Shown piece after piece: positions 1-64,000 of a stretch of 64,000 nucleotides of DNA. Made by a program: the position numbers and the translations under genes. Source of the DNA: Halovenus salina (GTDB taxonomy: Archaea > Halobacteriota > Halobacteria > Halobacteriales > Haloarculaceae); assembly GCF_026410925.1 (NCBI RefSeq), contig NZ_CP112972.1:2232001-2296000 (forward strand), read 5' to 3'. Position 1 is the first letter of the stretch, and every line of letters starts with the position of its first letter. The notes below the pieces were generated by a model that was not told where the DNA came from, did not search any database, and saw only the letters and a list, made by a program, of their open reading frames with translations.

Positions 1-223
1 TATTGGTAAAATGGGTAGGCAGGTTTCTGGCTAACGAAAACTTCGCAGTGCCACATCCCCCGTACAGCTCGTACTCGACGTCTTCGTAATCAAGCAATTC
101 TTTGGTACATCCGTAATCTCTCGCCAGAGCCAGAGTAGAGTGTTGTGTCTCTTCAAGTGACCTAATAGTGTTTTTATAAAGATGGACGTGTGCCGGTGTG
201 TTAGTGAAGAATAAATAATTCAT
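1..223 (-). CDS. DUF354-like glycosyltransferase, N-terminal part
   Basis: Reading leftward from an ATG at 223, an open frame of 74 codons runs off the window edge without a stop. It begins MNYLFFTNTPAHVHLYKN, which resembles the opening of DUF354 proteins (predicted GT-B type glycosyltransferases), where a short beta strand is followed by a PAHVHFFKN-like segment. It lies 63 bases downstream of the leftward sugar operon and is probably its last or next gene. The region upstream of its start is very AT-rich. Only the first quarter of a typical family member is visible, so the assignment rests on this N-terminal motif. Confidence 0.6.
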   Translation of the reverse strand, partial: MNYLFFTNTPAHVHLYKNTIRSLEETQHSTLALARDYGCTKELLDYEDVEYELYGGCGTAKFSLARNLPTHFTN

Positions 224-286
224 TGTTTATTTATATTATGTTATTTGTATTCGGCTCATACAACATTTCGATTTACCGATAGACCA

Positions 287-1300
287 TCATAAGTTGTTTG
301 GTTCTTGCCTACTATCATCTTGATGGTAATAAAAATTTTTTATCATGTTTGAAATTTGATTAAGTAGTAATCCGGTAAACAAACTCAGAGCACCAAGCAA
401 AATCCAAAAGCCACTCAACAGTGCTCTCCACTGGTAGAATGCTTCCGTTGACTGGTACAGCAAAGCAGTATGGACGGCAAGTAGACTCCCGGTGACTAAC
501 AGTAGTAGTCCCGGAACACCAAAAAAGACAAGCGGATGTCTGTCTCGGATGAGTTGGATAACAAATACAAGAACGCTTAATCCATGTCTAAGTGGATTGT
601 GGGTCTGACCGTCAACTCCCTCGTACCTAACATCAATTGGTACTTCCTTGATAGAGAGATTATGGTCTCCTGCAGTGGAAATCATTTCACTTTCGATACC
701 CATTCCATCTGTCCGAACGTTCATACGTGAAATCGCAGACGGAGACAACGCTCGGAACCCGCTTTGTGTATCAGTCAGGTGTGTACTCGCCGATCCTGTC
801 GTTGCGATGTCCAGCACCTTCTGGCCGCATCGTCGATATAACGGTGTCTCTGTTTTCTGTTGGTCGAGGTATCGGCTTCCAACAGCGATCTCACATTCTC
901 TTTTCAAAACTGGATTTACAACATCTGGAATATCCTCGGGAAGATGTTGTCCATCTCCGTCAAGTAGAACGAGTGCACCGATATCATTATCCGCCTCACG
1001 AATATACGAGAGGATTGTTCGTACTGTTGCCCCCTTGCCTTTGTTTTCTTCATGCTCGATAACGTGCGCACCAGTTTGACGTGCAATTTCGGCTGTGTTA
1101 TCGTCACTTCCATCGTCGACAACGACAACTTCATCAGCATACGACTGACTACCAAGAACAACACTTCCGATACCAACTTCTTCGTTGTAGGCAGGTATCC
1201 CAACTACCACAGAGGACTCTTGCAAGAGAGGCATCTTCGACTCTGACGTCGCCTCGTTCTTTGGTTCACTATTTTTTCTGATACTCATGTTTAGATTCAC
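287..1300 (-). CDS. Family 2 glycosyltransferase, dolichyl-phosphate type, with two C-terminal membrane helices
   Basis: This 337-residue protein carries the GT-A fold signature: VVGIPAYNEE near residues 32-41, DDG near 62-64 and the metal/nucleotide-sugar motif DGDGQH near 114-119. Two hydrophobic segments around residues 254-281 and 291-313 anchor it in the membrane, as in polyprenyl-phosphate glycosyltransferases that charge dolichol phosphate on the cytoplasmic face. The start is a GTG overlapping the TGA of the upstream dehydrogenase by 3 bases; an in-frame ATG at residue 5 is an alternative. As the last fully visible gene of the operon it probably transfers the sugar made by the upstream enzymes, or glucose/mannose, onto a lipid carrier for S-layer glycosylation. 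The exact donor is unknown. Confidence 0.85.
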   Translation of the reverse strand: MNLNMSIRKNSEPKNEATSESKMPLLQESSVVVGIPAYNEEVGIGSVVLGSQSYADEVVVVDDGSDDNTAEIARQTGAHVIEHEENKGKGATVRTILSYIREADNDIGALVLLDGDGQHLPEDIPDVVNPVLKRECEIAVGSRYLDQQKTETPLYRRCGQKVLDIATTGSASTHLTDTQSGFRALSPSAISRMNVRTDGMGIESEMISTAGDHNLSIKEVPIDVRYEGVDGQTHNPLRHGLSVLVFVIQLIRDRHPLVFFGVPGLLLLVTGSLLAVHTALLYQSTEAFYQWRALLSGFWILLGALSLFTGLLLNQISNMIKNFYYHQDDSRQEPNNL

Positions 1301-2646
1301 ACCCTCCGATAGTCGAACCCGATTGTCTCCATCTCGTCACTATCCAGGAAACCCATGACGTCAACCACGAGTGGCTTTTCGGCCATCGCCTCGAAGATTT
1401 GTAAATACTTCAGTTCCAGGAATGGTTCATGTGGCGTTGCCACCACGACTGCGTCAACGTCTCGGAACTGCAACTCACTTCGAATCTTAGCGTCGAACTC
1501 CTCGGCCATTGCATCGTCGTCCGCGTGAGGGTCGTATCCTTCTACCTGCACCGAGTACTCCTGCAGCCGATCTATCACGCCATCCACAGCAGACGTCCGA
1601 ATATCACCAACTCCTTGCTTGTACGCCAATCCGAGCACTAACACCGTACTTTCTTGGAGTACCTTTCCACACTCGTTCAGTCCACGCAGCGTCAACTCCG
1701 CGACGTGGCGCGGCATATACTCGTTTATTTCTCGGCCCTGTTGCATCAGTTTTGGTGAGTAGCCGTTGCGTTCAGACTCATAAATAATATAGAACGGATC
1801 AACGGGAATGCAGTGTCCGCCGACCAACCCGGGACCGTACTCCTCGTGGAAGTTCCACTTCGTCCCGGCAGCGTCGAGCACATCGTGGGTGTCTATACTG
1901 AGCGCGTCACAGGTAACTGCGAGTTCGTTCATGAGTGCGATGTTTAAGTCCCGCTGGACGTTCTCAGCGACCTTCGCGGCCTCAGCAACCTCTATTTCCG
2001 GCGCTCGATGGACACCCACCTCAACAATCATCTCGTACAGGCGAGCAATCTCGTCAAGTGCCTCTTCGTCGTGTCCGCTGACGATTTTCACGACGTCGCG
2101 CAGTCCGTGTTCGTCATCGCCGGGAACCATCCGCTCGGGAGAGTAACCGTACGCGAAATCCTCGCCAGCAGTAAGCCCTGAGGTTTCTTCGATAGCAGGT
2201 ACTAGCACCTCGCGTGTCGCGCCCGGATATACCGTTGACTCCAGAACAACTGTCGTACCTTTCTTGAGGTGTCGACCGACCGTCCGCCCAGCACTACTGA
2301 CGTACTCTAGATTCGGGTTTTTCATCTCGTCAACGGGCGTTGGCACACCCACAAGCATGTAGTCCGCACGTTCGATTGGTGTCGAGTCGACAGTAAACTG
2401 GATGTTCGACTCCGCTATTTTCTTGTCGCTTAGCTCCTGTGTCGGGTCCGTCCCGTTTCGAAACCCAGCTATTTTCTCCTCGCTGACATCGTAGCCAACG
2501 ACATCAAGTCCTTCGCGGTCGAACTCGATAGCCAGTGGCAACCCAACGTAACCCAGCCCCACGACACAGACAGTCCGGCCCTTGATTCGCTCTATCTGCG
2601 TACTTTCACTCGCCCGCTTCTCGTCGGAATCAGTCGTCTCGTTCAT
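1297..2646 (-). CDS. UDP-sugar 6-dehydrogenase (UDP-glucose / UDP-N-acetylhexosamine dehydrogenase family)
   Basis: This 449-residue enzyme oxidises a nucleotide sugar twice at C6 to the uronic acid using NAD+. The Rossmann motif GLGYVGLP is at about residues 30-37, and the catalytic cysteine sits in GGHCIPVDPF near residue 279; both are hallmarks of the family. The C-terminal NAD/UDP-sugar domain (SAVDGVIDRL, VVATPHEPF) is complete. It overlaps the next gene upstream by 4 bases, implying translational coupling. A second enzyme of the same family lies directly upstream, so the two probably act on different substrates, for example UDP-glucose and UDP-N-acetylglucosamine. Sequence by eye cannot decide which does which. 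Confidence 0.88.
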   Translation of the reverse strand: MNETTDSDEKRASESTQIERIKGRTVCVVGLGYVGLPLAIEFDREGLDVVGYDVSEEKIAGFRNGTDPTQELSDKKIAESNIQFTVDSTPIERADYMLVGVPTPVDEMKNPNLEYVSSAGRTVGRHLKKGTTVVLESTVYPGATREVLVPAIEETSGLTAGEDFAYGYSPERMVPGDDEHGLRDVVKIVSGHDEEALDEIARLYEMIVEVGVHRAPEIEVAEAAKVAENVQRDLNIALMNELAVTCDALSIDTHDVLDAAGTKWNFHEEYGPGLVGGHCIPVDPFYIIYESERNGYSPKLMQQGREINEYMPRHVAELTLRGLNECGKVLQESTVLVLGLAYKQGVGDIRTSAVDGVIDRLQEYSVQVEGYDPHADDDAMAEEFDAKIRSELQFRDVDAVVVATPHEPFLELKYLQIFEAMAEKPLVVDVMGFLDSDEMETIGFDYRRV

Positions 2647-4019
2647 CTATACCCACCCCCAATGGTGTACGTTCGATGATCTTTATCCGCTAGATCAAGC
2701 GATGCACGCCCATCAATAACTACCGATCCCACCTCGCGCCCAAGTCGCTCCCAGTTCAAATCGTCGAACTCCTCGTGGGGAGTCACCATAACCATGCCGT
2801 CGAAGTCGTACTCGTATACCGACTCTAGTTCGATCGGCGCCACCTCGAATGTGTCAAACTCCTCCAAAATTGGATCTACACCGTATACATCAGCCCCTGC
2901 GGCCGACAGTTCCTCGGCAATCGCAAGCGATGGTGAGGCGCGAATTTCCTCGACACCAGGGCGATAGGTCAACCCCAGAATCAACACAGATGCTTCATCC
3001 ATCGCCAGTCCTTCCGCGTCGAACTCTTCACGTAACTTCCTGACAGTAAAGTCTGGCATCGAATCGTTCACCTCACGCGCCGTCTCCAGCACCGGCGCGT
3101 CCGTCTCGAACGGTTCGATTACGAAGTACGGATAGAACGGAATACAGTGCCCACCAACCCCAGGACCGGGATCATGAATGTCACAGAACGGCTGTGTATT
3201 TGCCACTTCGATGGCCTCCCGAACATCTACCCCAAACTCATCCGTGAACGTCGCCAGCTCGTTTGCAAGCGCGATGTTCACGTCACGATACAGCCCCTCG
3301 AACACCTTCACACACTCTGCCGTCGTCGCATCTGACACCGAAATCACGCCCTCGCTGTTGATCTCCTCGTACAGCGCGGCTGCCACCTGTGCACTCTCTT
3401 CGTCGACACCCCCAATTACTTTCGGGTACGTGCCGCGAATGTCCTGCAGTGCCCGGCCACTCGACGTGCGCTCGGGACAAAAAGCCACGCCGAATTCCTC
3501 GCGGTCGAGCCCCGACACCTTAGCAAGCCGCGGCGTCACCCGAGCAGTAGTAGTTCGCGGAGGGACAGTACACTCAATAATCACCAAGTCACCAGCGTCG
3601 AGGCCCTCGCCGATATCTTCAACGACAGCGTCCAGTATCGACAGATCCGGTTCGTTCTCGTCGGTTATCGGCGTTGGGACGATCACCACGTGAACAGTGG
3701 CGTCCTCGGCAGCCCCAACTGTGTCAGTCGTCGCCTGCAACCGCTCCTTGGCGACCATCTCGCCAACGAGTGCATCCAGCCCGGGTTCGCGCTTGACGTG
3801 ACAGTCTCTGTCGTTTACCGTCTCGACAACCTCCGGATCGATATCCGCACCGACCACATTCCCGGATACTTCTGCATATGCACCGGCAAGCGGGAGCCCC
3901 ATCTTGCCAAGACCGTAGACAGCAACCGGGAAATCACCACGTACGAACGCCTCGCGAATCGCGTCGCTTGCCAGCTCTTGCCCGTACAGTCGCCCATCGA
4001 CGTCACGGCTCAAGCTCAA
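2643..4019 (-). CDS. Second nucleotide-sugar dehydrogenase (WbpA/WecC-like)
   Basis: This 458-residue protein has a Rossmann motif GLGKMGLP at about residues 36-43, the substrate loop around EGLYRDVNIALANE, and a catalytic cysteine in GGHCIPFYP near residue 290. It is clearly paralogous to its downstream neighbour but diverged, with a longer N-terminal extension. In this operon context, followed by a Gfo/Idh oxidoreductase, an aminotransferase and a hexapeptide acetyltransferase, it fits the first step of the UDP-2,3-diacetamido-uronate pathway (UDP-GlcNAc to UDP-GlcNAc-uronate). That substrate is inferred from context. It overlaps both neighbouring genes by 4 bases. Confidence 0.85.
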   Translation of the reverse strand: MSLSRDVDGRLYGQELASDAIREAFVRGDFPVAVYGLGKMGLPLAGAYAEVSGNVVGADIDPEVVETVNDRDCHVKREPGLDALVGEMVAKERLQATTDTVGAAEDATVHVVIVPTPITDENEPDLSILDAVVEDIGEGLDAGDLVIIECTVPPRTTTARVTPRLAKVSGLDREEFGVAFCPERTSSGRALQDIRGTYPKVIGGVDEESAQVAAALYEEINSEGVISVSDATTAECVKVFEGLYRDVNIALANELATFTDEFGVDVREAIEVANTQPFCDIHDPGPGVGGHCIPFYPYFVIEPFETDAPVLETAREVNDSMPDFTVRKLREEFDAEGLAMDEASVLILGLTYRPGVEEIRASPSLAIAEELSAAGADVYGVDPILEEFDTFEVAPIELESVYEYDFDGMVMVTPHEEFDDLNWERLGREVGSVVIDGRASLDLADKDHRTYTIGGGYR

Positions 4020-5002
4020 TCGTGCAACACCTCCACGGTCTTGTGGGGGGAGCCAAACGCTTTCCGGTTAATCTCCTTGGCCAACTCGAGTGACCGAAGC
4101 CCATCTTTACCCGTTACACGAGGTTCGGTCTCGGTCCTGGCGGCATCAACGAACGACTGCAGTTCGTGTTTCAGCGGCTCGCCGTTGTCGACGGCCGGGT
4201 TCTCGACGATACTCTCGTGGCGGTAGCGCACGTCCCCGTCCTCCGCCACATACTCGGGGACAGACTGACGGTGAATCTCGATAGATTGGTCGAGATAGTC
4301 GACAATCACGTAACATTGTTCGGCCGTGATCGTCAGCTTCCGAACTTTCCGCTGGGTCACGCGACTCGCGGTCAGCTTGGCGATCGTCTCGTCATCGAAC
4401 TCGACAGTCGCCGTCGCATATCGACCGTCGGCGTTCCCACTCGCCTCTACTGCCGAGACCGGTTGGTCGAGCAACGCCTGGTGGAGGTCGATATCGTGAA
4501 TCATCAGGTCAGTCACCGCCGAATCCTGGATTGCCCGATCCGGCTGTGGACCCAACCGTTCGGCTTTGACCGAGATCACATCAAGATCCGGCACGATATC
4601 CATGAGCGTGTCTGTCACGGGGTTGAATCGTTCGACATGTCCGACCTGAAGTGTCACTCCTGCCTCATCAGCCTGTTTAATCAGTTCCCTACCGTTTTTT
4701 TCGTCTTCGACCAACGGTTTCTCGACCAGAATGTCCGTCTCGGCCTTGATACACTGGCTGGCGAGTTCGTAGTGATAGGGTGTCGGGACGGCGACCGTCA
4801 CGGCGTCGGCCCGTTCGATCAACTCATCAGTGTCGAGTGCATCCGTCCCGTACTCGTCTGCGATTTCGCGTGCACGCGACGTATCGGCATCTGCAATCCC
4901 GACGAGTTGGCAGTCACACAGTTCATTGTACACACGGGCATGATGTTTTCCCATCGCCCCTACCCCGATAACACCGGTTTTGATTCGTTCGTTACTCGAC
5001 AT
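4016..5002 (-). CDS. Gfo/Idh/MocA-family sugar oxidoreductase (WbpB-like)
   Basis: The 328-residue protein starts with a Rossmann fold (GVGAMG near residues 13-18) and has the family EKP motif (LVEKPL, near residue 96) and a MIHDIDLH segment in the substrate domain. Family members oxidise or reduce a ring carbon of a sugar with NAD(P). Between a nucleotide-sugar dehydrogenase and a PLP aminotransferase, the expected reaction is 3-oxidation of UDP-N-acetylglucosaminuronate, as done by WbpB, giving the keto sugar for transamination. The start ATG overlaps the upstream gene by 11 bases. Confidence 0.85.
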   Translation of the reverse strand: MSSNERIKTGVIGVGAMGKHHARVYNELCDCQLVGIADADTSRAREIADEYGTDALDTDELIERADAVTVAVPTPYHYELASQCIKAETDILVEKPLVEDEKNGRELIKQADEAGVTLQVGHVERFNPVTDTLMDIVPDLDVISVKAERLGPQPDRAIQDSAVTDLMIHDIDLHQALLDQPVSAVEASGNADGRYATATVEFDDETIAKLTASRVTQRKVRKLTITAEQCYVIVDYLDQSIEIHRQSVPEYVAEDGDVRYRHESIVENPAVDNGEPLKHELQSFVDAARTETEPRVTGKDGLRSLELAKEINRKAFGSPHKTVEVLHD

Positions 5003-6071
5003 AGTTCGTAATCACCTCGATAATACGCTGAGTGTCCGCATCACGTACGTTCGGATGGACCGGCAACGACAGCACTTCCTCGGCCGCCCGCTCGGCAACG
5101 GGCGCCTCTACCGACATCTCGCTGTAGGCTGGCTGCTCGTGGATACACTGCGGGTAGTACACCCCGGACCCGATGCCGTGCTCGTCGAGATGTGTCTGTA
5201 ACCCGTCGCGGTCCTCACACCGGATCGTGTACTGGTGATAGACATGGGTACGTCCATCTGGTTCGATTGGCGGCGTTACCCACGAGTCAGCGAGCCCCGC
5301 AGTCAACTGTTCGGCGTTGGTGCGGCGAGCCTCGGTGAAGTCGGGAAGTCGGTCCAACTGTGCCAGACCGAGTGCACCAGCAATACTGGTCATCCGGAAG
5401 TTGTGACCGACCGCCGCGTGGCCATACTTCGCCGTTCGACCGTGGTTGACGAACTGAGCTGCCGCGTCAGCAATTTCCACGTCGTCGGTGACGATCATCC
5501 CACCCTCGCCAGTGGTCATGTTCTTCGTCGGGTAAAAGGAGAAACAGCCGACGTCGCCAATCGACCCGACGCGCTCGCCGTCGACAGTCGCGCCGTGTGC
5601 CTGGGCAGTGTCCTCGATGAGATACGCGTCGTACTCCTCGGCAAGTTCCGCCAGGCGGGTGACATCTGCGGGCAGTCCATACAGGTGGACTGCCATGATT
5701 GCGTCGACGTCACCGTTGTGCTCCTGAATCGTTTCCTCGACCGCGTCTGGGTCTAGATTGTACGTTTCTGGATTAATATCGGCGAACACCGGCTCCGCAC
5801 CGGTGAACTGGACTGCGTTTGCGCTCGCAACGAACGAGAACGGCGTCGTAACGACGCGATCCCCCTTACCGAGGCCGAGCGCCTCCATTGCAGCGTGAAG
5901 GGCTGTCGTCCCGTTCGAGGTCGCGACCGCGTGTTCCGCGTCACAGTAGGCTGCGAACTCATCTTCGAACTCACGGACGACTGGCCCGTCAGCGAGCATT
6001 CCACTCTCGAGGACCTCCAGTACTCGTTCTTTCTCCGCTTCATCAATCGCTGGATTTGCAATCGGAATCAT
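4992..6071 (-). CDS. DegT/DnrJ/EryC1-family sugar aminotransferase (WbpE-like)
   Basis: This 359-residue PLP enzyme shows the SNGTTALHAAM cofactor-binding segment near residues 52-62, the conserved EDTAQAHGA motif and the Schiff-base lysine in SFYPTKNMTTGEGG near residue 183. The length is normal for the family. It should transfer an amino group from glutamate to a 3-keto (or 4-keto) nucleotide sugar. Placed between the putative 3-dehydrogenase and the N-acetyltransferase, it corresponds to WbpE in the UDP-diacetamido-uronate route. It overlaps the acetyltransferase gene by 4 bases. Confidence 0.87.
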   Translation of the reverse strand: MIPIANPAIDEAEKERVLEVLESGMLADGPVVREFEDEFAAYCDAEHAVATSNGTTALHAAMEALGLGKGDRVVTTPFSFVASANAVQFTGAEPVFADINPETYNLDPDAVEETIQEHNGDVDAIMAVHLYGLPADVTRLAELAEEYDAYLIEDTAQAHGATVDGERVGSIGDVGCFSFYPTKNMTTGEGGMIVTDDVEIADAAAQFVNHGRTAKYGHAAVGHNFRMTSIAGALGLAQLDRLPDFTEARRTNAEQLTAGLADSWVTPPIEPDGRTHVYHQYTIRCEDRDGLQTHLDEHGIGSGVYYPQCIHEQPAYSEMSVEAPVAERAAEEVLSLPVHPNVRDADTQRIIEVITNYVE

Positions 6072-6655
6072 ACCAATGTATTCTCCCCCTGTAACTCCTT
6101 GGGAAGTGAGTGACGCTCCGCCGGCACACCAGCAGCGAGCGTGTTCGGTGGCACGTCATCGATAACGACCGCACCGGCGGCGACAAACGCATTCTCCCCA
6201 ACAGTAACCCCTGGCAGTACGGTTGCATTCGCTCCAATCGATGCACCACGTTCGATGGTCGGCCCCTCCAGGTCGACCTCTTGTCGAACCGGATAGGGGT
6301 CGTTCGTCAGCACGCAACAGGGGCCGAGAAACACGTTCTCTTCGATTGTTGTATGACTGGGAACGTATACACCGGTCTGAATACTGACGTGTGAGCCGAT
6401 GTCGGAGTAGCCGTCGATCACTGAGTTTGTCCCGACGAGCACGTCATCGCCAATCATCGTTTCCTCGCGAATCAGCACGTTGTGGCCGGTCGCGAAGTCC
6501 GCTCCAATCGTCACGTCACAGTAGAGTATCGTCCCGGCTCGAACGGTGCCGTTCGCACCGATCTCCGTCGGCGCTGCGTCGCTGTCGTGTTCGTACCCGA
6601 CGGTTGCTCCCTCGTCGATTGAGCAGTCAGGACTCGTGACTACGTTGTCATTCAT
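6068..6655 (-). CDS. Left-handed beta-helix N-acetyltransferase (WbpD-like)
   Basis: The 195-residue protein is built almost wholly of hexapeptide repeats (for example IGADFA, IGDDVL, IGSHVS, IEENVF, IGANAT), followed by a typical C-terminal VIDDVPPNTLAAGVPA turn. This is the trimeric acetyl-CoA acyltransferase fold. It is the first gene of the leftward operon and probably N-acetylates the amino sugar made by the adjacent aminotransferase, giving a UDP-2,3-diacetamido-2,3-dideoxy-uronate. The exact acyl group and position are inferred from gene order. Confidence 0.85.
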   Translation of the reverse strand: MNDNVVTSPDCSIDEGATVGYEHDSDAAPTEIGANGTVRAGTILYCDVTIGADFATGHNVLIREETMIGDDVLVGTNSVIDGYSDIGSHVSIQTGVYVPSHTTIEENVFLGPCCVLTNDPYPVRQEVDLEGPTIERGASIGANATVLPGVTVGENAFVAAGAVVIDDVPPNTLAAGVPAERHSLPKELQGENTLV

Positions 6656-7480
6656 TGGTAATCACCGGGAAGCTGGCGTTTCGAAGTGTTGCATGGATAT
6701 TGTGTGTGAATGGTACTGACCGGCGTTGGGCCGATTGAGTGTCTGTCGTTTATCGATGACAGAGGTGATCAGTGGCCAGGAAACCCACAGACGGTTTTCT
6801 TGCCACCTATCACCGCCTTCTTTTCTGGTCAAACTGTATTCCTCCTCATCAGTCAGGGTAGTCCACAATTGAAATGTGGTATCAATCGGTTACCCTATAT
6901 TAAATTCCTGTTTGATTACGCCTAGATATCTCGTATTCTTGAGACCACTTAATTTTTGTTCTTTTGACTCCTTATCGAATATATATAATCTAAATAACTG
7001 ACAATTTCATAATCAACGAAATATTATAGATATTGAGTTACCACACAACAAGCTAAATGTACTACGGACCATGAGGTGGCCGTGTCAACTCAGTATGAAC
7101 CTGTGAGGTAATCCAGTTCGTACAACAGATGTGGTCGGGTCTCGCAATGAATAATGGCTCTTGCATAACTCAGCGAAACACGTTGACCGCGAAACAGTCA
7201 ATAAGTCCGCTCAACGGTACTCCAGCAAGGTTTAGCGTCCGTACGAATCTAGGTTCGGACGGACTGCTCCAGTCCGGGCTTCGAGAGACCACGGAACTTC
7301 TGCAACCAAGGACTCACCAGTGTGCGAAGACGAGGAGGGATTGTTACCTGATACAAAAATTGGTAACATACGTCTGCTACTGCCGTATCCATCGAGAAAA
7401 TGAGGGACGAACTGTTCTCAGAAATGGTATCAATTAGTAAATAAGTATTATATGAGGGGCCGTTGTAAAGATAGCACAAC
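6656..7480. other. AT-rich gap of about 0.8 kb without a supported gene
   Basis: This stretch separates the leftward sugar operon from the zinc-ribbon gene. It is markedly AT-rich between about 6900 and 7060. It must contain the promoter of the sugar operon, but I could not fix a convincing TATA box. Short open frames on both strands around 7129-7551 lack recognisable motifs or haloarchaeal-like composition. They may be decayed remnants of an insertion sequence, which I could not demonstrate. Confidence 0.5.
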
Positions 7481-7627
7481 GTGCCAATACCCGCACAATG
7501 CCCTGAATGCGGTGCAGTCGCCGTTGAGGTCAAAGAAGTGCCGCCCTCCAACCACAGTCAAGGAGATGAGTGGTACACGCGTGCCGAGTGTGCGAACTGC
7601 AACGGCTACGCGGAGTGGTTCGAGTAA
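7481..7627 (+). CDS. 48-residue double-CxxC zinc-ribbon microprotein
   Basis: A GTG at 7481 opens a 48-codon frame ending in TAA at 7627. The product contains CPECG near residue 7 and CANCN near residue 37, four cysteines in the arrangement of a zinc ribbon, followed by a short acidic, aromatic tail (GYAEWFE). A TATA-like tattatat element about 30 bases upstream would place transcription initiation close to the GTG, a leaderless arrangement. Haloarchaea have many such zinc-finger microproteins, most of unknown role. It converges on the winged-helix gene, whose stop lies 13 bases beyond. Confidence 0.7.
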   Translation: MPIPAQCPECGAVAVEVKEVPPSNHSQGDEWYTRAECANCNGYAEWFE

Positions 7628-7639
7628 CAGAGCGTCCGA

Positions 7640-8545
7640 TTACGACAGCAGTTGTTGTAACAGCTGCAGCTCCTCGTCCTCGGTGACTCGCTCGGATTCT
7701 AGACACGCGTGGACGACCTTGTGCACCAGCTCGGGGTCGTCGAACCCCGACGCGGTACAGTCACGCGCAGTCTCCCCCTCGATGCTGTCTTCTAGGTCGT
7801 CGATGCGTTCGTCGAGGACCGTCAGCTGATGGTCGATGTTGGCCAATGTCGATTCCAGCTCCGCTGGCACCGTCGACTCGCGCCCCTCGACGGTCTCCGT
7901 CTCGGTATCGCCGTCCAGTCCGAGAACCTCGTCGACGAAGGCGGCACGGTCGTTCCACTCGAAGCCGTCGATGCTGTTAACGCGGTTGTTGATCGTGGCA
8001 CTCGAGACGCCAAGCTCCTCGCCGATCTCGCGCTGTGTCGCCGTCGGCTTGGCGGCGATGCATTCGAGCACCTCCCGCTGTTTCGCGGTGAGGTCCGCCG
8101 GCGTTGGAGTGGGTTGTTCGCGTGCACCGCTTTCGTCGTGTGTATCGTCGTCCTCGGGCGTGGTATCGACGGTGGCCTCCATCTCCGAGCCCACCTCATC
8201 GTCTCCCGATTCCCCAGACACGGCCGATGCCGACTCGGTCGACTGGTCCGTACTTGTCGTGTTTGCGTCTGTCATCTCCGTTGTTGTGTTCCCCTCAGTT
8301 GGCTCCGTGTTAGTAGCTTCCTCCGAAGCCACGTCCTGTTCGTCTTCCCCGTCGGGTGAATCCGACTCCTCTGCGGTCGCCGGATCCCCGTACTCGTCAA
8401 GCGTTCGCTCGACCAGTTCGGTCGTCGCGCTCGGTACCATCGACGCCAGGTCGTCCATCGAGGCGTCGGGATTTGCCTCCGCCTTGTCGAGAATCTGCTT
8501 GTGGCGCACCGATCGAGGGTACTTGCTTTCCTCGTCTGTACTCAT
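7640..8545 (-). CDS. Acidic winged-helix DNA-binding protein
   Basis: From the ATG at 8545 the product has 301 residues; a longer frame adds ten poor residues. An N-terminal helical segment (about 1-55: HKQILDKAEANPDASMDDLA) is followed by a long disordered Asp/Glu/Thr-rich linker. A helix-turn-helix (LTAKQREVLECIAAKPTATQREIGEELGVSSATINNRV) lies at about 150-190, and the C-terminus is probably coiled coil. The HTH is of the type seen in MarR/Lrp-like archaeal regulators. The target is unknown. The AT-rich region upstream (8546-8660) probably holds its promoter. Confidence 0.75.
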   Translation of the reverse strand: MSTDEESKYPRSVRHKQILDKAEANPDASMDDLASMVPSATTELVERTLDEYGDPATAEESDSPDGEDEQDVASEEATNTEPTEGNTTTEMTDANTTSTDQSTESASAVSGESGDDEVGSEMEATVDTTPEDDDTHDESGAREQPTPTPADLTAKQREVLECIAAKPTATQREIGEELGVSSATINNRVNSIDGFEWNDRAAFVDEVLGLDGDTETETVEGRESTVPAELESTLANIDHQLTVLDERIDDLEDSIEGETARDCTASGFDDPELVHKVVHACLESERVTEDEELQLLQQLLS

Positions 8546-8664
8546 CTCTCGATTAAACAAACATTTACCGGACACAATTAAATATTATGGCAATAGATAA
8601 ACCAAAAATTATATCCGTTTATCTATCATTATATAAATAATATATCAATTAATATAGATATTGA

Positions 8665-8687
8665 TTCTCCCCGTTCACGCGGGAGAA
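8665..8687. terminator. Hairpin with IS605-right-end-like flank
   Basis: An inverted repeat with a 7-base-pair stem (ttctccc / gggagaa) closes around gttcacg and is followed by aggtcaag. It lies downstream of the leftward Nudix gene. On the minus strand it reads as a cttgacctc...cgtgaacgg pattern similar to the hairpin at 17314-17338. Such hairpins occur at the right ends of haloarchaeal IS200/IS605 (TnpB) elements, but no transposase gene is present. It could act as a terminator or be an element scar. Confidence 0.4.
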
Positions 8688-8758
8688 GAGGTCAAGCATC
8701 GGGTTCGTTGGCGAGCGTGACTGCAGCGTTTTTATACTCGTTGAGTGTGTGTGGATTA

Positions 8759-9205
8759 CTATGGTGACTCTTCACAGACGGAGTTCAGCACGGTCCGTAC
8801 TTGCGGGAGCGTCGCCGGCGGCAGTTCGGCCGGAGAGACCCACCGAGACTCCAAAATGCCATGGCATCGAGCCGGCGTGACCGCCGACAGAAGGGAGCAC
8901 TGAAACGTATGATACAGGGAGACGACGCCTCGGGAACGATGTGCGTAGACCGTCGTCGGTGCATGCTCGGTGACGACGATGCCACAGCCCAGTTCCTCGC
9001 GCATCTCTCGCCGGAGTGCCTCGATTCGAGACTCGCCGGTCCTGCGTCCACCACCAGGCAGTGTCCAGAACAAGTCTCCGTCACTGTGGCGTTCTTTGAC
9101 TAGGAGCACACCTGTCCCAGTCGTCACGAGTGCTTTTACCCCGTGTCTGACACGGAACACTGTCTCTACCCCTGTTGTGGAGCGGCTCCCCCGAGCGTTA
9201 CCCAT
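8759..9205 (-). CDS. Nudix hydrolase
   Basis: The 148-residue protein starting at ATG 9205 contains a complete Nudix box, G-x5-E-x7-REMREELGC, at about residues 41-63, with GGGRRTGE at its start. These enzymes hydrolyse nucleoside diphosphates linked to another moiety, using Mg2+ bound by the REMREE helix. The precise substrate is not evident. A much longer in-frame extension upstream lacks coding character and overlaps the divergent surface-protein gene. A ttatata box at about 9234-9240 lies some 30 bases before the chosen ATG, supporting a leaderless start. Confidence 0.85.
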   Translation of the reverse strand: MGNARGSRSTTGVETVFRVRHGVKALVTTGTGVLLVKERHSDGDLFWTLPGGGRRTGESRIEALRREMREELGCGIVVTEHAPTTVYAHRSRGVVSLYHTFQCSLLSAVTPARCHGILESRWVSPAELPPATLPQVRTVLNSVCEESP

Positions 9206-9232
9206 CAGGTAACTGATAGTGTGATGATTGGG

Positions 9233-9243
9233 ATTATATAAAA
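9233..9243 (-). promoter_or_regulatory. TATA box of the Nudix gene
   Basis: On the minus strand the sequence reads tttatataat about 30 bases before the ATG at 9205. This fits an archaeal TATA element for a transcript starting within a few bases of the start codon. Confidence 0.5.
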
Positions 9244-9368
9244 CTTGCTGGTTCACCTTGGGGACAATGCACAGCCTCGTGCTCGGACATGCGTCATCTG
9301 CGCTCGGCGGTAATAATACCAGACTACGGAACAAAAATACTATGATGAATGCGATACGTCCATAGCAT

Positions 9369-12300
9369 ATGCAATTAAAAGAACCTGATACGATTCGATC
9401 ACTCGCCCTCGTTGCGATAATGATCGGATCAGTTTTTTCAGGGTCTGCGCTCCTAGCAGTGGGAGTTTCGGAGCCAGCAACGGCACAGACAACTGGAAAC
9501 CAATTCTTTGACGTGGACGTAGGCGACGAAACGATCACAGTTTGGGAGCGTGGCGGTATACCCCTGCGTGCGAATGCGAGCGTCGAGTCTGCACAGACAA
9601 AAATTGACCAGCTTCACCTCCAAACTGTCGAGACAGTTGATGGTAAGCAGAGTACAAGTATTCGAAGCGAAATCGCGGTGTATGAGCCCGGTGACATACA
9701 GCTTGAGTTTGAGGATAAGACCGGGGCAGATGTGTCCCGATTTGCTAACGATGATGCCGAATGGATTGTTGGCTACCTTGATGAAGACAGTGACGACGAG
9801 GTCAATTTGGACCTCATCCCAACCTCAATTGACGAGCTTGAAAACGAGCTCAACGAAGAGAACCGCCAACAGCTCAACGACAATGTGACGTTTACCAAAC
9901 TGTCTGGCAGTGGCATTAGCTTCGATAGCAACGGTGAAATTGAGCTAACTGACTCAACAGTGGCTGGGAGTGGCTCGTTCGGGCAGGGCCCGGGACAGTA
10001 TGCATTTATGCTCACAAATGGGACCGTCTTTGATGTTTCCAGCGGAGATATCGATATTGCCAACAACCCAGATGGCGTCGTTGTCGGGTCTGAGCAAGTA
10101 TCTGTCCATGAGCAGCAATCGACTGTGAACAATCCTGATACCGCGGTTGCAGGAGAAGATATAGATTTTGATGTTTCGACAGATCTCAGCGGCAATGTCT
10201 CACACGCTGTCGCGCTCTATGACGAAAGTAAGTTCATCAGTACGCAAACGAACTTTAATCTGACAGAGGAGATTGACAGCGATTTCACCTCCAGCGATGT
10301 CACCATTGAGCACGATATCAAAAATATCGACGGCGTTAGCGACGTAACCGGTGATGTCACAATGTTTGGTGTGACGCTTCAAGAACGCCGGGAAGCAGGA
10401 GTTACCCAGTTGGCTGATATTGTCTCCTTCGCCGCAGATGAGCTTGATGCCAACGAACCGACGACTGTCGCTGGCAGCGACACACTGAATGCGTCCATGA
10501 CCGCGCTGTCCGATGTGGATCCTGACGCCGAAGTTACTGTTGAGACCTACGACGACTTCGAACCTGGAGAGTATCGGTACGTACATATTGCGGCTGAGAA
10601 CAACTCTTCAAGCGCATTCGAGACAAACACCGGGACGATTACGATTGAAGAACCTTCGCCGTATTTCGACGTGACAATCGATAGTATCGATAGCGAAGTG
10701 ACTGAAGGCAATGAGATTACAACAGACGTAACTGTTGAAAATACCGGTGATGAAGCCGGTACGCAGGATATTAGTTTCAGTATCGATGGAACCGTTGAGG
10801 AGACGACAACGGTAAGTCTTAGTCAGGGTTCAAGCCAGCAGTTCACGTTCACCTACGAGACCGATAGTGGAGATGTTCCAGGTGTCACAGCTACCGTTGA
10901 GAGTGAAAATGATACTGAAAGTAGAGACGTAGACGTTGCTGAGAGTGACAGTGGTGATGACGACGATGCTGACCTCGGTGGCGGTGGTGGTGGTGACGAT
11001 AGTGGCGGCGATGATGGCGATGATGGCGATGATGACGGCGATGATGGCACTACCCCGCCCCCTGAGGATACAGAAGTTGTGACCTCAAGTACTGGGAATA
11101 TCGTCCCTGACGAAGCAAGCAACACAGCAACTGCTGAGTTCAGTGAAGGCACGACGCGCAGGGTGACATTCAGTAGTTCGGATGCCAGTGGCGATGTGAC
11201 TGTTCGGGAATTGAACCGCGAACCAAGCGAAACCGGCCCGGCACCTGGATCATCAGCTTCCGTTAACCAGTTTGTCGTGCCAGAAAACCTACAGAACACA
11301 GCTGCTACTATCGAATTTAGCGTCAGTCAAGAGCGTCTTAGTGAGATTGATGCGACAGCGGACGAACTGACCGTTCAGCGGTTCGCGGACGGCCAGTGGA
11401 ACCGCCTTCCAACGGAGGTCATTTCAGAGACCGATGAGGCGGTCCAACTGGAAGCTGAAACTCCTGGATTCTCATTCTTCGCGATTTCGGCAGTGAGTGT
11501 GCCGGATGCCGTTGCGACAGTTGAACCAACTACTGCGGCTATCGGTGAGGGCGTTGAGTTCAGTGCCGCGCAATCGACGAATAAACACGGCGAAATAGTC
11601 TCTTACGAATGGGAGATCGACGGTGAACAGTTTGAAGGTGAAGTTGTTACGACCGCTTTCGATGAGCCAGGGACAGTTGCGGCTGAGCTAACAGTTACGA
11701 ACGATGCTGGCGAAGAAGACACGACGACAGTCAGCATCGATATTACCGCGCAAGAATCTGAATTTACCCTGACCGTCGAGAATCCGGACGAGGACCCAAT
11801 CGCGGGTGCAACAGTCACTGTCGGAGAGCAAGAGGCAACGACCAACTCCGATGGTGTCGCTACGTTCAGTCTTACCGATGGTGAATATACAGTCACGGTT
11901 GACGCCGACGGCTTCGAGTCTGCGAGCGAGACAGTCACCGTTGACGGCCAGACTGGAGTGACGGTGACGCTTGAGCCAGACTCTGATGGGCCGCCTGCAG
12001 AAGCTAATCAGCTTACTATCGATGTTGTCGATAGTGATGGCAGTCCGGTCGAAGGAGCCGAAATCGCCGTTGGGGATGCATCGGCCACAACCGGTGCTGA
12101 TGGCACGGCGACTGTCGAAGTGGCCGACGGGACATACACCATCACCGTTGACGCTGACGGATTTGAGACGACCGAACAAGAAATCGATATCCAGAGTGAC
12201 GAGACCGTCACGATCGAATTGGCCGAGACGCCAGGGGAAGATGACGGCACGCCCACTGAGGAGCCGACTGAGACACCAGACACAGGTGACGACGGCGGAC

Positions 12301-12389
12301 TGCCGACGATTGTAATCGGTGCCGTGTTGCTTGTGATAGCCCTAGCCGTGGCCGGTGCAGCCTACTACTACACACAAGAGATGGAATAA
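9369..12389 (+). CDS. 1006-residue multidomain cell-surface protein with C-terminal membrane anchor
   Basis: A signal peptide (about 1-40, ending near ATAQ) leads into beta-rich extracellular domains. Around 431-520 lies a CARDB-like domain (VTVENTGDEAGTQDISFSIDG), then a Gly/Asp-rich flexible linker (526-565). A PGF-pre-PGF-like domain follows (about 571-708, ending TPGFSFFAIS), then a PKD-like domain (711-795) and two carboxypeptidase-regulatory-like repeats (797-875, 878-953). A Thr/Glu/Pro stalk precedes a single membrane helix (978-1001). The topology is a wall-anchored adhesin or structural protein. There is no canonical PGF-CTERM motif, so anchoring is by the helix. A MacB/FtsX-type ABC system follows on the same strand and may act on it. 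Confidence 0.8.
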   Translation: MQLKEPDTIRSLALVAIMIGSVFSGSALLAVGVSEPATAQTTGNQFFDVDVGDETITVWERGGIPLRANASVESAQTKIDQLHLQTVETVDGKQSTSIRSEIAVYEPGDIQLEFEDKTGADVSRFANDDAEWIVGYLDEDSDDEVNLDLIPTSIDELENELNEENRQQLNDNVTFTKLSGSGISFDSNGEIELTDSTVAGSGSFGQGPGQYAFMLTNGTVFDVSSGDIDIANNPDGVVVGSEQVSVHEQQSTVNNPDTAVAGEDIDFDVSTDLSGNVSHAVALYDESKFISTQTNFNLTEEIDSDFTSSDVTIEHDIKNIDGVSDVTGDVTMFGVTLQERREAGVTQLADIVSFAADELDANEPTTVAGSDTLNASMTALSDVDPDAEVTVETYDDFEPGEYRYVHIAAENNSSSAFETNTGTITIEEPSPYFDVTIDSIDSEVTEGNEITTDVTVENTGDEAGTQDISFSIDGTVEETTTVSLSQGSSQQFTFTYETDSGDVPGVTATVESENDTESRDVDVAESDSGDDDDADLGGGGGGDDSGGDDGDDGDDDGDDGTTPPPEDTEVVTSSTGNIVPDEASNTATAEFSEGTTRRVTFSSSDASGDVTVRELNREPSETGPAPGSSASVNQFVVPENLQNTAATIEFSVSQERLSEIDATADELTVQRFADGQWNRLPTEVISETDEAVQLEAETPGFSFFAISAVSVPDAVATVEPTTAAIGEGVEFSAAQSTNKHGEIVSYEWEIDGEQFEGEVVTTAFDEPGTVAAELTVTNDAGEEDTTTVSIDITAQESEFTLTVENPDEDPIAGATVTVGEQEATTNSDGVATFSLTDGEYTVTVDADGFESASETVTVDGQTGVTVTLEPDSDGPPAEANQLTIDVVDSDGSPVEGAEIAVGDASATTGADGTATVEVADGTYTITVDADGFETTEQEIDIQSDETVTIELAETPGEDDGTPTEEPTETPDTGDDGGLPTIVIGAVLLVIALAVAGAAYYYTQEME

Positions 12390-12495
12390 AGGGCCCTGAC
12401 GGAGCCTTCGAACCCCTATCGTCGCAAGCGAGTAGCAGAGGTAATCAACATTACAACCTCTCGATGAACATCTGAGAGCTATTGCGTGAGCAGCG

Positions 12496-13227
12496 GTGAC
12501 AAACGAAACCGATAACACAATGTCAGAACGGTCCCCCGTCCACTGTCAGGATGTAAGCCGGATCTATCAGCGACCAGGGTCGCGGTTCGTCGGTGGTGGT
12601 GAACCAGTAACTGCTCTCTCAAATATCTCACTCGAGATAGAACAAGGAGAGGTCATTGGTATCGCAGGCCCCAGTGGGAGTGGAAAGTCTACTCTCTTGC
12701 ACCTTCTCGCTGGGTTGGACACACCAACCTCAGGAACAGTCTCGCTGGCTGGGACCAAGACAGATGACCTCACAGCGGGACAGCGCACCCGGTATCGGCT
12801 TGACCATGTTGGGCTCGTGTTTCAGCGATTCTATTTACTCCCGTCGCTGCGGGCACGCGCAAATGTCGCACTCCCGCTAATCGAGCAGGGAGTGGACAGA
12901 CGACGCCGGCGCTCTCGCGCCAGCGAGTTACTTGAGCTCGTTGGATTAGAAGACCGAGCAACGCATCGGCCGGGTGCACTCAGTGGAGGAGAGAAACAGC
13001 GAGTCGCTATCGCGCGTGCACTCGCTACGAATCCATCGCTAATTGTCGCCGACGAACCAACGGGAGAACTCGACACCGAAACAGGCGAACAAGTGCTTGA
13101 CGTACTAACGGCGAACCGCGAGCAGCGGGCACTAATCATCGCATCACACGATGAGCGCGCGCTTGCCCGGGCGGATCGAATTATACACCTTCAGGATGGT
13201 GAACGAGTGAGTGGTTCTGCCCAATAA
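12496..13227 (+). CDS. ABC transporter ATPase, MacB/LolD (FtsE-like) type
   Basis: The 243-residue protein has Walker A GPSGSGKST near residues 58-66, Q-loop, signature LSGGEKQRVAIARAL near 161 and Walker B LIVADEPTGELD. The spacing and the DEPTGELDTETGEQVLDVL stretch are typical of the LolD/MacB/FtsE class that powers FtsX-fold permeases. The GTG start at 12496 is used here; an ATG at 12520 is equally possible. Two FtsX-type permease genes follow at once on the same strand, so the three form one transporter. Confidence 0.9.
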   Translation: MTNETDNTMSERSPVHCQDVSRIYQRPGSRFVGGGEPVTALSNISLEIEQGEVIGIAGPSGSGKSTLLHLLAGLDTPTSGTVSLAGTKTDDLTAGQRTRYRLDHVGLVFQRFYLLPSLRARANVALPLIEQGVDRRRRRSRASELLELVGLEDRATHRPGALSGGEKQRVAIARALATNPSLIVADEPTGELDTETGEQVLDVLTANREQRALIIASHDERALARADRIIHLQDGERVSGSAQ

Positions 13228-13259
13228 CATGATCGGCCCCCAATCCGAGACAGGGACAG

Positions 13260-14480
13260 GTGATTGGGATGTGGCCTAACCGCTCACTACTCGGCTTACT
13301 CGGCCTCGGTGTACGGCGAGTTGTCGGCAGATTAACTGGGCCGCGTCCCGGTCGAACAGTTGCGTCACTCTGTGGAGTCGCAATTGCAATCGCAGTGCTT
13401 GTTGTTGTCACCGGACTCGCATTGGGTCTTGCAGGGACAACAACTGTCGCAGGTGACGATGTAAACTACTGGGTGGTTCCAAGTGACAGCGATATCGGCT
13501 CAACCCCATTCGCATACGAAGGCGCTCGACTAAGTGGCGTGCATGAGAAAGCGACGATGCTCAGTGCCGATAACCGAATCGACCATGCAACGGCGGTTGC
13601 CTTCGAGTTGCTCCGCCTTGAGAACAACCAAGCCGATGAAGCGGCGTATGTGTTAGCCCTTGGAGTAATGCCAAACAGCGACTCTGTCGCTGGTATCGAT
13701 ATCACACCACTTGACGAACGATATCCGTACTACACCGACAGGGAATGGACAGGTGAACTGATTGCGTCTCCAGCAACGGAAACTCTGCTCGGAATAGACG
13801 AGGGAGAGACACTTGGGGCTGATGGGACTGATCGCCGATTTACAGTCGTTTCAATCGCTGAGGATAATCCGCAACTCGGCACAGGCGAAATTCCCCTCGT
13901 TGTCGTTCCTTTAGCCGAATTACAATCAGTGACAACGCTCGCGGATAGTGATGCTGGCGATCAAATTCTTGTCGCGACAGACGATAGAAGCGTCCGTGAC
14001 GATCTCGAAGCTACATTCCCAGAAGCCACAATCACGACGCGGTCCGGCCTGTCAACACTCAATCCAGCGCCGACGAGCCTTCCGTTTGCAATGGCTGTCG
14101 CGGCGGGCCTCGCAGCGCTTGGCATTGGTGTGATGTTCGTTACAACAATGATGGGGCTCGAACTTACAGCAACCAGACAGCAGACAGCTGTTCTTAGTGC
14201 AATCGGATTGCGGTACAGCTCACTTGCACTTGTAGTGATTACAGAGACGCTAACACTTGCAGTTCTTGGGGGTGCTGTCGGAATTCTTGTCGGCTTCGCT
14301 GGAATATTCGGCCTGAATGCGGGTATCGGGAGCCTGATCGGACTTCCGACGGCAGCAACAATTTCACCCCTACTTGCCGTCTATGGACTTGTCGTCGCAA
14401 TTGGTGTTGGACTTCTCTCGGTCGGATATCCATTGTATCTCACGAAGCGAACGGGAACGTTGGAGGAACTGAACCAATGA
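13260..14480 (+). CDS. FtsX-domain ABC permease (first subunit)
   Basis: This 406-residue protein has an N-terminal membrane helix (about 35-62), a large extracytoplasmic domain (about 65-265) and three C-terminal helices (about 280-400), the topology of MacB/LolC/FtsX permeases. The start is GTG at 13260, or ATG at 13269. It overlaps the next permease gene by 4 bases (ATGA). With the ATPase it should use ATP hydrolysis to drive conformational work on an exoplasmic substrate rather than classical import. The neighbouring surface protein is a plausible client, but that is inference. Confidence 0.85.
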   Translation: MIGMWPNRSLLGLLGLGVRRVVGRLTGPRPGRTVASLCGVAIAIAVLVVVTGLALGLAGTTTVAGDDVNYWVVPSDSDIGSTPFAYEGARLSGVHEKATMLSADNRIDHATAVAFELLRLENNQADEAAYVLALGVMPNSDSVAGIDITPLDERYPYYTDREWTGELIASPATETLLGIDEGETLGADGTDRRFTVVSIAEDNPQLGTGEIPLVVVPLAELQSVTTLADSDAGDQILVATDDRSVRDDLEATFPEATITTRSGLSTLNPAPTSLPFAMAVAAGLAALGIGVMFVTTMMGLELTATRQQTAVLSAIGLRYSSLALVVITETLTLAVLGGAVGILVGFAGIFGLNAGIGSLIGLPTAATISPLLAVYGLVVAIGVGLLSVGYPLYLTKRTGTLEELNQ

Positions 14481-15709
14481 GCCGAATTAGACGGTATGGT
14501 GGCATTGGCGGTATTGCACTCCGACAACTTGTCTATCACCGCGTCAGAACGCTCCTAACGATACTCGGAATCGTGCTAGCCGTGTTGTCTGTCACGTTGC
14601 TGCTTGGAATCGGTGCTGGCGTTCTTGAGACGGGTGAACAGCTCGTCGACAGCACCGAGCGAGATCTGTGGATTAGTGGTGGTCCAACAGAACTCAATCC
14701 AGAAAGCGTCGGCGGGTTTCGGAATCCAATCGTTGATTCACATGCAGTTGCAGCTGAAATTGATGCCCGTGACGACGTATCTGCGGCAGTCCCACTAGCG
14801 TACAATGCTGTATACATAAGTACTGACGGCGAAGAGTTTGAGACCGTACTCAGTGTCGGGGTCGGTGGCAGTGGTCCGGCAATTAGTCTCCAGGCGGGTG
14901 AAGGGTTTTCTCCAGGGGACACGCACCTAGTCGATGGGGAATATACTGGACCCTTGAATCAGGAAGTCATCATCGGTCCAGACCTCGCTGATAAAAAAGA
15001 TTTGGCGCCTGGTGATACACTTTATCTTGGCGGGACACTCCGAAACGCCAAGGCCAACGAATTCAGCGTTGTGGGGATCTCCCCAACATTTTCGACACTG
15101 ACCGGTACCGAAACTGTAACCGTGCGGCTGAGCGACCTCCAGACGCTTACCGCGATGAGTTTGAGCGATCGCTCCTCGCTCATAACGGTTACTGTAACCG
15201 ATGATGCAGATGTCGAAACCGTCCACACCAAACTGCAGCAGGCTTACCCCGATTTCACGATTCGCACAAATCAGGAACAAATTACAGCGGTCCTTGAACG
15301 ACAAGCACTCATCCTCACAGGTGGCCTTAGTTTATCTCTCCTCGCTTTGCTTGCGGGGATTTTCTTCTCATTAAATCTATTTCTGTCCCTCATTTACCAA
15401 CAACGAACAGAGTTTGCCATCTTCCGCGCAACAGGCGGCTCAACGGGTTCGATCCTTTTGCTGGCATTGCTCCAAGCAGTGGTTATTGCACTCCTCGGTG
15501 TGAGCATCGGCATGCTCCTCACACCTATTGCGGCCACGGCCCTCGAAGAGGTAACAATAGTGATCACTGGATTTGAGGGTCTAGTAAGCGTCCCATCAGT
15601 CGCTTATTTGATCGCAACTGGTGTCGTTACCATCTTCGCAGTAGCAGGGACAATCACAGCAGTGTGGCGACTCAGCCGTCAAAATATTCCCGAAACTCTC
15701 TCGAATTAG
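14477..15709 (+). CDS. FtsX-domain ABC permease (second subunit)
   Basis: The 410-residue partner subunit has the same architecture: an N-terminal helix (about 20-50), an extracytoplasmic MacB periplasmic-core-like domain (about 55-270) and three C-terminal helices (LILTGGLSLSLLALLAGIFF, LLLALLQAVVIALLGVSIGML, VAYLIATGVVTIFAVAGTI). The YQQRTEFAIFRATGGSTGSI segment between the helices is the conserved cytoplasmic loop contacting the ATPase. Two different permeases plus one ATPase suggest a LolCDE-like heterodimer. Its start codon overlaps the stop of the first subunit. Confidence 0.87.
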   Translation: MSRIRRYGGIGGIALRQLVYHRVRTLLTILGIVLAVLSVTLLLGIGAGVLETGEQLVDSTERDLWISGGPTELNPESVGGFRNPIVDSHAVAAEIDARDDVSAAVPLAYNAVYISTDGEEFETVLSVGVGGSGPAISLQAGEGFSPGDTHLVDGEYTGPLNQEVIIGPDLADKKDLAPGDTLYLGGTLRNAKANEFSVVGISPTFSTLTGTETVTVRLSDLQTLTAMSLSDRSSLITVTVTDDADVETVHTKLQQAYPDFTIRTNQEQITAVLERQALILTGGLSLSLLALLAGIFFSLNLFLSLIYQQRTEFAIFRATGGSTGSILLLALLQAVVIALLGVSIGMLLTPIAATALEEVTIVITGFEGLVSVPSVAYLIATGVVTIFAVAGTITAVWRLSRQNIPETLSN

Positions 15710-15719
15710 TGCTGCTTCA

Positions 15720-15850
15720 GCAGGGGCCACCTATCACCCTGCCCTGAAGTCGGGAACAGCGAACGGGAACGGCGAGTGCTCGCCTTCCACAGTCTAGTGG
15801 ACAGACCGGGAGTTCACCGACAAACCCCGCCGTCACGGCGGGTGTAGGTG
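15720..15850. other. Possible relic of an IS200/IS605 right end, with hairpin 15826-15842
   Basis: After the permease gene comes a stretch reading roughly PEVGNSERERR in one frame, resembling the degenerate tail seen at the 3' end of haloarchaeal tnpB genes. It ends in a perfect 7-base-pair hairpin (cccgccg-tca-cggcggg). No transposase body is present. The hairpin could also be a terminator for the ABC operon. The assignment as an element scar is tentative. Confidence 0.3.
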
Positions 15851-15881
15851 ATCCAAACACCTTTGCCAGACAATCTACAAC

Positions 15882-17300
15882 ATGCAATTGACAACTCTTC
15901 GGCCGAGAATGACAAAAGAGAATAACATAAGTCGAAGCGATGTCTGTGGGCCAAGATATGTTGAACCGCCACCATGCAACCGCCCACTCGGACTAATCAA
16001 AAAAGGCCATCTGTGGGTAATTGAACAGTTTTGTGGCGGTGTACACGATGGTGACACGTTTACGACTCATAGTACACAGATAGATGCACTACAGGCAGGA
16101 AAGAACAAAATGGAGGCAGATAGACACCCGTGTCTCCTCCGGTGGGATGCTCCCAACAGTGTCGGGAGAATATTTTGGAATTCTGCATTTGAGGAGCTGA
16201 CCGTACAGTTTGATCCGCTATATCAGACTTGGGTTGTTGTACCAGACGTTGGCTATTTCGTGTTTGCCAGAACCAACCAGTATCAAGACGCACACAAGTA
16301 CGGCAGAATCGTTCAGGAAGAGTTTGATTTCAAACACTTGATAAGCTACGACCAAGACGGAACCAAGGTGGATTCACGTGACCATCGGTTTTTGCGTAAT
16401 AATATCAGCAGTTCCGGAGTTCGTTTTACGAACACACACGCGACTACGGAGGATACGACTCCGGATGATACCAAAGAGAGTGGTATCTCACAGAGCGAGA
16501 CGACCTATCGGGCGATACCGAAAGCACTCGCAGCATCGCTCCCAGATATCACGAAAGTTGAAATTGTTGACGATGAAGGGGTGCTTTACAAGTTTGACTC
16601 ACCCTGGGAAAGTGATACAACTGTACGAATTCTCTCGCTTTCCCCGGAGCAGCGCTCAAATACGACTGCAGTCAACACAATGTCGACTATCATTGAATCG
16701 TGGAGCTCACTGTCCGAGACGCCATACGTGTCGACAGTTCTGGACTCTGGCTTTCAGCCAACGCCGTGGGTTGTCTACGAGTCACAGCCAGAGAGACTCA
16801 CCGATATCGGTCATGACATCACAATTGACGAGCGGTTGAGTGTTTTAGATGATGTCAGCTCGGCTATTATGTCAGCAAGAAATACAGATATGACGCCTCT
16901 AGGAATTCGGCCTAAGAACGTTTATCTTCGTTCACAGGAGTCAGGGTATCGTGGTACGTTCGCGAACTGGGGAGTTGAGGGGCTGGTAAAGAAAGCAAAC
17001 AATGAGTCGGTTGCCACTCCCTTTACTGCACCTGAGCAGATTAAACAGACCACATCGACGCGGACACCAGTGTATCAGCTCGGTGCTCTAGCGTACTGGT
17101 TGTTCTGTGAGACAACACCGTTCCGTACAGACGAAAATCTCGCAGAAGCGATTCAAATGGGTGATTTTATTTCACCGACTGTAGCTGGTAACCTTCAGAA
17201 ACAAGCAGCCGACGCGCTCACAAAAGCAATGAAGCCTCATCCAGAGGATCGGTTTGAAACTGTCGACAAATTCTATTCTGCTTTCTGTACTGGACTGTGA
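15882..17300 (+). CDS. Pseudokinase-like protein with a novel N-terminal domain
   Basis: The 472-residue protein (start ATG 15882; alternative ATG 15909) has an unrecognised N-terminal part (about 1-185, rich in Trp and Tyr). A region from about 220 to 470 follows the order of a Ser/Thr kinase. A beta3-like TTVRIL near 247 has Arg in place of Lys. A catalytic-loop equivalent LGIRPKNVYL near 342 has lost the HRD aspartate, and a FANWG equivalent of DFG near 361 has lost the metal-binding Asp. An activation-segment APEQI is near 383, followed by YQLGALAYWLFCETTPF and PHPEDRF. All three catalytic positions are altered, so it is probably a catalytically dead scaffold. No signal peptide or membrane helix is seen. 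Confidence 0.65.
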   Translation: MQLTTLRPRMTKENNISRSDVCGPRYVEPPPCNRPLGLIKKGHLWVIEQFCGGVHDGDTFTTHSTQIDALQAGKNKMEADRHPCLLRWDAPNSVGRIFWNSAFEELTVQFDPLYQTWVVVPDVGYFVFARTNQYQDAHKYGRIVQEEFDFKHLISYDQDGTKVDSRDHRFLRNNISSSGVRFTNTHATTEDTTPDDTKESGISQSETTYRAIPKALAASLPDITKVEIVDDEGVLYKFDSPWESDTTVRILSLSPEQRSNTTAVNTMSTIIESWSSLSETPYVSTVLDSGFQPTPWVVYESQPERLTDIGHDITIDERLSVLDDVSSAIMSARNTDMTPLGIRPKNVYLRSQESGYRGTFANWGVEGLVKKANNESVATPFTAPEQIKQTTSTRTPVYQLGALAYWLFCETTPFRTDENLAEAIQMGDFISPTVAGNLQKQAADALTKAMKPHPEDRFETVDKFYSAFCTGL

Positions 17301-17313
17301 ACAGCCGACTTGA

Positions 17314-17338
17314 CCTCCCGCGGCGTGAGCGCGGAGGA
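17314..17338. terminator. Hairpin downstream of the pseudokinase gene
   Basis: The sequence cctcccgc...gcgcggagg forms a GC-rich stem around ggcgtga, starting 14 bases after the stop codon. It closely resembles, in opposite orientation, the hairpin at 8665-8687, including the flanking cttgacctc. It may be a terminator between two convergent genes or a scar of an IS605-type right end. Confidence 0.4.
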
Positions 17339-17347
17339 TGTCAGCAG

Positions 17348-18955
17348 CTAATACGATCGTGAGACAAACAATGCCACCGAAATAAACAACCCGGCTATTG
17401 TAATTATGAACGTGAAGCCGGCTCCATTTGAATCCGCATCTGTGCTGTTGTTCTCTGCTCCATTTTCGGCTTGACCGTCATCGCCGTCGGTTCCGTCACT
17501 GCCATCGCTGCCGTCGCTGTCGTCGCTGCCGTCACTGCCATCATCAGTGCCATCATCGCCATCGCTTTCATCACTGCCGTCACTGCCATCATCAGTGCCA
17601 TCATCGCCATCGCTTTCATCACTGCCGTCACTGCCATCGCTTTCATCACTGCCGTCACTGTCATCGCTGTCGTCGCTGCCATCATCGCCATCATCACTGC
17701 CGTCACTGTCGTCACTGCCATCATCGCCATCGCTTTCATCACTGCCGTCACTGCCATCGCTTTCATCACTGCCGTCACTGCCATCGCTGCCGTCGCTGTC
17801 ATCACTGCCGTCACTGTCATCGCTGTCGTCGCTGCCATCATCGCCATCATCACTGCCGTCACTGCCATCATCGCCATCGCTGTTATCGCCATCATCACTG
17901 CCGTCACTGTCATCACTGCCATCATCGTCATCACTGCCATCATCGCCATCGCTGTCATCACTGCCATCGCTTCCGTCGCTGTCATCGCTGCCGTCACTGC
18001 CATCATCGCCATCGCTGTCATCACTGCCGTCACTGCCATCATCGCCATCGCTGTCGTCGCTGCCATCACTGCCATCATCGCCATCGCTGCCACCACTGCC
18101 ATCATCGCCATCGCTGCCACCACTGCCATCATCGCCATCGCTGTCATCGCTGTCGTCGCTGCCATCACTGCCATCATCGCCATCGCTGCCACCACTGCCA
18201 TCATCGCCATCGCTGTCATCGCTGTCGTCGCTGCCATCATCGCCATCATCAGCTTCTGTAACAGAGACCGTATCACCGTTCCCAACTCCATATACTGAGG
18301 GAAATCCATGCTCAGTTTCTTCATCGACAATGGCGGCAGCGTGGACTTTGTACTCTCCCTCACTGATGGTATCAGCTCCAACCGTCACTTCGTATGTGCC
18401 GTCATCAGTCGCAGTTGCCGTCTTTCTCACAGTCGATTCATCGTTGTGCAGGCCAATCTCAACTTCATCGGGACTCTGATTCCGAGCAGCGGTCTGGACA
18501 TTGACAGTCACATCCAATGGCTCGTTATCGGGTACGGTATTGGGAGCGTCCACTGAGACAGAGTATCCGGAAATAACAACGGGTTTGATCGTCTCGACAG
18601 TCCCATCAATTTCAAGTGCAAGAACATACGAACCTGGGTCGAGCCCACTTGTCGAAATAGACACATCAGAGTCACCAGAGCCTTGCTTGAACTCAACAAT
18701 ATCAAGGTTCGAGTTCCGCAGTTGAAGGATAAAGTTCTCATCTGACGGGACAGAGACAGATGCCTGGATAGTCTCGCCAGGATCTACAGTGCCGACACCA
18801 GATACGACAAAGGTCTCACCTTCGTAGCTCACCTCCTCCTCAGGCGTTGCAATCGAACTGTCAACGGTAATACTATACGAATCCTGTGCAGTGACAAATC
18901 CCACACTACCAATTGCAAGCAGAGCGAGCAATATGAGAACGGTCAAGGTGCGCAT
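17348..18955 (-). CDS. Ser/Asp-repeat surface protein with signal peptide and C-terminal membrane helix
   Basis: The 535-residue product begins with a signal peptide (MRTLTVLILLALLAIGSVGF, cleavage near VTAQ). Two beta-rich domains follow (about 25-130 and 130-235; the second resembles an Ig/CARDB-like fold). Then come about 265 residues made almost only of Asp, Ser and Gly in SDD, GDDGS and DGSDGS units. An Asn-rich spacer and a hydrophobic helix (GAGFTFIITIAGLFISVALFV) end at a short basic tail. It looks like a stalk that holds the N-terminal domains away from the S-layer, analogous in form to SD-repeat adhesins of staphylococci. The repeat makes all other frames open too, so those are artefacts. 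Confidence 0.82.
   Translation of the reverse strand: MRTLTVLILLALLAIGSVGFVTAQDSYSITVDSSIATPEEEVSYEGETFVVSGVGTVDPGETIQASVSVPSDENFILQLRNSNLDIVEFKQGSGDSDVSISTSGLDPGSYVLALEIDGTVETIKPVVISGYSVSVDAPNTVPDNEPLDVTVNVQTAARNQSPDEVEIGLHNDESTVRKTATATDDGTYEVTVGADTISEGEYKVHAAAIVDEETEHGFPSVYGVGNGDTVSVTEADDGDDGSDDSDDSDGDDGSGGSDGDDGSDGSDDSDDSDGDDGSGGSDGDDGSGGSDGDDGSDGSDDSDGDDGSDGSDDSDGDDGSDGSDDSDGSDGSDDSDGDDGSDDDDGSDDSDGSDDGDNSDGDDGSDGSDDGDDGSDDSDDSDGSDDSDGSDGSDGSDESDGSDGSDESDGDDGSDDSDGSDDGDDGSDDSDDSDGSDESDGSDGSDESDGDDGTDDGSDGSDESDGDDGTDDGSDGSDDSDGSDGSDGTDGDDGQAENGAENNSTDADSNGAGFTFIITIAGLFISVALFVSRSY
17475..18255. repeat. Low-complexity Ser/Asp-coding repeat tract
   Basis: About 780 bases consist of 6- and 9-base units such as catcgctg, tcactgcc and gccatca, arranged in higher-order blocks (near-identical segments recur around 17560-17650 and 17720-17790). 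The tract encodes the Asp/Ser/Gly stalk of the surface protein and is expected to expand and contract by slippage or recombination. Confidence 0.9.
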
Positions 18956-19127
18956 ACCTACCCTTTTTTACATTACATGAAAAATTTTGTGTTGCACTCA
19001 TCGCAGCTATCAGCGCGACACATATCCCCAGTACGCAATCCACATCGATTCGGCCGGGTTCGCGTTGCCAACTGGTTGATGAAACCAAGCACTGAAACAC
19101 GAAGGAGGGGACGTAGCAACAGCGAAA

Positions 19128-19487
19128 TCAGTTGATTTCGGTCGTCACGTCGTCTTCCACTCTCTCGGTTTCCTCTTTCAGCACGTCGAGTTCTGCCTCC
19201 AATTCCTCATCACTGAGCGTCACGTCCTCTTCGCCGTTGTCACCCTCGATTTCCTCTGTCTTGGCGTCCCACTTGTCAGCCGAGCGCGAACTATCCGCTT
19301 TGGACCACCCTGAAGACAGTTCGTAGGCCCCGTAGCCGAGGCCAAAAGCCAGGAAGAGAATGACTGCCCCTGTCAACGCTCGTCCCAACCAGAATGCAGC
19401 AAAGCTCAATACCTGCCCGGCGAACAGCAACGCCAGCACGAGGCAGCCAACGAGTAAACCAACTGCTATTCCCCGAGAATTGGGCAT
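19128..19487 (-). CDS. Small membrane protein with acidic coiled-coil tail
   Basis: From the ATG at 19487 the product has 119 residues; an upstream extension is poor in coding character. Two hydrophobic segments (about 6-28 and 33-55) form a membrane hairpin. A cytoplasmic tail is strongly acidic and predicted coiled coil (EEDVTLSDEELEAELDVLKEETERVEDDVTTEIN). I do not recognise the family. It stands alone between the Ser/Asp-repeat protein and the DUF4129 gene and is transcribed in their direction. Confidence 0.7.
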   Translation of the reverse strand: MPNSRGIAVGLLVGCLVLALLFAGQVLSFAAFWLGRALTGAVILFLAFGLGYGAYELSSGWSKADSSRSADKWDAKTEEIEGDNGEEDVTLSDEELEAELDVLKEETERVEDDVTTEIN

Positions 19488-19696
19488 AGCTACTATTAGA
19501 GTCTCACTCAATTGAATGTTGTGGGCACGAACGCAGGGATCGAAAGAGGCACCGTGAACGCGTAGGCACCGAAGCCCCTTCGACGGGGAGACAGGCCTCG
19601 CCGTGCCACATTTTGTGGCCAGAACGAGAGTCCACGTCAAAGCCCCTCCCTCAACGAGCGAGCCTCTTTGCGGGTGAGCGAAGTAGGGTGGGTAGT

Positions 19697-21910
19697 TTAC
19701 CGGTCGCTGCCTCTTTCTCGTGGCTCGCCCCCGCTGTCTGCCCGCACGCTGTCGCTATCCGCAGCCGCGGTCCCGCCATCGGCCCTAGTACACAGTTGTC
19801 GAGCGCGTTCGACGGTCCGTGTGGCTTCCTCGATTTGAACGCCGTCAGGGCTGTAGGCTGCCTGTTCGTACGCCTCGGTCAGGGCACGGAGCGCGTCTTC
19901 GGTTGTCTCGGACGCGCTCTCCTCATCGGCTCCGTCGCTGGCGTTTCGGTACGCCTGGTAGAACTCCCAGTGCGTGAGTGCTCGGCCGGCGTCTATGGTC
20001 GCTTCGAACTGCCGGCGGACCGCCGAATAACTGGCCTGCACTGCGGAGTTGGCGTCGCCAGATTCGAGGTGGGTCGTCGCGTGGTCGAACAGAGAGTCGA
20101 GCACGTTCGCCTCACGCCCCCCAACAGCGCCCTCGTCGCGAACGGTGCCGTCATCGGTAGTGGTGTCCTCATTATTAGGTCTCCGGTACCACCAGACCGC
20201 TCCCAGCATCAGTAGCAGTACACCCGACCCCAGCACCGTCCCGGGGAGAAGGACGTTCTTCTCAATGGTATCAATCGGGGAAGTGTCGCCTTTCGCGGCG
20301 CTACCTGATCCACCGGGGTTGGCTGGCAGTTCGAGGGTCACTATCGTGTCACCCTGTGACGAACGAAGATTTGATGCTGTTCCGTCGAACGCCGCCCCGA
20401 TTTGGACCTCCTCGCCATCTTCGTCAGGGGTAATGGCGAGTGTCGTGGCGAAACTGCCGTCGGCCCGGGTCATCACGGTGCCGACACGCTCACCGTCGAG
20501 CGTGATCTCGACAGACTGACCGCCAACGCCCAGGCCGTCAACGGTCGTTACCGTCCCGCTCACCGAGAGCGCAGTCCCGTTGACCTGTGAGGCAGTCACC
20601 GACAGGGCTGTTTCAGTCTCCTCGACGGTCACCGCCTGTGTCTCTGTGACGCCCGCGAGCGCCTGGTTCTCGAACGGGAGCGAGACCGTCAGTTCCTGTT
20701 CGCCGGCGGGCACGTTCGCTGGAATCTCGACAGCACTCTCGAAAGACCCGTCGGTGACCTGTATTGTGTTGATTTCTCTCCCGCCGAGCGTCACGCTTAG
20801 CGGGACACCGCTGACTGGAACGTTTTCGACAGAGAGGTTGCCACTGATTGTTACAGTGTCCCCGTAGCCCACTGTCTCGGTAGCGACCCGAATGTCCATG
20901 GTCGGTTCGACCTGTGTTACGGTGACGGGGACGCTGGCCTCACTTCCAAGGTAGACAGAGTTTGGTTCGGGGACGTAGGAAATCGACAGTGTCTCCGCGG
21001 ACAGCGGCAGGTCTGTCGGCCGGTGTTCGAGGCTGAACGCGCCGTCCGGACCCGTCTCGACTGTGTGTGACTCGTTGCCGACGGTCAACTGAATCTCCTC
21101 ATTGGCGAGCGGTTCCCCCTCGACAGTCTGTATCTGTCCCGTCAGCACTGCCGGGTCGAGAAACGAGATACGTTCGGTCGCGATATCGACCGAGAGTTCA
21201 GTGGATTCGAACTCCCGCTCGGCAATTTCGGTCGCCTCCGATATACTCTCGTTCTGGACTTGCTCGATTGCCGCCCGCGCGTCCGAGAGGTCCTCTCCGC
21301 TTATCGATTCGATTTCGGCGAGTAACGCTTCGAGGTCTGCGCTGACGTCCTCGATTTGTTCGGCGAGCGCGACCAACTTGCGCGCGAGTTCGCGCGCGCG
21401 CTCAGTATTCCCGTTTTCGACGGCCTCCTCGTAGGCAGCCCGCGTCTCCTCAAACTCCTCGCGGAGGTCGACGAGTTCTTCCTCTTTGTCACCGGCCTCG
21501 CGGAAGGTGTCAGTTTCGTCGCTCCCGCCGCTCACATCGACGAACTGTTCGAGTCGGTCGTCGTAGTCGTCGCCGAGGATATCACGCGCAAGTTCGTACT
21601 GCTCATCACTAATCTGGATTGCGCCGTCACCCAGCTTGCCGGCCAGCCGTCCCGACAGCCACGACAAGACGGCCTCCTCGTCGCCGTTACCGTCTCGGTC
21701 GTCTGGGTTTCGGTGGCGCTCGGTCTCGTTGTCGCCTCCGTCCGTGTCGTTGACCTGGAGAGCGACACCCGTCGGCCCGGATACGTCCTCGAAGTAAGTT
21801 GCCGTTTCGGATGCATCTGTTGCGACACCGTTGGCACTCCCCATCATAGGGAAGCCAACGAGCAACGCGGTAATGACGAGGGCAGCCACGACGAGACGCT
21901 TCACGTCCAC
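19697..21910 (-). CDS. DUF4129-domain membrane protein with coiled coil and carboxypeptidase-like repeats
   Basis: I prefer the GTG at 21910, which puts VDVKRLVVAALVITALLVGF at the N-terminus as a proper signal sequence (737 residues). An ATG at 21961 would add 17 residues before it. Order: signal, acidic region, coiled coil (about 120-220), carboxypeptidase-regulatory-like beta domain (SFLDPAVLTGQIQTVEGEPLAN), further Ig-like repeats to about 545, a membrane helix (VLLPGTVLGSGVLLLMLGAVWW), then a cytoplasmic DUF4129 domain (DSLFDHATTHLESGDANSAVQASYSAVRRQFE...). DUF4129 proteins usually sit with MoxR and DUF58 genes, as here; the DUF58 gene diverges from this one. Confidence 0.82.
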   Translation of the reverse strand: MDVKRLVVAALVITALLVGFPMMGSANGVATDASETATYFEDVSGPTGVALQVNDTDGGDNETERHRNPDDRDGNGDEEAVLSWLSGRLAGKLGDGAIQISDEQYELARDILGDDYDDRLEQFVDVSGGSDETDTFREAGDKEEELVDLREEFEETRAAYEEAVENGNTERARELARKLVALAEQIEDVSADLEALLAEIESISGEDLSDARAAIEQVQNESISEATEIAEREFESTELSVDIATERISFLDPAVLTGQIQTVEGEPLANEEIQLTVGNESHTVETGPDGAFSLEHRPTDLPLSAETLSISYVPEPNSVYLGSEASVPVTVTQVEPTMDIRVATETVGYGDTVTISGNLSVENVPVSGVPLSVTLGGREINTIQVTDGSFESAVEIPANVPAGEQELTVSLPFENQALAGVTETQAVTVEETETALSVTASQVNGTALSVSGTVTTVDGLGVGGQSVEITLDGERVGTVMTRADGSFATTLAITPDEDGEEVQIGAAFDGTASNLRSSQGDTIVTLELPANPGGSGSAAKGDTSPIDTIEKNVLLPGTVLGSGVLLLMLGAVWWYRRPNNEDTTTDDGTVRDEGAVGGREANVLDSLFDHATTHLESGDANSAVQASYSAVRRQFEATIDAGRALTHWEFYQAYRNASDGADEESASETTEDALRALTEAYEQAAYSPDGVQIEEATRTVERARQLCTRADGGTAAADSDSVRADSGGEPRERGSDR

Positions 21911-21989
21911 AGAGAGTAGGGGTCCGGTCAAAAATCTGTCTCCTGACGGCAACCAATACATTCAACAGTACGCCGAAAAATCACAGCAT

Positions 21990-23468
21990 ATGAAAGCCAC
22001 GCGTCGGCTATGGGGGGTTGCAGGGCTGGCCGTCGTCCTTGCTGTACTGGCCACGGTCCTCGCCCGCCCGTTTCCCCTTCTCGGGGTCGCACTTCTCGGC
22101 GCGTGGATACTCTCGCGACAGTACCTATTCTACCGAGCGACTACCGCGCTCGTCTCGGACCTCTCTGTGAGCCAAGTGCCGGCGCGCACGCTGATCCGAA
22201 CTGACGAGACGACGACGGTCACGCTGACAGCCACCATCGACCGCCCCACGAAGCTCGCCTGTTCGATCAAGGCAGGCCTGCCACCTGCCACCGTCGGCAA
22301 GGGCGGCGAGCAAGTTACGCTTGACCCCGGCGAGACGGACGCGGAGACAACCGTCGACGTGGAGTGGCCGGTCGCTGGACGTCACGAGTTCCGACAGGCA
22401 CACGTCACCGTGGGCGACGGGCTCTTCGAACAGACTGTGCCGGTCGGCGAGACGGCTGCGGTGACGGTCCAGCCCCGCGGGCCGCGAAACGTCCACGTCG
22501 GTGAGGGCGGCGACCAAGCACTGCTTGCATACGGAGAACACGCCGCCGATCACCCGGGGTCGGGTGTTGAGCCGGCGGAACTGCGCGAGTATATTGCAGG
22601 TGACTCGGCGGCCCGAATCGACTGGAACGCGACTGCCCGCCTTGACACGCCGTACGTCCGCGAGTACGAGGCAGAAACGGACCAGGAGACGCTGCTGGTC
22701 GTCGACCATGGCAGCTCGCTCGCGGCCGGCCCGCGCGCCGAGACGAAGCTGGCGTACCTTCGGGAAGTCGCGGTCGCGGTCGTCGACAGCGCGAAGGAAC
22801 TTGACGATCCTCTCGGCATGGTGTCGGTCGGTGACGAAGGGATTACGTCGCGGTTCGAACCGACGACGACGACGAGCCACTACGACGCGATTCGGCGAAC
22901 GCTGCTGGACCTCGAACCCACTGCACGGACTGACCCGACAGTCGATGATAGGTTGGGTCCCATTTGGGGGCACTCTCAGGTGAGTACCGTCCAGGAGACG
23001 ATGGAGGGTGCACGGAAGACCCTTGTCGAATTCGAGGGTGAGAGCGACCAGTTCAGCACCACACTCCGGCCGTTCTACGATAGCCAGCAGTACTACCGGA
23101 CGCCTCTGGCGGACAGACCACTGCTGGGTGCCGTGCGTGCGACGCTTGCTCGGCGGTCGGGCCAGCAGGTCTCTATCATCTGTACCGACGATTCGGACCC
23201 GCGGGAGCTCCGCGAGACGGCCACACTGGCAGCCCGAAACGGCGGACAAGCCTTGCTCTTGCTCGCGCCGACAGTTCTGTACGAGACGGGTTCAGTCCAG
23301 GACCTCGAAGCCCGCTACGAGGGGTACGTCGCCTTCGAAGAACTCCGGCGCGAGCTCTCACGGCTCGACCGGGTTACCGCGCTGGAAGTCGGGCCGGGTG
23401 ATCGCCTCGCTGCGGTGCTCGCCGCTGGGGGCGCACAGCGCTCACCCGCCGGAGGTGGGCGCACGTGA
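21990..23468 (+). CDS. DUF58-domain membrane protein
   Basis: The 492-residue protein starts at ATG 21990, the first Met followed by KATRRLWG and two hydrophobic helices (about 9-45). An Ig-like extracytoplasmic or linker domain leads to the DUF58 signature GVEPAELREYIAGDSAARIDWNATARL at about 192-218, followed by a VWA-like fold (TLLVVDHGSSLAAG). DUF58 proteins accompany MoxR AAA+ ATPases and are thought to act in assembly of membrane or secreted complexes. It is divergent from the DUF4129 gene and overlaps the next gene by 4 bases. Confidence 0.85.
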   Translation: MKATRRLWGVAGLAVVLAVLATVLARPFPLLGVALLGAWILSRQYLFYRATTALVSDLSVSQVPARTLIRTDETTTVTLTATIDRPTKLACSIKAGLPPATVGKGGEQVTLDPGETDAETTVDVEWPVAGRHEFRQAHVTVGDGLFEQTVPVGETAAVTVQPRGPRNVHVGEGGDQALLAYGEHAADHPGSGVEPAELREYIAGDSAARIDWNATARLDTPYVREYEAETDQETLLVVDHGSSLAAGPRAETKLAYLREVAVAVVDSAKELDDPLGMVSVGDEGITSRFEPTTTTSHYDAIRRTLLDLEPTARTDPTVDDRLGPIWGHSQVSTVQETMEGARKTLVEFEGESDQFSTTLRPFYDSQQYYRTPLADRPLLGAVRATLARRSGQQVSIICTDDSDPRELRETATLAARNGGQALLLLAPTVLYETGSVQDLEARYEGYVAFEELRRELSRLDRVTALEVGPGDRLAAVLAAGGAQRSPAGGGRT

Positions 23469-24061
23469 GTACGACACGCTCCGAGGAGCCCGAACCAACG
23501 TCAACTCGCCAGTCAAACAGCCGGTTCCGCCCTCCCATCTGGGGCGAGGACACGCGGCTGGTGCCGGCTGCAAGCACTCACACTTGGTTGTCGGCGCTGG
23601 CCGGTCTCTTGTTCGTCGCCGGGCTGTCGTTCCTCGCTGGCCCCGTCGGGATGCTGGCCGGTATCGCCACCACTGGTGTCTGGTATCTGCTCGGCTCACC
23701 GTATGCCCTTGCGGCCGGGACGGTCCTTGCAGTCGCAGTGGTACCAACGCCGGCAGACCCCCTCGCCGTCACACTCGTCGGTGCGCCCCTGCTCGTGCTG
23801 GTGCTTGCCCCCGTCGTGACCACATCACACACAGGGGGGTTTACTGCCGTCGTCCTCGCCACGACAGGAGGACTCGCTGCGGGTGGATGGCTCCTTGCCG
23901 AGTGGCTTCCTGTTTGGCTCGTCGCGCTCGCCCTACTGGGTACCTCTGGCCTGGCAGCCTACACAGGACACCGCTTCCTGCTCCTCCAATTCGGACTGGT
24001 GGATGGCACCGATGCTTCGACTGGAACTGATTCCACGATGATGACAAACCATGACAGCTGA
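23465..24061 (+). CDS. Hydrophobic membrane protein in the DUF58 operon
   Basis: The 198-residue product starts at a GTG overlapping the stop of the DUF58 gene. A polar N-terminus (about 1-35) is followed by about five hydrophobic helices between 40 and 175 and a short polar tail. I do not recognise a named domain. Tight coupling to DUF58 upstream and an 11-base overlap with the downstream gene indicate a role in the same complex. Confidence 0.75.
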   Translation: MSTTRSEEPEPTSTRQSNSRFRPPIWGEDTRLVPAASTHTWLSALAGLLFVAGLSFLAGPVGMLAGIATTGVWYLLGSPYALAAGTVLAVAVVPTPADPLAVTLVGAPLLVLVLAPVVTTSHTGGFTAVVLATTGGLAAGGWLLAEWLPVWLVALALLGTSGLAAYTGHRFLLLQFGLVDGTDASTGTDSTMMTNHDS

Positions 24062-24962
24062 CGAGAGCGAACCGATGGACGTGTCGACAGTCACTCCGGA
24101 TAGCGATGAAGCCGCCGGAACCAATCAGGGTGAAAGGGCGCAAAAAAGCCTCGACCTCGCCGCACAGCTCGAACTCGTCGAAGAGGAGAACCGCCGGCTG
24201 CGGACCGAGTACGCGCGCGCCAGGCAGTCGAAGTACCGGCGCACTGCCTACGGGCTGTTCGTGGTCGGCCTGTTCACGGTGTTGCTCGGCGTTCTCTTCC
24301 CGGGGGGTCAGGAGGTCTTGTTCGCACTCGGGGCGACCGGGCTGTTTGGCGGCGTGCTCACGCTGTATCTGACGCCGACCCGGTTCGTCGCCGCGGACGT
24401 GACCGAGCGAGTCTACACGGCGGTTGCCGCGAACTACGCGGCGCTCGCCGAGAACCTCGGACTCGCTGAAACTGCAGTCTACCTCCCTGGCGAAACCCGG
24501 GCTGCGCACCTCTACCTCCCACAGTCTACCGAGCACGAGTTCCCTGACCTCGAGGACGGACCATTTGTGACGGCCTCCGACAGTCGGGGACTCCTGCTCG
24601 AAGCCACGGGCGCGTTACTGTTCGACGAGTTCGAGCAGGCGTCGAGCGGCCCGGTCGCGACGCGACCCGGCGAACTCGCAACACAGCTCTCGGAGGCCGT
24701 CGTCGAGCAGTTCGAGCTCGCGGACGCAACCGACGTGGACCTCGACCCGACGGGCGGGCGCCTCACCTTCCGGGTGACGGGTAGCACGCTCGGTGACCTC
24801 GACCGGCTTGACCATCCCCTCAGTTCTTTCCTCGCCGCCGGTACCGCGGCGGCACTGGAGCGGCCGGTCGCGCTGGACGTGGACGCGACCGACGACCGGG
24901 TTGACTGGCTCGTCACGCTGCGCTGGGATGTCGAGACTGAGCAGGACGAAACCGACAGCTGA
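24051..24962 (+). CDS. Haloarchaeal protein with coiled coil and two membrane helices
   Basis: This 303-residue protein has an acidic N-terminus, a short coiled coil (LDLAAQLELVEEENRRLRTEYARARQ, about 37-62) and two membrane helices (about 67-108). A large soluble domain rich in beta strands follows, including LYLPQSTEHEFPDLEDGPF. The family is conserved next to DUF58/MoxR genes in haloarchaea as far as I recall, but I cannot name a function. It is the last gene of the rightward unit; its stop is 3 bases from that of the convergent MoxR gene. Confidence 0.75.
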   Translation: MTADESEPMDVSTVTPDSDEAAGTNQGERAQKSLDLAAQLELVEEENRRLRTEYARARQSKYRRTAYGLFVVGLFTVLLGVLFPGGQEVLFALGATGLFGGVLTLYLTPTRFVAADVTERVYTAVAANYAALAENLGLAETAVYLPGETRAAHLYLPQSTEHEFPDLEDGPFVTASDSRGLLLEATGALLFDEFEQASSGPVATRPGELATQLSEAVVEQFELADATDVDLDPTGGRLTFRVTGSTLGDLDRLDHPLSSFLAAGTAAALERPVALDVDATDDRVDWLVTLRWDVETEQDETDS

Positions 24963-24965
24963 AAC

Positions 24966-25976
24966 TCAATCGAAGCTGAGTTCGTCGGCACCGGCACCTG
25001 GTGGTTCGACATCTTCGAGAATATCTGCCACGATGTCTGTCGGTGCCACGTCGCTAAGATCGGCCTCGGTGTTCAACACGAGGCGGTGTGCGAGAATCGG
25101 CTCCGCGAGCGTCTTGACATCGTCGGGGATGACGTACGCCCGACCGTGGATAGCGGCCCGCGCTTTCGCGGCGTTAAGGAAGGCAAGCGTCGCCCGCGGC
25201 GAACTGCCGTGGGAGACATCGGGGTGGGTCCGGCTCTCCTCCACGAGGTCGAGGATGTACTCGACGACCGGGTCGGCGACGTGGACCTCTTGGACGGTTT
25301 CCCGCGCAGCGAGTACGGCCTGTCTGTCGACGACTTGGGCCACGCGGTCGGGGCCTAGATCTGGGTCGTCGTCGAACCGGTCGGCGAGCTCGCGCTCGAC
25401 ATCGCGGTCGGGCAAGTCGATGGTCAGCTTGAGCTGGAAGCGGTCACGCTGTGCTTCGGGGAGTTCGAAGGTCCCCTCCATCTCGATTGGGTTCTGCGTG
25501 GCGACAACCATGAACGGGTCGGGCAAGTCGAGCGTCTCACCCCGGATGGTGACGCTGCGTTCCTGCATCGCTTCGAGCAGCGCGCTTTGTGTCTTTGGTG
25601 TTGCACGGTTGATTTCGTCGGCGACGACGACGTTCGAGAACACCGGGCCACGCTGGAGTTCGAACTCACCGGTGTGTTCGCGGTAGATATACGTGCCGGT
25701 GACGTCGGCCGGGAGGATGTCGGGCGTCATCTGGACACGGCTGTATTCCAGCCCGGAGACCTGTGCGAACAGGTTCGCCAACGTTGTTTTCGCGACGCCG
25801 GGGACACCTTCGAGCAGGATGTGCCCCCGGGTAAGCAGTCCGACCATGAGCTGTTCGATGGCCGCTTCGTTCCCCACGAGCACCCGCTGCATCTCTGCGG
25901 AAATCGTCTCGTAGAGCGCTCTGGGATCGCCGTCCTCGCTACGCTGACCGCCTGCGGTTGTTTCCTCCCGGCTCAT
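24966..25976 (-). CDS. MoxR-family AAA+ ATPase
   Basis: The 336-residue protein shows Walker A GVPGVAKTTL at about 55-64, Walker B VVVADEINRATPKTQSALLEAM near 117, sensor 1 (VVATQNPIEMEGTFELPEAQRDRF) and the C-terminal lid domain. MoxR ATPases act as chaperone-like motors that activate or assemble partner complexes. Partners are normally encoded alongside as DUF58 and VWA proteins, as here. It overlaps the DUF4350 gene upstream by 4 bases. Confidence 0.93.
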   Translation of the reverse strand: MSREETTAGGQRSEDGDPRALYETISAEMQRVLVGNEAAIEQLMVGLLTRGHILLEGVPGVAKTTLANLFAQVSGLEYSRVQMTPDILPADVTGTYIYREHTGEFELQRGPVFSNVVVADEINRATPKTQSALLEAMQERSVTIRGETLDLPDPFMVVATQNPIEMEGTFELPEAQRDRFQLKLTIDLPDRDVERELADRFDDDPDLGPDRVAQVVDRQAVLAARETVQEVHVADPVVEYILDLVEESRTHPDVSHGSSPRATLAFLNAAKARAAIHGRAYVIPDDVKTLAEPILAHRLVLNTEADLSDVAPTDIVADILEDVEPPGAGADELSFD

Positions 25977-27094
25977 TCTCGTTTACCCTCTTCCTCGCTG
26001 GTACGGTTAAATGCTATCACTACTCGCTCAATTCGGTCGTCGTCCCAGTCTGGGTGCTCCCGTCGCAGGTACCGGACCCGCTGTTCGGCAGTCATCACCT
26101 GGCCACTGGGGGCTGTCCGGAGCCCCGCACGGCGACGGAGTCGCCCCCAGACTGCAGTGCTCGCCAGTCGCTTCCTCGTACGACGGAACCGACCACGGGA
26201 CACGCCGGCGACGGCGACAATTGCAACCCCTCCGAGCAGCACTTGGAGGAGCGGCGTCTCCCGGACCGCGAGCACCGCGCTCGTCAGCGGCGGCACACTC
26301 TCCTGATGTGAGAGGTCGAAGACCACGCGGTCGCTATTTTGGGACAACCGTTCGAGGAAGACAGCGTTGTCGGATTCGTCCACCATCGCGTTGATCGTGA
26401 TGCTCGGGTCGCCTACGGCGACGACCTGGCCCTCGCCGAGGGGTTCGACCGTCGCCACAGGGTAGGTGGCCAGTTCGTCCTCGTCGTCGAGTTCGGTGTC
26501 CGGCTCCTCGACCAGGTACGCGAACTCGCTGGTCCCCACGAGGACCGTCGCGTTGCCCGGCTCGATTGCGGTCCCGAGGTTCAGCGTCAACTGGTCGACG
26601 CCCTCCGTGAGGGTGTGGTTCTCGACGGTTGTCGCCACCGGCATCTCCGGGCCCCGGAAGTAGTGCTCTTCGTCCCGGAGAACCCGCCCGTCGAAGCGCG
26701 CCTCGGCACCGAGGTCGGACAGCAGCGCGTTCCCGTTGGTCTCGAAGTTCTCAAAGACGACGGCCGTCCCGCCCCGCTCGACGAACCGGCGGACCTGTTC
26801 GGCTGCCTCGTCGTCGTACTCCTCGTCGGGCGCGATGATGAACGCGACCGCCTCGTCGGAGACGAGGCTCCCGTATTCGGCCGTGTCGGTGAGGAGGTCC
26901 AGTTCCCGCTCGGTGCTGATCTCCTCGCGGAGGTCGCTCGTTCCCTCCCAAGTGGGATTGTACAGACCGAAGGCGGTCGTCGAAACGGTGGCAAACACAA
27001 CCAGCGCGACCAGCACGCTACAGATAAGCGTAGCCAGCAGCATCCGCGGGGCGCTGACGTTCCACCCTTCGGGGAGCCACTGTGGCTTGGTCAT
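25973..27094 (-). CDS. DUF4350-domain membrane protein
   Basis: The 373-residue product has an N-terminal membrane helix (about 16-42). An extracytoplasmic DUF4350 domain follows (DTAEYGSLVSDEAVAFIIAPDEEYDDEAAEQVRRFVERGGTAVVFENF), of flavodoxin/GATase-like fold that senses or binds a ligand. A second helix (QVLLGGVAIVAVAGV, about 285-300) leads to a basic cytoplasmic tail. DUF4350 proteins co-occur with MoxR, DUF58 and DUF4129. Its ATG directly follows the stop codon of the small membrane protein gene. Confidence 0.85.
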   Translation of the reverse strand: MTKPQWLPEGWNVSAPRMLLATLICSVLVALVVFATVSTTAFGLYNPTWEGTSDLREEISTERELDLLTDTAEYGSLVSDEAVAFIIAPDEEYDDEAAEQVRRFVERGGTAVVFENFETNGNALLSDLGAEARFDGRVLRDEEHYFRGPEMPVATTVENHTLTEGVDQLTLNLGTAIEPGNATVLVGTSEFAYLVEEPDTELDDEDELATYPVATVEPLGEGQVVAVGDPSITINAMVDESDNAVFLERLSQNSDRVVFDLSHQESVPPLTSAVLAVRETPLLQVLLGGVAIVAVAGVSRGRFRRTRKRLASTAVWGRLRRRAGLRTAPSGQVMTAEQRVRYLRREHPDWDDDRIERVVIAFNRTSEEEGKRE

Positions 27095-27373
27095 CTACCC
27101 GAACACCTCCGGCGGGAGGATTTCGAGAATCCGGCGGACCACGACGTACGCGAACCCGAGCAGGCCGAGTGCGATTATCCACCGTAGCCGTCGTCGCCAC
27201 GCGGGGGTAATCACAATCGGCGCGGTCAGTTCCGTGACGATGAGAAACCCCAGCAAGGAGACGACAAAAAACAATTCGTAGGAGAGCGACCCCAACAGGA
27301 CGAGCACCATCGCTGTCGCCAACATCCAGGCGATTTGTCCATGGACGAACCGCATCCGACGTGATGTTCCCAT
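27095..27373 (-). CDS. 92-residue membrane protein heading the DUF4350-MoxR operon
   Basis: The product is mostly hydrophobic, with three helices (about 10-32, 33-52 and 62-80) and a basic loop (TPAWRRRLRW). It has no recognised domain. Its stop codon abuts the start of the DUF4350 gene, so the two are co-translated. It probably belongs to the same membrane complex. Confidence 0.75.
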   Translation of the reverse strand: MGTSRRMRFVHGQIAWMLATAMVLVLLGSLSYELFFVVSLLGFLIVTELTAPIVITPAWRRRLRWIIALGLLGFAYVVVRRILEILPPEVFG

Positions 27374-27435
27374 CGTTGTATCGTTCCTCTGGATTCCTGT
27401 GGTTGATGAACGAGTCCTGAGTTGTATCTCTTTCG

Positions 27436-28746
27436 TTACTCTTCGTCCTCAACGACTTCGATACCGCGGTTGTTGACGGCATCGGGATTGAGGCCGATCT
27501 CTTCGAGGAAGTCACGGTACTCGCGTTCGCAAGCCTCGCCGGCCTGCTGGCGGTCGGAGGCGTGGTCACACAGCGCCGGGAGGTCCTCGAACTGCTCGTT
27601 CGTGTAGACAATCCAGTGATTGAAGAGGTCCGAGAGCCGCCGGATTGGCGAGGTGAAGTGGCCGTATATCTCGAAGTTCAGTGCGTGGTGGCCGCCGAAG
27701 GGGTCGTTCATGTACTTCGCACGGGGCATCACCTTCATCACGGCCCACTGTATCTTGTCGAGCTGGCGTTTTGGGGCCTCTTCGAGCGTGGCGTTGACGG
27801 CTTTGCGTGGCTCGTCCCACTTGTCGCCAGGGACGGAGACGCCGTCGAGTTCCTGAATCTCCCTGAGTGCCTCACTCCACTCGTCGGGGCTTGGCTGTGG
27901 GTGGACGCGGTACATCGCCTCGACGCCGCGGTCCCACATCAGTTCGTGGGTGACGGCCTTGTTCGCTTTTAGCATACACTCCTCGATGATGGTGTGAGCG
28001 CGGTCGCGCTGGGGGTTGAGCACGAGCGAGCCTTCTTCCTTACGGGCCTCGTGCATGCGCTGGGCGAGCTTCCACACGAGCCGGTTCCGCTCGGCGAGGT
28101 CGACCTCTCGTTCGAGAAACTCCTCAGCGGCCTCGGGGTCGTCGAGGATGTTCTCACAGTCGGTGTAGGTCAGCCGGGCGTCGCTCCGGATGACCGATTT
28201 GTAGATGTCGATGGACTCGTAGCCAAGCGTCTCCTTGTCGAGGTGCATCTCGACGGTGTGTGCAAGCCGGTCCTCGTGGGGGACCAGCGAGCAGACGGTC
28301 TCGGCGAGAATCGGCGGGAGCATGTGAATCGTATACCCTGGCAGATAGATTGTGTTCCCGCGCGTGCGGGCTTCCTCCCACATCGCTGTCTCCGGGTTCA
28401 CGTAGTGTGTCACGTCGGCGATGTGGACCCAGAGGACGTACTCCTCGTCACGTTCCTCGACCGAGAGCGCGTCGTCGAAGTCCTGTGCGTCGACCGGGTC
28501 GGTCGTCCAGGTTGTCAGATCCCGGAGGTCCTCGCGCTCGTCGAGTTCGTCTTCGATTTGCTCCTGGATGTTCTCCGTTCGCTCTCTTGCCTCCGTCATT
28601 ACCTCTTCGGGGAAGGCGTCCGGCAGCTCGAATTTCTCCAGTAGCTCCTCGCGCTTGTTCTCGATGTGGCGCGCCATCTCCTCGTCGATTTCGACCGGCC
28701 CTTGGCCCTCGACTGTGCCGGCTGCGTCCTGTTCTGGGTCGCTCAT
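27436..28746 (-). CDS. RNB-domain exoribonuclease (RNase R/II type)
   Basis: The 436-residue protein has the RNB active-site segment TTDPVDAQDFDDALSVE at about 78-95, with the clustered aspartates that bind the catalytic metals. It also shows GNTIYLPGYTIHMLPPILAE and the C-terminal HFTSPIRRLSDLFNHWI motif. It lacks the cold-shock and S1 RNA-binding domains of bacterial RNase R (usually over 700 residues), which matches the compact haloarchaeal form. It should degrade RNA 3' to 5' and release nucleoside monophosphates in the cytoplasm. Confidence 0.92.
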   Translation of the reverse strand: MSDPEQDAAGTVEGQGPVEIDEEMARHIENKREELLEKFELPDAFPEEVMTEARERTENIQEQIEDELDEREDLRDLTTWTTDPVDAQDFDDALSVEERDEEYVLWVHIADVTHYVNPETAMWEEARTRGNTIYLPGYTIHMLPPILAETVCSLVPHEDRLAHTVEMHLDKETLGYESIDIYKSVIRSDARLTYTDCENILDDPEAAEEFLEREVDLAERNRLVWKLAQRMHEARKEEGSLVLNPQRDRAHTIIEECMLKANKAVTHELMWDRGVEAMYRVHPQPSPDEWSEALREIQELDGVSVPGDKWDEPRKAVNATLEEAPKRQLDKIQWAVMKVMPRAKYMNDPFGGHHALNFEIYGHFTSPIRRLSDLFNHWIVYTNEQFEDLPALCDHASDRQQAGEACEREYRDFLEEIGLNPDAVNNRGIEVVEDEE

Positions 28747-28832
28747 GCACTCGCGTACGGCCGACCGGCAGTTAGGCGTGTCGGCATGGTCGCCTCGGAG
28801 TCTTTATTCTCGCTCCTCGCCTCTCTCTGGAC

Positions 28833-29198
28833 ATGAGTTCCCCGTCTTCGGTACAGCATACGTCGACAGAGCGGCGCAAGACCCTGGGTAAAATCGCTCT
28901 CGCGACAGCGATGATGGCGTTCATTCTCCCGGCTGCGCCGGTAAATTCGCTCGCGATTTCGACAGGTGCAGTGGCTGTCGGTGTCCTCACTGGCAGTGTG
29001 GCCGCTGTTGGACTCGTCCGGATTGCCGATTCACGCAGGGAGGCCGCCGTCCGAACACTCGTCTTCGGCGTTCTCGTGGTGGGGCTGGGGGCGCTGTTCG
29101 TTCTCCCGACCGCCGCCAGCTACGCCGTCCTCCACGGCGCGCTGGGATTTCTCTGGGCGTATGCAATCACCGAACCCGTCTACCGCTGGCTGTCCTGA
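28833..29198 (+). CDS. Small four-helix membrane protein
   Basis: The 121-residue product has hydrophobic segments near 20-37, 40-62, 73-92 and 95-118, separated by a short basic loop (ADSRREAAVR). No family is recognised. It stands alone between the divergent RNase gene and the convergent uvrB gene. Confidence 0.65.
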   Translation: MSSPSSVQHTSTERRKTLGKIALATAMMAFILPAAPVNSLAISTGAVAVGVLTGSVAAVGLVRIADSRREAAVRTLVFGVLVVGLGALFVLPTAASYAVLHGALGFLWAYAITEPVYRWLS

Positions 29199-29224
29199 AC
29201 CGCGTTCGTCCCTGCGAGTGGATC

Positions 29225-31273
<2,049 letters not shown>

Positions 31274-31339
31274 TGACTGAAGGTAGGCTCGGAGCCACTT
31301 GACCGATGCGGTCTCTCACAGCGGCCGGGGTCTGTGACG

Positions 31340-32314
31340 TTACGCCTCCGGCGCGAGCGCGTCCATCGTCTCCCGCCGCAGTTCGTCGCCGGTATCATCG
31401 GGAATGACGACGAGTGGCACGTCGACGGCATCGAGTGCGGCAATCTCGGCGAGTTGGTCCCGGGCCGCCTGTGGGGTGCCGGCGACACCCAGTGCGTCGA
31501 GCATCTCGTCGGTGACGGCGGCTCGTGCCGCCTCGCGCTCGCCCGACCGCCAGGCCTCGGCAATCGCTTCTGCCTGCTCGGGGAACGAGTTGGCGACCGC
31601 CCGCCGGTACCCCTCGCCGCTCCCGACGTAGTAGGCGAGATGTCCCTTGACCGCGGCCCGCGCACGCTCGGGGTCCTCGCTGGCCGCGCTCGGGACGTAC
31701 GGCATTCTTGTAATCGCCTGTGGGTCTCGGCCAGCCTGCTCAGCGGTCTCGGCTATCGTCTCGAAGGCCTCGCCGAGTCGCTCGAAGGGGATGTTGTGGG
31801 GCAGCCAGCCGTCGGCGGTCCGGCCTGTTGCCCGCCGTGTCGCCGGCCCGAGTGCAGCGGCGTAGACAGCTACATCGGCCGAAAGCGACGGAAAGTCGGC
31901 AGCCTCGAACGTTGCCCCGTCGTAGGAAACGCGGCCGTCGTCGCCGAGGAACTGCTTGGTCAATTCGACGGCCTCGTGGAGGCGTCGGGGTGGGTTGTCG
32001 AACGATTCGCTGTGGAGGTCTTCGACGACCTTCCGCGTGCTCGTTCCTAGACCGAGGGTGAACCGGCCGTCGGCGGCGTCGTCGAGTGTTGCGGCAGCCT
32101 GTGCAATTGTCGCCGGAGAACGCCCGTAGACGTTGACGATTGCGGTCCCCAGTTCGATGTGCTCCGTTCGCAGGGCTGCCTGCGTCAGCGCGACAAACGA
32201 GTCACGCCCCCAGAGTTCACCGGTCCAGACCGCGTCGTACCCGCGCTGTTCGGCTCGCTCGGCGAAGGCCGCGAGGCCGTCGGCGTCGTTCGGGACGAGA
32301 ATCCCAGTTTGCAT
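31340..32314 (-). CDS. Luciferase-like F420-dependent oxidoreductase
   Basis: The 324-residue product is a TIM-barrel LLM-class protein: MQTGILVPN at the N-terminus, RGYDAVWTGE, LGTAIVNVYGRSPATIAQAAATLDDAADGRFTLGLGTSTRKVVE, and a flexible C-terminal half. It resembles the halophile-specific F420-dependent group related to methylenetetrahydromethanopterin reductase; the substrate is unknown. The ATG at 32314 is preferred because a cctttatca TATA-like box lies about 27 bases upstream; a GTG four codons earlier is the alternative. Confidence 0.85.
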   Translation of the reverse strand: MQTGILVPNDADGLAAFAERAEQRGYDAVWTGELWGRDSFVALTQAALRTEHIELGTAIVNVYGRSPATIAQAAATLDDAADGRFTLGLGTSTRKVVEDLHSESFDNPPRRLHEAVELTKQFLGDDGRVSYDGATFEAADFPSLSADVAVYAAALGPATRRATGRTADGWLPHNIPFERLGEAFETIAETAEQAGRDPQAITRMPYVPSAASEDPERARAAVKGHLAYYVGSGEGYRRAVANSFPEQAEAIAEAWRSGEREAARAAVTDEMLDALGVAGTPQAARDQLAEIAALDAVDVPLVVIPDDTGDELRRETMDALAPEA

Positions 32315-32360
32315 GTCCAGGGCCACGACGAGTGAGGTGATAAAGGGTACGCCGTCTTCG

Positions 32361-32765
32361 TCAGTGACCTTCGAAGGCTTCGATTTGCTCGCGCCAGCTC
32401 TCGGGCATTGGGCGCGTCTCGCCAGTCTCGTAGTCGACGGTGACCATCACGGTCTCGGCCGTCGCGACGACCTCGTCGCCGGCGCGTACCTCGTACTCCA
32501 TCGGGATGCTCGATGTCCCCAGCTCACGTGTCCGGAGCGCGATGGTGACCTGACTGTCGTCTCGCACCGGCTTCTGGTAGTCAATTTCTGTGTGAGCGAC
32601 GACGGCGCTCAACTCCTCTACGCCGTCGACACCGAGCACCTCGCGCAGGTAGTCGACCCTGGCCTCTTCGAGATAGGTTACGTAGACTGCGTTGTTCACG
32701 TGTCCGGCGACATCCAAGTCCTGAAACCGGACCGATACGTCTGTTTCGTAGTTGAATTCGGGCAT
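32361..32765 (-). CDS. Hotdog-fold acyl-CoA thioesterase
   Basis: The 134-residue product starts MPEFNYETDVSVRFQDLDVAGHVNNAVYVTYLEEAR. The RFQDLDVAGHVNNA segment is the active-site signature of 4-hydroxybenzoyl-CoA-type thioesterases, with Asp as catalytic residue. A ten-residue upstream extension is unlikely. The acyl-CoA substrate is not evident. It diverges from the creatininase-like gene. Confidence 0.85.
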   Translation of the reverse strand: MPEFNYETDVSVRFQDLDVAGHVNNAVYVTYLEEARVDYLREVLGVDGVEELSAVVAHTEIDYQKPVRDDSQVTIALRTRELGTSSIPMEYEVRAGDEVVATAETVMVTVDYETGETRPMPESWREQIEAFEGH

Positions 32766-32844
32766 ACTCTCGCTGTGTCGTCTACACAGTTTCACCTTCC
32801 GATTGTGGCCGCTCGCGTCCTGTCAACGCGGCGACCGGCCATAC

Positions 32845-32853
32845 AGTATATAC
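32845..32853 (+). promoter_or_regulatory. TATA box of the creatininase-fold gene
   Basis: The sequence agtatatac lies about 28 bases before the ATG at 32877. It fixes that ATG as the start of a leaderless transcript, rather than any of the in-frame codons further upstream. Confidence 0.55.
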
Positions 32854-32876
32854 GGGTGGCACCCTCGGGATTGGAT

Positions 32877-33647
32877 ATGTACCTTGGAGACGAGGCTTGG
32901 CCGGACCTTGCATCGTACTTCGAGTCCGAATCGCTCGCGCTGGTGCCGGTTGGCTCGACAGAACAACACGGGCCACACCTCCCGGAGGGAACCGACCATC
33001 TTATCGCCGAGGCACTGGCCCGAGAGGCGGCCGCACAGACCGGCTACCTCTGTACCCCGACGGTGAACATCGGCGTGAGCCCACACCATCGCCAGTTTCA
33101 CGGCACTATGTGGGTCGACCCTCCTGTCTTCCGGGAGTACATGGAGTCACTGGCGCGAAACCTCACATACCACGGCGTCGACCGCATCATCTTCGTGAAC
33201 GCCCACGGCGGCAACATCCAGCACCTCCGCGAGGTCGGCCGGCGACTCCACGAGGACGGCACGGCCTACGCGCTCGAGTGGATGTGGGACGAGAGCATTC
33301 CCCAGTTAGTCGATGACTGTTTCGAGACGAACGGCCCTCACGGCGGCCCGAAGGAGACGGCGATGATTATGCACATCGCCAACGAGCTGGTCCACGAGGA
33401 CAGGCTGACCGATGCCCGCGACGACGGCCTCGTCGACTGGGGTCGGGAGACCGGCCGTCAGTTCGGCGCACGGACGTTCTACGACGCAATCGAAAACACA
33501 CCGAACGGAGTACTCGGCGACCAGACCGACGCCACTCCGGAGAAAGGCGAGCGACTGTTCGAGGCCGCGGCCGAACAGCTGTGCAAGCTCAGCGAGTGGC
33601 TCGCCGACCGCGACGAGTCGGAGCTACTCCCGCGCGAACACGTCTGA
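32877..33647 (+). CDS. Creatininase-fold amidohydrolase (possible ArfB-type deformylase)
   Basis: The 256-residue enzyme has the metal-site motifs of the creatininase family: LVPVGSTEQHGPHLPEGTD near residue 20, SPHHRQFHGTM, FVNAHGGNIQHL and the distal NGPHGGPKETAMI. In archaea one branch, ArfB, removes formate from the first F420/riboflavin intermediate (FAPy), and halophiles use this fold for that step; the exact substrate here is an inference. The last base of its TGA stop is the first base of a 111-bp palindromic element. Confidence 0.85.
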   Translation: MYLGDEAWPDLASYFESESLALVPVGSTEQHGPHLPEGTDHLIAEALAREAAAQTGYLCTPTVNIGVSPHHRQFHGTMWVDPPVFREYMESLARNLTYHGVDRIIFVNAHGGNIQHLREVGRRLHEDGTAYALEWMWDESIPQLVDDCFETNGPHGGPKETAMIMHIANELVHEDRLTDARDDGLVDWGRETGRQFGARTFYDAIENTPNGVLGDQTDATPEKGERLFEAAAEQLCKLSEWLADRDESELLPREHV

Positions 33648-33757
33648 TAATGATTGTTGCGAGTCGTTACCGCCGTCGGGAAACGAGACGCGGGTCTCAC
33701 GCCGTGAAACACTGATATTCGTGACGTGGTCACGAAAATAACCACAACAATCACTAT
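33647..33757. repeat. 111-bp structured inverted-repeat element, copy 1
   Basis: The ends are 15-base inverted repeats (ataatgattgttgcg here; atagtgattgttgcg in the other copies; cacaacaatcactat at the right). Inside are three further hairpins: gagac/gtctc, a cgtg/cact stem and tcgtgac-gtg-gtcacga. It has the same length and orientation as the copies at 36928 and 42958, with about a dozen substitutions. It begins on the last base of the creatininase-fold gene stop codon. No coding function is evident. Confidence 0.88.
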
Positions 33758-33820
33758 GAAGCCGTCCAGCCAAGCCGGGATGACAATCGTTATTCCGTAT
33801 GAGCCAGTAGAGCCTGACAG

Positions 33821-33893
33821 GCGCGGCTAGTTCAGCGGACAGAACGTCTGGTTCCGGACCAGAAGGTCAAGGGTTCAAATCCCTTGTCGCGCG
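33821..33893 (+). tRNA. tRNA-Arg (CCG)
   Basis: A 73-base cloverleaf can be drawn. The acceptor stem is gcgcggc with gtcgcgc (one G-T pair), the D arm contains tagttcagcggacagaa, the anticodon stem is tctgg/ccaga around loop ttccgga (anticodon CCG), and the T arm is aaggg-ttcaaat-ccctt. The discriminator is G; CCA is not encoded. It reads CGG codons. Confidence 0.95.
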
Positions 33894-33977
33894 CTTTCTA
33901 CGAGGAGTAGACGTGACGAGCGAAAGCAAAAGCGAGGATTTGAACCACGCGAGACGAACGGAGTGAGTCTCGCCATC

Positions 33978-34004
33978 GGGTTCAAATCCCTTGTCGCGCG
34001 CTTT
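33978..34004 (+). repeat. Duplicate of the tRNA-Arg 3' end (att-like)
   Basis: These 27 bases are identical to 33871-33897, covering the T arm, acceptor 3' strand and the first bases after the tRNA. The two lie 107 bases apart in direct orientation. Between them, near 33934-33950, sits aggatttgaacc, an inverted T-arm-like piece. Such duplications arise when an integrase uses the tRNA 3' end as attachment site; no integrase remains here. Confidence 0.8.
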
Positions 34005-34064
34005 TTATCACCGAGGCTCTCTCCCGATGAAACAGACTATCCGTCTGGCACACGTTCTCTCTGT

Positions 34065-34535
34065 ATGACGATAGATATCGGCGATTCCGTGACCATCGAG
34101 TACACGGGACGACTCGACGACGAGACCGTGTTCGACACATCCCGCCAATCTGTTGCCGAGGAGACGGGTCTTGTCGAGGCCCAGCCAGACCGGGAGTACG
34201 CGCCGTTGACGGTCGACATCGGCGACGAGCAGGTCATCGAGGGGCTCGAAGAGGGGCTTATTGGCCTCGAAGCCGGACAGACTGAGACGCTGACAATTCC
34301 GCCCGAGAAGGCTTACGGCGAGCCAAGCGAGGACAACATCCAGGAGTTCGAAACCGACGCGCTCCGCGAGATGCTCGGCGGCCAGACACCTGAGGAGGGG
34401 TCGTATCTCGAAGCCGAGAACGGCAGCCAGGGCGAAGTCGTCCATGTCGACGAGGAAGTCGTTCGGGTTGATTTCAACCCTGGTCTCGCCGGCGAAACGC
34501 TGACGTTCGAGGTCGACATCATCGACGTCAACTAG
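34065..34535 (+). CDS. FKBP-type peptidyl-prolyl isomerase (SlyD-like)
   Basis: The 156-residue product starts at ATG 34065 (MTIDIGDSVTIEYTGRLDDETVFDTS), the classic FKBP beginning. It contains an insert domain (about 75-130) typical of archaeal and SlyD-type FKBPs, then returns to the FKBP core (VRVDFNPGLAGETLTFEVDIIDV). It should catalyse prolyl isomerisation and act as a folding helper in the cytoplasm. A longer frame upstream reads through tRNA-derived sequence and is not the real start. Confidence 0.92.
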   Translation: MTIDIGDSVTIEYTGRLDDETVFDTSRQSVAEETGLVEAQPDREYAPLTVDIGDEQVIEGLEEGLIGLEAGQTETLTIPPEKAYGEPSEDNIQEFETDALREMLGGQTPEEGSYLEAENGSQGEVVHVDEEVVRVDFNPGLAGETLTFEVDIIDVN

Positions 34536-34605
34536 ACAAACTCTAGCAAGACACCACCCCCGCAACTTACCGGTCTGGACCACCAACCGGGTATGTGTCT
34601 TGATT

Positions 34606-35046
34606 ATGAACGAGGGAGATCTATCCCGGCCGTCGGTCGACTCGCCTGGCGGAGGACAATCACTCCACTGCACGGCGTGTGAAGCGGCGCTCCAGTCGCC
34701 CGGACGAGACACCGTCTCGTTTCTACTTCTCGACCGACTCACAATCCCGCTTGTCGGGTGTGCCGAGCATCTCGAAGCGTTCCGTTCACTCTGTAGCCTT
34801 GCAACCGACGGGAGCGCCGAGCTTCTGGAGTACCGACCGGCCGGTGGCGTTCGCTGTCCGGGCTGTCGCCACGCACCCCGCGAGCCAGAACAGGCGATTG
34901 TTCCTGTCGGTAGCGGTGGGCTTGCCATACTCGCCTGCGAATCCCACCAGTCAGACATACTCGATCGGTTCCGAACTGGCCTGGAGGTACGACGCCATCT
35001 CACGTCGTCGCTCGACGAATCGCTTACGCGGTCAGCGATTAAATAG
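34606..35046 (+). CDS. Haloarchaeal protein with two CxxC pairs
   Basis: The 146-residue product contains CTACE near residue 22 and CPGCRH near 84, plus single cysteines (GCAEH, LCSLA, ACESH) that could complete metal sites. It has no recognised enzymatic motif. A TTG two codons earlier is an alternative start. I cannot assign a function. Confidence 0.7.
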   Translation: MNEGDLSRPSVDSPGGGQSLHCTACEAALQSPGRDTVSFLLLDRLTIPLVGCAEHLEAFRSLCSLATDGSAELLEYRPAGGVRCPGCRHAPREPEQAIVPVGSGGLAILACESHQSDILDRFRTGLEVRRHLTSSLDESLTRSAIK

Positions 35047-35281
35047 AGTGTCCGCGTAGTCGACTTCTGTACGCGCAGGACGACGCTTTGCCACCGAGTC
35101 AGCGGTAACCGTCTCCATCCGCGGTTGAGTCGAGTTATGTACGCAGGACGTCGCCGAAGCCCCGAAAACAAGCGGGAACAAGCGTCCAACGAGAAGTGGT
35201 GTTTATCAATATTAGAACCAGTTCGACGCCCCCGTCTTCCAGTCGATAAGTACAATTTTCCGGGGGTGGAATCGGGCCACG

Positions 35282-35914
35282 ATGCACCTCGTCCTCGATT
35301 ACGGCGGCGTCATCGTCGAACATGGTGACGAACGCGACCACGCAGACATTCTTGGCGTAGACCCCGAGACAGAGCCATACCCGGGTTGGCTCGCGTACTT
35401 CGCGTTCCGTGACGGGCTCGTCCAGAGTACAGCTGGGTACCTCGACGTGCTCTCGACGCTCACGGGGGCGTCCCGCGAGGCCTGCCGTACCTATCTCGAA
35501 ACGACCTGGCTCAGCCCGGCGTTTCCCGAGGAACACGTCGAGGTTCTTCGAGAACTTGCTGCCGACCACACGCTGGTTCTGTTCAGCAATATGGCTCGCC
35601 CGTGGGTCGAGACGGTCCTCTCGGAACACGGCGTCGTCGACTGTTTCGAAGACCTCGTCGTCTCTTCGGAGCTTCGTCGGTCGAAACCACACCCCAGGGG
35701 GTACGTCGAGGCGCTCCCGGACGACGACGCTTCGGTCGCCTTTGTCAGCGACGAGTACAACGAGGACCTCCTGATGGGCGAGACGTTCGGTATGCGCTCT
35801 ATCTGGGTCGAGCAGGACGACGAAACCCCATACAGAGAGCCCGATGTCCGCATCTCGGCATTCAGTGAACTGCTCGACGTCGTGTCGACAGATGACCTCT
35901 CGCCTGGTCGGTGA
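35282..35914 (+). CDS. HAD-superfamily hydrolase
   Basis: The 210-residue protein begins MHLVLDYGGVIVE, which supplies the nucleophile Asp of HAD motif I in the DxGGV variant (as in YihX-like and related phosphatases). LVLFSNMARPW is motif II, SSELRRSKPHPRGYVEAL holds the motif III lysine and VAFVSDEYNEDLLMGE is motif IV. The cap lies between motifs I and II. It probably dephosphorylates a small phosphorylated metabolite. A gataagt TATA-like element lies about 35 bases before the ATG. Confidence 0.87.
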   Translation: MHLVLDYGGVIVEHGDERDHADILGVDPETEPYPGWLAYFAFRDGLVQSTAGYLDVLSTLTGASREACRTYLETTWLSPAFPEEHVEVLRELAADHTLVLFSNMARPWVETVLSEHGVVDCFEDLVVSSELRRSKPHPRGYVEALPDDDASVAFVSDEYNEDLLMGETFGMRSIWVEQDDETPYREPDVRISAFSELLDVVSTDDLSPGR

Positions 35915-36032
35915 CTCCTCCCGCAACGCCCTGTCGAGGAATGCAACCTCATACCACAAGCTGATGCATGAATTTCCATGCCTGAGTATTACTGCACGTA
36001 GTATAAGTCACCAGCGACGAAATTTCCTCGCG

Positions 36033-36575
36033 ATGACATCGTATGATACAGAGTCTGAAGCTGACGGACGATACGTCGTTGCATTCGTCGAAAGTGCAGG
36101 CGAGGTCTCCCCTGTCTTCCAGCGGAAAGTAAACGATATCTTCGAGAAACATCTCCCGCACGTCGACGCCGAGGCGTGGTACCGAACAGAAGACGTTGTC
36201 CTCGCGTTCAGCGAGGTTAGAGATGAAATCGGTTCCAAGACGATGATGCAGGGTGGCACCGAGTCAGCGAAGGCGATTCCGTGGCCCGACTCCGTCTCGA
36301 CGCTTTCGGACGCATTGACCGCCCTGATTGATCTGCACAGAGATGCCTACAGGAACAGCAATCAGACGAATCCGGCGGGGAACTACACCTTCGAAAAACT
36401 GGACAACAGAGCGGCGAGAGTAGGTATTCTCGAAGGATTTCCGTACGGTCCTGGGTTCGCAGAGGGGGTCTTCAAACAGGTTGCCGCCGACTTTGGCCCA
36501 GCGGACGCGCGACCAACCCTCGACGAAGCCAACCCGAACACAGACGAGAGTCACGCGTGGGAGTTGACCTGGTAG
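36033..36575 (+). CDS. Haloarchaeal protein of unknown function
   Basis: The 180-residue product starts at ATG 36033 (MTSYDTESEADGRYVVAFVESAGEVSPVFQRKV). An agtataag TATA box at 35998-36005 lies about 30 bases upstream, marking a leaderless gene; upstream in-frame codons overlap the HAD gene and are rejected. The protein is soluble, with a central helix and a segment EGFPYGPGFAEGVFKQVAADF suggesting a ligand-binding fold. I do not recognise the family with certainty. Confidence 0.7.
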   Translation: MTSYDTESEADGRYVVAFVESAGEVSPVFQRKVNDIFEKHLPHVDAEAWYRTEDVVLAFSEVRDEIGSKTMMQGGTESAKAIPWPDSVSTLSDALTALIDLHRDAYRNSNQTNPAGNYTFEKLDNRAARVGILEGFPYGPGFAEGVFKQVAADFGPADARPTLDEANPNTDESHAWELTW

Positions 36576-36675
36576 AGTCTCCCACTCCCGACTGTTTTTG
36601 GTGGTATTTTCCAACAATCAAACACAACACAGCGAGCGCAGCGGTGAGTGCCCCGAAAAAAGATAGGTACGGGCG

Positions 36676-36858
36676 TCAGTCGTCGTCAGAACCTTTCATC
36701 TCGCCGAGCTTATCGACGAGGTCGTCCGTCGAAGCCTCGGTATCGAAGGTTACCTCGCCGTCGTGTTCGGACTCGTGAACGTTGACGGCCTCCGTGTTGT
36801 CTTCGGTGTTCATCTCTTGGTTCTCTTGTTCTGACTCGTCGTAGCTTCCAAACCCCAT
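36676..36858 (-). CDS. DUF5786-like small acidic protein
   Basis: The 60-residue product begins MGFGSYDESEQENQEMNTED and ends FDTEASTDDLVDKLGEMKGSDDD. This short, acidic form, with MGFGSYDESEQ at the start, matches my memory of the haloarchaeal DUF5786 family, which has no known function. The cttttgtg TATA-like element about 27 bases upstream supports this start over a longer frame that reads into the 111-bp element. Confidence 0.72.
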   Translation of the reverse strand: MGFGSYDESEQENQEMNTEDNTEAVNVHESEHDGEVTFDTEASTDDLVDKLGEMKGSDDD

Positions 36859-36927
36859 ACAACGACGGAGTGTCTGACTGCACAAAAGCGGCGTGGTCCG
36901 ACAGAGCGCCGGCGACTGCCGTGTCTC

Positions 36928-37038
36928 ATAGTGATTGTTGCGAGTCGTTACCGCCGTTGGGAAACGAGACGTGGGTCTCACGCGGTGAAACACCGATAGT
37001 CGTGACGTGGTCACGAAAATAACCGCAACAATCACTAT
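36928..37038. repeat. 111-bp structured inverted-repeat element, copy 2
   Basis: Perfect 15-base terminal inverted repeats (atagtgattgttgcg / cgcaacaatcactat) enclose three smaller hairpins, including tcgtgac-gtg-gtcacga. The right end overlaps the first base (minus-strand reading) of the stop codon of the adjacent oxidoreductase gene. It differs from copy 3 at only two positions. Confidence 0.92.
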
Positions 37039-38459
37039 CAGGTGTCGTCGAGACGGCCGCCCAGTACCTTCGCAGCCACCAGTACCGGGTCCCAGACGGG
37101 ACTGAACGGTGGCGCGTACGCCAGATCGAGACGTTCGAGTTCCGAGACGGTCAGCCCGCCCTCAAGCGCCGTCGCGACCGTGTCGATGCGGATTGCCGCC
37201 CGGTCCTCGCCGGCAATCGTCCCGCCGAGTAGCCGGCCGGTTTCGCGGTCGGCGACCAACGTTACGGTCGTCTCGGCGTTTCCAGGATAGTAGCCCGAAC
37301 GTGACCCGGCGGTAACCGTCTCTGAGAGTGGGTCGAAGCCGGCCTCGCGGGCGCTGTCGTCGTCGACGATACCGGTCCGGCCACACTCCAGTTCGAATGC
37401 TTTCAGCACTGCCGTCCCGGCAATCGCTCCGACTGGCTCGGGGTCACCGGCGACGGTCTGGCCGATTGCGCGTCCAGCCCGGTTGGCCGTCAGCCCGAGC
37501 GGGACCCATTCCTGTGTTCCGGTGACGGTATGGCGCATCTCGGCACAGTCGCCGGCGGCGTACACTCCGTCGACGGAGGTCCGACCGTAGTCATCGGTCG
37601 TAATCGCACCGGAGTCACCGCACTCGACGTGGTCGGCGACGAGGTCGGTGTTCGGACGGATACCGATCCCCACGAGCGCGAGGTCGACATCGACAGCTCC
37701 GTCTGTCGCTTCGACGCGCTCGAGGCGACCCTCCCCCGCAAGTGACTCGACGGCGGTGTCGAGATGGAGGTCGACGCCCGCTTCGGCGAGAGAATCGACG
37801 ACGCGGTCACCGACTGCCTCTCCGAAGGGTGGAACAGGTCGCTCGGAACGCTGGTAGAGGTGTGTCTCCAGTCCCCGAGCACGGAACGCTTCGGCCATCT
37901 CGACGCCGACGTAGCCACCGCCGACGATTGCGACGGTCTCGGGTGGGTCGCGGTTGCGGTACTCCTCGACGACTTCGGTTACGTCGGCGTATCCCGCGTC
38001 GAACCCCTCCTCGCTGTCGGGAGGCGTGAGGAACGCCCGAACTGCGGCCGCGGAATCCATGTGATGCATCGTGAAGACGTCGTCGAGGTCGGTTCCTTCG
38101 ATTGGGGCGGTCAGCGCGCGGGCACCGGTCGCGACGAGGAGGTCGCCGTAGGGCTGTTCGAACGCCTCGTCTGGTCCCTGGACGGAGACAGTCTGGCTTT
38201 CGGGGTCGATATCAACGACTTCGTGGCCTCTGTGGAGGTCGATACCGCGCTCGGCGACCTCAGCGGGCGACAGCGAGAGCAGGTTATCGAGGCGCTCTAC
38301 CTCGCCTTTGATGTAGTAGGGCATCCCACAGTGGGCGTAGGAAATCCACTCGCTTTGCTCGTAGACGACGACCTCGCGGTCGGGGTCTTCGCGTTTGCAC
38401 TTGCTGGCTGCGCTCAGTCCGGCGGCGTCACCGCCGATGACTACAAACGGATCGCTCAT
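37038..38459 (-). CDS. CoA-disulfide reductase / NADH oxidase-like flavoprotein
   Basis: The 473-residue enzyme starts MSDPFVVIGGDAAGLSAA (FAD-binding GxGxxG variant). The redox motif ISYAHCGMPYYIKG near residue 40 places the single active-site Cys of CoA-disulfide reductases and NADH oxidases. VAIVGGGYVGVEMAEAF is the NAD(P)H-binding Rossmann and VDGVYAAGDCAEM the second FAD motif, followed by the dimerisation domain. Haloarchaea use such enzymes in low-molecular-weight thiol and peroxide homeostasis. Start chosen at ATG 38459, with a TATA-like cacttaga about 27 bases upstream. Confidence 0.9.
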   Translation of the reverse strand: MSDPFVVIGGDAAGLSAASKCKREDPDREVVVYEQSEWISYAHCGMPYYIKGEVERLDNLLSLSPAEVAERGIDLHRGHEVVDIDPESQTVSVQGPDEAFEQPYGDLLVATGARALTAPIEGTDLDDVFTMHHMDSAAAVRAFLTPPDSEEGFDAGYADVTEVVEEYRNRDPPETVAIVGGGYVGVEMAEAFRARGLETHLYQRSERPVPPFGEAVGDRVVDSLAEAGVDLHLDTAVESLAGEGRLERVEATDGAVDVDLALVGIGIRPNTDLVADHVECGDSGAITTDDYGRTSVDGVYAAGDCAEMRHTVTGTQEWVPLGLTANRAGRAIGQTVAGDPEPVGAIAGTAVLKAFELECGRTGIVDDDSAREAGFDPLSETVTAGSRSGYYPGNAETTVTLVADRETGRLLGGTIAGEDRAAIRIDTVATALEGGLTVSELERLDLAYAPPFSPVWDPVLVAAKVLGGRLDDT

Positions 38460-38563
38460 ACGCGAGTCTCTCTGTCCACCCATCTAAGTGTTTGTGAGCG
38501 ATTGGTTACCCCTCCTGGCTCTAAGTCGAGATATACAAACCGCTCGTGTCCGTATCGGTCGGT

Positions 38564-39535
38564 ATGGACGAAGATACGCGCGACAACGTGGTCCCCGGCA
38601 CCGACGAGGACCTCGACACGGCCGACGTCTGTGGTCCCGACTTCCGGGGCGAGACCGACATTGACGATTTGCTCGATACGTACGCGACGACGGGCTTTCA
38701 GGCGACCCATCTCGCCGAGGCAGTCGAGATTACAGAACAGATGCAGGCCGAGGACGCGACGATATACCTCACACTCACCTCGAACATCATCTCGTCGGGG
38801 CTGCGCGAGACCGTCGCCGCCCTCGTCCGGGAGGGTCACGTCGATGTCATTATCACGACCTCCGGCTCGCTGACCGAGGATGTCATCAAGACGGCAAAGC
38901 CGTTCAAGATGGGCGAGTGGGACGCAGACGAGGCCGAGCTCCGCGAGCAGGGCATCAATCGCCTCGGCAACATCTACGTCCCCTCCGACCGCTACGTCTG
39001 GCTGGAGGAGTACCTCTATGACTTCTTCGACGACTTCTTCGCCGAGGAGTCGGTCCGAACGCCGACTGCCTTCGCACGCGAGTTGGGTGAGACACTCGAC
39101 GACGAGGATTCGGTGCTGAAACAGGCCGCCGACAACGACGTGCCGGTGTACTGTCCGGCCCTTACCGACGCCGAGGTCGGCAACTTCCTCTACTACTACC
39201 GGCGCGAGCACGACATGGACATCGGCATCGAAATCCTCGACGACTACGACTCGCTCATCGAGGACGGCCTGCTTTCGGAGACGACCGGCCTGATTGCCGT
39301 TGGCGCGGGCGTCCCGAAACACCACGCCATCATGACGAACCTGTTCCGTGGCGGGGCTGACTACGCCGTCTACATCTCGACGGGGATGGAGGGTGACGGC
39401 TCACTCTCAGGCGCACCCCCGGACGAGGCTGTCTCGTGGGGGAAAATCAAAGAAGAGGATACCAACTACACGCAAATCGAGGCCGAGGCGACACTCGTCT
39501 TCCCGCTGCTCGTCGCCGGCGCGTTTATGTCCTAA
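38564..39535 (+). CDS. dys: Deoxyhypusine synthase
   Basis: The 323-residue product has the deoxyhypusine synthase fold with NAD-binding segments (LTSNIISSGLRETVAALVREGHVDVIITTSGSLTEDVIK) and the catalytic lysine in GAGVPKHHAIMTN near residue 262. GGADYAVYISTGMEGDGSLSGAPPDEAVSWGKI completes the active site. It transfers the aminobutyl group of spermidine (or uses agmatine in archaea) to a lysine of aIF5A. A TATA-like gatatac near 38530 favours the ATG at 38564 over an upstream GTG at 38546. Confidence 0.95.
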   Translation: MDEDTRDNVVPGTDEDLDTADVCGPDFRGETDIDDLLDTYATTGFQATHLAEAVEITEQMQAEDATIYLTLTSNIISSGLRETVAALVREGHVDVIITTSGSLTEDVIKTAKPFKMGEWDADEAELREQGINRLGNIYVPSDRYVWLEEYLYDFFDDFFAEESVRTPTAFARELGETLDDEDSVLKQAADNDVPVYCPALTDAEVGNFLYYYRREHDMDIGIEILDDYDSLIEDGLLSETTGLIAVGAGVPKHHAIMTNLFRGGADYAVYISTGMEGDGSLSGAPPDEAVSWGKIKEEDTNYTQIEAEATLVFPLLVAGAFMS

Positions 39536-40899
39536 CGCGGCCGAATCCGGACCAGTTTGTCATCGCGTTCGGTGGGGAAGCCGTCGCCCGCCCGCCCGTC
39601 GCGATTCGAGGTTACCGCGTACAGCTCGCCGTCTGGCCCTTCTTCGAGGTGACGAATCCGGCCGAGTTCGTCGGCGAGAAGTGGCGTACTTGCGGCGTGA
39701 TACTCTTCGTCCATCCAGTCAGCGTCGTGGCGACCTGCGTGGTCGGCCGACAGACGGCTCTCGTCCTCGGCGAGCGTGATGGCGACGATCTGCTGGCTGA
39801 TGAGTCCGCCCACGAGCAGACGGCCCTGGAGCGACGGAACCGCCTCGCCGGTGTAGAAGACTGAACCGGAGGGTGCCCAGGACGGTGCGCCCGCGACTGG
39901 GGGTTGGTAGTCGGTGCCCGAATAGGAGTCGAACCCCTCGCTGTTTCGTGCCGCTGGCCAGCCGTAGTTCTCGCCCGCCCGGAGCACGTTCACCTCGTCC
40001 CCGCCGCCGGGGCCGTGTTCGGTGATTACTGGTGTCCCGTCGGGCAGCCAGGCCAGCCCCTGTGGATTCCGGTGGCCGTACGTGTACACGCGGGGGTCAC
40101 CGCCCTCGATGTCGGGATTGTCGGCCGGCGTGGAGCCGTCCGGCTCGACGCGCAGAATCTTCCCGCCGAGGGTTCCGGGGTCGGCGATTGCGTCGGGGTC
40201 GTCGAGCGCGGGGTCGCCGTCGCCGGCCGCGACCCAGAGGTAGTTCGCCGGCCCGAACGTGATGCGGCCGCCGTTGTGGTAGGCGTCGGCAGGGATACCG
40301 TCGACGATGACCCAGGAGTTCTCGTTCTGGTCGTCGGCGGTCGTGTCGAAGGCGACGACGCGGTTGGTGCGGCCGTCGTCTGTTTCGGTCGTGAAGTAGG
40401 CGTACACCAGCGGTACGTCCGGGTAGTTTGGGTGGATGGCCAGACCGAGTAGCCCGCCCTCACCGCCCTCGACGTACCAGCTATCCTCGTCTGACCCTGG
40501 GGGGAGAGACTCAGCGTCGACAACTGCATCTGGTTCGGTGACTGTCTCCCCCTCTCCCTGCGCGAGCGTCAGGATGCGACCTGTCCGCTCTGTGAGAAAC
40601 AACTCACCGTCCGGGGAGAACGCAATATCCCACGGAATCTCTAAGTTCTCGGCGAGCACCTCGATCTCGTAGCCGCCCTGTTCTGGGGCTGTCTCCGGTG
40701 CCGTCCAGTCGGCGTCGTACCCGTCCCACTGCGCTATCTCGTGGCTGACGCCCACGTCGTACGGCATCTCATCGACGCCTGTCTCGCCCGGTGTCGGTGT
40801 CGCCGACTCGTCGTTCGACTCCGAGAGACAGCCGGCGGCCGCCGACAGCGAGAGCGCGCCTGCCAGACCAAGCAGCCGCCGCCGCGTATACCGTGTCAT
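39532..40899 (-). CDS. PQQ-dependent sugar dehydrogenase-like Tat lipoprotein
   Basis: The 455-residue product begins with a twin-arginine signal and lipobox (MTRYTRRRLLGLAGALSLSAAAGC, Cys24), so it is exported folded and lipid-anchored outside. The body is a six-bladed glucose/sorbosone dehydrogenase beta-propeller: IPWDIAFSPDGELFLTERTGRI, GLLGLAIHPNY, HNGGRITFGPANYLWVAAGDG, GGKILRVEPDG, TYGHRNPQGLAW. It probably oxidises aldoses; whether it binds PQQ cannot be told by eye. Its stop codon overlaps that of the convergent deoxyhypusine synthase gene. Confidence 0.88.
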   Translation of the reverse strand: MTRYTRRRLLGLAGALSLSAAAGCLSESNDESATPTPGETGVDEMPYDVGVSHEIAQWDGYDADWTAPETAPEQGGYEIEVLAENLEIPWDIAFSPDGELFLTERTGRILTLAQGEGETVTEPDAVVDAESLPPGSDEDSWYVEGGEGGLLGLAIHPNYPDVPLVYAYFTTETDDGRTNRVVAFDTTADDQNENSWVIVDGIPADAYHNGGRITFGPANYLWVAAGDGDPALDDPDAIADPGTLGGKILRVEPDGSTPADNPDIEGGDPRVYTYGHRNPQGLAWLPDGTPVITEHGPGGGDEVNVLRAGENYGWPAARNSEGFDSYSGTDYQPPVAGAPSWAPSGSVFYTGEAVPSLQGRLLVGGLISQQIVAITLAEDESRLSADHAGRHDADWMDEEYHAASTPLLADELGRIRHLEEGPDGELYAVTSNRDGRAGDGFPTERDDKLVRIRPR

Positions 40900-40992
40900 G
40901 ACTGACACTCACGGAGTTGCTGGCAAATGTCTTCTGGAACTGCCCACGGAACACCGACATGTCTTCGCCGGATCGGCCGGGGAGCGCAGGCA

Positions 40993-40999
40993 TTTATAT
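40993..40999 (+). promoter_or_regulatory. TATA box before the antiporter gene
   Basis: The heptamer tttatat lies 29 bases upstream of the GTG at 41022. With haloarchaeal spacing of 25-30 bases, transcription would start at or one base before that codon. Confidence 0.5.
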
Positions 41000-41021
41000 G
41001 GATAGCGTGAGGAGTACCGGC

Positions 41022-42950
41022 GTGGAGATATTCGATACAGCCACAGCCACTGCCCCGGGCGGTCTCTCTCCGCTGGTCTCCTCGGAGGGGCCGGAGATGC
41101 TGATTATCGTTGCTCTCATCCTTGCGCTGGGCGTGACCGCACAGGTGCTCGCAGACCGGTTTCAGGTCCCGAGCGTGCTCTTTTTGATTCTCGCTGGCGT
41201 CGCTGTCGGCCCGAAAGGGATTAGCCTTGTCACGCTCGACACCTTCGGCGACTCGTTGACCACCATCGTCGGCATCAGCGTCGCTATCATCGTCTTCGAG
41301 GGGGCCTTCCACCTCAAGATAGCGAAACTCAGGGAGGCACCGTCGGCGACTATCCGTCTGATTACTGTCGGGGCGATTATCTCGTTCGGAGGAACGGCGC
41401 TCGCGGTCAGATACCTGCTCGGCGTCGAGTGGGGTATTGCCGCGCTAATCGGGGCCTTGCTGGTGGCGACTGGGCCAACAGTCATCACGCCCATTCTGGC
41501 GGTCGTTCCGGTCCGGGACCGCGTCGCCGCGGCACTCGAAACGGAGGGTATCGTCAACGACGTGAGTGCCGCCATCTTCGCGGCGGTCATCTTCAAACTA
41601 TTGGCCTCGCAGGGAACCGACCCGGCGGACTATCTCGTCGAGTTCGTCCAGCGCCTGAGCGTCGGTGTCTTCGTCGGCCTGGTGACGGCAGGGGTCCTGT
41701 GGTTTCTGGTGGTCTACGTCGACAGTCCGTCGGCCTGGACGCCACAGAACGTCCGCCTGATGACACTCGCGGGCGCGATTCTCGCCTTCAGTCTGGCAGA
41801 TGTGATTGCGACGGAGTCCGGTGTCGCGGCCGTCGCGACGGCCGGGGTCCTCCTTGGAAATCTGAATCTTCCGTACGAAGAGCAGATAGAGGAGTTCAAA
41901 GGTGACGTGACGATTGTCGTCCTCTCGTTTGTCTTCATCGCGCTTGCGGCGCTCATCGAGTTCGATACGCTGATTGATTTAGGTCTCTCAGGACTCGCCG
42001 TCGTCGCTATCGTCGCACTCGTGTTGCGCCCGGCGCTGGTCTTTCTCTCGACCGCTGGGGCGAAGTTCACGCGCGGCGAGAAGCTGTTTATGAGCTTTGC
42101 CGGGCCCCGTGGTATCATTCCGGCGAGCGTGGCGACGCTGTTTGCGATCCAGCTCCAGACGCCGGCCCCGCCGTCGAATCCGGAGGGTGCGAACATCCTT
42201 GCGGGGACGGTCTTTCTGGTTATCTTTCTGACTGTCATTTTCGAGGGCGGATTCGCGCGACAGATTGCCGAACGGTTACAGGTGATTCCAATGCGTGTAC
42301 TCATCATCGGCGGCGGACGTGTCGGGAGTGAACTAAGTGAACGACTCGAAGAACGCGGCGAGAACGTCGTCATTATCGAACACGACAGCGACCTGGCCGA
42401 AACCCTTCGGAGCGACGGCTTCACCGTCAAGGAGGGCGACGGAACCAACACGGAGTGTCTCAGGGAGGCCGGAGCGGACAACGCGAAGATAATCGTCGCC
42501 GCGACGGGTGACGACGACACCAACCTCCTCGTAACACAGCTCGCGGACTCGAAGTTCGACGTTCGCAAGGTAATCACCCGTGTCAACGACCCCGAGAACC
42601 GGAGTGCGTTCGAAGACCTCGGTATCGAAACTATCTCCGAGACGGGGTCGACGGCCTGGGCAATCGACAACCTCATCGAGCGGCCGGGCCTGTCGCGGTG
42701 GATGGCAGAACTCGGCCGGAGCGGCGATGTCCAGGAGATAGAGGTGACCGACGAGGGACTCGTCGACGAGACAATCGGGGACCTGAACACGACCCTCCCC
42801 GACGGCTGTATCGTCGCACTTGTCACCCGTGACGACGAGAACACGGTCCCGGACCCACAGATGCGGATACAGTACGGCGACCGCCTCACGGTGCTCGGTC
42901 AGACCGAAGCCGTCGACGGGGCAATCGCACAACTACACCCACACGACTGA
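41022..42950 (+). CDS. Cation:proton antiporter (CPA1/NhaP-like) with C-terminal RCK domain
   Basis: From the leaderless GTG at 41022 (642 residues), a 12-13 helix Na+/H+-exchanger domain (about 20-420; FLILAGVAVGPKGI, GALLVATGPTVITPIL, TEGIVNDVSAAIFAAV) leads into a TrkA-N Rossmann domain (MRVLIIGGGRVGSELSERLEERG, about 424-540) and a TrkA-C domain. The transporter exchanges Na+ or K+ for H+; the RCK domain senses NAD(H) or nucleotides. A tttatat TATA box at 40993-40999 supports the GTG start; in-frame starts at 40917, 40962 and 40998 lie at or upstream of that box and would be untranscribed from it. Confidence 0.85.
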   Translation: MEIFDTATATAPGGLSPLVSSEGPEMLIIVALILALGVTAQVLADRFQVPSVLFLILAGVAVGPKGISLVTLDTFGDSLTTIVGISVAIIVFEGAFHLKIAKLREAPSATIRLITVGAIISFGGTALAVRYLLGVEWGIAALIGALLVATGPTVITPILAVVPVRDRVAAALETEGIVNDVSAAIFAAVIFKLLASQGTDPADYLVEFVQRLSVGVFVGLVTAGVLWFLVVYVDSPSAWTPQNVRLMTLAGAILAFSLADVIATESGVAAVATAGVLLGNLNLPYEEQIEEFKGDVTIVVLSFVFIALAALIEFDTLIDLGLSGLAVVAIVALVLRPALVFLSTAGAKFTRGEKLFMSFAGPRGIIPASVATLFAIQLQTPAPPSNPEGANILAGTVFLVIFLTVIFEGGFARQIAERLQVIPMRVLIIGGGRVGSELSERLEERGENVVIIEHDSDLAETLRSDGFTVKEGDGTNTECLREAGADNAKIIVAATGDDDTNLLVTQLADSKFDVRKVITRVNDPENRSAFEDLGIETISETGSTAWAIDNLIERPGLSRWMAELGRSGDVQEIEVTDEGLVDETIGDLNTTLPDGCIVALVTRDDENTVPDPQMRIQYGDRLTVLGQTEAVDGAIAQLHPHD

Positions 42951-42957
42951 CCGTTTC

Positions 42958-43068
42958 ATAGTGATTGTTGCGAGTCGTTACCGCCGTTGGGAAACGAGAC
43001 GTGGGTCTCACGCGGTGAAACACCGATATTCGTGGCGTGGTCACGAAAATAACCGCAACAATCACTAT
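42958..43068. repeat. 111-bp structured inverted-repeat element, copy 3
   Basis: It is nearly identical to copy 2 (two substitutions, one turning the inner hairpin to tcgtggc-gtg-gtcacga, which stays paired as RNA through G-U). It lies between the convergent antiporter and MMPL genes, starting 8 bases after the antiporter stop and overlapping the first base of the MMPL stop codon. Terminal repeats are a perfect 15 bases. Confidence 0.92.
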
Positions 43069-45578
43069 CAGTCCTGTGGCGCTGGCTCTCCGGTGGCTGT
43101 CGACGCATCGAGTGACAGTGAGGCGTAGCGACTCCAGAGCAGGAGGACACTCGGCAACACGAGCAGACTGACCAGAAACGCCGTCACGAGCGCGACGACG
43201 ACGATGCTACCGAAGCTCTGGACCTGTGGATGGGGGACCAGCGCAATCGTTGCGAACGAGCCCGCCGACGTGAGCGTACTGCCAAGCAACGCCCCGCCGG
43301 TACCGGTCACTGCGGCCCGGAGTGCTTCGATTTCGTTGTTCCCCTCGCGCAGTTCGTCGGCGAACCGGTCGCCGATGTGGATGTTGTAGTCGATGCCGAG
43401 ACCGACGACCAGACTCATCAGGAGGGCAGTCAAAAGCGTCAGCGGGATCTCGAGCAGATACATCCCGGCGATGACAAGCCCGACGACGAGGAAAATTGGC
43501 CCGGAGACGGCCGCGCCGAGGGTTGCGCTGCCGTGCATGAGCCGGAAGACGAGAATCAACGCAACGACGATTGCCACCAGCGCGACAACCATGGTCGTGA
43601 CTACGCCGCCGATGACGTTGTCGAGAACCGCCTCGTTGACGGTAATCGGGCCGGCAGCAGTCGCCGTCCGCTGTCCGTCACCTTCCATGACGGCGGCCCC
43701 GTCGTCGAGTTTCGGGGCGATCGCGCTCGATTCCGAGAAGTCGACGTCGAGCGAGAGGGTTACCAGCAGCGACTGGTACTCACCGTCGACCCGCTCGATG
43801 ACTCGCTCGGCAGTTTCGCTGTCGGCCGCGTAGAGGGCATCGTACACCGCGGCGAGATTCTGGTCGGGGATCCCGTCGTCATCTGTGTCAGCGTCCGCGA
43901 AGACATCCGCAAACTCCTCGTCTTCGGATGCGACCTGTTGCATCGCGGTCAGCGGGGACCGCTCGGCCGGGGTCGCCGACTGGTCGAGCAACAGCCCTTC
44001 CTGTGCGAGACGCTCTACGCTGGCGTCGATGTCTTCGAGCGTCGAGGGGCTGGTCACGTCGTCTTCGACGAGTATCTCGGATTTGATGGCGTCGTCGGCG
44101 TTTGCAGGCTGGTAGACCTCCCCGACGTGGCGTTGCTGTGTGAATATCTCGGTCTGCTCCCAGCCCAGCGGCTCTGGCAGTTGCTGTTTCCACTCTGCGA
44201 CGTCGCCGTCGGCCTGCTGGTAGCTCTCTTGGTCGAGCTGTGTCCAGGCCACACCGCCCCCAGCGGCAACGAGTACCGCGAGCACCAACACGACGGGAGC
44301 CCCGCGCCTGGCGAGGGTGACCGTTTTTTCGAGCATCGGCCGCAGATACGAGCCGTGTCCCAGCGGGGCCTTCCGGCGGTCGAGACCGATGCGTTCGAAC
44401 GTGCGGTCGATGCTGACTTTCAGTGCAGGGACGGCCGTGACGAAGATGCCAAGCGCCGAAACGACGCCGAGCGTCACGGTGATACCGATATCACGGATGC
44501 TCGGCAGCGGATTAGCCAGGTTGGCGAGAAAGCCGATAGCGGCGGTTGCGGTCACGAGAATCAGCGCCGTCGCGACGAGAGACAGGCCTCTGGCCATTGG
44601 CTTCCGGATTCCCTCTCCTGGGCCGCGTTCCTCGCGGTAGCGGTTGAAGACGTGAAAGCCGAAGTCGATACTCAACCCTGCAATCAACACGACCGGAATA
44701 ATCATTATCACGCCTGCCTCAACGCCGAGCCACCCCAGGAGACCGAACGTCCACAGCACCGACAGGATGACACCAGCCATGCCGACGACCACATCGACCA
44801 GGTCGCGGTACGCAAACGCCAGAATAAACAGGATGAGCGCCAGGGTAATCGGCAAGACGAGTTCGACCATCTCGCCGAAGAAGTGTGAGCTCGCCTCGGA
44901 GTAGGCGTTAGAACTCAACACGAAGAAGCCGTCATCCTCATACTCTGTTGCCGTCTCGTAGAGGACTGTCTCGGCATCTTCCTGAGGACTGTCACCCGCT
45001 GTGTCGAGCACAACCAGGGTGCGTCGGTCGGACGAAGTCGTCCCCTCGTGGTCGGCAGGGAGGAACTGCCCGGCCTGTGGGTTCTCGTCGAGAAGCTGGC
45101 CGATGGCTGTCTCGACTTCGGCTTCACTCATCGATTCGAGCGCCTGAATCTGATCGTCGAGCGAGGCGCTGCTCCCGGCGGATTGCGTGGCGACGAGGTT
45201 CTCGATACCCCGGACGCCGTCGTCGTGAAGCGCCGCCTGGACGGTCTCGTTTTCGGTGACGCGTTGCTGGTAGCGCAATCCCGCAAGCAGTGACTCCTTC
45301 GACAGCGCGTTCCCGTCCTCATTCCAGACGTACACCGGCTCGACCTCCCTCGTCGAACCTTTGACTACCGCTTTGCTGTACGCGTCGTCGATGTACTGTG
45401 ACTTCTGGACGCGGTCGATGTCGTCGAACTGCGAGGCTGTACCACCCGACTGACTCGAGGTATTTAGCTGTGGGATACCGGCCATGATGCCACCCGTCAG
45501 AAGCACCATCACCAACAGCACGATGACGTTGTGCTCCGTGACGAAGCCGGCTGCCCGACGGAGAAATCGCTGTATCAT
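43068..45578 (-). CDS. MMPL/RND-family transporter
   Basis: The 836-residue protein has the duplicated RND topology. The first half has a helix at about 15-35, a large extracytoplasmic domain (about 40-210) and a five-helix bundle containing GLSIDFGFHVFNRYREERG. The second half has an extracytoplasmic domain (about 400-640) and helices with VGLGIDYNIHIGDRFADEL. MMPL proteins use the proton gradient to move lipids, hopanoid- or isoprenoid-like molecules. No lipid biosynthesis gene is adjacent. The ATG at 45578 is preferred, since a cttataa TATA box lies about 30 bases upstream. Confidence 0.85.
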   Translation of the reverse strand: MIQRFLRRAAGFVTEHNVIVLLVMVLLTGGIMAGIPQLNTSSQSGGTASQFDDIDRVQKSQYIDDAYSKAVVKGSTREVEPVYVWNEDGNALSKESLLAGLRYQQRVTENETVQAALHDDGVRGIENLVATQSAGSSASLDDQIQALESMSEAEVETAIGQLLDENPQAGQFLPADHEGTTSSDRRTLVVLDTAGDSPQEDAETVLYETATEYEDDGFFVLSSNAYSEASSHFFGEMVELVLPITLALILFILAFAYRDLVDVVVGMAGVILSVLWTFGLLGWLGVEAGVIMIIPVVLIAGLSIDFGFHVFNRYREERGPGEGIRKPMARGLSLVATALILVTATAAIGFLANLANPLPSIRDIGITVTLGVVSALGIFVTAVPALKVSIDRTFERIGLDRRKAPLGHGSYLRPMLEKTVTLARRGAPVVLVLAVLVAAGGGVAWTQLDQESYQQADGDVAEWKQQLPEPLGWEQTEIFTQQRHVGEVYQPANADDAIKSEILVEDDVTSPSTLEDIDASVERLAQEGLLLDQSATPAERSPLTAMQQVASEDEEFADVFADADTDDDGIPDQNLAAVYDALYAADSETAERVIERVDGEYQSLLVTLSLDVDFSESSAIAPKLDDGAAVMEGDGQRTATAAGPITVNEAVLDNVIGGVVTTMVVALVAIVVALILVFRLMHGSATLGAAVSGPIFLVVGLVIAGMYLLEIPLTLLTALLMSLVVGLGIDYNIHIGDRFADELREGNNEIEALRAAVTGTGGALLGSTLTSAGSFATIALVPHPQVQSFGSIVVVALVTAFLVSLLVLPSVLLLWSRYASLSLDASTATGEPAPQD

Positions 45579-45711
45579 CTGGGAGGGTCTACTGTACTTG
45601 CTCACTTATAACGGGTAACTCCTGTTCGCGGAGAGAATACGACAGGTAATGTTATATATGTGAATCAAAAACAACTTTTATATACTACAACTGATCTCTG
45701 AGGGGCCACCG

Positions 45712-45815
45712 TTGACCTACGGCCAGTTACCGCCCGAATCGGCACTGAGTCTGCTCGGCAACGACCGACGGCCATCTTCTGGGCGCTCAGCGAGGCCCGG
45801 GGTGGGTCGGGGCCG
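45712..45815 (+). pseudogene. Frameshifted fragment of a haloarchaeal winged-helix protein
   Basis: A strong TATA box (ttttatata, 45676-45684) precedes a TTG at 45712 that reads TYGQLPPESALSLLGNDRR, the typical opening of haloarchaeal DUF7344-type HTH proteins (LPPESxFxALSNERRR). After the second Arg the match continues only in another frame (AIFWALSEAR), indicating a small deletion. No HTH is restored further on. The piece appears to be a decayed gene left between the MMPL promoter and the binding-protein gene. Confidence 0.4.
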
Positions 45816-45884
45816 ACGACGACGGTACTGTCGTCCCTGTCGACGCGTGGCTTGGTTGCTTTCTCGGTATCGAGTGGCCTCGTC

Positions 45885-47093
45885 TCAGAACTCGCCGTTG
45901 ACGATGTCGGCGACGCGCTGGCGGTCGAACAGTTCCTCGTCGACGCCGTAGGCCTGCTTTGCCGCCCGCTCGGTGAGGACCATGTTCGTAATCGGGCCCT
46001 GATAGAGGGGGCCGCCGCGGTAGACATCGCCGTTCTGAACCGCGTTCAGGCGGCTGGCAACGTCGTGGTTCTCCATGAACGAGACGATTGTGTCCTCGAA
46101 CTCTGTCGCTGTTTTCCCTTCGTTGCCACGCAACAACAACAGATCGGGGTCAATTTCCAGTAGTGTCTCGTAGTCGACCCGGTCCCGGCTCGCGTGGAAG
46201 TCACCCACGTCTGTCGTCGCGAAGGCGTCCTCGACGCCGAGGTCGCGCCACTGCTTGAAGCTCGTTCCCTCGTCGATGAGATACGGCGAGAACTTCTCGG
46301 GTTCGTTGATTGGCCGTGGCCACATGATGGCAACAGCGGGTCGTTCGTCCTCGGACGGCACGATGCTCTCTACGTTGTCCTGGAACTGGTTGTGTAACTC
46401 GACGAACGCCTCGTATCGCTCGCGTTCCTGGAACAGCTCGGCCATTTTCTCGAAGGCGTCGTACACCGAGAGGAACTGGTAGTCGTGCCACTCGTATCCC
46501 CGCGAGAAGCTGCTGTTCCCGAGAAACGGCGTCCCCGCCGACTCAATCTGTTCGATATCGCCTTCTTCCATCGCATCGCTCCGGTTGACGATGAAGTTCG
46601 GGTCCATGACGAACACGTCGACATCCTCCTCAAGTGAGAGGAACTTCTCGGTGTCCAGGGCGCTCTCCCACAGCGAGCCGATTTCGCTCTGGTCGACACT
46701 CACGTCCGGAATCTCGTCGTAGAGCTGGGTGTGATACCGCTGGGACAGATAAACTGTCTCCGGCGGGTCCTGGCCGAGCGCGATCCCCATGTCGGCCCAG
46801 CTTCCGTTATTCGCTGCCCAGGTCTCGGGGACAGCGTCGAACTCGACGGTCCCCACAGACTCCATCGTCACCGAGTACGGCTCCTCACCGTCGCTGGAGT
46901 CGGGGGTATCCTCACCGTCGCTCGATGTCGGGGTATCTGTTCCGTCTGTCGGCGTGTCGTCGCCGTCAGCTTCGTCTCCGCTCGTTTCGTCGTCGCCGTC
47001 GCTTCCGCCGATACAGCCCGCGAACGCGCTGGTTCCGGCGACGATTGCACCTGCTCTTAACACCTGTCTCCGCGTACTGGACCGTTTTCCCAT
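45885..47093 (-). CDS. Iron/siderophore-type ABC substrate-binding lipoprotein
   Basis: The 402-residue product starts with a twin-arginine-like signal and lipobox (RRQVLRAGAIVAGTSAFAGC, Cys27). An Asp/Ser/Thr-rich linker follows, then a two-lobe FhuD/BtuF-class binding domain (VGTVEFDAVPETWAANNGSWADMGIALGQ, DPDLLLLRGNEGKTATEFEDTIVSFM). This class binds ferric siderophores, haem or B12. No permease or ATPase gene is adjacent. A perfect 18-base palindrome just upstream of the start codon resembles a DtxR/IdeR iron box, so iron-repressed expression is likely. Confidence 0.88.
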   Translation of the reverse strand: MGKRSSTRRQVLRAGAIVAGTSAFAGCIGGSDGDDETSGDEADGDDTPTDGTDTPTSSDGEDTPDSSDGEEPYSVTMESVGTVEFDAVPETWAANNGSWADMGIALGQDPPETVYLSQRYHTQLYDEIPDVSVDQSEIGSLWESALDTEKFLSLEEDVDVFVMDPNFIVNRSDAMEEGDIEQIESAGTPFLGNSSFSRGYEWHDYQFLSVYDAFEKMAELFQERERYEAFVELHNQFQDNVESIVPSEDERPAVAIMWPRPINEPEKFSPYLIDEGTSFKQWRDLGVEDAFATTDVGDFHASRDRVDYETLLEIDPDLLLLRGNEGKTATEFEDTIVSFMENHDVASRLNAVQNGDVYRGGPLYQGPITNMVLTERAAKQAYGVDEELFDRQRVADIVNGEF

Positions 47094-47094
47094 G

Positions 47095-47112
47095 TTTTAG
47101 GCTAGCCTAAAA
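47095..47112. promoter_or_regulatory. DtxR/IdeR-like iron box at the binding-protein start
   Basis: The 18-base perfect palindrome TTTTAGGCTAGCCTAAAA begins one base upstream of the ATG at 47093. It contains the core ttaggctagcctaa, very like the bacterial DtxR/IdeR consensus half sites TTAGG..CCTAA. A TATA-like ttttaaattt lies about 25 bases upstream of the ATG, so a bound regulator would block initiation. Confidence 0.8.
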
Positions 47113-47323
47113 AATTTAAAAGGATTTCGGAGTGAGCCCGACAGAAGCCTGCCCAGTGGGTTACTCCCAGAGAGTCAACCCGTGGTTCGTAAGTGCTTTA
47201 CTCATCTAGGTGGCTCTAAAACATACGACCAGCGAGACCAGAGACAGCTCGCCTGAGTTGTCATGGTGCTCACACAGGAGACCAACCTCCTATTGCTTGA
47301 GGAGTAAATCACACTGCTTTTAC
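47113..47323. other. Intergenic region between the two iron boxes
   Basis: About 210 bases without a gene separate the two palindromes. They contain the TATA region of the binding-protein gene (47113-47124) and a tttta element near 47318 for the rightward gene. I see no further repeat or RNA gene here. Confidence 0.5.
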
Positions 47324-47339
47324 TTTAGGCTAGCCTAAA
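47324..47339. promoter_or_regulatory. Second DtxR/IdeR-like iron box, upstream of the amphi-Trp gene
   Basis: The palindrome tttaggctagcctaaa repeats the same 14-base core as the box at 47095-47112, centred 228 bases away. It lies 81 bases before the amphi-Trp ATG, just downstream of a TATA-like gcttttac. Two identical palindromes on one intergenic region indicate a common iron regulator for both divergent genes. Confidence 0.8.
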
Positions 47340-47419
47340 TACAGTCGACGCCAGCCCAGACGCGGCCGAATCTTCGGGACGCGCCGATGGCTGGACAGCG
47401 CAGCTTCGAGGAGACAACC

Positions 47420-47725
47420 ATGACAGAAACCAATTCATCCGACAGCGATGAGGCGAACGAGCGAACGACTATCAGGTCCGGCCGCGACTTCGAACAGGAG
47501 TACCGGCTGGACACCGAGGCAGCCGGTGACTTTCTCGTTGCACTCGGAGAACAGCTCAAATCGGACGACGAGCTGACGCTGACGACCGATAAGTGGGAAC
47601 TCCCCTTCGCGTTCGGCGAGCCCACGACGCTCGAGATCGACTACGAGGGCGTCGACGAGCCCGAACTAGAAATCGAACTCGAACTACCGGGGCGGACCGA
47701 CGACCCGGCACCGGAAATCAGCTGA
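47420..47725 (+). CDS. Amphi-Trp domain protein
   Basis: The 101-residue product contains RDFEQEYRLDTEAAGDFLVALGEQLKSDDELTLTTDKWELPFAFGEPTTLEIDYEG, the amphipathic, Trp-containing module known as the amphi-Trp domain, of unknown function. The ATG at 47420 has a gaggag Shine-Dalgarno sequence 7 bases before it; an ATG 11 codons earlier is an alternative. Its stop abuts that of convergent dpsA. The upstream iron box links it to iron control. Confidence 0.8.
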   Translation: MTETNSSDSDEANERTTIRSGRDFEQEYRLDTEAAGDFLVALGEQLKSDDELTLTTDKWELPFAFGEPTTLEIDYEGVDEPELEIELELPGRTDDPAPEIS

Positions 47726-48277
47726 CTACTCGGCGTGTGTCGCCGAGTCGAGCACAAGCGTGTCGTCTTCGAGGTAGTGCTCGACGTGGTGGGTGTGTTC
47801 TTCGATAGTCTCGAGCTGTTCGCGCAGCATCTGGGCCGTCGCGTGGTCGCCCAATCCTGCCGCGAGTTCGATGTGTTCGCGGTAGCTCTCGATGATGTCG
47901 CCCATCATCTCAAGGTCGTTGTGTAGCGAGGTCCGAATGTCGTAGACGTCCTCGTCCTCGGCCTCGACGGTCGCCTCCTCGGCGAGGGTTGTCATGCTGG
48001 CGTTGGGGACGCCACCCAGCGCCTGCAGCCGCTCGGCGAGTTCGTCGGCGGCGTCCTCGACGTCCTCGTAGACCTCTTGGAGGAAGACGTGAATGTCGAG
48101 GAACTCTGCGCCTTCGACGTTCCAGTGGTGTTTGTGCAGCTGGTGGTAGAGGACGTACGCGTCCGCGAGATCGGTGTTCAGTGCGTCGATAATCTGTTCT
48201 GCCTTCTCCGGGGCAAGGCGGAGCGCGTTTTCTTCGACGGTGTCTGCTTCCTGCTGGACTGTCTTCTGTGTGCTCAT
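47726..48277 (-). CDS. dpsA: DpsA-type ferritin-like iron-storage/DNA-protection protein
   Basis: The 183-residue product carries the Dps ferroxidase and shell signature: DLADAYVLYHQLHKHHWNVEGAEFLDIHVFLQEVYEDVEDAADELAERLQALGG, with His and Glu/Asp ligands at subunit interfaces. It matches DpsA of halobacteria, which oxidises and stores iron in a 12-mer and protects DNA. The start MSTQKTVQ at 48277 is taken, with a further ATG 3 codons upstream. A TTAGGTTGGGC half-site (minus strand, 48336-48346) upstream of the TATA box may be an imperfect iron box. Confidence 0.93.
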   Translation of the reverse strand: MSTQKTVQQEADTVEENALRLAPEKAEQIIDALNTDLADAYVLYHQLHKHHWNVEGAEFLDIHVFLQEVYEDVEDAADELAERLQALGGVPNASMTTLAEEATVEAEDEDVYDIRTSLHNDLEMMGDIIESYREHIELAAGLGDHATAQMLREQLETIEEHTHHVEHYLEDDTLVLDSATHAE

Positions 48278-48439
48278 CGTATCCACTCGTTGTGCCCCTA
48301 TCTACTTAAATATTATCAATTTTAGTACACTTTTCGCCCAACCTAAACCTCGGCTACAGATCGGCCACGTGTGGGATCGATTCTCTGTGAGCGAAACACG
48401 TCGTGGGGTTTTTGTCGGATTTGGTTCAACGTATGCACA

Positions 48440-50095
48440 ATGCGTTCAGTTCCCGCTCGTATCGCCCGGACCGAGGTCCGTCGGACCCTTCGGAACATCC
48501 GTACCGACCGGACGAAGCTGCTGGTCTTCGCCATGCTGGGACTGGTTCTGGTGGGGCCGGTACTTCTGTTCGGGTCGCTGTTGCTCTCGACGGCCGGTGA
48601 GGAGTTGGTCGCCGGCGAGATTGGGAGCGAGGACCTCGAAATCATCGGCAGTACGCTCCTGGGTGTGGTTGCGACGGGGATAGCCGGCCTCGCGGTGTTC
48701 GCGACAGCGCGGACCGTCACGACGGTCGCCAATATCGACGAACCAGCCGCGTTACTCATCTCGACACGGCTGGAAAACGTCGTCGCCGGGCTGGTTCTGG
48801 GCGAGATGACAGTCGTGTTGCTCTGGCTCGCCGGCCCGGTACTCGTGTTGTCGAGTGCGTTCGCCTGGGGCGCTGGGGCACCGCTCGTGCCGGTTGCGGC
48901 ACTCATCGCGCTCGTGGTCGCCGTTGGCGTCGCCGTCTGTGTCGGGTTCGTCGTCGGCATCTGTCTCCGGCATCTGCTCACAGTCTACGAGCCAATCGCA
49001 CAGTATCGGACGGTCGTGTTCGCCCTCGTCGGGGTCGCCTACTTCGCGAGCATTGCCTTCGGCTGGTTCAACAGAATCACCGCGCTGGTGTTTGAGGTGC
49101 TCGGCGACAGTCCGCTCGGTTGGCCGGGCCATCTTGTGTTGGTCGTGACGCCTGTCGTCGACGGCGTGGTACTCGAAGCTGCTGTCGGCGTCGTCGGAGC
49201 GGGGGCTGTCGCGTTGGCCGCGCTCACGGCCGGGGTTCGACTCGGCGAGATTCACTGGTTTGCCGACCCTGCCTCCGACGACAGCGAGACCATCGAATCG
49301 GACGACCGTCTCGGGAACCTGCTCTCCGGGTTCGCAACCCGACCGGTCAGGACCGTCACCGTGACTGCGATTCGCCGGGCACGCCGGGCACCTGTTCGCC
49401 TCTTCTACGTGGCGTACCCCCTGATTGGTGCAGTCGCCTTTATTGGGGACGCTATCGACTCCGGCGAGATACCCGTCTTCGCCGCCGTTCTGTTTGCCGT
49501 CTACGTCGCCTGGGCAGCGGGCGCACTCTTTACGCTCAATCTGCTCGGCGACCATGGACCGGCGCTGCCGGCGGTGCTCACCGCGACTGTCTCGGGCCGT
49601 GAGGTCGTGGCGGGGACGGTCCTCGCAAGCGTCATCTGTATGGTGCCCCTCGCGCTGGTGGTCCCGGCGATCGCAGGTCTGTTGAGCCCGTTGACGGTTT
49701 CGGAGACGGCGCTGCTGACGGTCGGAGCCGTCATCGGAACACTCGTCTCGCCGATACTCGCCGTCGGTGTCGGCGCTGCCTTCCCGCGGTTCGGCGAGGT
49801 TCGTATCACTACAAACCGCGAGGCGGTGATGCCCAGCAAATCCGCGTTCGTGCTCTACTCGCTGGCTGTGTTACTCCCGATTGGAGCCGGAGCGGTGCTT
49901 CGATTCGACGACGGTACGGAGCTGGTCGCGGCGGTGCTCTCGGGCATTATCGCGGTTGTTCCACGTCTCGATTTCACGGTCCCCGAAAGCGTTGTCACCG
50001 GCGCTGCGGTGGCCGTCCTCGCCGCCGGAGTGCTCGCGCCGGTGCTCTCGGTCGGCTACGCCGTTCGTCGCTTCGAGGAGTACCGGCCCGACTGA
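48440..50095 (+). CDS. ABC-2 type transporter permease
   Basis: The 551-residue product starts at ATG 48440 (MRSVPARIARTEVRRTLRNIRTDRTKLL) and has about 12-14 hydrophobic segments, with long stretches such as LLVFAMLGLVLVGPVLLFG and AVLFAVYVAWAAGALFTLNLL. It resembles large archaeal ABC-2 permeases without an N-terminal ATPase. The convergent neighbour is an ABC ATPase, the likely partner. The stop codon directly abuts that of the ATPase gene. Confidence 0.75.
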   Translation: MRSVPARIARTEVRRTLRNIRTDRTKLLVFAMLGLVLVGPVLLFGSLLLSTAGEELVAGEIGSEDLEIIGSTLLGVVATGIAGLAVFATARTVTTVANIDEPAALLISTRLENVVAGLVLGEMTVVLLWLAGPVLVLSSAFAWGAGAPLVPVAALIALVVAVGVAVCVGFVVGICLRHLLTVYEPIAQYRTVVFALVGVAYFASIAFGWFNRITALVFEVLGDSPLGWPGHLVLVVTPVVDGVVLEAAVGVVGAGAVALAALTAGVRLGEIHWFADPASDDSETIESDDRLGNLLSGFATRPVRTVTVTAIRRARRAPVRLFYVAYPLIGAVAFIGDAIDSGEIPVFAAVLFAVYVAWAAGALFTLNLLGDHGPALPAVLTATVSGREVVAGTVLASVICMVPLALVVPAIAGLLSPLTVSETALLTVGAVIGTLVSPILAVGVGAAFPRFGEVRITTNREAVMPSKSAFVLYSLAVLLPIGAGAVLRFDDGTELVAAVLSGIIAVVPRLDFTVPESVVTGAAVAVLAAGVLAPVLSVGYAVRRFEEYRPD

Positions 50096-50854
50096 TTACG
50101 CCATCTGCTCGGCGGCCTCTTCCTCGGTCGTGACCGCGAGAAACGCGTCTTCGAGGGTGGCGCTTTCGCCGGTTTCGGCGCGGGATTTCAGCATCTCCGG
50201 GTCGCCCTCGGTGACGAGATTGCCGTCGTGGAGCACACCGATTGTGTCGGCGAGTTCGTCAACCACGGGGAGGATATGTGTCGAGAGGAAGATCGTCATC
50301 TCCTGGTCGGCCAGCTCGGCGATGGTGTCACGCATCGTCCGGGCTGCACGCGGGTCCAGCCCGCTCGTGGGTTCATCGAGGAAGGCAACGGCTGGCTCGT
50401 GGAGGACCGCCTGGATGACACCGATTTTCTGGCGCATCCCCTTTGAGTAGCCACCGATGCGCTTGTTCGCGTCCTCGGCAAGGTCGAAGCGGTCGAGCAT
50501 CTCCTCGATACGTTCGCTCGCCGTCGACTCGGGTAGGTCACGGAGACCGGCCATGTACTCCAGTTGCTCGCGGCCGGTCAGTTCGTCGTAGATTGGCGGG
50601 TCTTCGGGCAGATAGCCAATTTGTGCCGACACCGCCTCGCGGTCCTCGATCGAGTGGCCCGCGACGCGAGCAGTGCCGGAAGTGGGTTGGGTCAGTGTCG
50701 TCAGCAGGCGCATCGTGGTCGTCTTGCCGGCCCCGTTCGGGCCGAGAAAGCCGTAGACACTGCCCGCCGATACCGACGTGGTGACCCCTGCGACGGCGAC
50801 GGTCTCGCCGTAGCGCTTGGTCAGGTCGTCCATCTCGATAGCCGGGGTCGTCAT
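50096..50854 (-). CDS. ABC-2 type transporter ATPase
   Basis: The 252-residue ATPase has Walker A GPNGAGKTTT at about 37-46, signature-region KRIGGYSKGMRQKIGVIQAVLHEP (the GGYSKGMRQK variant typical of drug/Na+ ABC-2 exporters), Walker B AVAFLDEPTSGLDPR and the H-loop STHILPVVDELAD. It should power a permease such as the convergent one. The start may be ATG 50854 or an internal ATG (MDDLTKRYG). Confidence 0.92.
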   Translation of the reverse strand: MTTPAIEMDDLTKRYGETVAVAGVTTSVSAGSVYGFLGPNGAGKTTTMRLLTTLTQPTSGTARVAGHSIEDREAVSAQIGYLPEDPPIYDELTGREQLEYMAGLRDLPESTASERIEEMLDRFDLAEDANKRIGGYSKGMRQKIGVIQAVLHEPAVAFLDEPTSGLDPRAARTMRDTIAELADQEMTIFLSTHILPVVDELADTIGVLHDGNLVTEGDPEMLKSRAETGESATLEDAFLAVTTEEEAAEQMA

Positions 50855-50966
50855 ATGGGTATCTCTGTCCGCGACCGGTATAAAACCGTCAGCCGACCCT
50901 CACACAGAGAAACGCCGCGTCTGAGGTTCCGACAGCTTTATCGCCCGAGATTGACAGAGATTGTCT

Positions 50967-51971
50967 ATGTCGACGGTACGCACACTCGGTCGACTGCTTG
51001 TGGTACTGCTCGGTGTTGGACTCGCCGCCAGCGCTGGAATTGGTCTCGTCTGGGCCGTACCGGAGTTCACCGGACTCGGCCTTCTCGATACGCTTCTGAT
51101 AGCTGTGATTGCCGTCGGTGGATTCGTGTTCGCGGCCCGCCTCGCTGGGGAGCTATTCCCAGCGTACAACGTCGCCGAAGTCGCGGTCGAGGATGTCATC
51201 ACGCGGGACGGCGACGGCGGCGGTCCGCTTCCGGTCGGTGGCGGCGGTGCTTCGGCTGACGACATCGTCGAGCAAATCGAGGAGGCAGACCGAGACAGCA
51301 ACGCAGAGGCGCTCATCGTGAAACTCAACACTCCCGGCGGCGCGGTTGTGCCGAGCGAAGACATCCGCCAGGCCGCCGAGGAGTTCGACGGGCCGACCGT
51401 CGCCTACGCCGAAGATATGGCCGCAAGCGGCGGCTACTGGATTGCCAGCGGGTGTGACGAGTTCCACGCCCGCGAGGCCAGCATCGTCGGCTCCATCGGC
51501 GTCGTCGGCTCACAGCTCGGCCGGACCGGTCTCGCCGAGAAGGTCGGCCTGGACTACCGACGCTTTGTCGCCGGCGAGTACAAGGACTCACCTTCGGTCT
51601 GGCGCGAACTCGAAGACCGCGAGGTAGAGTACTTCCAGGGACTGCTCGACGACTGGTACGACGCCTTCGTCGACACTGTCGTCGACGGCCGCGACCTCGA
51701 CGAGGAGTTCGTCCGCGACACGGAGGCCCGCATCTACATCGGCGAGGAGGCCGCCGAGAATGGCCTCGTCGACACCTGCGGGCCGCGCGAGGTGATGGAA
51801 GACCGCCTCGCATCGAGCCTCGGCGTCGAAGAGATCTCCGTCGAGACCTTCGAGCCCGACCAGGGCGTGACCGACCGTATCGGGATGGGTGCCCGCTCTG
51901 TCGCTCGTGCGTTCGGCGCTGGCGTCGCGAGTGTCCTTGTCGGCGACGACGTGCCTCGTATCCGTACCTGA
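50967..51971 (+). CDS. S49-family membrane peptidase (SppA-like)
   Basis: The 334-residue protein has two N-terminal membrane helices (about 8-60) and then an S49 domain. LIVKLNTPGGAVVPSEDIRQ is followed by the nucleophile serine in EDMAASGGYWIASGCDEF (near residue 154) and the general-base lysine in FVAGEYKDSP (near residue 206), forming the Ser-Lys dyad. It should cleave membrane-bound signal peptides or proteins. Start ATG 50967 is chosen over TTG 50961. Confidence 0.9.
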   Translation: MSTVRTLGRLLVVLLGVGLAASAGIGLVWAVPEFTGLGLLDTLLIAVIAVGGFVFAARLAGELFPAYNVAEVAVEDVITRDGDGGGPLPVGGGGASADDIVEQIEEADRDSNAEALIVKLNTPGGAVVPSEDIRQAAEEFDGPTVAYAEDMAASGGYWIASGCDEFHAREASIVGSIGVVGSQLGRTGLAEKVGLDYRRFVAGEYKDSPSVWRELEDREVEYFQGLLDDWYDAFVDTVVDGRDLDEEFVRDTEARIYIGEEAAENGLVDTCGPREVMEDRLASSLGVEEISVETFEPDQGVTDRIGMGARSVARAFGAGVASVLVGDDVPRIRT

Positions 51972-52133
51972 TTCTCACAGGGTGTGGGATTTCGCTCAAT
52001 CGCTCAGTTGCAGTGTGGACTGATCGCTAAGGAAACTACTCGAGCGAAATGATATTTGACCTAGTCTGCAAGATGTAACACGCGTACCGGTCATGGTACC
52101 TGGTACCAATACTTGCTGCCATACCGTAGCAGG

Positions 52134-52904
52134 TCAGCCGATTATATACAGAACAAACTGCAGAACAAAAGAGCCCAGAATCCGCAGACCGAAGAGGAAC
52201 GCCAGGATACCCAGTATCGTCATCAGAATCGGTTTCAGCAATCGGCGGACCGTTGCAGCTCTGTCAGTGTCGGTAAGAAGAAACCATTGTGGGTCATTAC
52301 CGCGGCGTACGGGCGCATTGAACGCATTAGCCATTGTTGTGATGGGTCGATTCGTAATCGGGCCGTAGACGTGGATCCTATCACCAGCGGCAACTCGCTG
52401 CTCGATGTACCGTCGTGGTTTGTCTTCCCCGACCCGCTCGATATTTCTCCGCCGCTGGTACGACGCGATCTGCTCGCCGGGCGTCGATCCCCACCCGACA
52501 TCGATAGTGTCACGTGATGCAAAAAACAGCGTGGCAGTCGCAGGGTCAACTTCAACACCGCCAGTGTCATCTTCGAACCGAAACGGGACACCGTCGCGAT
52601 CACTGTAGATCGTCTTCCACCTGCCGCCGGTATTGGAACTCCCACTCCGATACTGCTCGATCTTACACCCGTAGGCCAGACACGCCGTTGCGGTAAACGG
52701 CGACTCGACCTGACCGTCTGTTCTAACGGCTTCTCCCTCCAGTTCGACGATTCCGTCAGTGTTTTTCGCCTCCCTTACTGAGGCCGTCGTGCTTCTCAAG
52801 ACAACGGTTGTCCAGTATAACGGCTCGATTCCCTTGTATATCAAGTAACTACCGGCTACGAACGTAACTATCCCAACCGCCAACGCAACAAAGAAGCCTG
52901 CCAT
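52134..52904 (-). CDS. GIDE-domain membrane protein
   Basis: The 256-residue product has an N-terminal helix (about 5-27), a central beta-rich domain (VELEGEAVRTDGQVESPFTATACLAYGCKIEQY, VPFRFEDDTGGVEVDPATA) and two C-terminal helices (about 222-253). The central part matches the GIDE/BAM domain seen in the mitochondrial E3 ligase MULAN/GIDE. No RING finger is present. Its function in archaea is unknown. Confidence 0.75.
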   Translation of the reverse strand: MAGFFVALAVGIVTFVAGSYLIYKGIEPLYWTTVVLRSTTASVREAKNTDGIVELEGEAVRTDGQVESPFTATACLAYGCKIEQYRSGSSNTGGRWKTIYSDRDGVPFRFEDDTGGVEVDPATATLFFASRDTIDVGWGSTPGEQIASYQRRRNIERVGEDKPRRYIEQRVAAGDRIHVYGPITNRPITTMANAFNAPVRRGNDPQWFLLTDTDRAATVRRLLKPILMTILGILAFLFGLRILGSFVLQFVLYIIG

Positions 52905-53160
52905 GTCTAGTTAACTTATTCAAAATATAGCAAATAGAAAACATAAATAACGTGCCGGTTTAATTGTCGGTCTTACCATTGCCGCCAATTCGTGAGTTGC
53001 TATCAGCGTGCCAGCTGTGAATCAACGCAGAGTTGCCTGATACGCGCTCCGTGATCCCATCGTCTTCGTTCTATCACGATGATGCATGTACCCTCTAAGT
53101 CTTGCACTGGGTTTCTGATGGAACACAGAGAGGTCCCAATTCGTTGCGGTACATGTGTCC

Positions 53161-53218
53161 ACTGCACTGACCATCTCCAGCGTGACGTTCGAGTTGTGTA
53201 AGAAGTCGTCATTCACTC
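53161..53218. repeat. Diverged repeat fragment, copy A
   Basis: About 52 bases (53167-53218) match 56269-56320 at roughly 80% identity by eye, in the same orientation. On the minus strand both encode VND-NSN-TLE-VS-like peptides. The pair brackets the A-rich lipoprotein gene and the ISH3 transposase. Confidence 0.65.
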
Positions 53219-53278
53219 GGGAGTGCTGTGAATAGGCCACCAGTAGTACTATGAAATCACCGTGGTAAATTGGAGGTA

Positions 53279-54736
53279 ATGAGACGCCGCCGCTTTCTCT
53301 ACACCAGCCTTGGCACTGGACTCACTCTCGGACTCGCCGGGTGCTCAACCGGCTCTACTGATGAAAGCTCGCCAACCGAGCGAGCCACCAGCACAAGCAC
53401 AGAGGACGGAACCAGCACAAGAGAAACAGCCACCCCCAACAAAGACCAGCCAACCGAAACACCGAGTGAAAACGAGGCAACCGAAGAAGACCCAGACGAT
53501 ACTAACACAGATGAAGACGACCAGCAAACAGAAGAAGACCCAGAAACCGCTGTAAGATACTTCTTCGAAGACGAAACCGGGACACTCGGCCACCTCGCCG
53601 ACGACGACATACCGGACGACTACGACAACGTAATCACCAACACCACGACAGAGGAAGAATACCAAGAAAAACAGAGAAATGATCGACAGTACCCAGAAGG
53701 AATGGAAGAAGGCCAGCTCACAAAGACCGTCGACGAAATGATCGAGAGAGCAGAGGAGATATACAACAACCCAGAAGAACACATCGAGGCAGAGATATAC
53801 GACGACCTTGACCTCGCCGCAGAGGACGACGAAATAACATTCACACGCGCACTCATAAAGGCCACACAGGAAGCAGGCGTCACCTCATCAGGACTAGCAA
53901 ACATCGTAGTAGCAAATATCGCAGAAGACGCTATCGAACAAATACAGCCAGGTTTCACAGACTACAAGCTCTCAACACTACCAGCAACAGAACCTGCAAA
54001 TCCAGGTAAAGAGGGACACAGCGGCGGCGTAAGAGAAAACGAATTTGGGCACAAGTATGGGAACTCAGGGTTCAGACACATGCCTGGCCTACTCCAATAC
54101 CAGAAAGACGGAGAAACCAAAGTCAAATACGCCGAACAAACAGATGCCACAAACGTTAACATATTCAGAAGAGTTATCAGAAATCCGGATTTCTCATTAT
54201 ACCGTTCAAGCCTAGAACAGGACACAGTAAATGTGTCACGAGATTCAAAGCCGGGCGATTCAGGACACATGTTCCCAGAACATTATGTAACAGCACTTGA
54301 CTACACGAAAGCCAGAGAACTAGAAAAAAAAGATGAAGATTACTTCAGATTTGGTATGAACGATGATGGCGGATATAACTCCCTAGGAGACTATCTAGTC
54401 CAAGCAATGATAGAAACTGTAGACGATATGGGAATTACAAGGTACGATAATAACCCAGACAGAACCAACATTGAAATCCCTGCTGATGGAAAATTAGTTT
54501 CAGATGAGTTTGGAGAGTCTTTAGAAAATTATCCAACAGATCCTTCTTCAGAAAAGAGACAAGATTTCAAAGAGGTAGGAAGAGGTCTCTATCAGCTATT
54601 CCAAGAAGAAGGATGGGACGCTTCGATAGCATTGACCGGAACGCTAGAAGACCCTGAAATACTGCCAACAGATCAGGAAACTGTAAACCCAGTCGATCAC
54701 ATCAAAGAGCTCACTACCCTGTCCAGTAGCCGCTGA
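53279..54736 (+). CDS. Tat-type lipoprotein of unknown function, probably acquired
   Basis: The 485-residue product begins MRRRRFLYTSLGTGLTLGLAGC: a twin-arginine signal and lipobox with Cys22. A Thr/Ser/Glu/Asp-rich linker (about 25-100) follows, then a globular domain without a recognised motif (for example HSGGVRENEFGHKYGNSGFRHMPGLLQYQ and FRRVIRNPDFSLYRSSLEQ). Its codons are unusually A-rich (many aaa, aga, ata) compared with neighbours, and the flanking repeats and transposase suggest horizontal transfer. The C-terminus (KELTTLSSSR) ends shortly before the insertion sequence. Confidence 0.7.
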   Translation: MRRRRFLYTSLGTGLTLGLAGCSTGSTDESSPTERATSTSTEDGTSTRETATPNKDQPTETPSENEATEEDPDDTNTDEDDQQTEEDPETAVRYFFEDETGTLGHLADDDIPDDYDNVITNTTTEEEYQEKQRNDRQYPEGMEEGQLTKTVDEMIERAEEIYNNPEEHIEAEIYDDLDLAAEDDEITFTRALIKATQEAGVTSSGLANIVVANIAEDAIEQIQPGFTDYKLSTLPATEPANPGKEGHSGGVRENEFGHKYGNSGFRHMPGLLQYQKDGETKVKYAEQTDATNVNIFRRVIRNPDFSLYRSSLEQDTVNVSRDSKPGDSGHMFPEHYVTALDYTKARELEKKDEDYFRFGMNDDGGYNSLGDYLVQAMIETVDDMGITRYDNNPDRTNIEIPADGKLVSDEFGESLENYPTDPSSEKRQDFKEVGRGLYQLFQEEGWDASIALTGTLEDPEILPTDQETVNPVDHIKELTTLSSSR

Positions 54737-54825
54737 ATAGTTGTCTTCGATACTTGGATAGAGTTCGAACGGAGTGAACCGGTAAGTTCTGTTCTTGGCG
54801 GCCGGAGTTTGATGCTTACCAGTCG

Positions 54826-54848
54826 CTGTCGGCGGCGGATCGCCGCCG
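54826..54848. terminator. GC-rich hairpin 3' of the transposase gene
   Basis: A perfect 10-base-pair stem, gtcggcggcg-gat-cgccgccgac, lies between the lipoprotein gene and the transposase stop. It may terminate transcription or belong to the insertion sequence end. Clear terminal inverted repeats of the element could not be identified by eye. Confidence 0.45.
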
Positions 54849-54894
54849 ACGCGACAGCGTTGCCACTCACGACCGCTGTCCTCATTTGGGGCAG

Positions 54895-56040
54895 CTACCG
54901 GAAGAACCGGTCGTCAAGCGGTTGGTTCGCTGGGACAGCTCTGCGGACGCCAAGTGCTGTCCAGGCTGCCCGGAGTACCATCTCACAGAACTCTCTGAAC
55001 GGCCATTTCCAGAGGCGGCGCCCCCCGCGGCGGGGCGCCGCCACGTATTGCCAGTGGAGATACCGCCAGCTGTTCTGGAGCAGCAAGCTCACGATAAACA
55101 TCACCAGTCGCAGACCAGCGTCCTGCGAACTAGTGAACGCGAGACTCTGTTTGGCTAATCGATAGCTCGATTCGATGCCGAAACGTTTGCTGTAGTGCTC
55201 TCGTGCATCTCGTGGCGTGTCGATGAACGGCGCGTCAGCGGCGTAGCCGTGGCGCGCCACCCCGTGTTCGTCGTACCGTCCTTGTTGGTAGACACAGTCG
55301 ATGAACACAGGGAACGTTACCTTGCCGGCGAGATCGTGTTCGATCTCGCGGCTCCAGCCTCTGTTGAGTTCCTCCTGGATCGCCTCGCCCCACTTGACAA
55401 TCGGCATGACGTAGGCGTAGTTGTGCGCGTACAGCAAGCTGAGACAGGTGCTGTTGTAAAATCCGCGGTCAAGGTAGACGGCCTTGACGGCCAGGTCAAG
55501 GCCGTCGAGAAGTTCGAGAAACTCTGCGAGGACATCGCTAGTCGTCTCACCGTCAACCAGCTGACGAACTGCCAGTGTGTAGCGCTTGTTGCGCACCCGC
55601 GCGTAGAGCGTGGCATAGGCGTGAAACGCGGTGGTTCCTCGTTTCGCCTGTGAGAAGTACAGAGCCTCTGTCTCGTCTTCGTCACCGTAGTAGGGATCGA
55701 GGTGGAGGTCGACGACGACCTCCACCGGCCGATCCGGCAATGTCTCAAGCGCATCTCGTTGTAAGAGCATGTCTCCAACTGCCTCGACAGTATCTAGGTC
55801 GAACTGATCGGTGAGATATCCTCGGACGGTATTGGCATGCGGCGAGTCGTCTGTCGTTTCGCAGACGTGATTGATCGAGGTCCCGCCGGCGCTGGCGCCG
55901 GCGAGGACCTCATACAATGTCTCCGTAGAAACCTTAACGTCTTCTCCGAGATCTACCGCAAGTTCCTTCTCAAGACTGTTGACGACAAAATTAAGCAGGT
56001 GCTCTTCCTCTATCTTGTTGTCTGCTTGTGGTTGTTGCAC
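54895..56040 (-). mobile_element. ISH3-family transposase gene
   Basis: The 381-residue DDE transposase carries EEEHLLNFVVNSLEKE at the N-terminus, then VVVDLHLDPYYGDEDE (first catalytic Asp near 111), AVKAVYLDRGFYNS (second Asp) and SKRFGIESSYRLAKQS (Glu), all as in the haloarchaeal ISH3 family. The gene looks intact. The element ends were not located: inverted repeats around 54750-54830 and 56060-56140 are not convincing by eye. Confidence 0.9.
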
Positions 56041-56466
56041 ATCTTCCTCAAGCAGACGCTTCCTCTAACTCGATGTGATCGACTGAAACCAGGTAAGACA
56101 GGATCAGGCATACGACGAAGTAAGAGAAAGAGTAGTTGACTAAATGCTACCGCTAGAATCATGTGACGGCTATGTTCCGTTAGTTCTTGGTCCAAGAGCA
56201 GACTCTGTTCTCTCGGACAGTTTCTCCTGAAATCCAGTCTGGATTCGATTCACAGTATGGTCCTCTGTACTGACCGGTTCCAACGTGCTGTTCGAGTTGT
56301 ATGACAAGTTGTCATTCACTCAATAGCGATGTGGACTGACCGCTGAGGGTGTTGGCAACTTTTGTATCTTTTCTGAACGCCGTACAAGATTGAGGGAACG
56401 AATGCAGGATAGAGTAGTACGTCGGGACTGGTTCCGATCTGAGCAGTCGTTTACAACATTCACCGT
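56041..56466. other. Gap with decayed repeat and small open frame
   Basis: This stretch between the transposase and the pilin gene contains repeat copy B (56264-56320). It also holds a 48-codon leftward frame (about 56172-56318) whose first residues, VNDNLSYNSNSTLEPVS, resemble the peptide read from copy A. No complete gene is supported. Confidence 0.5.
56264..56320. repeat. Diverged repeat fragment, copy B
   Basis: It matches copy A at 53161-53218 at about 80% over 52 bases. Just beyond it, gatgtggactgaccgctgagg also resembles 52012-52032 (cagtgtggactgatcgctaagg), suggesting a family of decayed fragments in this island. Confidence 0.65.
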
Positions 56467-57192
56467 TTAGCAGTCAGTGGTACAGGTCGCCACTTCGACC
56501 ACGTACTCGTTGTTCGCTTCGTTTTCCGTAACTCCAACGATTTCACCTTCCTCGGGGACTGCAAGTCCAAGCATCCATTCGGGAATGGTAGCGCTTTCAC
56601 CGGGGGATTTTTCGGTTGTACTGGGATCAAAGGGGAGGTCTGTCGTCATACCTATCTCCCATGTCACGTTGGCCGAATTGGGTACCTGAATGACCGGGGT
56701 CTCACCTAGATCAGCCGTTGTATTGTACGTGTCCCCCACCTCTAGAGGCTCACCGTCTTCTGTTTGCAGGATGAGAATATCGCCTGCACCTATCGCACCA
56801 TCTCCGCCCAGACCAGCTGATACTGACTCCTGCAGTAACACCGCGGATTGCTCCTTTCCTTCCCACGTGACGGTGATATCGTCGACGTCCGGGGCCGGAT
56901 CGATTTCGATGGTGGTGCCGGCTTCAATCGTCTCTGGCATCTCGGTTTCGATTATTTCGCCACCCCTTATCTCAAGATTATCTCCTTCTATTGTATTACC
57001 GGCAATGTGTGCCAACTCAACCGTCTCGCTTTCTGTTTCACTTACTTCGAGCGCTGCTGACGGTGCAGGATCGTTGATGTTCTCGCCCAGACCGAGAACG
57101 GGTACAGAGATGGTTGCTGCCAGTATGACGACAACAGCTACTAATAATATCGTGCTGATGACTGGCGAAATTCCTCGGTCTGAACCGTCCAC
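56467..57192 (-). CDS. Type IV pilin-like protein
   Basis: The 241-residue product begins MDGSDRGISPVISTILLVAVVVILAATISVPVLGL, the class III archaeal pilin N-terminus (DUF1628/Pilin_N). A basic/Gly prepilin peptidase site (RGISP) precedes the H-domain that forms the filament core. The rest is an acidic beta-rich head, with a Cys pair at the end (ATCTTDC). It should be processed by PibD and assembled into adhesion pili or act as a minor pilin. A TATA-rich region lies upstream. Confidence 0.85.
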   Translation of the reverse strand: MDGSDRGISPVISTILLVAVVVILAATISVPVLGLGENINDPAPSAALEVSETESETVELAHIAGNTIEGDNLEIRGGEIIETEMPETIEAGTTIEIDPAPDVDDITVTWEGKEQSAVLLQESVSAGLGGDGAIGAGDILILQTEDGEPLEVGDTYNTTADLGETPVIQVPNSANVTWEIGMTTDLPFDPSTTEKSPGESATIPEWMLGLAVPEEGEIVGVTENEANNEYVVEVATCTTDC

Positions 57193-57383
57193 ACAGGTAC
57201 GTGTTCAGTAAGTAATAATAGATGTTTTGATATAGTTTATATCCCACAACAAACACTCAATAATTATTTATTCTATACTAATCGACTGGCCCTTCTGTAG
57301 TGGTATCAATCACCAAATCCGAGTGCTACATAGAACCTCTGTACCGAGCGTCAATCACCTCCGATGTTCGTCCTCTGAGAGAC

Positions 57384-58010
57384 TTACCGCCCGGCGTCCA
57401 GCAACCGGCGAGCGACGGTTATCGCCCAGCCGCCGAAGGCAAGCGCAGCGACCATCTCCGGGACCGCGAAGAAGTCACTCGACCCCGTCGCGGCGACGTA
57501 GCCGAGCCAGCTACCCCACGCCAGCACGTGGACGAGACCGAATCCGATTGAGATGCGGCCAAAGGCTTCGCCTCGGGCCAGCAGTCCACCGCCGTACAGT
57601 GCGTGCGTTATCGGGCCACCGACGAAAAAGCAGAGCGCGACAAGCCCGTGAGGGTCACGCGGGAGATAGAAGACGCCGACGAGCCCGAGACCGACGACAG
57701 AGAGCAGGAAGGTGACGGCGCTGAGGCGTTCGAGGACGTGTTCGGCCCGCCGCCAGAGTGGCCACGCAAACGGAAGCCCGACGACGCCGCCGGCTACCAG
57801 CCCGCCGTTAAACAGCCAGAACGTCGACGCCTCCCGGCGGCCGAGGTCTGACAGGGCCTTCGCGGTCCAGGTGAACTCTCCCGAGGAGGCAATCAGCGTC
57901 GACAACAGGACACAGCCAAGCGCGACGACCGGCGCGGCGACGCCGCTCCAGACCGCCAGCCGCTCGACTGTGTGTGTGCTCCTGTGGGCCGCTGGCTCTG
58001 TCTGATGCAT
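57384..58010 (-). CDS. DUF998-family membrane protein
   Basis: The 208-residue product has about six membrane helices. The conserved EFTWTAKALSDLGRREASTFWLFNGGLVAGG segment, with SDLGR and a following NGGL, marks the DUF998 family of integral membrane proteins of unknown function. The start MHQTEPAAHR at 58010 has an adequate N-terminus. It diverges from the PHP gene. Confidence 0.85.
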   Translation of the reverse strand: MHQTEPAAHRSTHTVERLAVWSGVAAPVVALGCVLLSTLIASSGEFTWTAKALSDLGRREASTFWLFNGGLVAGGVVGLPFAWPLWRRAEHVLERLSAVTFLLSVVGLGLVGVFYLPRDPHGLVALCFFVGGPITHALYGGGLLARGEAFGRISIGFGLVHVLAWGSWLGYVAATGSSDFFAVPEMVAALAFGGWAITVARRLLDAGR

Positions 58011-58177
58011 GTGCCGTGTTCGTCTGTCCCACGCTAAAAGGTACCTATCGGCGACACCGTCTGGGGCGGAGGCAGCCGCCCGTGCTGGGTTCTGTCTCCT
58101 CGTCTGTCAGGGGCACAGGAGGTCTCCGAGAGACTCACCACGGCAGGTTTTTCACGGTCCGGTGTCGTTCTCGAAGT

Positions 58178-58879
58178 GTGCTCGCGGTCGAACTCCACGC
58201 TCACTCCGAGGCCTCTTACGACGGCCGAGACTCCGTCGAACTTCTCCTCGAACAGGCCCGGGCCGTCGGCCTTGACGCGCTTGCGGTCACCGATCACGAC
58301 GAAATCTCGGCCAGTCTCGACGCCGCTGAGTTGGCCCCGGAGTACGACCTGGTCGGCATCCCGGGGATGGAGGTGTCGACCGCTGACGGTCACGTTCTCG
58401 CGCTCGGTGTCACAGAACTCGTCCCCGCTGGGATGGGCTTCGGTGAAACACTCGAATACATCCGTGAACACGGCGGAATCGCCGTTGTCCCCCACCCATA
58501 CCAGGAGTCACGTAGCGGCGTCCTCGCGAACATCAGCCCCGACCAACTCACTGCCGCTGACGCTGTCGAAGTGTACAACTCTCGGCTGGTGACAGGATTC
58601 TCGAACCGACAGGCCCGCCGGTTCGCACGCAAACACGACATGCCAATGACGGGCGGGAGCGACGCACACATCTGTGAGATGGTTGGGCAGGCAGTCACGT
58701 GGGTCGACGCCGACGAGCCGAGCGTCTCGGGGATTCTCGACGCAATCCGTGAGGGTCGGACCGATATCGACGGGAAACGGACGCCCTGGCTGGTCAGCCT
58801 CAGACAGGCTGCCGGTGGGGTGCGCCGTCGCATCGCCCACCGTCTCGGACTCGATACCGACGAGACATCCGGCCGTTAG
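58178..58879 (+). CDS. PHP-domain metal-dependent phosphoesterase
   Basis: The 233-residue product begins at GTG 58178 with VELHAHSEASYDGRDSVELLLEQARAVGLDALAVTDHDEIS, the PHP metal-binding motifs HAH and TDHD. It continues with GIPGMEVST, VVPHPYQ and GGSDAHI, supplying the remaining His/Asp/Glu metal ligands. It probably hydrolyses a phosphoester (nucleotide or sugar phosphate). A tttttcac TATA-like element about 30 bases upstream supports this GTG. Its stop overlaps that of the next, convergent gene. Confidence 0.87.
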   Translation: MLAVELHAHSEASYDGRDSVELLLEQARAVGLDALAVTDHDEISASLDAAELAPEYDLVGIPGMEVSTADGHVLALGVTELVPAGMGFGETLEYIREHGGIAVVPHPYQESRSGVLANISPDQLTAADAVEVYNSRLVTGFSNRQARRFARKHDMPMTGGSDAHICEMVGQAVTWVDADEPSVSGILDAIREGRTDIDGKRTPWLVSLRQAAGGVRRRIAHRLGLDTDETSGR

Positions 58880-59574
58880 TTCGTCTTCCCGTCGGGGTTG
58901 TCGTCCTGGGTTGGTGGCTCGACACCCTCGGCGGCCTCGATTGTGGCTGTCGTCTTCTCTGTGTTGACGTGCCAGCGGTCGACGGCTTGCTCGTAGTCTG
59001 CCAGCTTGTTCGAGACACGTACCTTGAGGTCGTCCTCGTTGACGTTCACCTCGAAGACGTACTCCGTGCGGTCGCCGCCGGAGATGCGCTGGATGTTCGC
59101 GGAGATGAGGTCGTTGTCGAAGTAGTACGGCGACATCTGGGTCATCACGTTCTCGTAGACGGTATCCTCGACCTTCCGGATGGCCTTGCGGCCTGCCGAG
59201 TCGGCCGCACGCGCCACATAGTCGATGCTCTCGCCCCACTTGTTGACTGCCTCGTCGGGCTCGTCGAGGTTCTCGTAGGATTCGGCGAGTTTCTCGCCGG
59301 CCGTCTGGAGGTCTTCCTCGGGTTTCTTGCCCTCTTTCTCTCCCTTTCCTTTTTCGAGGTGGGCCTGCTCTGCGGTCTTTTTGCTGACGTCCTCGTCGAG
59401 GCGCTCGTGGCTCTTTGGCCGCCACTCGTCGAACTCCTCGAGTGCCTCCTCGTCGAGGTCGTCCTCCTCGGCGAGTTCTCTGAGTGCCTGGACGATCCGC
59501 TCGCCGTGTTCAACGACAGTCACCCAGCCGCCACGGATCTTGAACCCCGAGACGCTCTCTTCCATCTCCTCCAT
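58876..59574 (-). CDS. DUF5828-like haloarchaeal protein
   Basis: The 232-residue product has a conserved [26 protein letters not shown] start, a charged helical middle ([27 protein letters not shown]) and a C-terminal domain with [24 protein letters not shown] recall this as a haloarchaeal family (DUF5828) without known function. No membrane segment is seen. The last codon overlaps the convergent PHP stop. Confidence 0.7.
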
Positions 59575-59686
59575 ATGCAGGGAGACTCTGTACTCAGTGG
59601 ATATGAAAGCGACGGTGGGGTTTCTCTCCCTGCTCTGGCATTACTCGGTAAACAGGTCTAAGTACCGACCGTCGAAACGACGAGAT

Positions 59687-60361
59687 ATGACACTCGAAGA
59701 GCGCGACCACGCCTCGGTCGTCACGCACGCGCTCGCACAGCACGTGCTCACGGACCTTCGCAGCGTCGAGACGAGCCAGGTCGAGTTCAGGAAGGGACTG
59801 GTCAAACTCGGCCGACTCTGTGGCTACGAACTCATTGACAGCCGGTTTCCGACCGAGACCGGAACCGTCGAGACGCCGCTTGCCGAGACCCCGGCGACCC
59901 GCGTCAGCGGGCTCGAGGACGTTGTCATCGTCAACGTTCTCCGGGCGGCGACGCCGTTTGTCGAGGGGCTCCTCAAGGCCTTCCCGACCGCCCGCCAGGG
60001 CGTCATCTCCGCCAGCCGCGACGAGGACGCCGGCATGGGCGAGGACGGCGAGTTCCCCATCTCGGTCCAGTACGTCAAACTGCCCGACATCGACGAGGAC
60101 GACACCGTCATCATCGCCGACCCGATGCTCGCCACCGGAAGCACAATGGTTACTGTCCTCGACGAGATACTCGCCGACGGGACGCCAGAGTCGTGTTTCG
60201 TCCTCTCGGCGGTCAGTGCGCCACCAGGGCTGGAACGAATCACCGAGGCGTTCCCCGAGGTCGAACACGTCACCGTCAGCATCGACGAGAAACTCGACGA
60301 CGACGGCTTCATCGTCCCCGGCCTCGGTGACGCTGGCGACCGCGCCTTCAGGACGACGTGA
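59687..60361 (+). CDS. upp: Uracil phosphoribosyltransferase
   Basis: The 224-residue enzyme starts at ATG 59687 ([26 protein letters not shown]). It has the UPRTase landmarks [33 protein letters not shown] and the PRPP-binding motif [21 protein letters not shown], with a C-terminal uracil-binding loop ([14 protein letters not shown]). It salvages uracil to UMP using PRPP. A long in-frame extension upstream runs antisense to the DUF5828-like gene and is rejected. Confidence 0.95.
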
Positions 60362-60367
60362 GCTGAG

Positions 60368-61384
60368 TCAGGGCTCCATCGCGCCGGTGATACGGACGAC
60401 ATCCGCGCTGTCGAAGGATTTGTAGTACAGCCGTAGCTCGTATATCTCTCCGTTCAGGTAGTCTCCCGAAAACTCGAAGTCTGCGCCAATATTCATATTA
60501 CCCATGCTTATCTCGCCCGGGTAGGTGCTCGTGTTCTTCTTGTCGCCGTCGACGTAGAGCGTGTACTCCGAGCCATCGAACGTACCGACGACGACGTGTT
60601 GGGTGCCGGGTTCGAGCCGTCCGCCAAATATCTGCCCGCTCTGGCCTCCGCCGCTTTGGTCGACGGTGTAGACGGGTGTGTAGCCGTCGCCTCCGGTACA
60701 GACGGATACCTGTTTGTGGTCACACGGCTTCAGCTCGAGGAGCCAGTTGTCGCTGCCGCTTTTGTGTTCGACGAGTTCCTGTTTTTTCACCTCGTCAGCC
60801 CGATACGCAACGGCGATAGTGAACTCGTCGACATCGACGGGGGCGCTGATGTCTGTCACCTCGACGTAATCACCGGAGCCATCCAGCGCGAGACCGTTCG
60901 CGGTCCAGTCCGGGTCTCCTCTCAGGTCCCCATCGTTTCCGTTGCCGGATTCGTCGGACAGCACCGACCCGCTCCCGTCGAACGTGTAGTAACTGGTAAA
61001 GTCGCCGATACTGTCGCGACTGTCTGCCTGTTGGTTGACCAGCACCGACCGCTCTTCGTCTGTCGAGACGACCGTAATCTCGTCTCCTGGGGCGGTCGGC
61101 AACAGAACTGGTTCCCCGACCGAGTCCGGGCCGACTTCTGCAATCCGGCGGCCGTTCAATTTGACGACCGCTTCGGTCCCCATCGCGATTGGCCGAATCT
61201 CCAGTCCGACCGGCGTCTGCTCGTACTCGAAGGCGGCGTCCGCACTCGGTGAGCCTGTTTTGTCGAGAAATGTCAACGAAACAGTCACCAGGACGACCGA
61301 GATGATAATCACCACTGCCACGAGCAAAATATTCCCGATGATGGGTGACGCGGCCCTGCCGTGTTCGCCCCCTTCGCTGTCCAT
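60368..61384 (-). CDS. Pilin-like protein fused to a LamG-type domain
   Basis: The 338-residue product starts at ATG 61384 (MDSEGGEHGRAASPIIGNILLVAVVIIISVVLVTVSLTFLD), an archaeal pilin N-terminus with H-domain. After a beta domain (about 50-125), residues 130-330 form a concanavalin/LamG-type sandwich: YYTFDGSGSVLSDESGNGNDGDLRG, GLALDGSGDYVEV, WLLELKP, HVVVGTFDGSEYTLYVDGDKK and EIYELRLYYKSF. Such a fusion suggests a pilus or membrane-exposed adhesin recognising glycans. Its stop lies 6 bases from that of upp, which converges on it. Confidence 0.8.
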   Translation of the reverse strand: MDSEGGEHGRAASPIIGNILLVAVVIIISVVLVTVSLTFLDKTGSPSADAAFEYEQTPVGLEIRPIAMGTEAVVKLNGRRIAEVGPDSVGEPVLLPTAPGDEITVVSTDEERSVLVNQQADSRDSIGDFTSYYTFDGSGSVLSDESGNGNDGDLRGDPDWTANGLALDGSGDYVEVTDISAPVDVDEFTIAVAYRADEVKKQELVEHKSGSDNWLLELKPCDHKQVSVCTGGDGYTPVYTVDQSGGGQSGQIFGGRLEPGTQHVVVGTFDGSEYTLYVDGDKKNTSTYPGEISMGNMNIGADFEFSGDYLNGEIYELRLYYKSFDSADVVRITGAMEP

Positions 61385-61672
61385 ACTCCCGGTTAGGGTA
61401 CTGGTGTGAAATTTCTTTCTCGACACCGCGGACAACAAATCATGGCTTCGACAGCCGTCGTACCCCTGCGTTTCATGTGGAAAGCCACAGGCATACAACC
61501 GGATTATATTCGTGTCACGCCCTCACGTGGCCTTCAATTCAGCGACAACGATATGAACAAAACGTCATGCGTCGAACGAGGGCGGCTCCAGGCGAAACGG
61601 GGCTAGTGGGTAAAGAAAGCGCCGTTGCTGTCAGTGCCTGTAGTGTCCACGAGTGTCCGCTTGGATCGGAGG
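61385..61672. other. Intergenic region upstream of the pilin-LamG gene
   Basis: These 288 bases hold the promoter of the leftward pilin-LamG gene. A rightward frame of 66 codons (61406-61606) and a 27-codon leftward frame with one CxxC exist, but neither has convincing coding support. Confidence 0.45.
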
Positions 61673-62281
61673 CTAGCTGTCGGGAGAATCAAACGAGGCT
61701 CGGCCGCTCGTGGCGCTCCGGATGCGGTCGCGCAGGTTGGCTGCGTCTGCCTCGGGGACCGAAACCGCGAACTCGACGGTTTCGGCGTAGTCGGCCTCGA
61801 ACTCGACGCCGGTCGATTCCAGGATTCCGCGGACAGTTCCGGAGTCGTCGTACGCGACGGTCACCACGAACCGCTCGTGGGGGCGCTGTTCGACGATACC
61901 GGCATCGTCGAGAGCGTCTTTGACCGCACGGGAGTACGAGCGCGCGAGGCCGCCGACGCCGAGGTTGGTGCCGCCGTAGTAGCGGGTGACGACGGCGACG
62001 ACGTTCTCGACTGCCTCCTGCTGGAGGACGTTGAGCGTGGGCTTGCCGGCGCTGCCGCCGGGCTCGCCGTCGTCGTCTGCGTACTCTCGAAGCGGCTCAG
62101 CCCGGACGCGGTAGGCCGGGACATTGTGGGTCGCGTCGGCGTACTCTTGACGGATGGCCTCGATGAACGAGTCGGCGGCCTCGACTGTCGTGGCCGTGTC
62201 GATATGGCCAATGAACTCCGAGCCTCGTATCTCGAACCGAGCCCGGCCGCGGCCCGCCACCGTCCGGTAGCGCTCGCTCAT
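61673..62281 (-). CDS. IMPACT/YigZ-family protein
   Basis: The 202-residue product contains the conserved ARFEIRGSEFIGHI opening and the DDGEPGGSAGKPTLNVLQQEAVENVVAVVTRYYGGTNLGVGGLARSYS core of the UPF0029 (IMPACT/YigZ) family, followed by a ferredoxin-like C-terminal domain. The biochemical role is not established; eukaryotic IMPACT regulates Gcn2. It overlaps the upstream ACT-like gene by 4 bases. Confidence 0.9.
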   Translation of the reverse strand: MSERYRTVAGRGRARFEIRGSEFIGHIDTATTVEAADSFIEAIRQEYADATHNVPAYRVRAEPLREYADDDGEPGGSAGKPTLNVLQQEAVENVVAVVTRYYGGTNLGVGGLARSYSRAVKDALDDAGIVEQRPHERFVVTVAYDDSGTVRGILESTGVEFEADYAETVEFAVSVPEADAANLRDRIRSATSGRASFDSPDS

Positions 62282-62781
62282 GCCAGCTCGATACGGCGGA
62301 CGAACGACAGCTCGTGAATGTCGTTGATGAGGTTGCCGGGCAACTCGTCGTCGATGATAACATAGAGCCGGGGATGGTCGGTGAACTCGGGATCCTCGCT
62401 GATAACCTGCCGGATGGTGAGGTCCTGGCCTGCAATCTTGTCGGTAACTGCGGCGACGATGCCAGACTCCTCAGCGTCTGGAACTGTGACCGTTAGCACG
62501 GTCAAATCCAGCACCGGCGCGAGGTCCATCAGACTCGGGATGGCAGAGATATTCTGGAAGATCGGACGAAGCTCGTCGTCGTCGAGGATAGCGTCTGTCG
62601 TCGTATCGACCACGCGGCGGTCAACGCCGACCTCGCGGGCGATGCCAGTGTTTGGAATCTCGATGCCGCCCGAGACCACCCGTCCGTCGTCGTTGACCGA
62701 GAACCCGCGCTCCAGTAACAGCCGGATGACCTGTTGTTGGCTCGGAGAATCCGCGAACTTGTCCATAATCTCGTCGAACAT
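62278..62781 (-). CDS. ACT-domain-like regulatory protein with HTH-like N-terminus
   Basis: The 167-residue product begins [66 protein letters not shown], a winged-helix-like segment. A C-terminal ligand-binding region follows ([41 protein letters not shown]), resembling an ACT domain. This is the haloarchaeal group annotated as a regulator of amino acid metabolism. The ATG at 62781 is chosen since the upstream extension overlaps the divergent pth2 gene region. Confidence 0.82.
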
Positions 62782-62908
62782 TGGTGGCACCTCGGACGCC
62801 GACAGTAAAGATGTTCGTGAAGCCAAGAGCAGAGCCGACGCTGGCGAGCCGTCTAGAGCGTCCCTGGAACTCCACACGTTCATGTACCACGACGCCCGAG
62901 TCGGAGAC

Positions 62909-63247
62909 ATGAAACAGGCAATCGTCGCGCGTGCCGACCTCGGGATGGGCGAGGGGAAACTCGCCGCACAGGTCGCCCACGCTTCCCTGCAAGCCTACGA
63001 GGAGGCCTCGCCGCGCGACCAGCGCGAGTGGAAAGGTAGCGGGCAGAAGAAAATTGTCCTCCAGGCGACCGGCGAGTCCGAGCTGTTCGAACTCGCAGAG
63101 CGCGCCCGCGTCGAGGGACTTCCCAACGCCGTCATCCGAGACGCCGGGCACACACAACTTGAACCGGGGACTGCGACGGCGCTGGCTGTCGGACCCGCGC
63201 CCGAAGAGGCGGTTGACGCCGTCACCGGCGACCTCTCGCTGTACTGA
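62909..63247 (+). CDS. pth2: Peptidyl-tRNA hydrolase, Pth2 type
   Basis: The 112-residue product starts [33 protein letters not shown], the archaeal/eukaryotic Pth2 signature with the catalytic-region Lys and AAQVAHA helix, and continues with [18 protein letters not shown] and [24 protein letters not shown]. It frees tRNA from peptidyl-tRNA dropped during translation. The length is typical. An ATG nine codons earlier is an alternative start. Confidence 0.95.
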
Positions 63248-63313
63248 CTGCGTGTGTCGTGTCGGTTCCTGCCGGGGTAAACACATAAGCGAGAGGGGAC
63301 ATATCCAGGGTAT

Positions 63314-63490
63314 ATGGAAGAGGAGACCTGGCGCTCGGTTTCGGTCATGGAAGATAAGAATGGAGAGCCACACGTACTCCAACAGAAAGTCGAGGTGTAC
63401 ACGTCGGGGGTCGACGAGGAGTCGCCGGGATACACGAAGCCGGTGATGAAACACCGCATCGTCCCGGTGAAAGAGGTCGTCGAGTTGTGA
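63314..63490 (+). CDS. 58-residue hypothetical protein
   Basis: An ATG at 63314 opens a 58-codon frame ending in TGA at 63490. The product (MEEETWRSVSVMEDKNGEPH...) is charged and ends MKHRIVPVKEVVEL. An acataagc TATA-like element about 28 bases upstream supports a leaderless gene. No family is recognised, but composition is like that of neighbouring genes. Confidence 0.55.
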   Translation: MEEETWRSVSVMEDKNGEPHVLQQKVEVYTSGVDEESPGYTKPVMKHRIVPVKEVVEL

Positions 63491-63617
63491 ACGGCTAAAG
63501 GTCCGATTCTACCCGGATGAGAGGCTCAACACAGCCGTCTGCGAATCTTTCACAATTTTCTGTTACTGTCGCTGTCAATAGCAAAGTCTAACCGGCGCGC
63601 GTCAAAAGGAATGAGTG

Positions 63618-64000
63618 ATGCCTACAGTAGAATACCTCAACTACGACGTTGTGGACGACAAGGGTTGGGACATGTACAACCCCGATGTCTTCGAGAAAGC
63701 TGCCGAGGAAGGCCTCAGCGACGAGGACTACGGTACGCTTGATGTCAACCAGGGCGAGTACATCCTCGAAGCCGCGGAAGCACAGGGGTACGACTGGCCG
63801 TTCTCGTGTCGTGCCGGTGCGTGTGCAAACTGTGCCGCCATCGTCATCGACGGCGAGATCAACATGGACATGCAGCAGATTCTCTCCGACGAGGAAGTCG
63901 AAGAAAAAAATGTCCGCCTGACCTGTATCGGCTCTGCCGAGACCGACGAGGTAAAAATCGTCTACAACGCGAAACACCTCGACTACCTGCAGAACCGCGT
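63618..64000 (+). CDS. [2Fe-2S] ferredoxin, cut off at the window end
   Basis: Starting at ATG 63618, 127 codons are visible before the window ends; family members have about 129 residues, so almost all is present. It has the halophilic N-terminal insertion ([36 protein letters not shown]). The plant-type cluster ligands are [13 protein letters not shown] (three Cys) plus the distal LTCIGS Cys. It is very acidic, as in Halobacterium ferredoxin, and serves as the electron carrier for 2-oxoacid oxidoreductases. Confidence 0.95.

Follow-up and report, generated by a model that had tools for sequence, protein, structure and literature searches.

We report that a 109-bp repeat, present three times in a 64,000-nucleotide stretch of the Halovenus salina genome (the window), is probably a non-autonomous transposon that inserts at a C-TSA-G target with a real preference for stop codons. 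This agrees with one of two readings in the original prediction, a non-autonomous MITE that targets or recreates stops, which is supported by terminal inverted repeats (TIRs), duplication of a 3-bp target, the large number of copies, sites that are empty in a relative and stop enrichment in four sets of copies.

The element and its distribution

The window contains, as predicted, three 111-bp copies of equal length and orientation (33647-33757, 36928-37038 and 42958-43068), with pairwise identities of 104/111 (copy 1 versus either of the others) and 109/111 (copy 2 versus copy 3). Each adjoins a stop, with an in-frame TGA at 3/3 gene ends, the genes being our own codon-usage calls rather than curated annotation. 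The element end had been described as supplying part of this TGA; the contact with the stop was confirmed, but the outermost A or T proved to be a base of a duplicated triplet, which leaves 109 bp as the element proper, flanked on either side by TGA or TCA. The "TGATAG" read at the junction is thus the duplicated target followed by the tip of the TIR. The 15-base TIRs that had been quoted are exact in copies 2 and 3 and inexact in copy 1. The features are as follows.

33645-33647, + strand: left target duplication of copy 1, TGA, the stop of a creatininase-family gene; same stop without the element in the relative G003
33648-33756, + strand: copy 1, 109-bp core; TIR 13/15; outer span C1:2265647-2265757
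33757-33759, + strand: right target duplication of copy 1, TGA
36926-36928, - strand: left target duplication of copy 2, TCA (TGA on the minus strand)
36929-37037, + strand: copy 2, 109-bp core; TIR 15/15
37038-37040, - strand: right target duplication of copy 2, the TGA stop of an FAD/NAD oxidoreductase gene (37038-38483, -); empty site in G003
42956-42958, - strand: left target duplication of copy 3, TCA
42959-43067, + strand: copy 3, 109-bp core; TIR 15/15; identical to C1:551786-551896
43068-43070, - strand: right target duplication of copy 3, the TGA stop of an MMPL-family transporter gene (43068-45605, -); empty site in G003

A genome-wide search for further copies found them in number and not at random with respect to stops: 54 copies passed our screen in the Halovenus salina genome. 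The element was seen in 13/59 genomes, and a covariance model detected the family in 29/392 Halobacteriales genomes (own genome included in both counts), at about 110 bp nearly throughout. These copies belong to one haloarchaeal superfamily that is present in several families of the order. For quantification we used a profile set of 127 copies (match length above 95 positions, 250 bp of sequence to either side and distinct 40-bp flanks), with 19 copies lacking the duplication excluded from class counts; copies from relatives were drawn from the top of the listed matches by score, with no genome giving more than about 15. One locus (L195) matches plasmid pHAR02 of Halorubrum salinarum, where the copy adjoins no gene listed in an incomplete gene table, and the flank of another (L008) partially matches Halorhabdus tiamatea. 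The window copy, a flank from genome G013 and L209 were each without a match in the plasmid collection, and one exact pattern searched against viral contigs gave none. The Haloquadratum plasmid PL47 contained no copy by model, profile or de novo TIR scan; a PL47 stretch compared with 170 genomes of one family matched six, at 67-76% only.

The core measured 109 bp in 100 of the 108 copies with a duplication (own genome and relatives), and outside the genus 21/22 members had an outer length of 109-111 bp, the remaining one being 82. This length is near-rigid across subfamilies, down to approximately 70% identity. Members share TIRs of 14-15 bp and subterminal motifs that are conserved and asymmetric; their middle part varies, and they contain no gene. 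Frame 1 of the window copies holds 37 open codons, but an open reading frame through the element was rejected on in-frame stops seen by eye in two other subfamilies. Being short and non-coding, with TIRs and a target duplication, the element shows these features of a MITE.

Three inner hairpins had also been predicted. The window copies mostly fold better than their shuffles (5 of 6 strand-copy cases, z -4.2 to -5.1; weak excess for copy 1 on the + strand, z -1.96), but these hairpins are no family feature: over 60 copies the TIR pairing holds in 92.6% of cells and the inner helices are paired in only 57.0, 57.7 and 68.8%, and the RNAalifold consensus fold has seven pairs, all within the TIR. 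We therefore rejected the inner hairpins as a conserved feature, some double changes within them notwithstanding.

Target site and preference for stop codons

Identical triplets flank 45 of 53 own copies (those with 600 bp on each side and distinct flanks, 25 of them at stops), and these 45 were used for the target and stop statistics of own copies; by the profile-based count the duplication is intact in 46/54. The triplets of the 108 duplicated copies were TCA in 58, TGA in 49 and TTA in one. A C occupies target position -1 in 42/45 own copies, and the target is a short palindrome close to GNC-TSA-GNC, with the core C-TSA-G. The relative G003 lacks the insertion at 3/3 window sites and its genes end at the same codons. 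Two further empty sites tried (L005 and L028) gave the same picture in 2/2 cases, the orthologous gene ending at the matching codon, with TAG in one case and TAA in the other. Each of the five aligned empty sites carries a single triplet, TSA in three and another stop triplet in two.

Among own copies with intact duplication, 24/46 lie exactly at a stop. The relatives (n = 62, best-scoring matches listed) had 26 copies at stops, 30 intergenic and 6 inside genes, and a later set of 42 new copies, 39 with the duplication, had 20/39 at stops (19/38 without one doubtful case, a call of 82 bp in L296 that lies next to another copy). Outside the genus, one member per genome, the proportion was 10/22, from 22 of 23 loci, the unresolved L205 being left out. 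About half of the copies examined are thus away from stops. In G013, 1/16 of the best-scoring copies were at stops and 10/22 of further copies; some non-stop copies, chiefly those of this genome, have repeat flanks in common.

In the own genome, siting at stops exceeds the expectation from motif-weighted nearby sites. Own stop-plus-intergenic copies were at stops in 24/40 cases versus 5.6% expected (p = 2e-20), and gene-3′-proximal copies in 24/31 versus 22.5% expected (p = 1e-10), with background sites that come from the same loci, partly overlap and are not fully independent. The relative insertion rate, counted on 128/130 copies, was 16.4 at the exact stop, and 2.3 at +1..15, 2.0 at +16..60, 1.75 at +61..120 and 0.56 beyond +120 (exact stop versus +1..60, Fisher p = 3e-11). 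Hit and untouched TGA stops differ mainly in the C-TGA-G core; beyond it we saw only minor shifts at positions -2 and +4 and, at +11, a T. An extended target motif was rejected as the cause of the excess, since a matrix built from non-stop sites predicts just 5.6% for the stop-plus-intergenic class.

These data are consistent with a model in which a putative transposase, supplied in trans, would cut at a short palindromic site near GNC-TSA-GNC, with TCA or TGA becoming duplicated. In-frame TGA stops carry insertions far more often than equivalent sites do; the duplicated triplet rebuilds the stop, and the TIR tip usually contributes an in-frame TAG-TGA. With the stop rebuilt in this way, the gene product remains as it was.

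Origin of the stop excess

Insertion could instead occur at any C-TSA-G, the stop excess being what remains after harmful insertions are purged and a duplicated TGA spares the protein. Selection clearly acts, since insertions are rare upstream of stops (relative rate 0.16-0.33 beyond 15 bp), where sites are mostly inside genes. However, sites 1-120 bp downstream, which should be about equally harmless, are hit approximately 8 times less often than the stop itself (about 2 versus 16.4), and the share at stops is the same in young and old own copies separated at a 97% cut (10/20 versus 14/26). We consider selection alone a somewhat unlikely explanation and infer that the preference acts at insertion. 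No mechanism readily accounts for a preference of such codon precision, since the reading frame is not something that a DNA transposase can recognise. The insertion machinery might effectively read stops, with target choice coupled to translation termination or to mRNA, an idea that we find doubtful.

Stops might also merely be located where another primary target occurs, such as IS605-type palindromes or terminator-like hairpins. The SMR-A repeats of Haloquadratum go for IS605/PATE palindromes (PMC3119063), several G013 copies lie within one palindrome-rich repeat family, and insertion sites between genes have marginally more stable folds than their controls (-13.0 versus -11.2 kcal/mol; p = 0.03). 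In contrast, stops that were hit have no advantage in folding over control TGA stops (mean -14.1 versus -14.3 kcal/mol; p = 0.99) and have no extra symmetry (p = 0.84), so that a target hairpin was rejected and another primary target appears quite improbable.

That copies are kept at stops as a useful structured 3′ end, either a bidirectional terminator (the second reading of the original prediction) or an RNA stabiliser, would fit TIRs able to form a 15-bp RNA stem, the tandem in-frame stops of most stop copies (TGATAGTGA in 37/50), at least one two-sided change in 11/18 pairs of the inner helices and a whole structure, TIR included, that beats all 500 shuffles both on cells paired and on covariation score, but it is hardly credible given the weak pairing outside the TIR, the roughly half of copies not located at stops, the absence of terminator-like sites and Rfam matches on the three window copies, and an orientation to the gene that is random (24 genes read into the left end and 26 into the right), on which a directional 3′-end role was rejected. 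The conserved inner structure or U-tract, in one or both directions, that a terminator or structured RNA would show was not found by these analyses.

Related elements, mobiliser and implications

Returning to a transposon that prefers stops, the closest known element is SMR-A of Haloquadratum, the sole described counterpart of about 110 bp found in our literature search. SMR-A of Haloquadratum walsbyi (HqIRS42, HqIRS43 and HqIRS55) is about 110 bp long, has prominent TIRs unrelated to those of known transposons and a mobiliser described as enigmatic, and is reported with neither a target duplication nor siting at stops and as targeting palindromes close to the ends of IS605-type elements and PATEs (PMC3119063). 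Compared by description only, the two share a length of about 110 bp, prominent TIRs, the lack of genes, tens of copies per genome and a marked target preference, and some copies here also lie in palindrome-rich repeats; the present element differs in its 3-bp TSA duplication and strong stop-codon preference. Counting the outer A or T as part of the TIR would leave a duplication of a single base, and this could be why none was reported for SMR-A. The size class in G126 (82 bp outer, 80 bp core) resembles, again by description only, the 80-bp SMR-B repeat HqIRS41 (PMC3119063), and in the copy examined from this class (L208) the TIRs are of the same type and the duplicated triplet is TGA.

MITE families need not keep an invariant length, and IS5-type elements share a 3-bp TNA-type target duplication. 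Like MITEs and IS5/PIF-Harbinger elements, the present element has TIRs and a short TNA-type duplication (found in the 108 duplicated copies), is non-coding and would be mobilised in trans; its near-invariant length goes beyond what MITE families require, and the searched sequence yielded no parent with matching ends. The 3-bp duplication suggests that the mobiliser may be an IS5/PIF-Harbinger-like DDE enzyme. A pattern scan of the own genome for an autonomous partner recognised none among about 100 listed of 126 matches, and at 30 loci, from 39 DDE_Tnp_1 matches in this genome, none of the ends matched the TIRs of the element. A scan of 0.82 Mb of loci for TIR-like ends spaced 400-4000 bp from each other gave 11 pairs, with no autonomous element recognised among those examined: a single copy interrupted by a different insertion sequence accounts for two rows, the pairs in L065 and L043 bridge two adjacent small elements, and the L189 interval has a sole ORF of at least 100 aa, which is 120 aa long.

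Our searches of the open-licence PMC literature listed no stop-codon-seeking elements. The present analysis defines the exact ends and the duplication, places the superfamily in several families and uncovers a codon-exact stop preference across several genomes. Two questions become testable, namely which enzyme moves the copies and how DNA insertion can favour stops. In practice, the copies mark gene ends and risk being misannotated as extra coding sequence or terminators. Should target choice indeed be coupled to translation termination or to mRNA, codon-precise placement in one harmless spot would represent a new safe-harbour strategy across haloarchaeal families.

Exact ends of the window copies and their empty sites

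The three copies in the window have the 111-bp outer length and single orientation given in the original prediction, and they are identical to one another at 104, 104 and 109 of 111 positions in pairwise comparison.

33647-33757, + strand: element copy 1 (outer), terminal inverted repeats (TIRs) pairing at 13/15, flanks TGA...TGA
36928-37038, + strand: element copy 2 (outer), TIRs 15/15, flanks TCA...TCA
42958-43068, + strand: element copy 3 (outer), TIRs 15/15, flanks TCA...TCA

Full 15-base TIRs had been claimed for every copy, which holds for copies 2 and 3 and not for copy 1. Each copy had also been described as abutting a stop codon. One triplet per copy is indeed an in-frame TGA stop (of genes for a creatininase-family protein, an FAD/NAD oxidoreductase and an MMPL-family transporter), but the flanks reveal that the outermost A and T of the 111-bp unit belong to a repeated triplet, so that the element consists of 109 bp accompanied by a 3-bp target duplication, TGA or TCA (TSA). 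The 109-bp core in copies 2 and 3 is TAGTGATTGTTGCG...CGCAACAATCACTA.

None of the three insertions is present in G003, a genome of the same genus that is largely collinear with the window in this region. In the alignment, its three empty sites carry a single TGA/TCA versus two in the window, with the gene stop at that codon. G003 also lacks the two further stop copies of Halovenus salina that were tried (loci L005 and L028), the orthologues ending at the same codon, as TAG and TAA. Since the flanking matches are 75-94% identical and the handful of intergenic bases adjoining the junction align loosely, the empty-site statement rests on gene ends.

Near copy 1 lies a tRNA-Arg (CCG) gene (33821-33894); the 30 bases across its 3' end (33871-33900) recur at 97% identity 107 bp further on (33978-34007), resembling an attachment-site remnant.

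Copies, spread and structure of the family

Using copy 3 as query, we found 32 matches in the H. salina genome covering at least 90 of 111 positions (85-100% identity), plus shorter ones, and a search with a second, diverged subfamily added 19 complete or almost complete sites (72-100%, the query itself counted). After a profile search over the extracted loci there were 54 distinct copies, 46 with identical triplets. With the target read as TGA, position -1 is C in 42 of 45 copies and position +3 is G in 28 of 45, which approximates the palindrome GNC-TSA-GNC. A different insertion sequence, beginning GTGTTCAGATAAG, has split or cut two of the copies. This sequence, with ends GTGTTCAGATAAG / CTTATCTGAACAC, lies inside or at the edge of element copies at L033 (~2645-3030) and L128 (~1829-2775); in L128 (G000:C4), a CRISPR-like array with repeat GTTTCAGACGAACCCTCGTGGGGTTGAAGC (~2800-3350) follows just past a truncated copy.

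The copy 3 query matched 13 of 59 genomes including H. salina, namely 12 of the 18 of the genus and one in another genus of the family. A covariance model built from 60 copies extended the range to 29 of 392 Halobacteriales genomes (15 of 95 genera, six families, own genus included), so the further copies sought in checking the original prediction do exist. Outside the genus, 22 of 23 members could be resolved, and all 22 pair at 13 or 14 of 14 TIR positions and have TSA on both sides, with an outer length of 109-111 bp in 21 and 82 in one; many members there have TTACCGC-like and GAAAAT-like subterminal motifs, as judged by eye. A named example, 84.5% identical to locus L195, is carried by the Halorubrum salinarum plasmid pHAR02, where it adjoins no listed gene, the gene table there being incomplete.

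The core measures 109 bp in 100 of the 108 copies of the first set; subfamilies diverge at up to ~30% of positions, yet length is nearly constant. TIR columns 10/102 covary, with G-C in 35 of the 60 copies and A-T in 20. Across the family, the inner hairpins seen in the window copies are poorly kept: 57.0, 57.7 and 68.8% of their cells are paired versus 92.6% for the TIR (60 copies), and all seven pairs of the RNAalifold consensus fall in the TIR, although 11 of the 18 inner pairs show at least one double-sided change. With these hairpins poorly held and orientation to the gene random (24 versus 26), the suggested 3'-end processing or termination element is unsupported.

All G126 matches listed share an outer length of 82 bp (80-bp core), a size class that includes L208 1501-1582, which has TIRs of the element's type and sits on a TGA stop. 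The copies at L050 and L061 (genome G008) retain the conserved subterminal and inner motifs, yet their TIRs are of a clearly distinct type (ATACG..CGTTCGTGA).

Relation to known mobile elements

Work on the small mobile repeats of Haloquadratum walsbyi describes SMR-A as ~110 bp long, with prominent inverted repeats and up to 54 copies, lacking a transposase and enigmatic in mobilisation, preferring palindromes of IS605-type elements and PATEs without target duplication, and lists an 80-bp repeat, HqIRS41 (PMC3119063). Compared by description, the element works like SMR-A and is probably of the same kind. We call it SMR-A-like rather than a member because target duplication, absent in SMR-A as reported there, is present here, and because the comparison is of descriptions, not sequences. 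HqIRS41 may parallel the G126 class, the two being likened by size.

A scan of 0.82 Mb of loci for TIR-like pairs found no autonomous partner with these ends. For 30 of the 39 DDE_Tnp_1 matches the ends were compared as well, and none matched the element's, ends being undetected in about a third of these loci; the duplications detectable there are of other kinds. PIF/Harbinger elements, which are linked to IS5, make duplications of TNA type. The element's 3-bp TNA-type duplication resembles theirs, given as 3 bp in PMC2213677.

Stop codons as insertion targets

Genes were called by a codon-usage model trained on the H. salina genome after removal of the element and one triplet. Among 45 insertions with duplication, 24 lay exactly on a TGA stop, 16 were intergenic, 3 lay no more than 30 bp from a gene end, 1 was near a start and 1 inside a gene (profile-based count, 24 of 46 at stops). 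The expected share was obtained from equivalent nearby sites weighted by a motif matrix from non-stop insertions. Stops took 24 of the 40 stop-plus-intergenic insertions versus 5.6% expected (p = 2e-20), and 24 of 31 near gene 3' ends, away from starts, versus 22.5% (p = 1e-10). Relatives, drawn from the best-scoring matches listed (n = 62), gave 26 stop, 30 intergenic and 6 intragenic insertions. A later set, fetched because genome G013 looked exceptional (1 of its 16 best-scoring copies at stops), had 20 of 39 at stops (G013 10/22, G005 10/15, G006 0/2; Fisher p = 1e-8 against nearby sites; 19/38, p = 4e-8, minus one doubtful case). Outside the genus, with one member per genome, the count was 10 of 22 (p = 7e-6).

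Pooling the first set with the outside one, and scaling insertions to the sites available, gave a relative rate of 16.4 exactly at the stop. Over the preceding 15 bp the rate was 1.6, and further upstream 0.16-0.33; downstream it was 2.3 (+1..15), 2.0 (+16..60), 1.75 (+61..120) and 0.56 beyond. The stop preference is real in these counts, and distances to stops are non-random, as anticipated. The proposed MITE targeting or recreating stop codons was for the most part right, except that TGA/TCA is to be read as the duplicated target.

The best-scoring G013 copies are mostly off stops, and several of them occur in a single family of palindrome-rich repeats with flanks in common, so certain repeats are favoured as targets alongside stops. 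The high-scoring G013 copies L137, L140, L141, L144 and L146 occupy a palindrome-rich repeat family, several at or close to GGGTGGGACTGAAAGGGGC.

Most of the difference between hit stops and 228 untouched TGA stops lies in the core, with C favoured at -1 and G at +3, and there are minor shifts at -2 and +4; unexpectedly, T at +11 occurs in 20 of 50 hit stops versus 10% of untouched ones (p = 2.6e-6, uncorrected for the 66 positions). Hit stops fold no better than control stops. TGA-TAG-TGA is in frame at 37 of 50 copies on stops; other tips also occur there, making tandem stops no strict requirement. Slow weeding is argued against by the equal share at stops of young and old H. salina copies (10/20 versus 14/26, 97% cut). 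How a DNA transposase could read codons has no mechanism known to us. We favour a stop preference that arises at insertion rather than by very strong selection.
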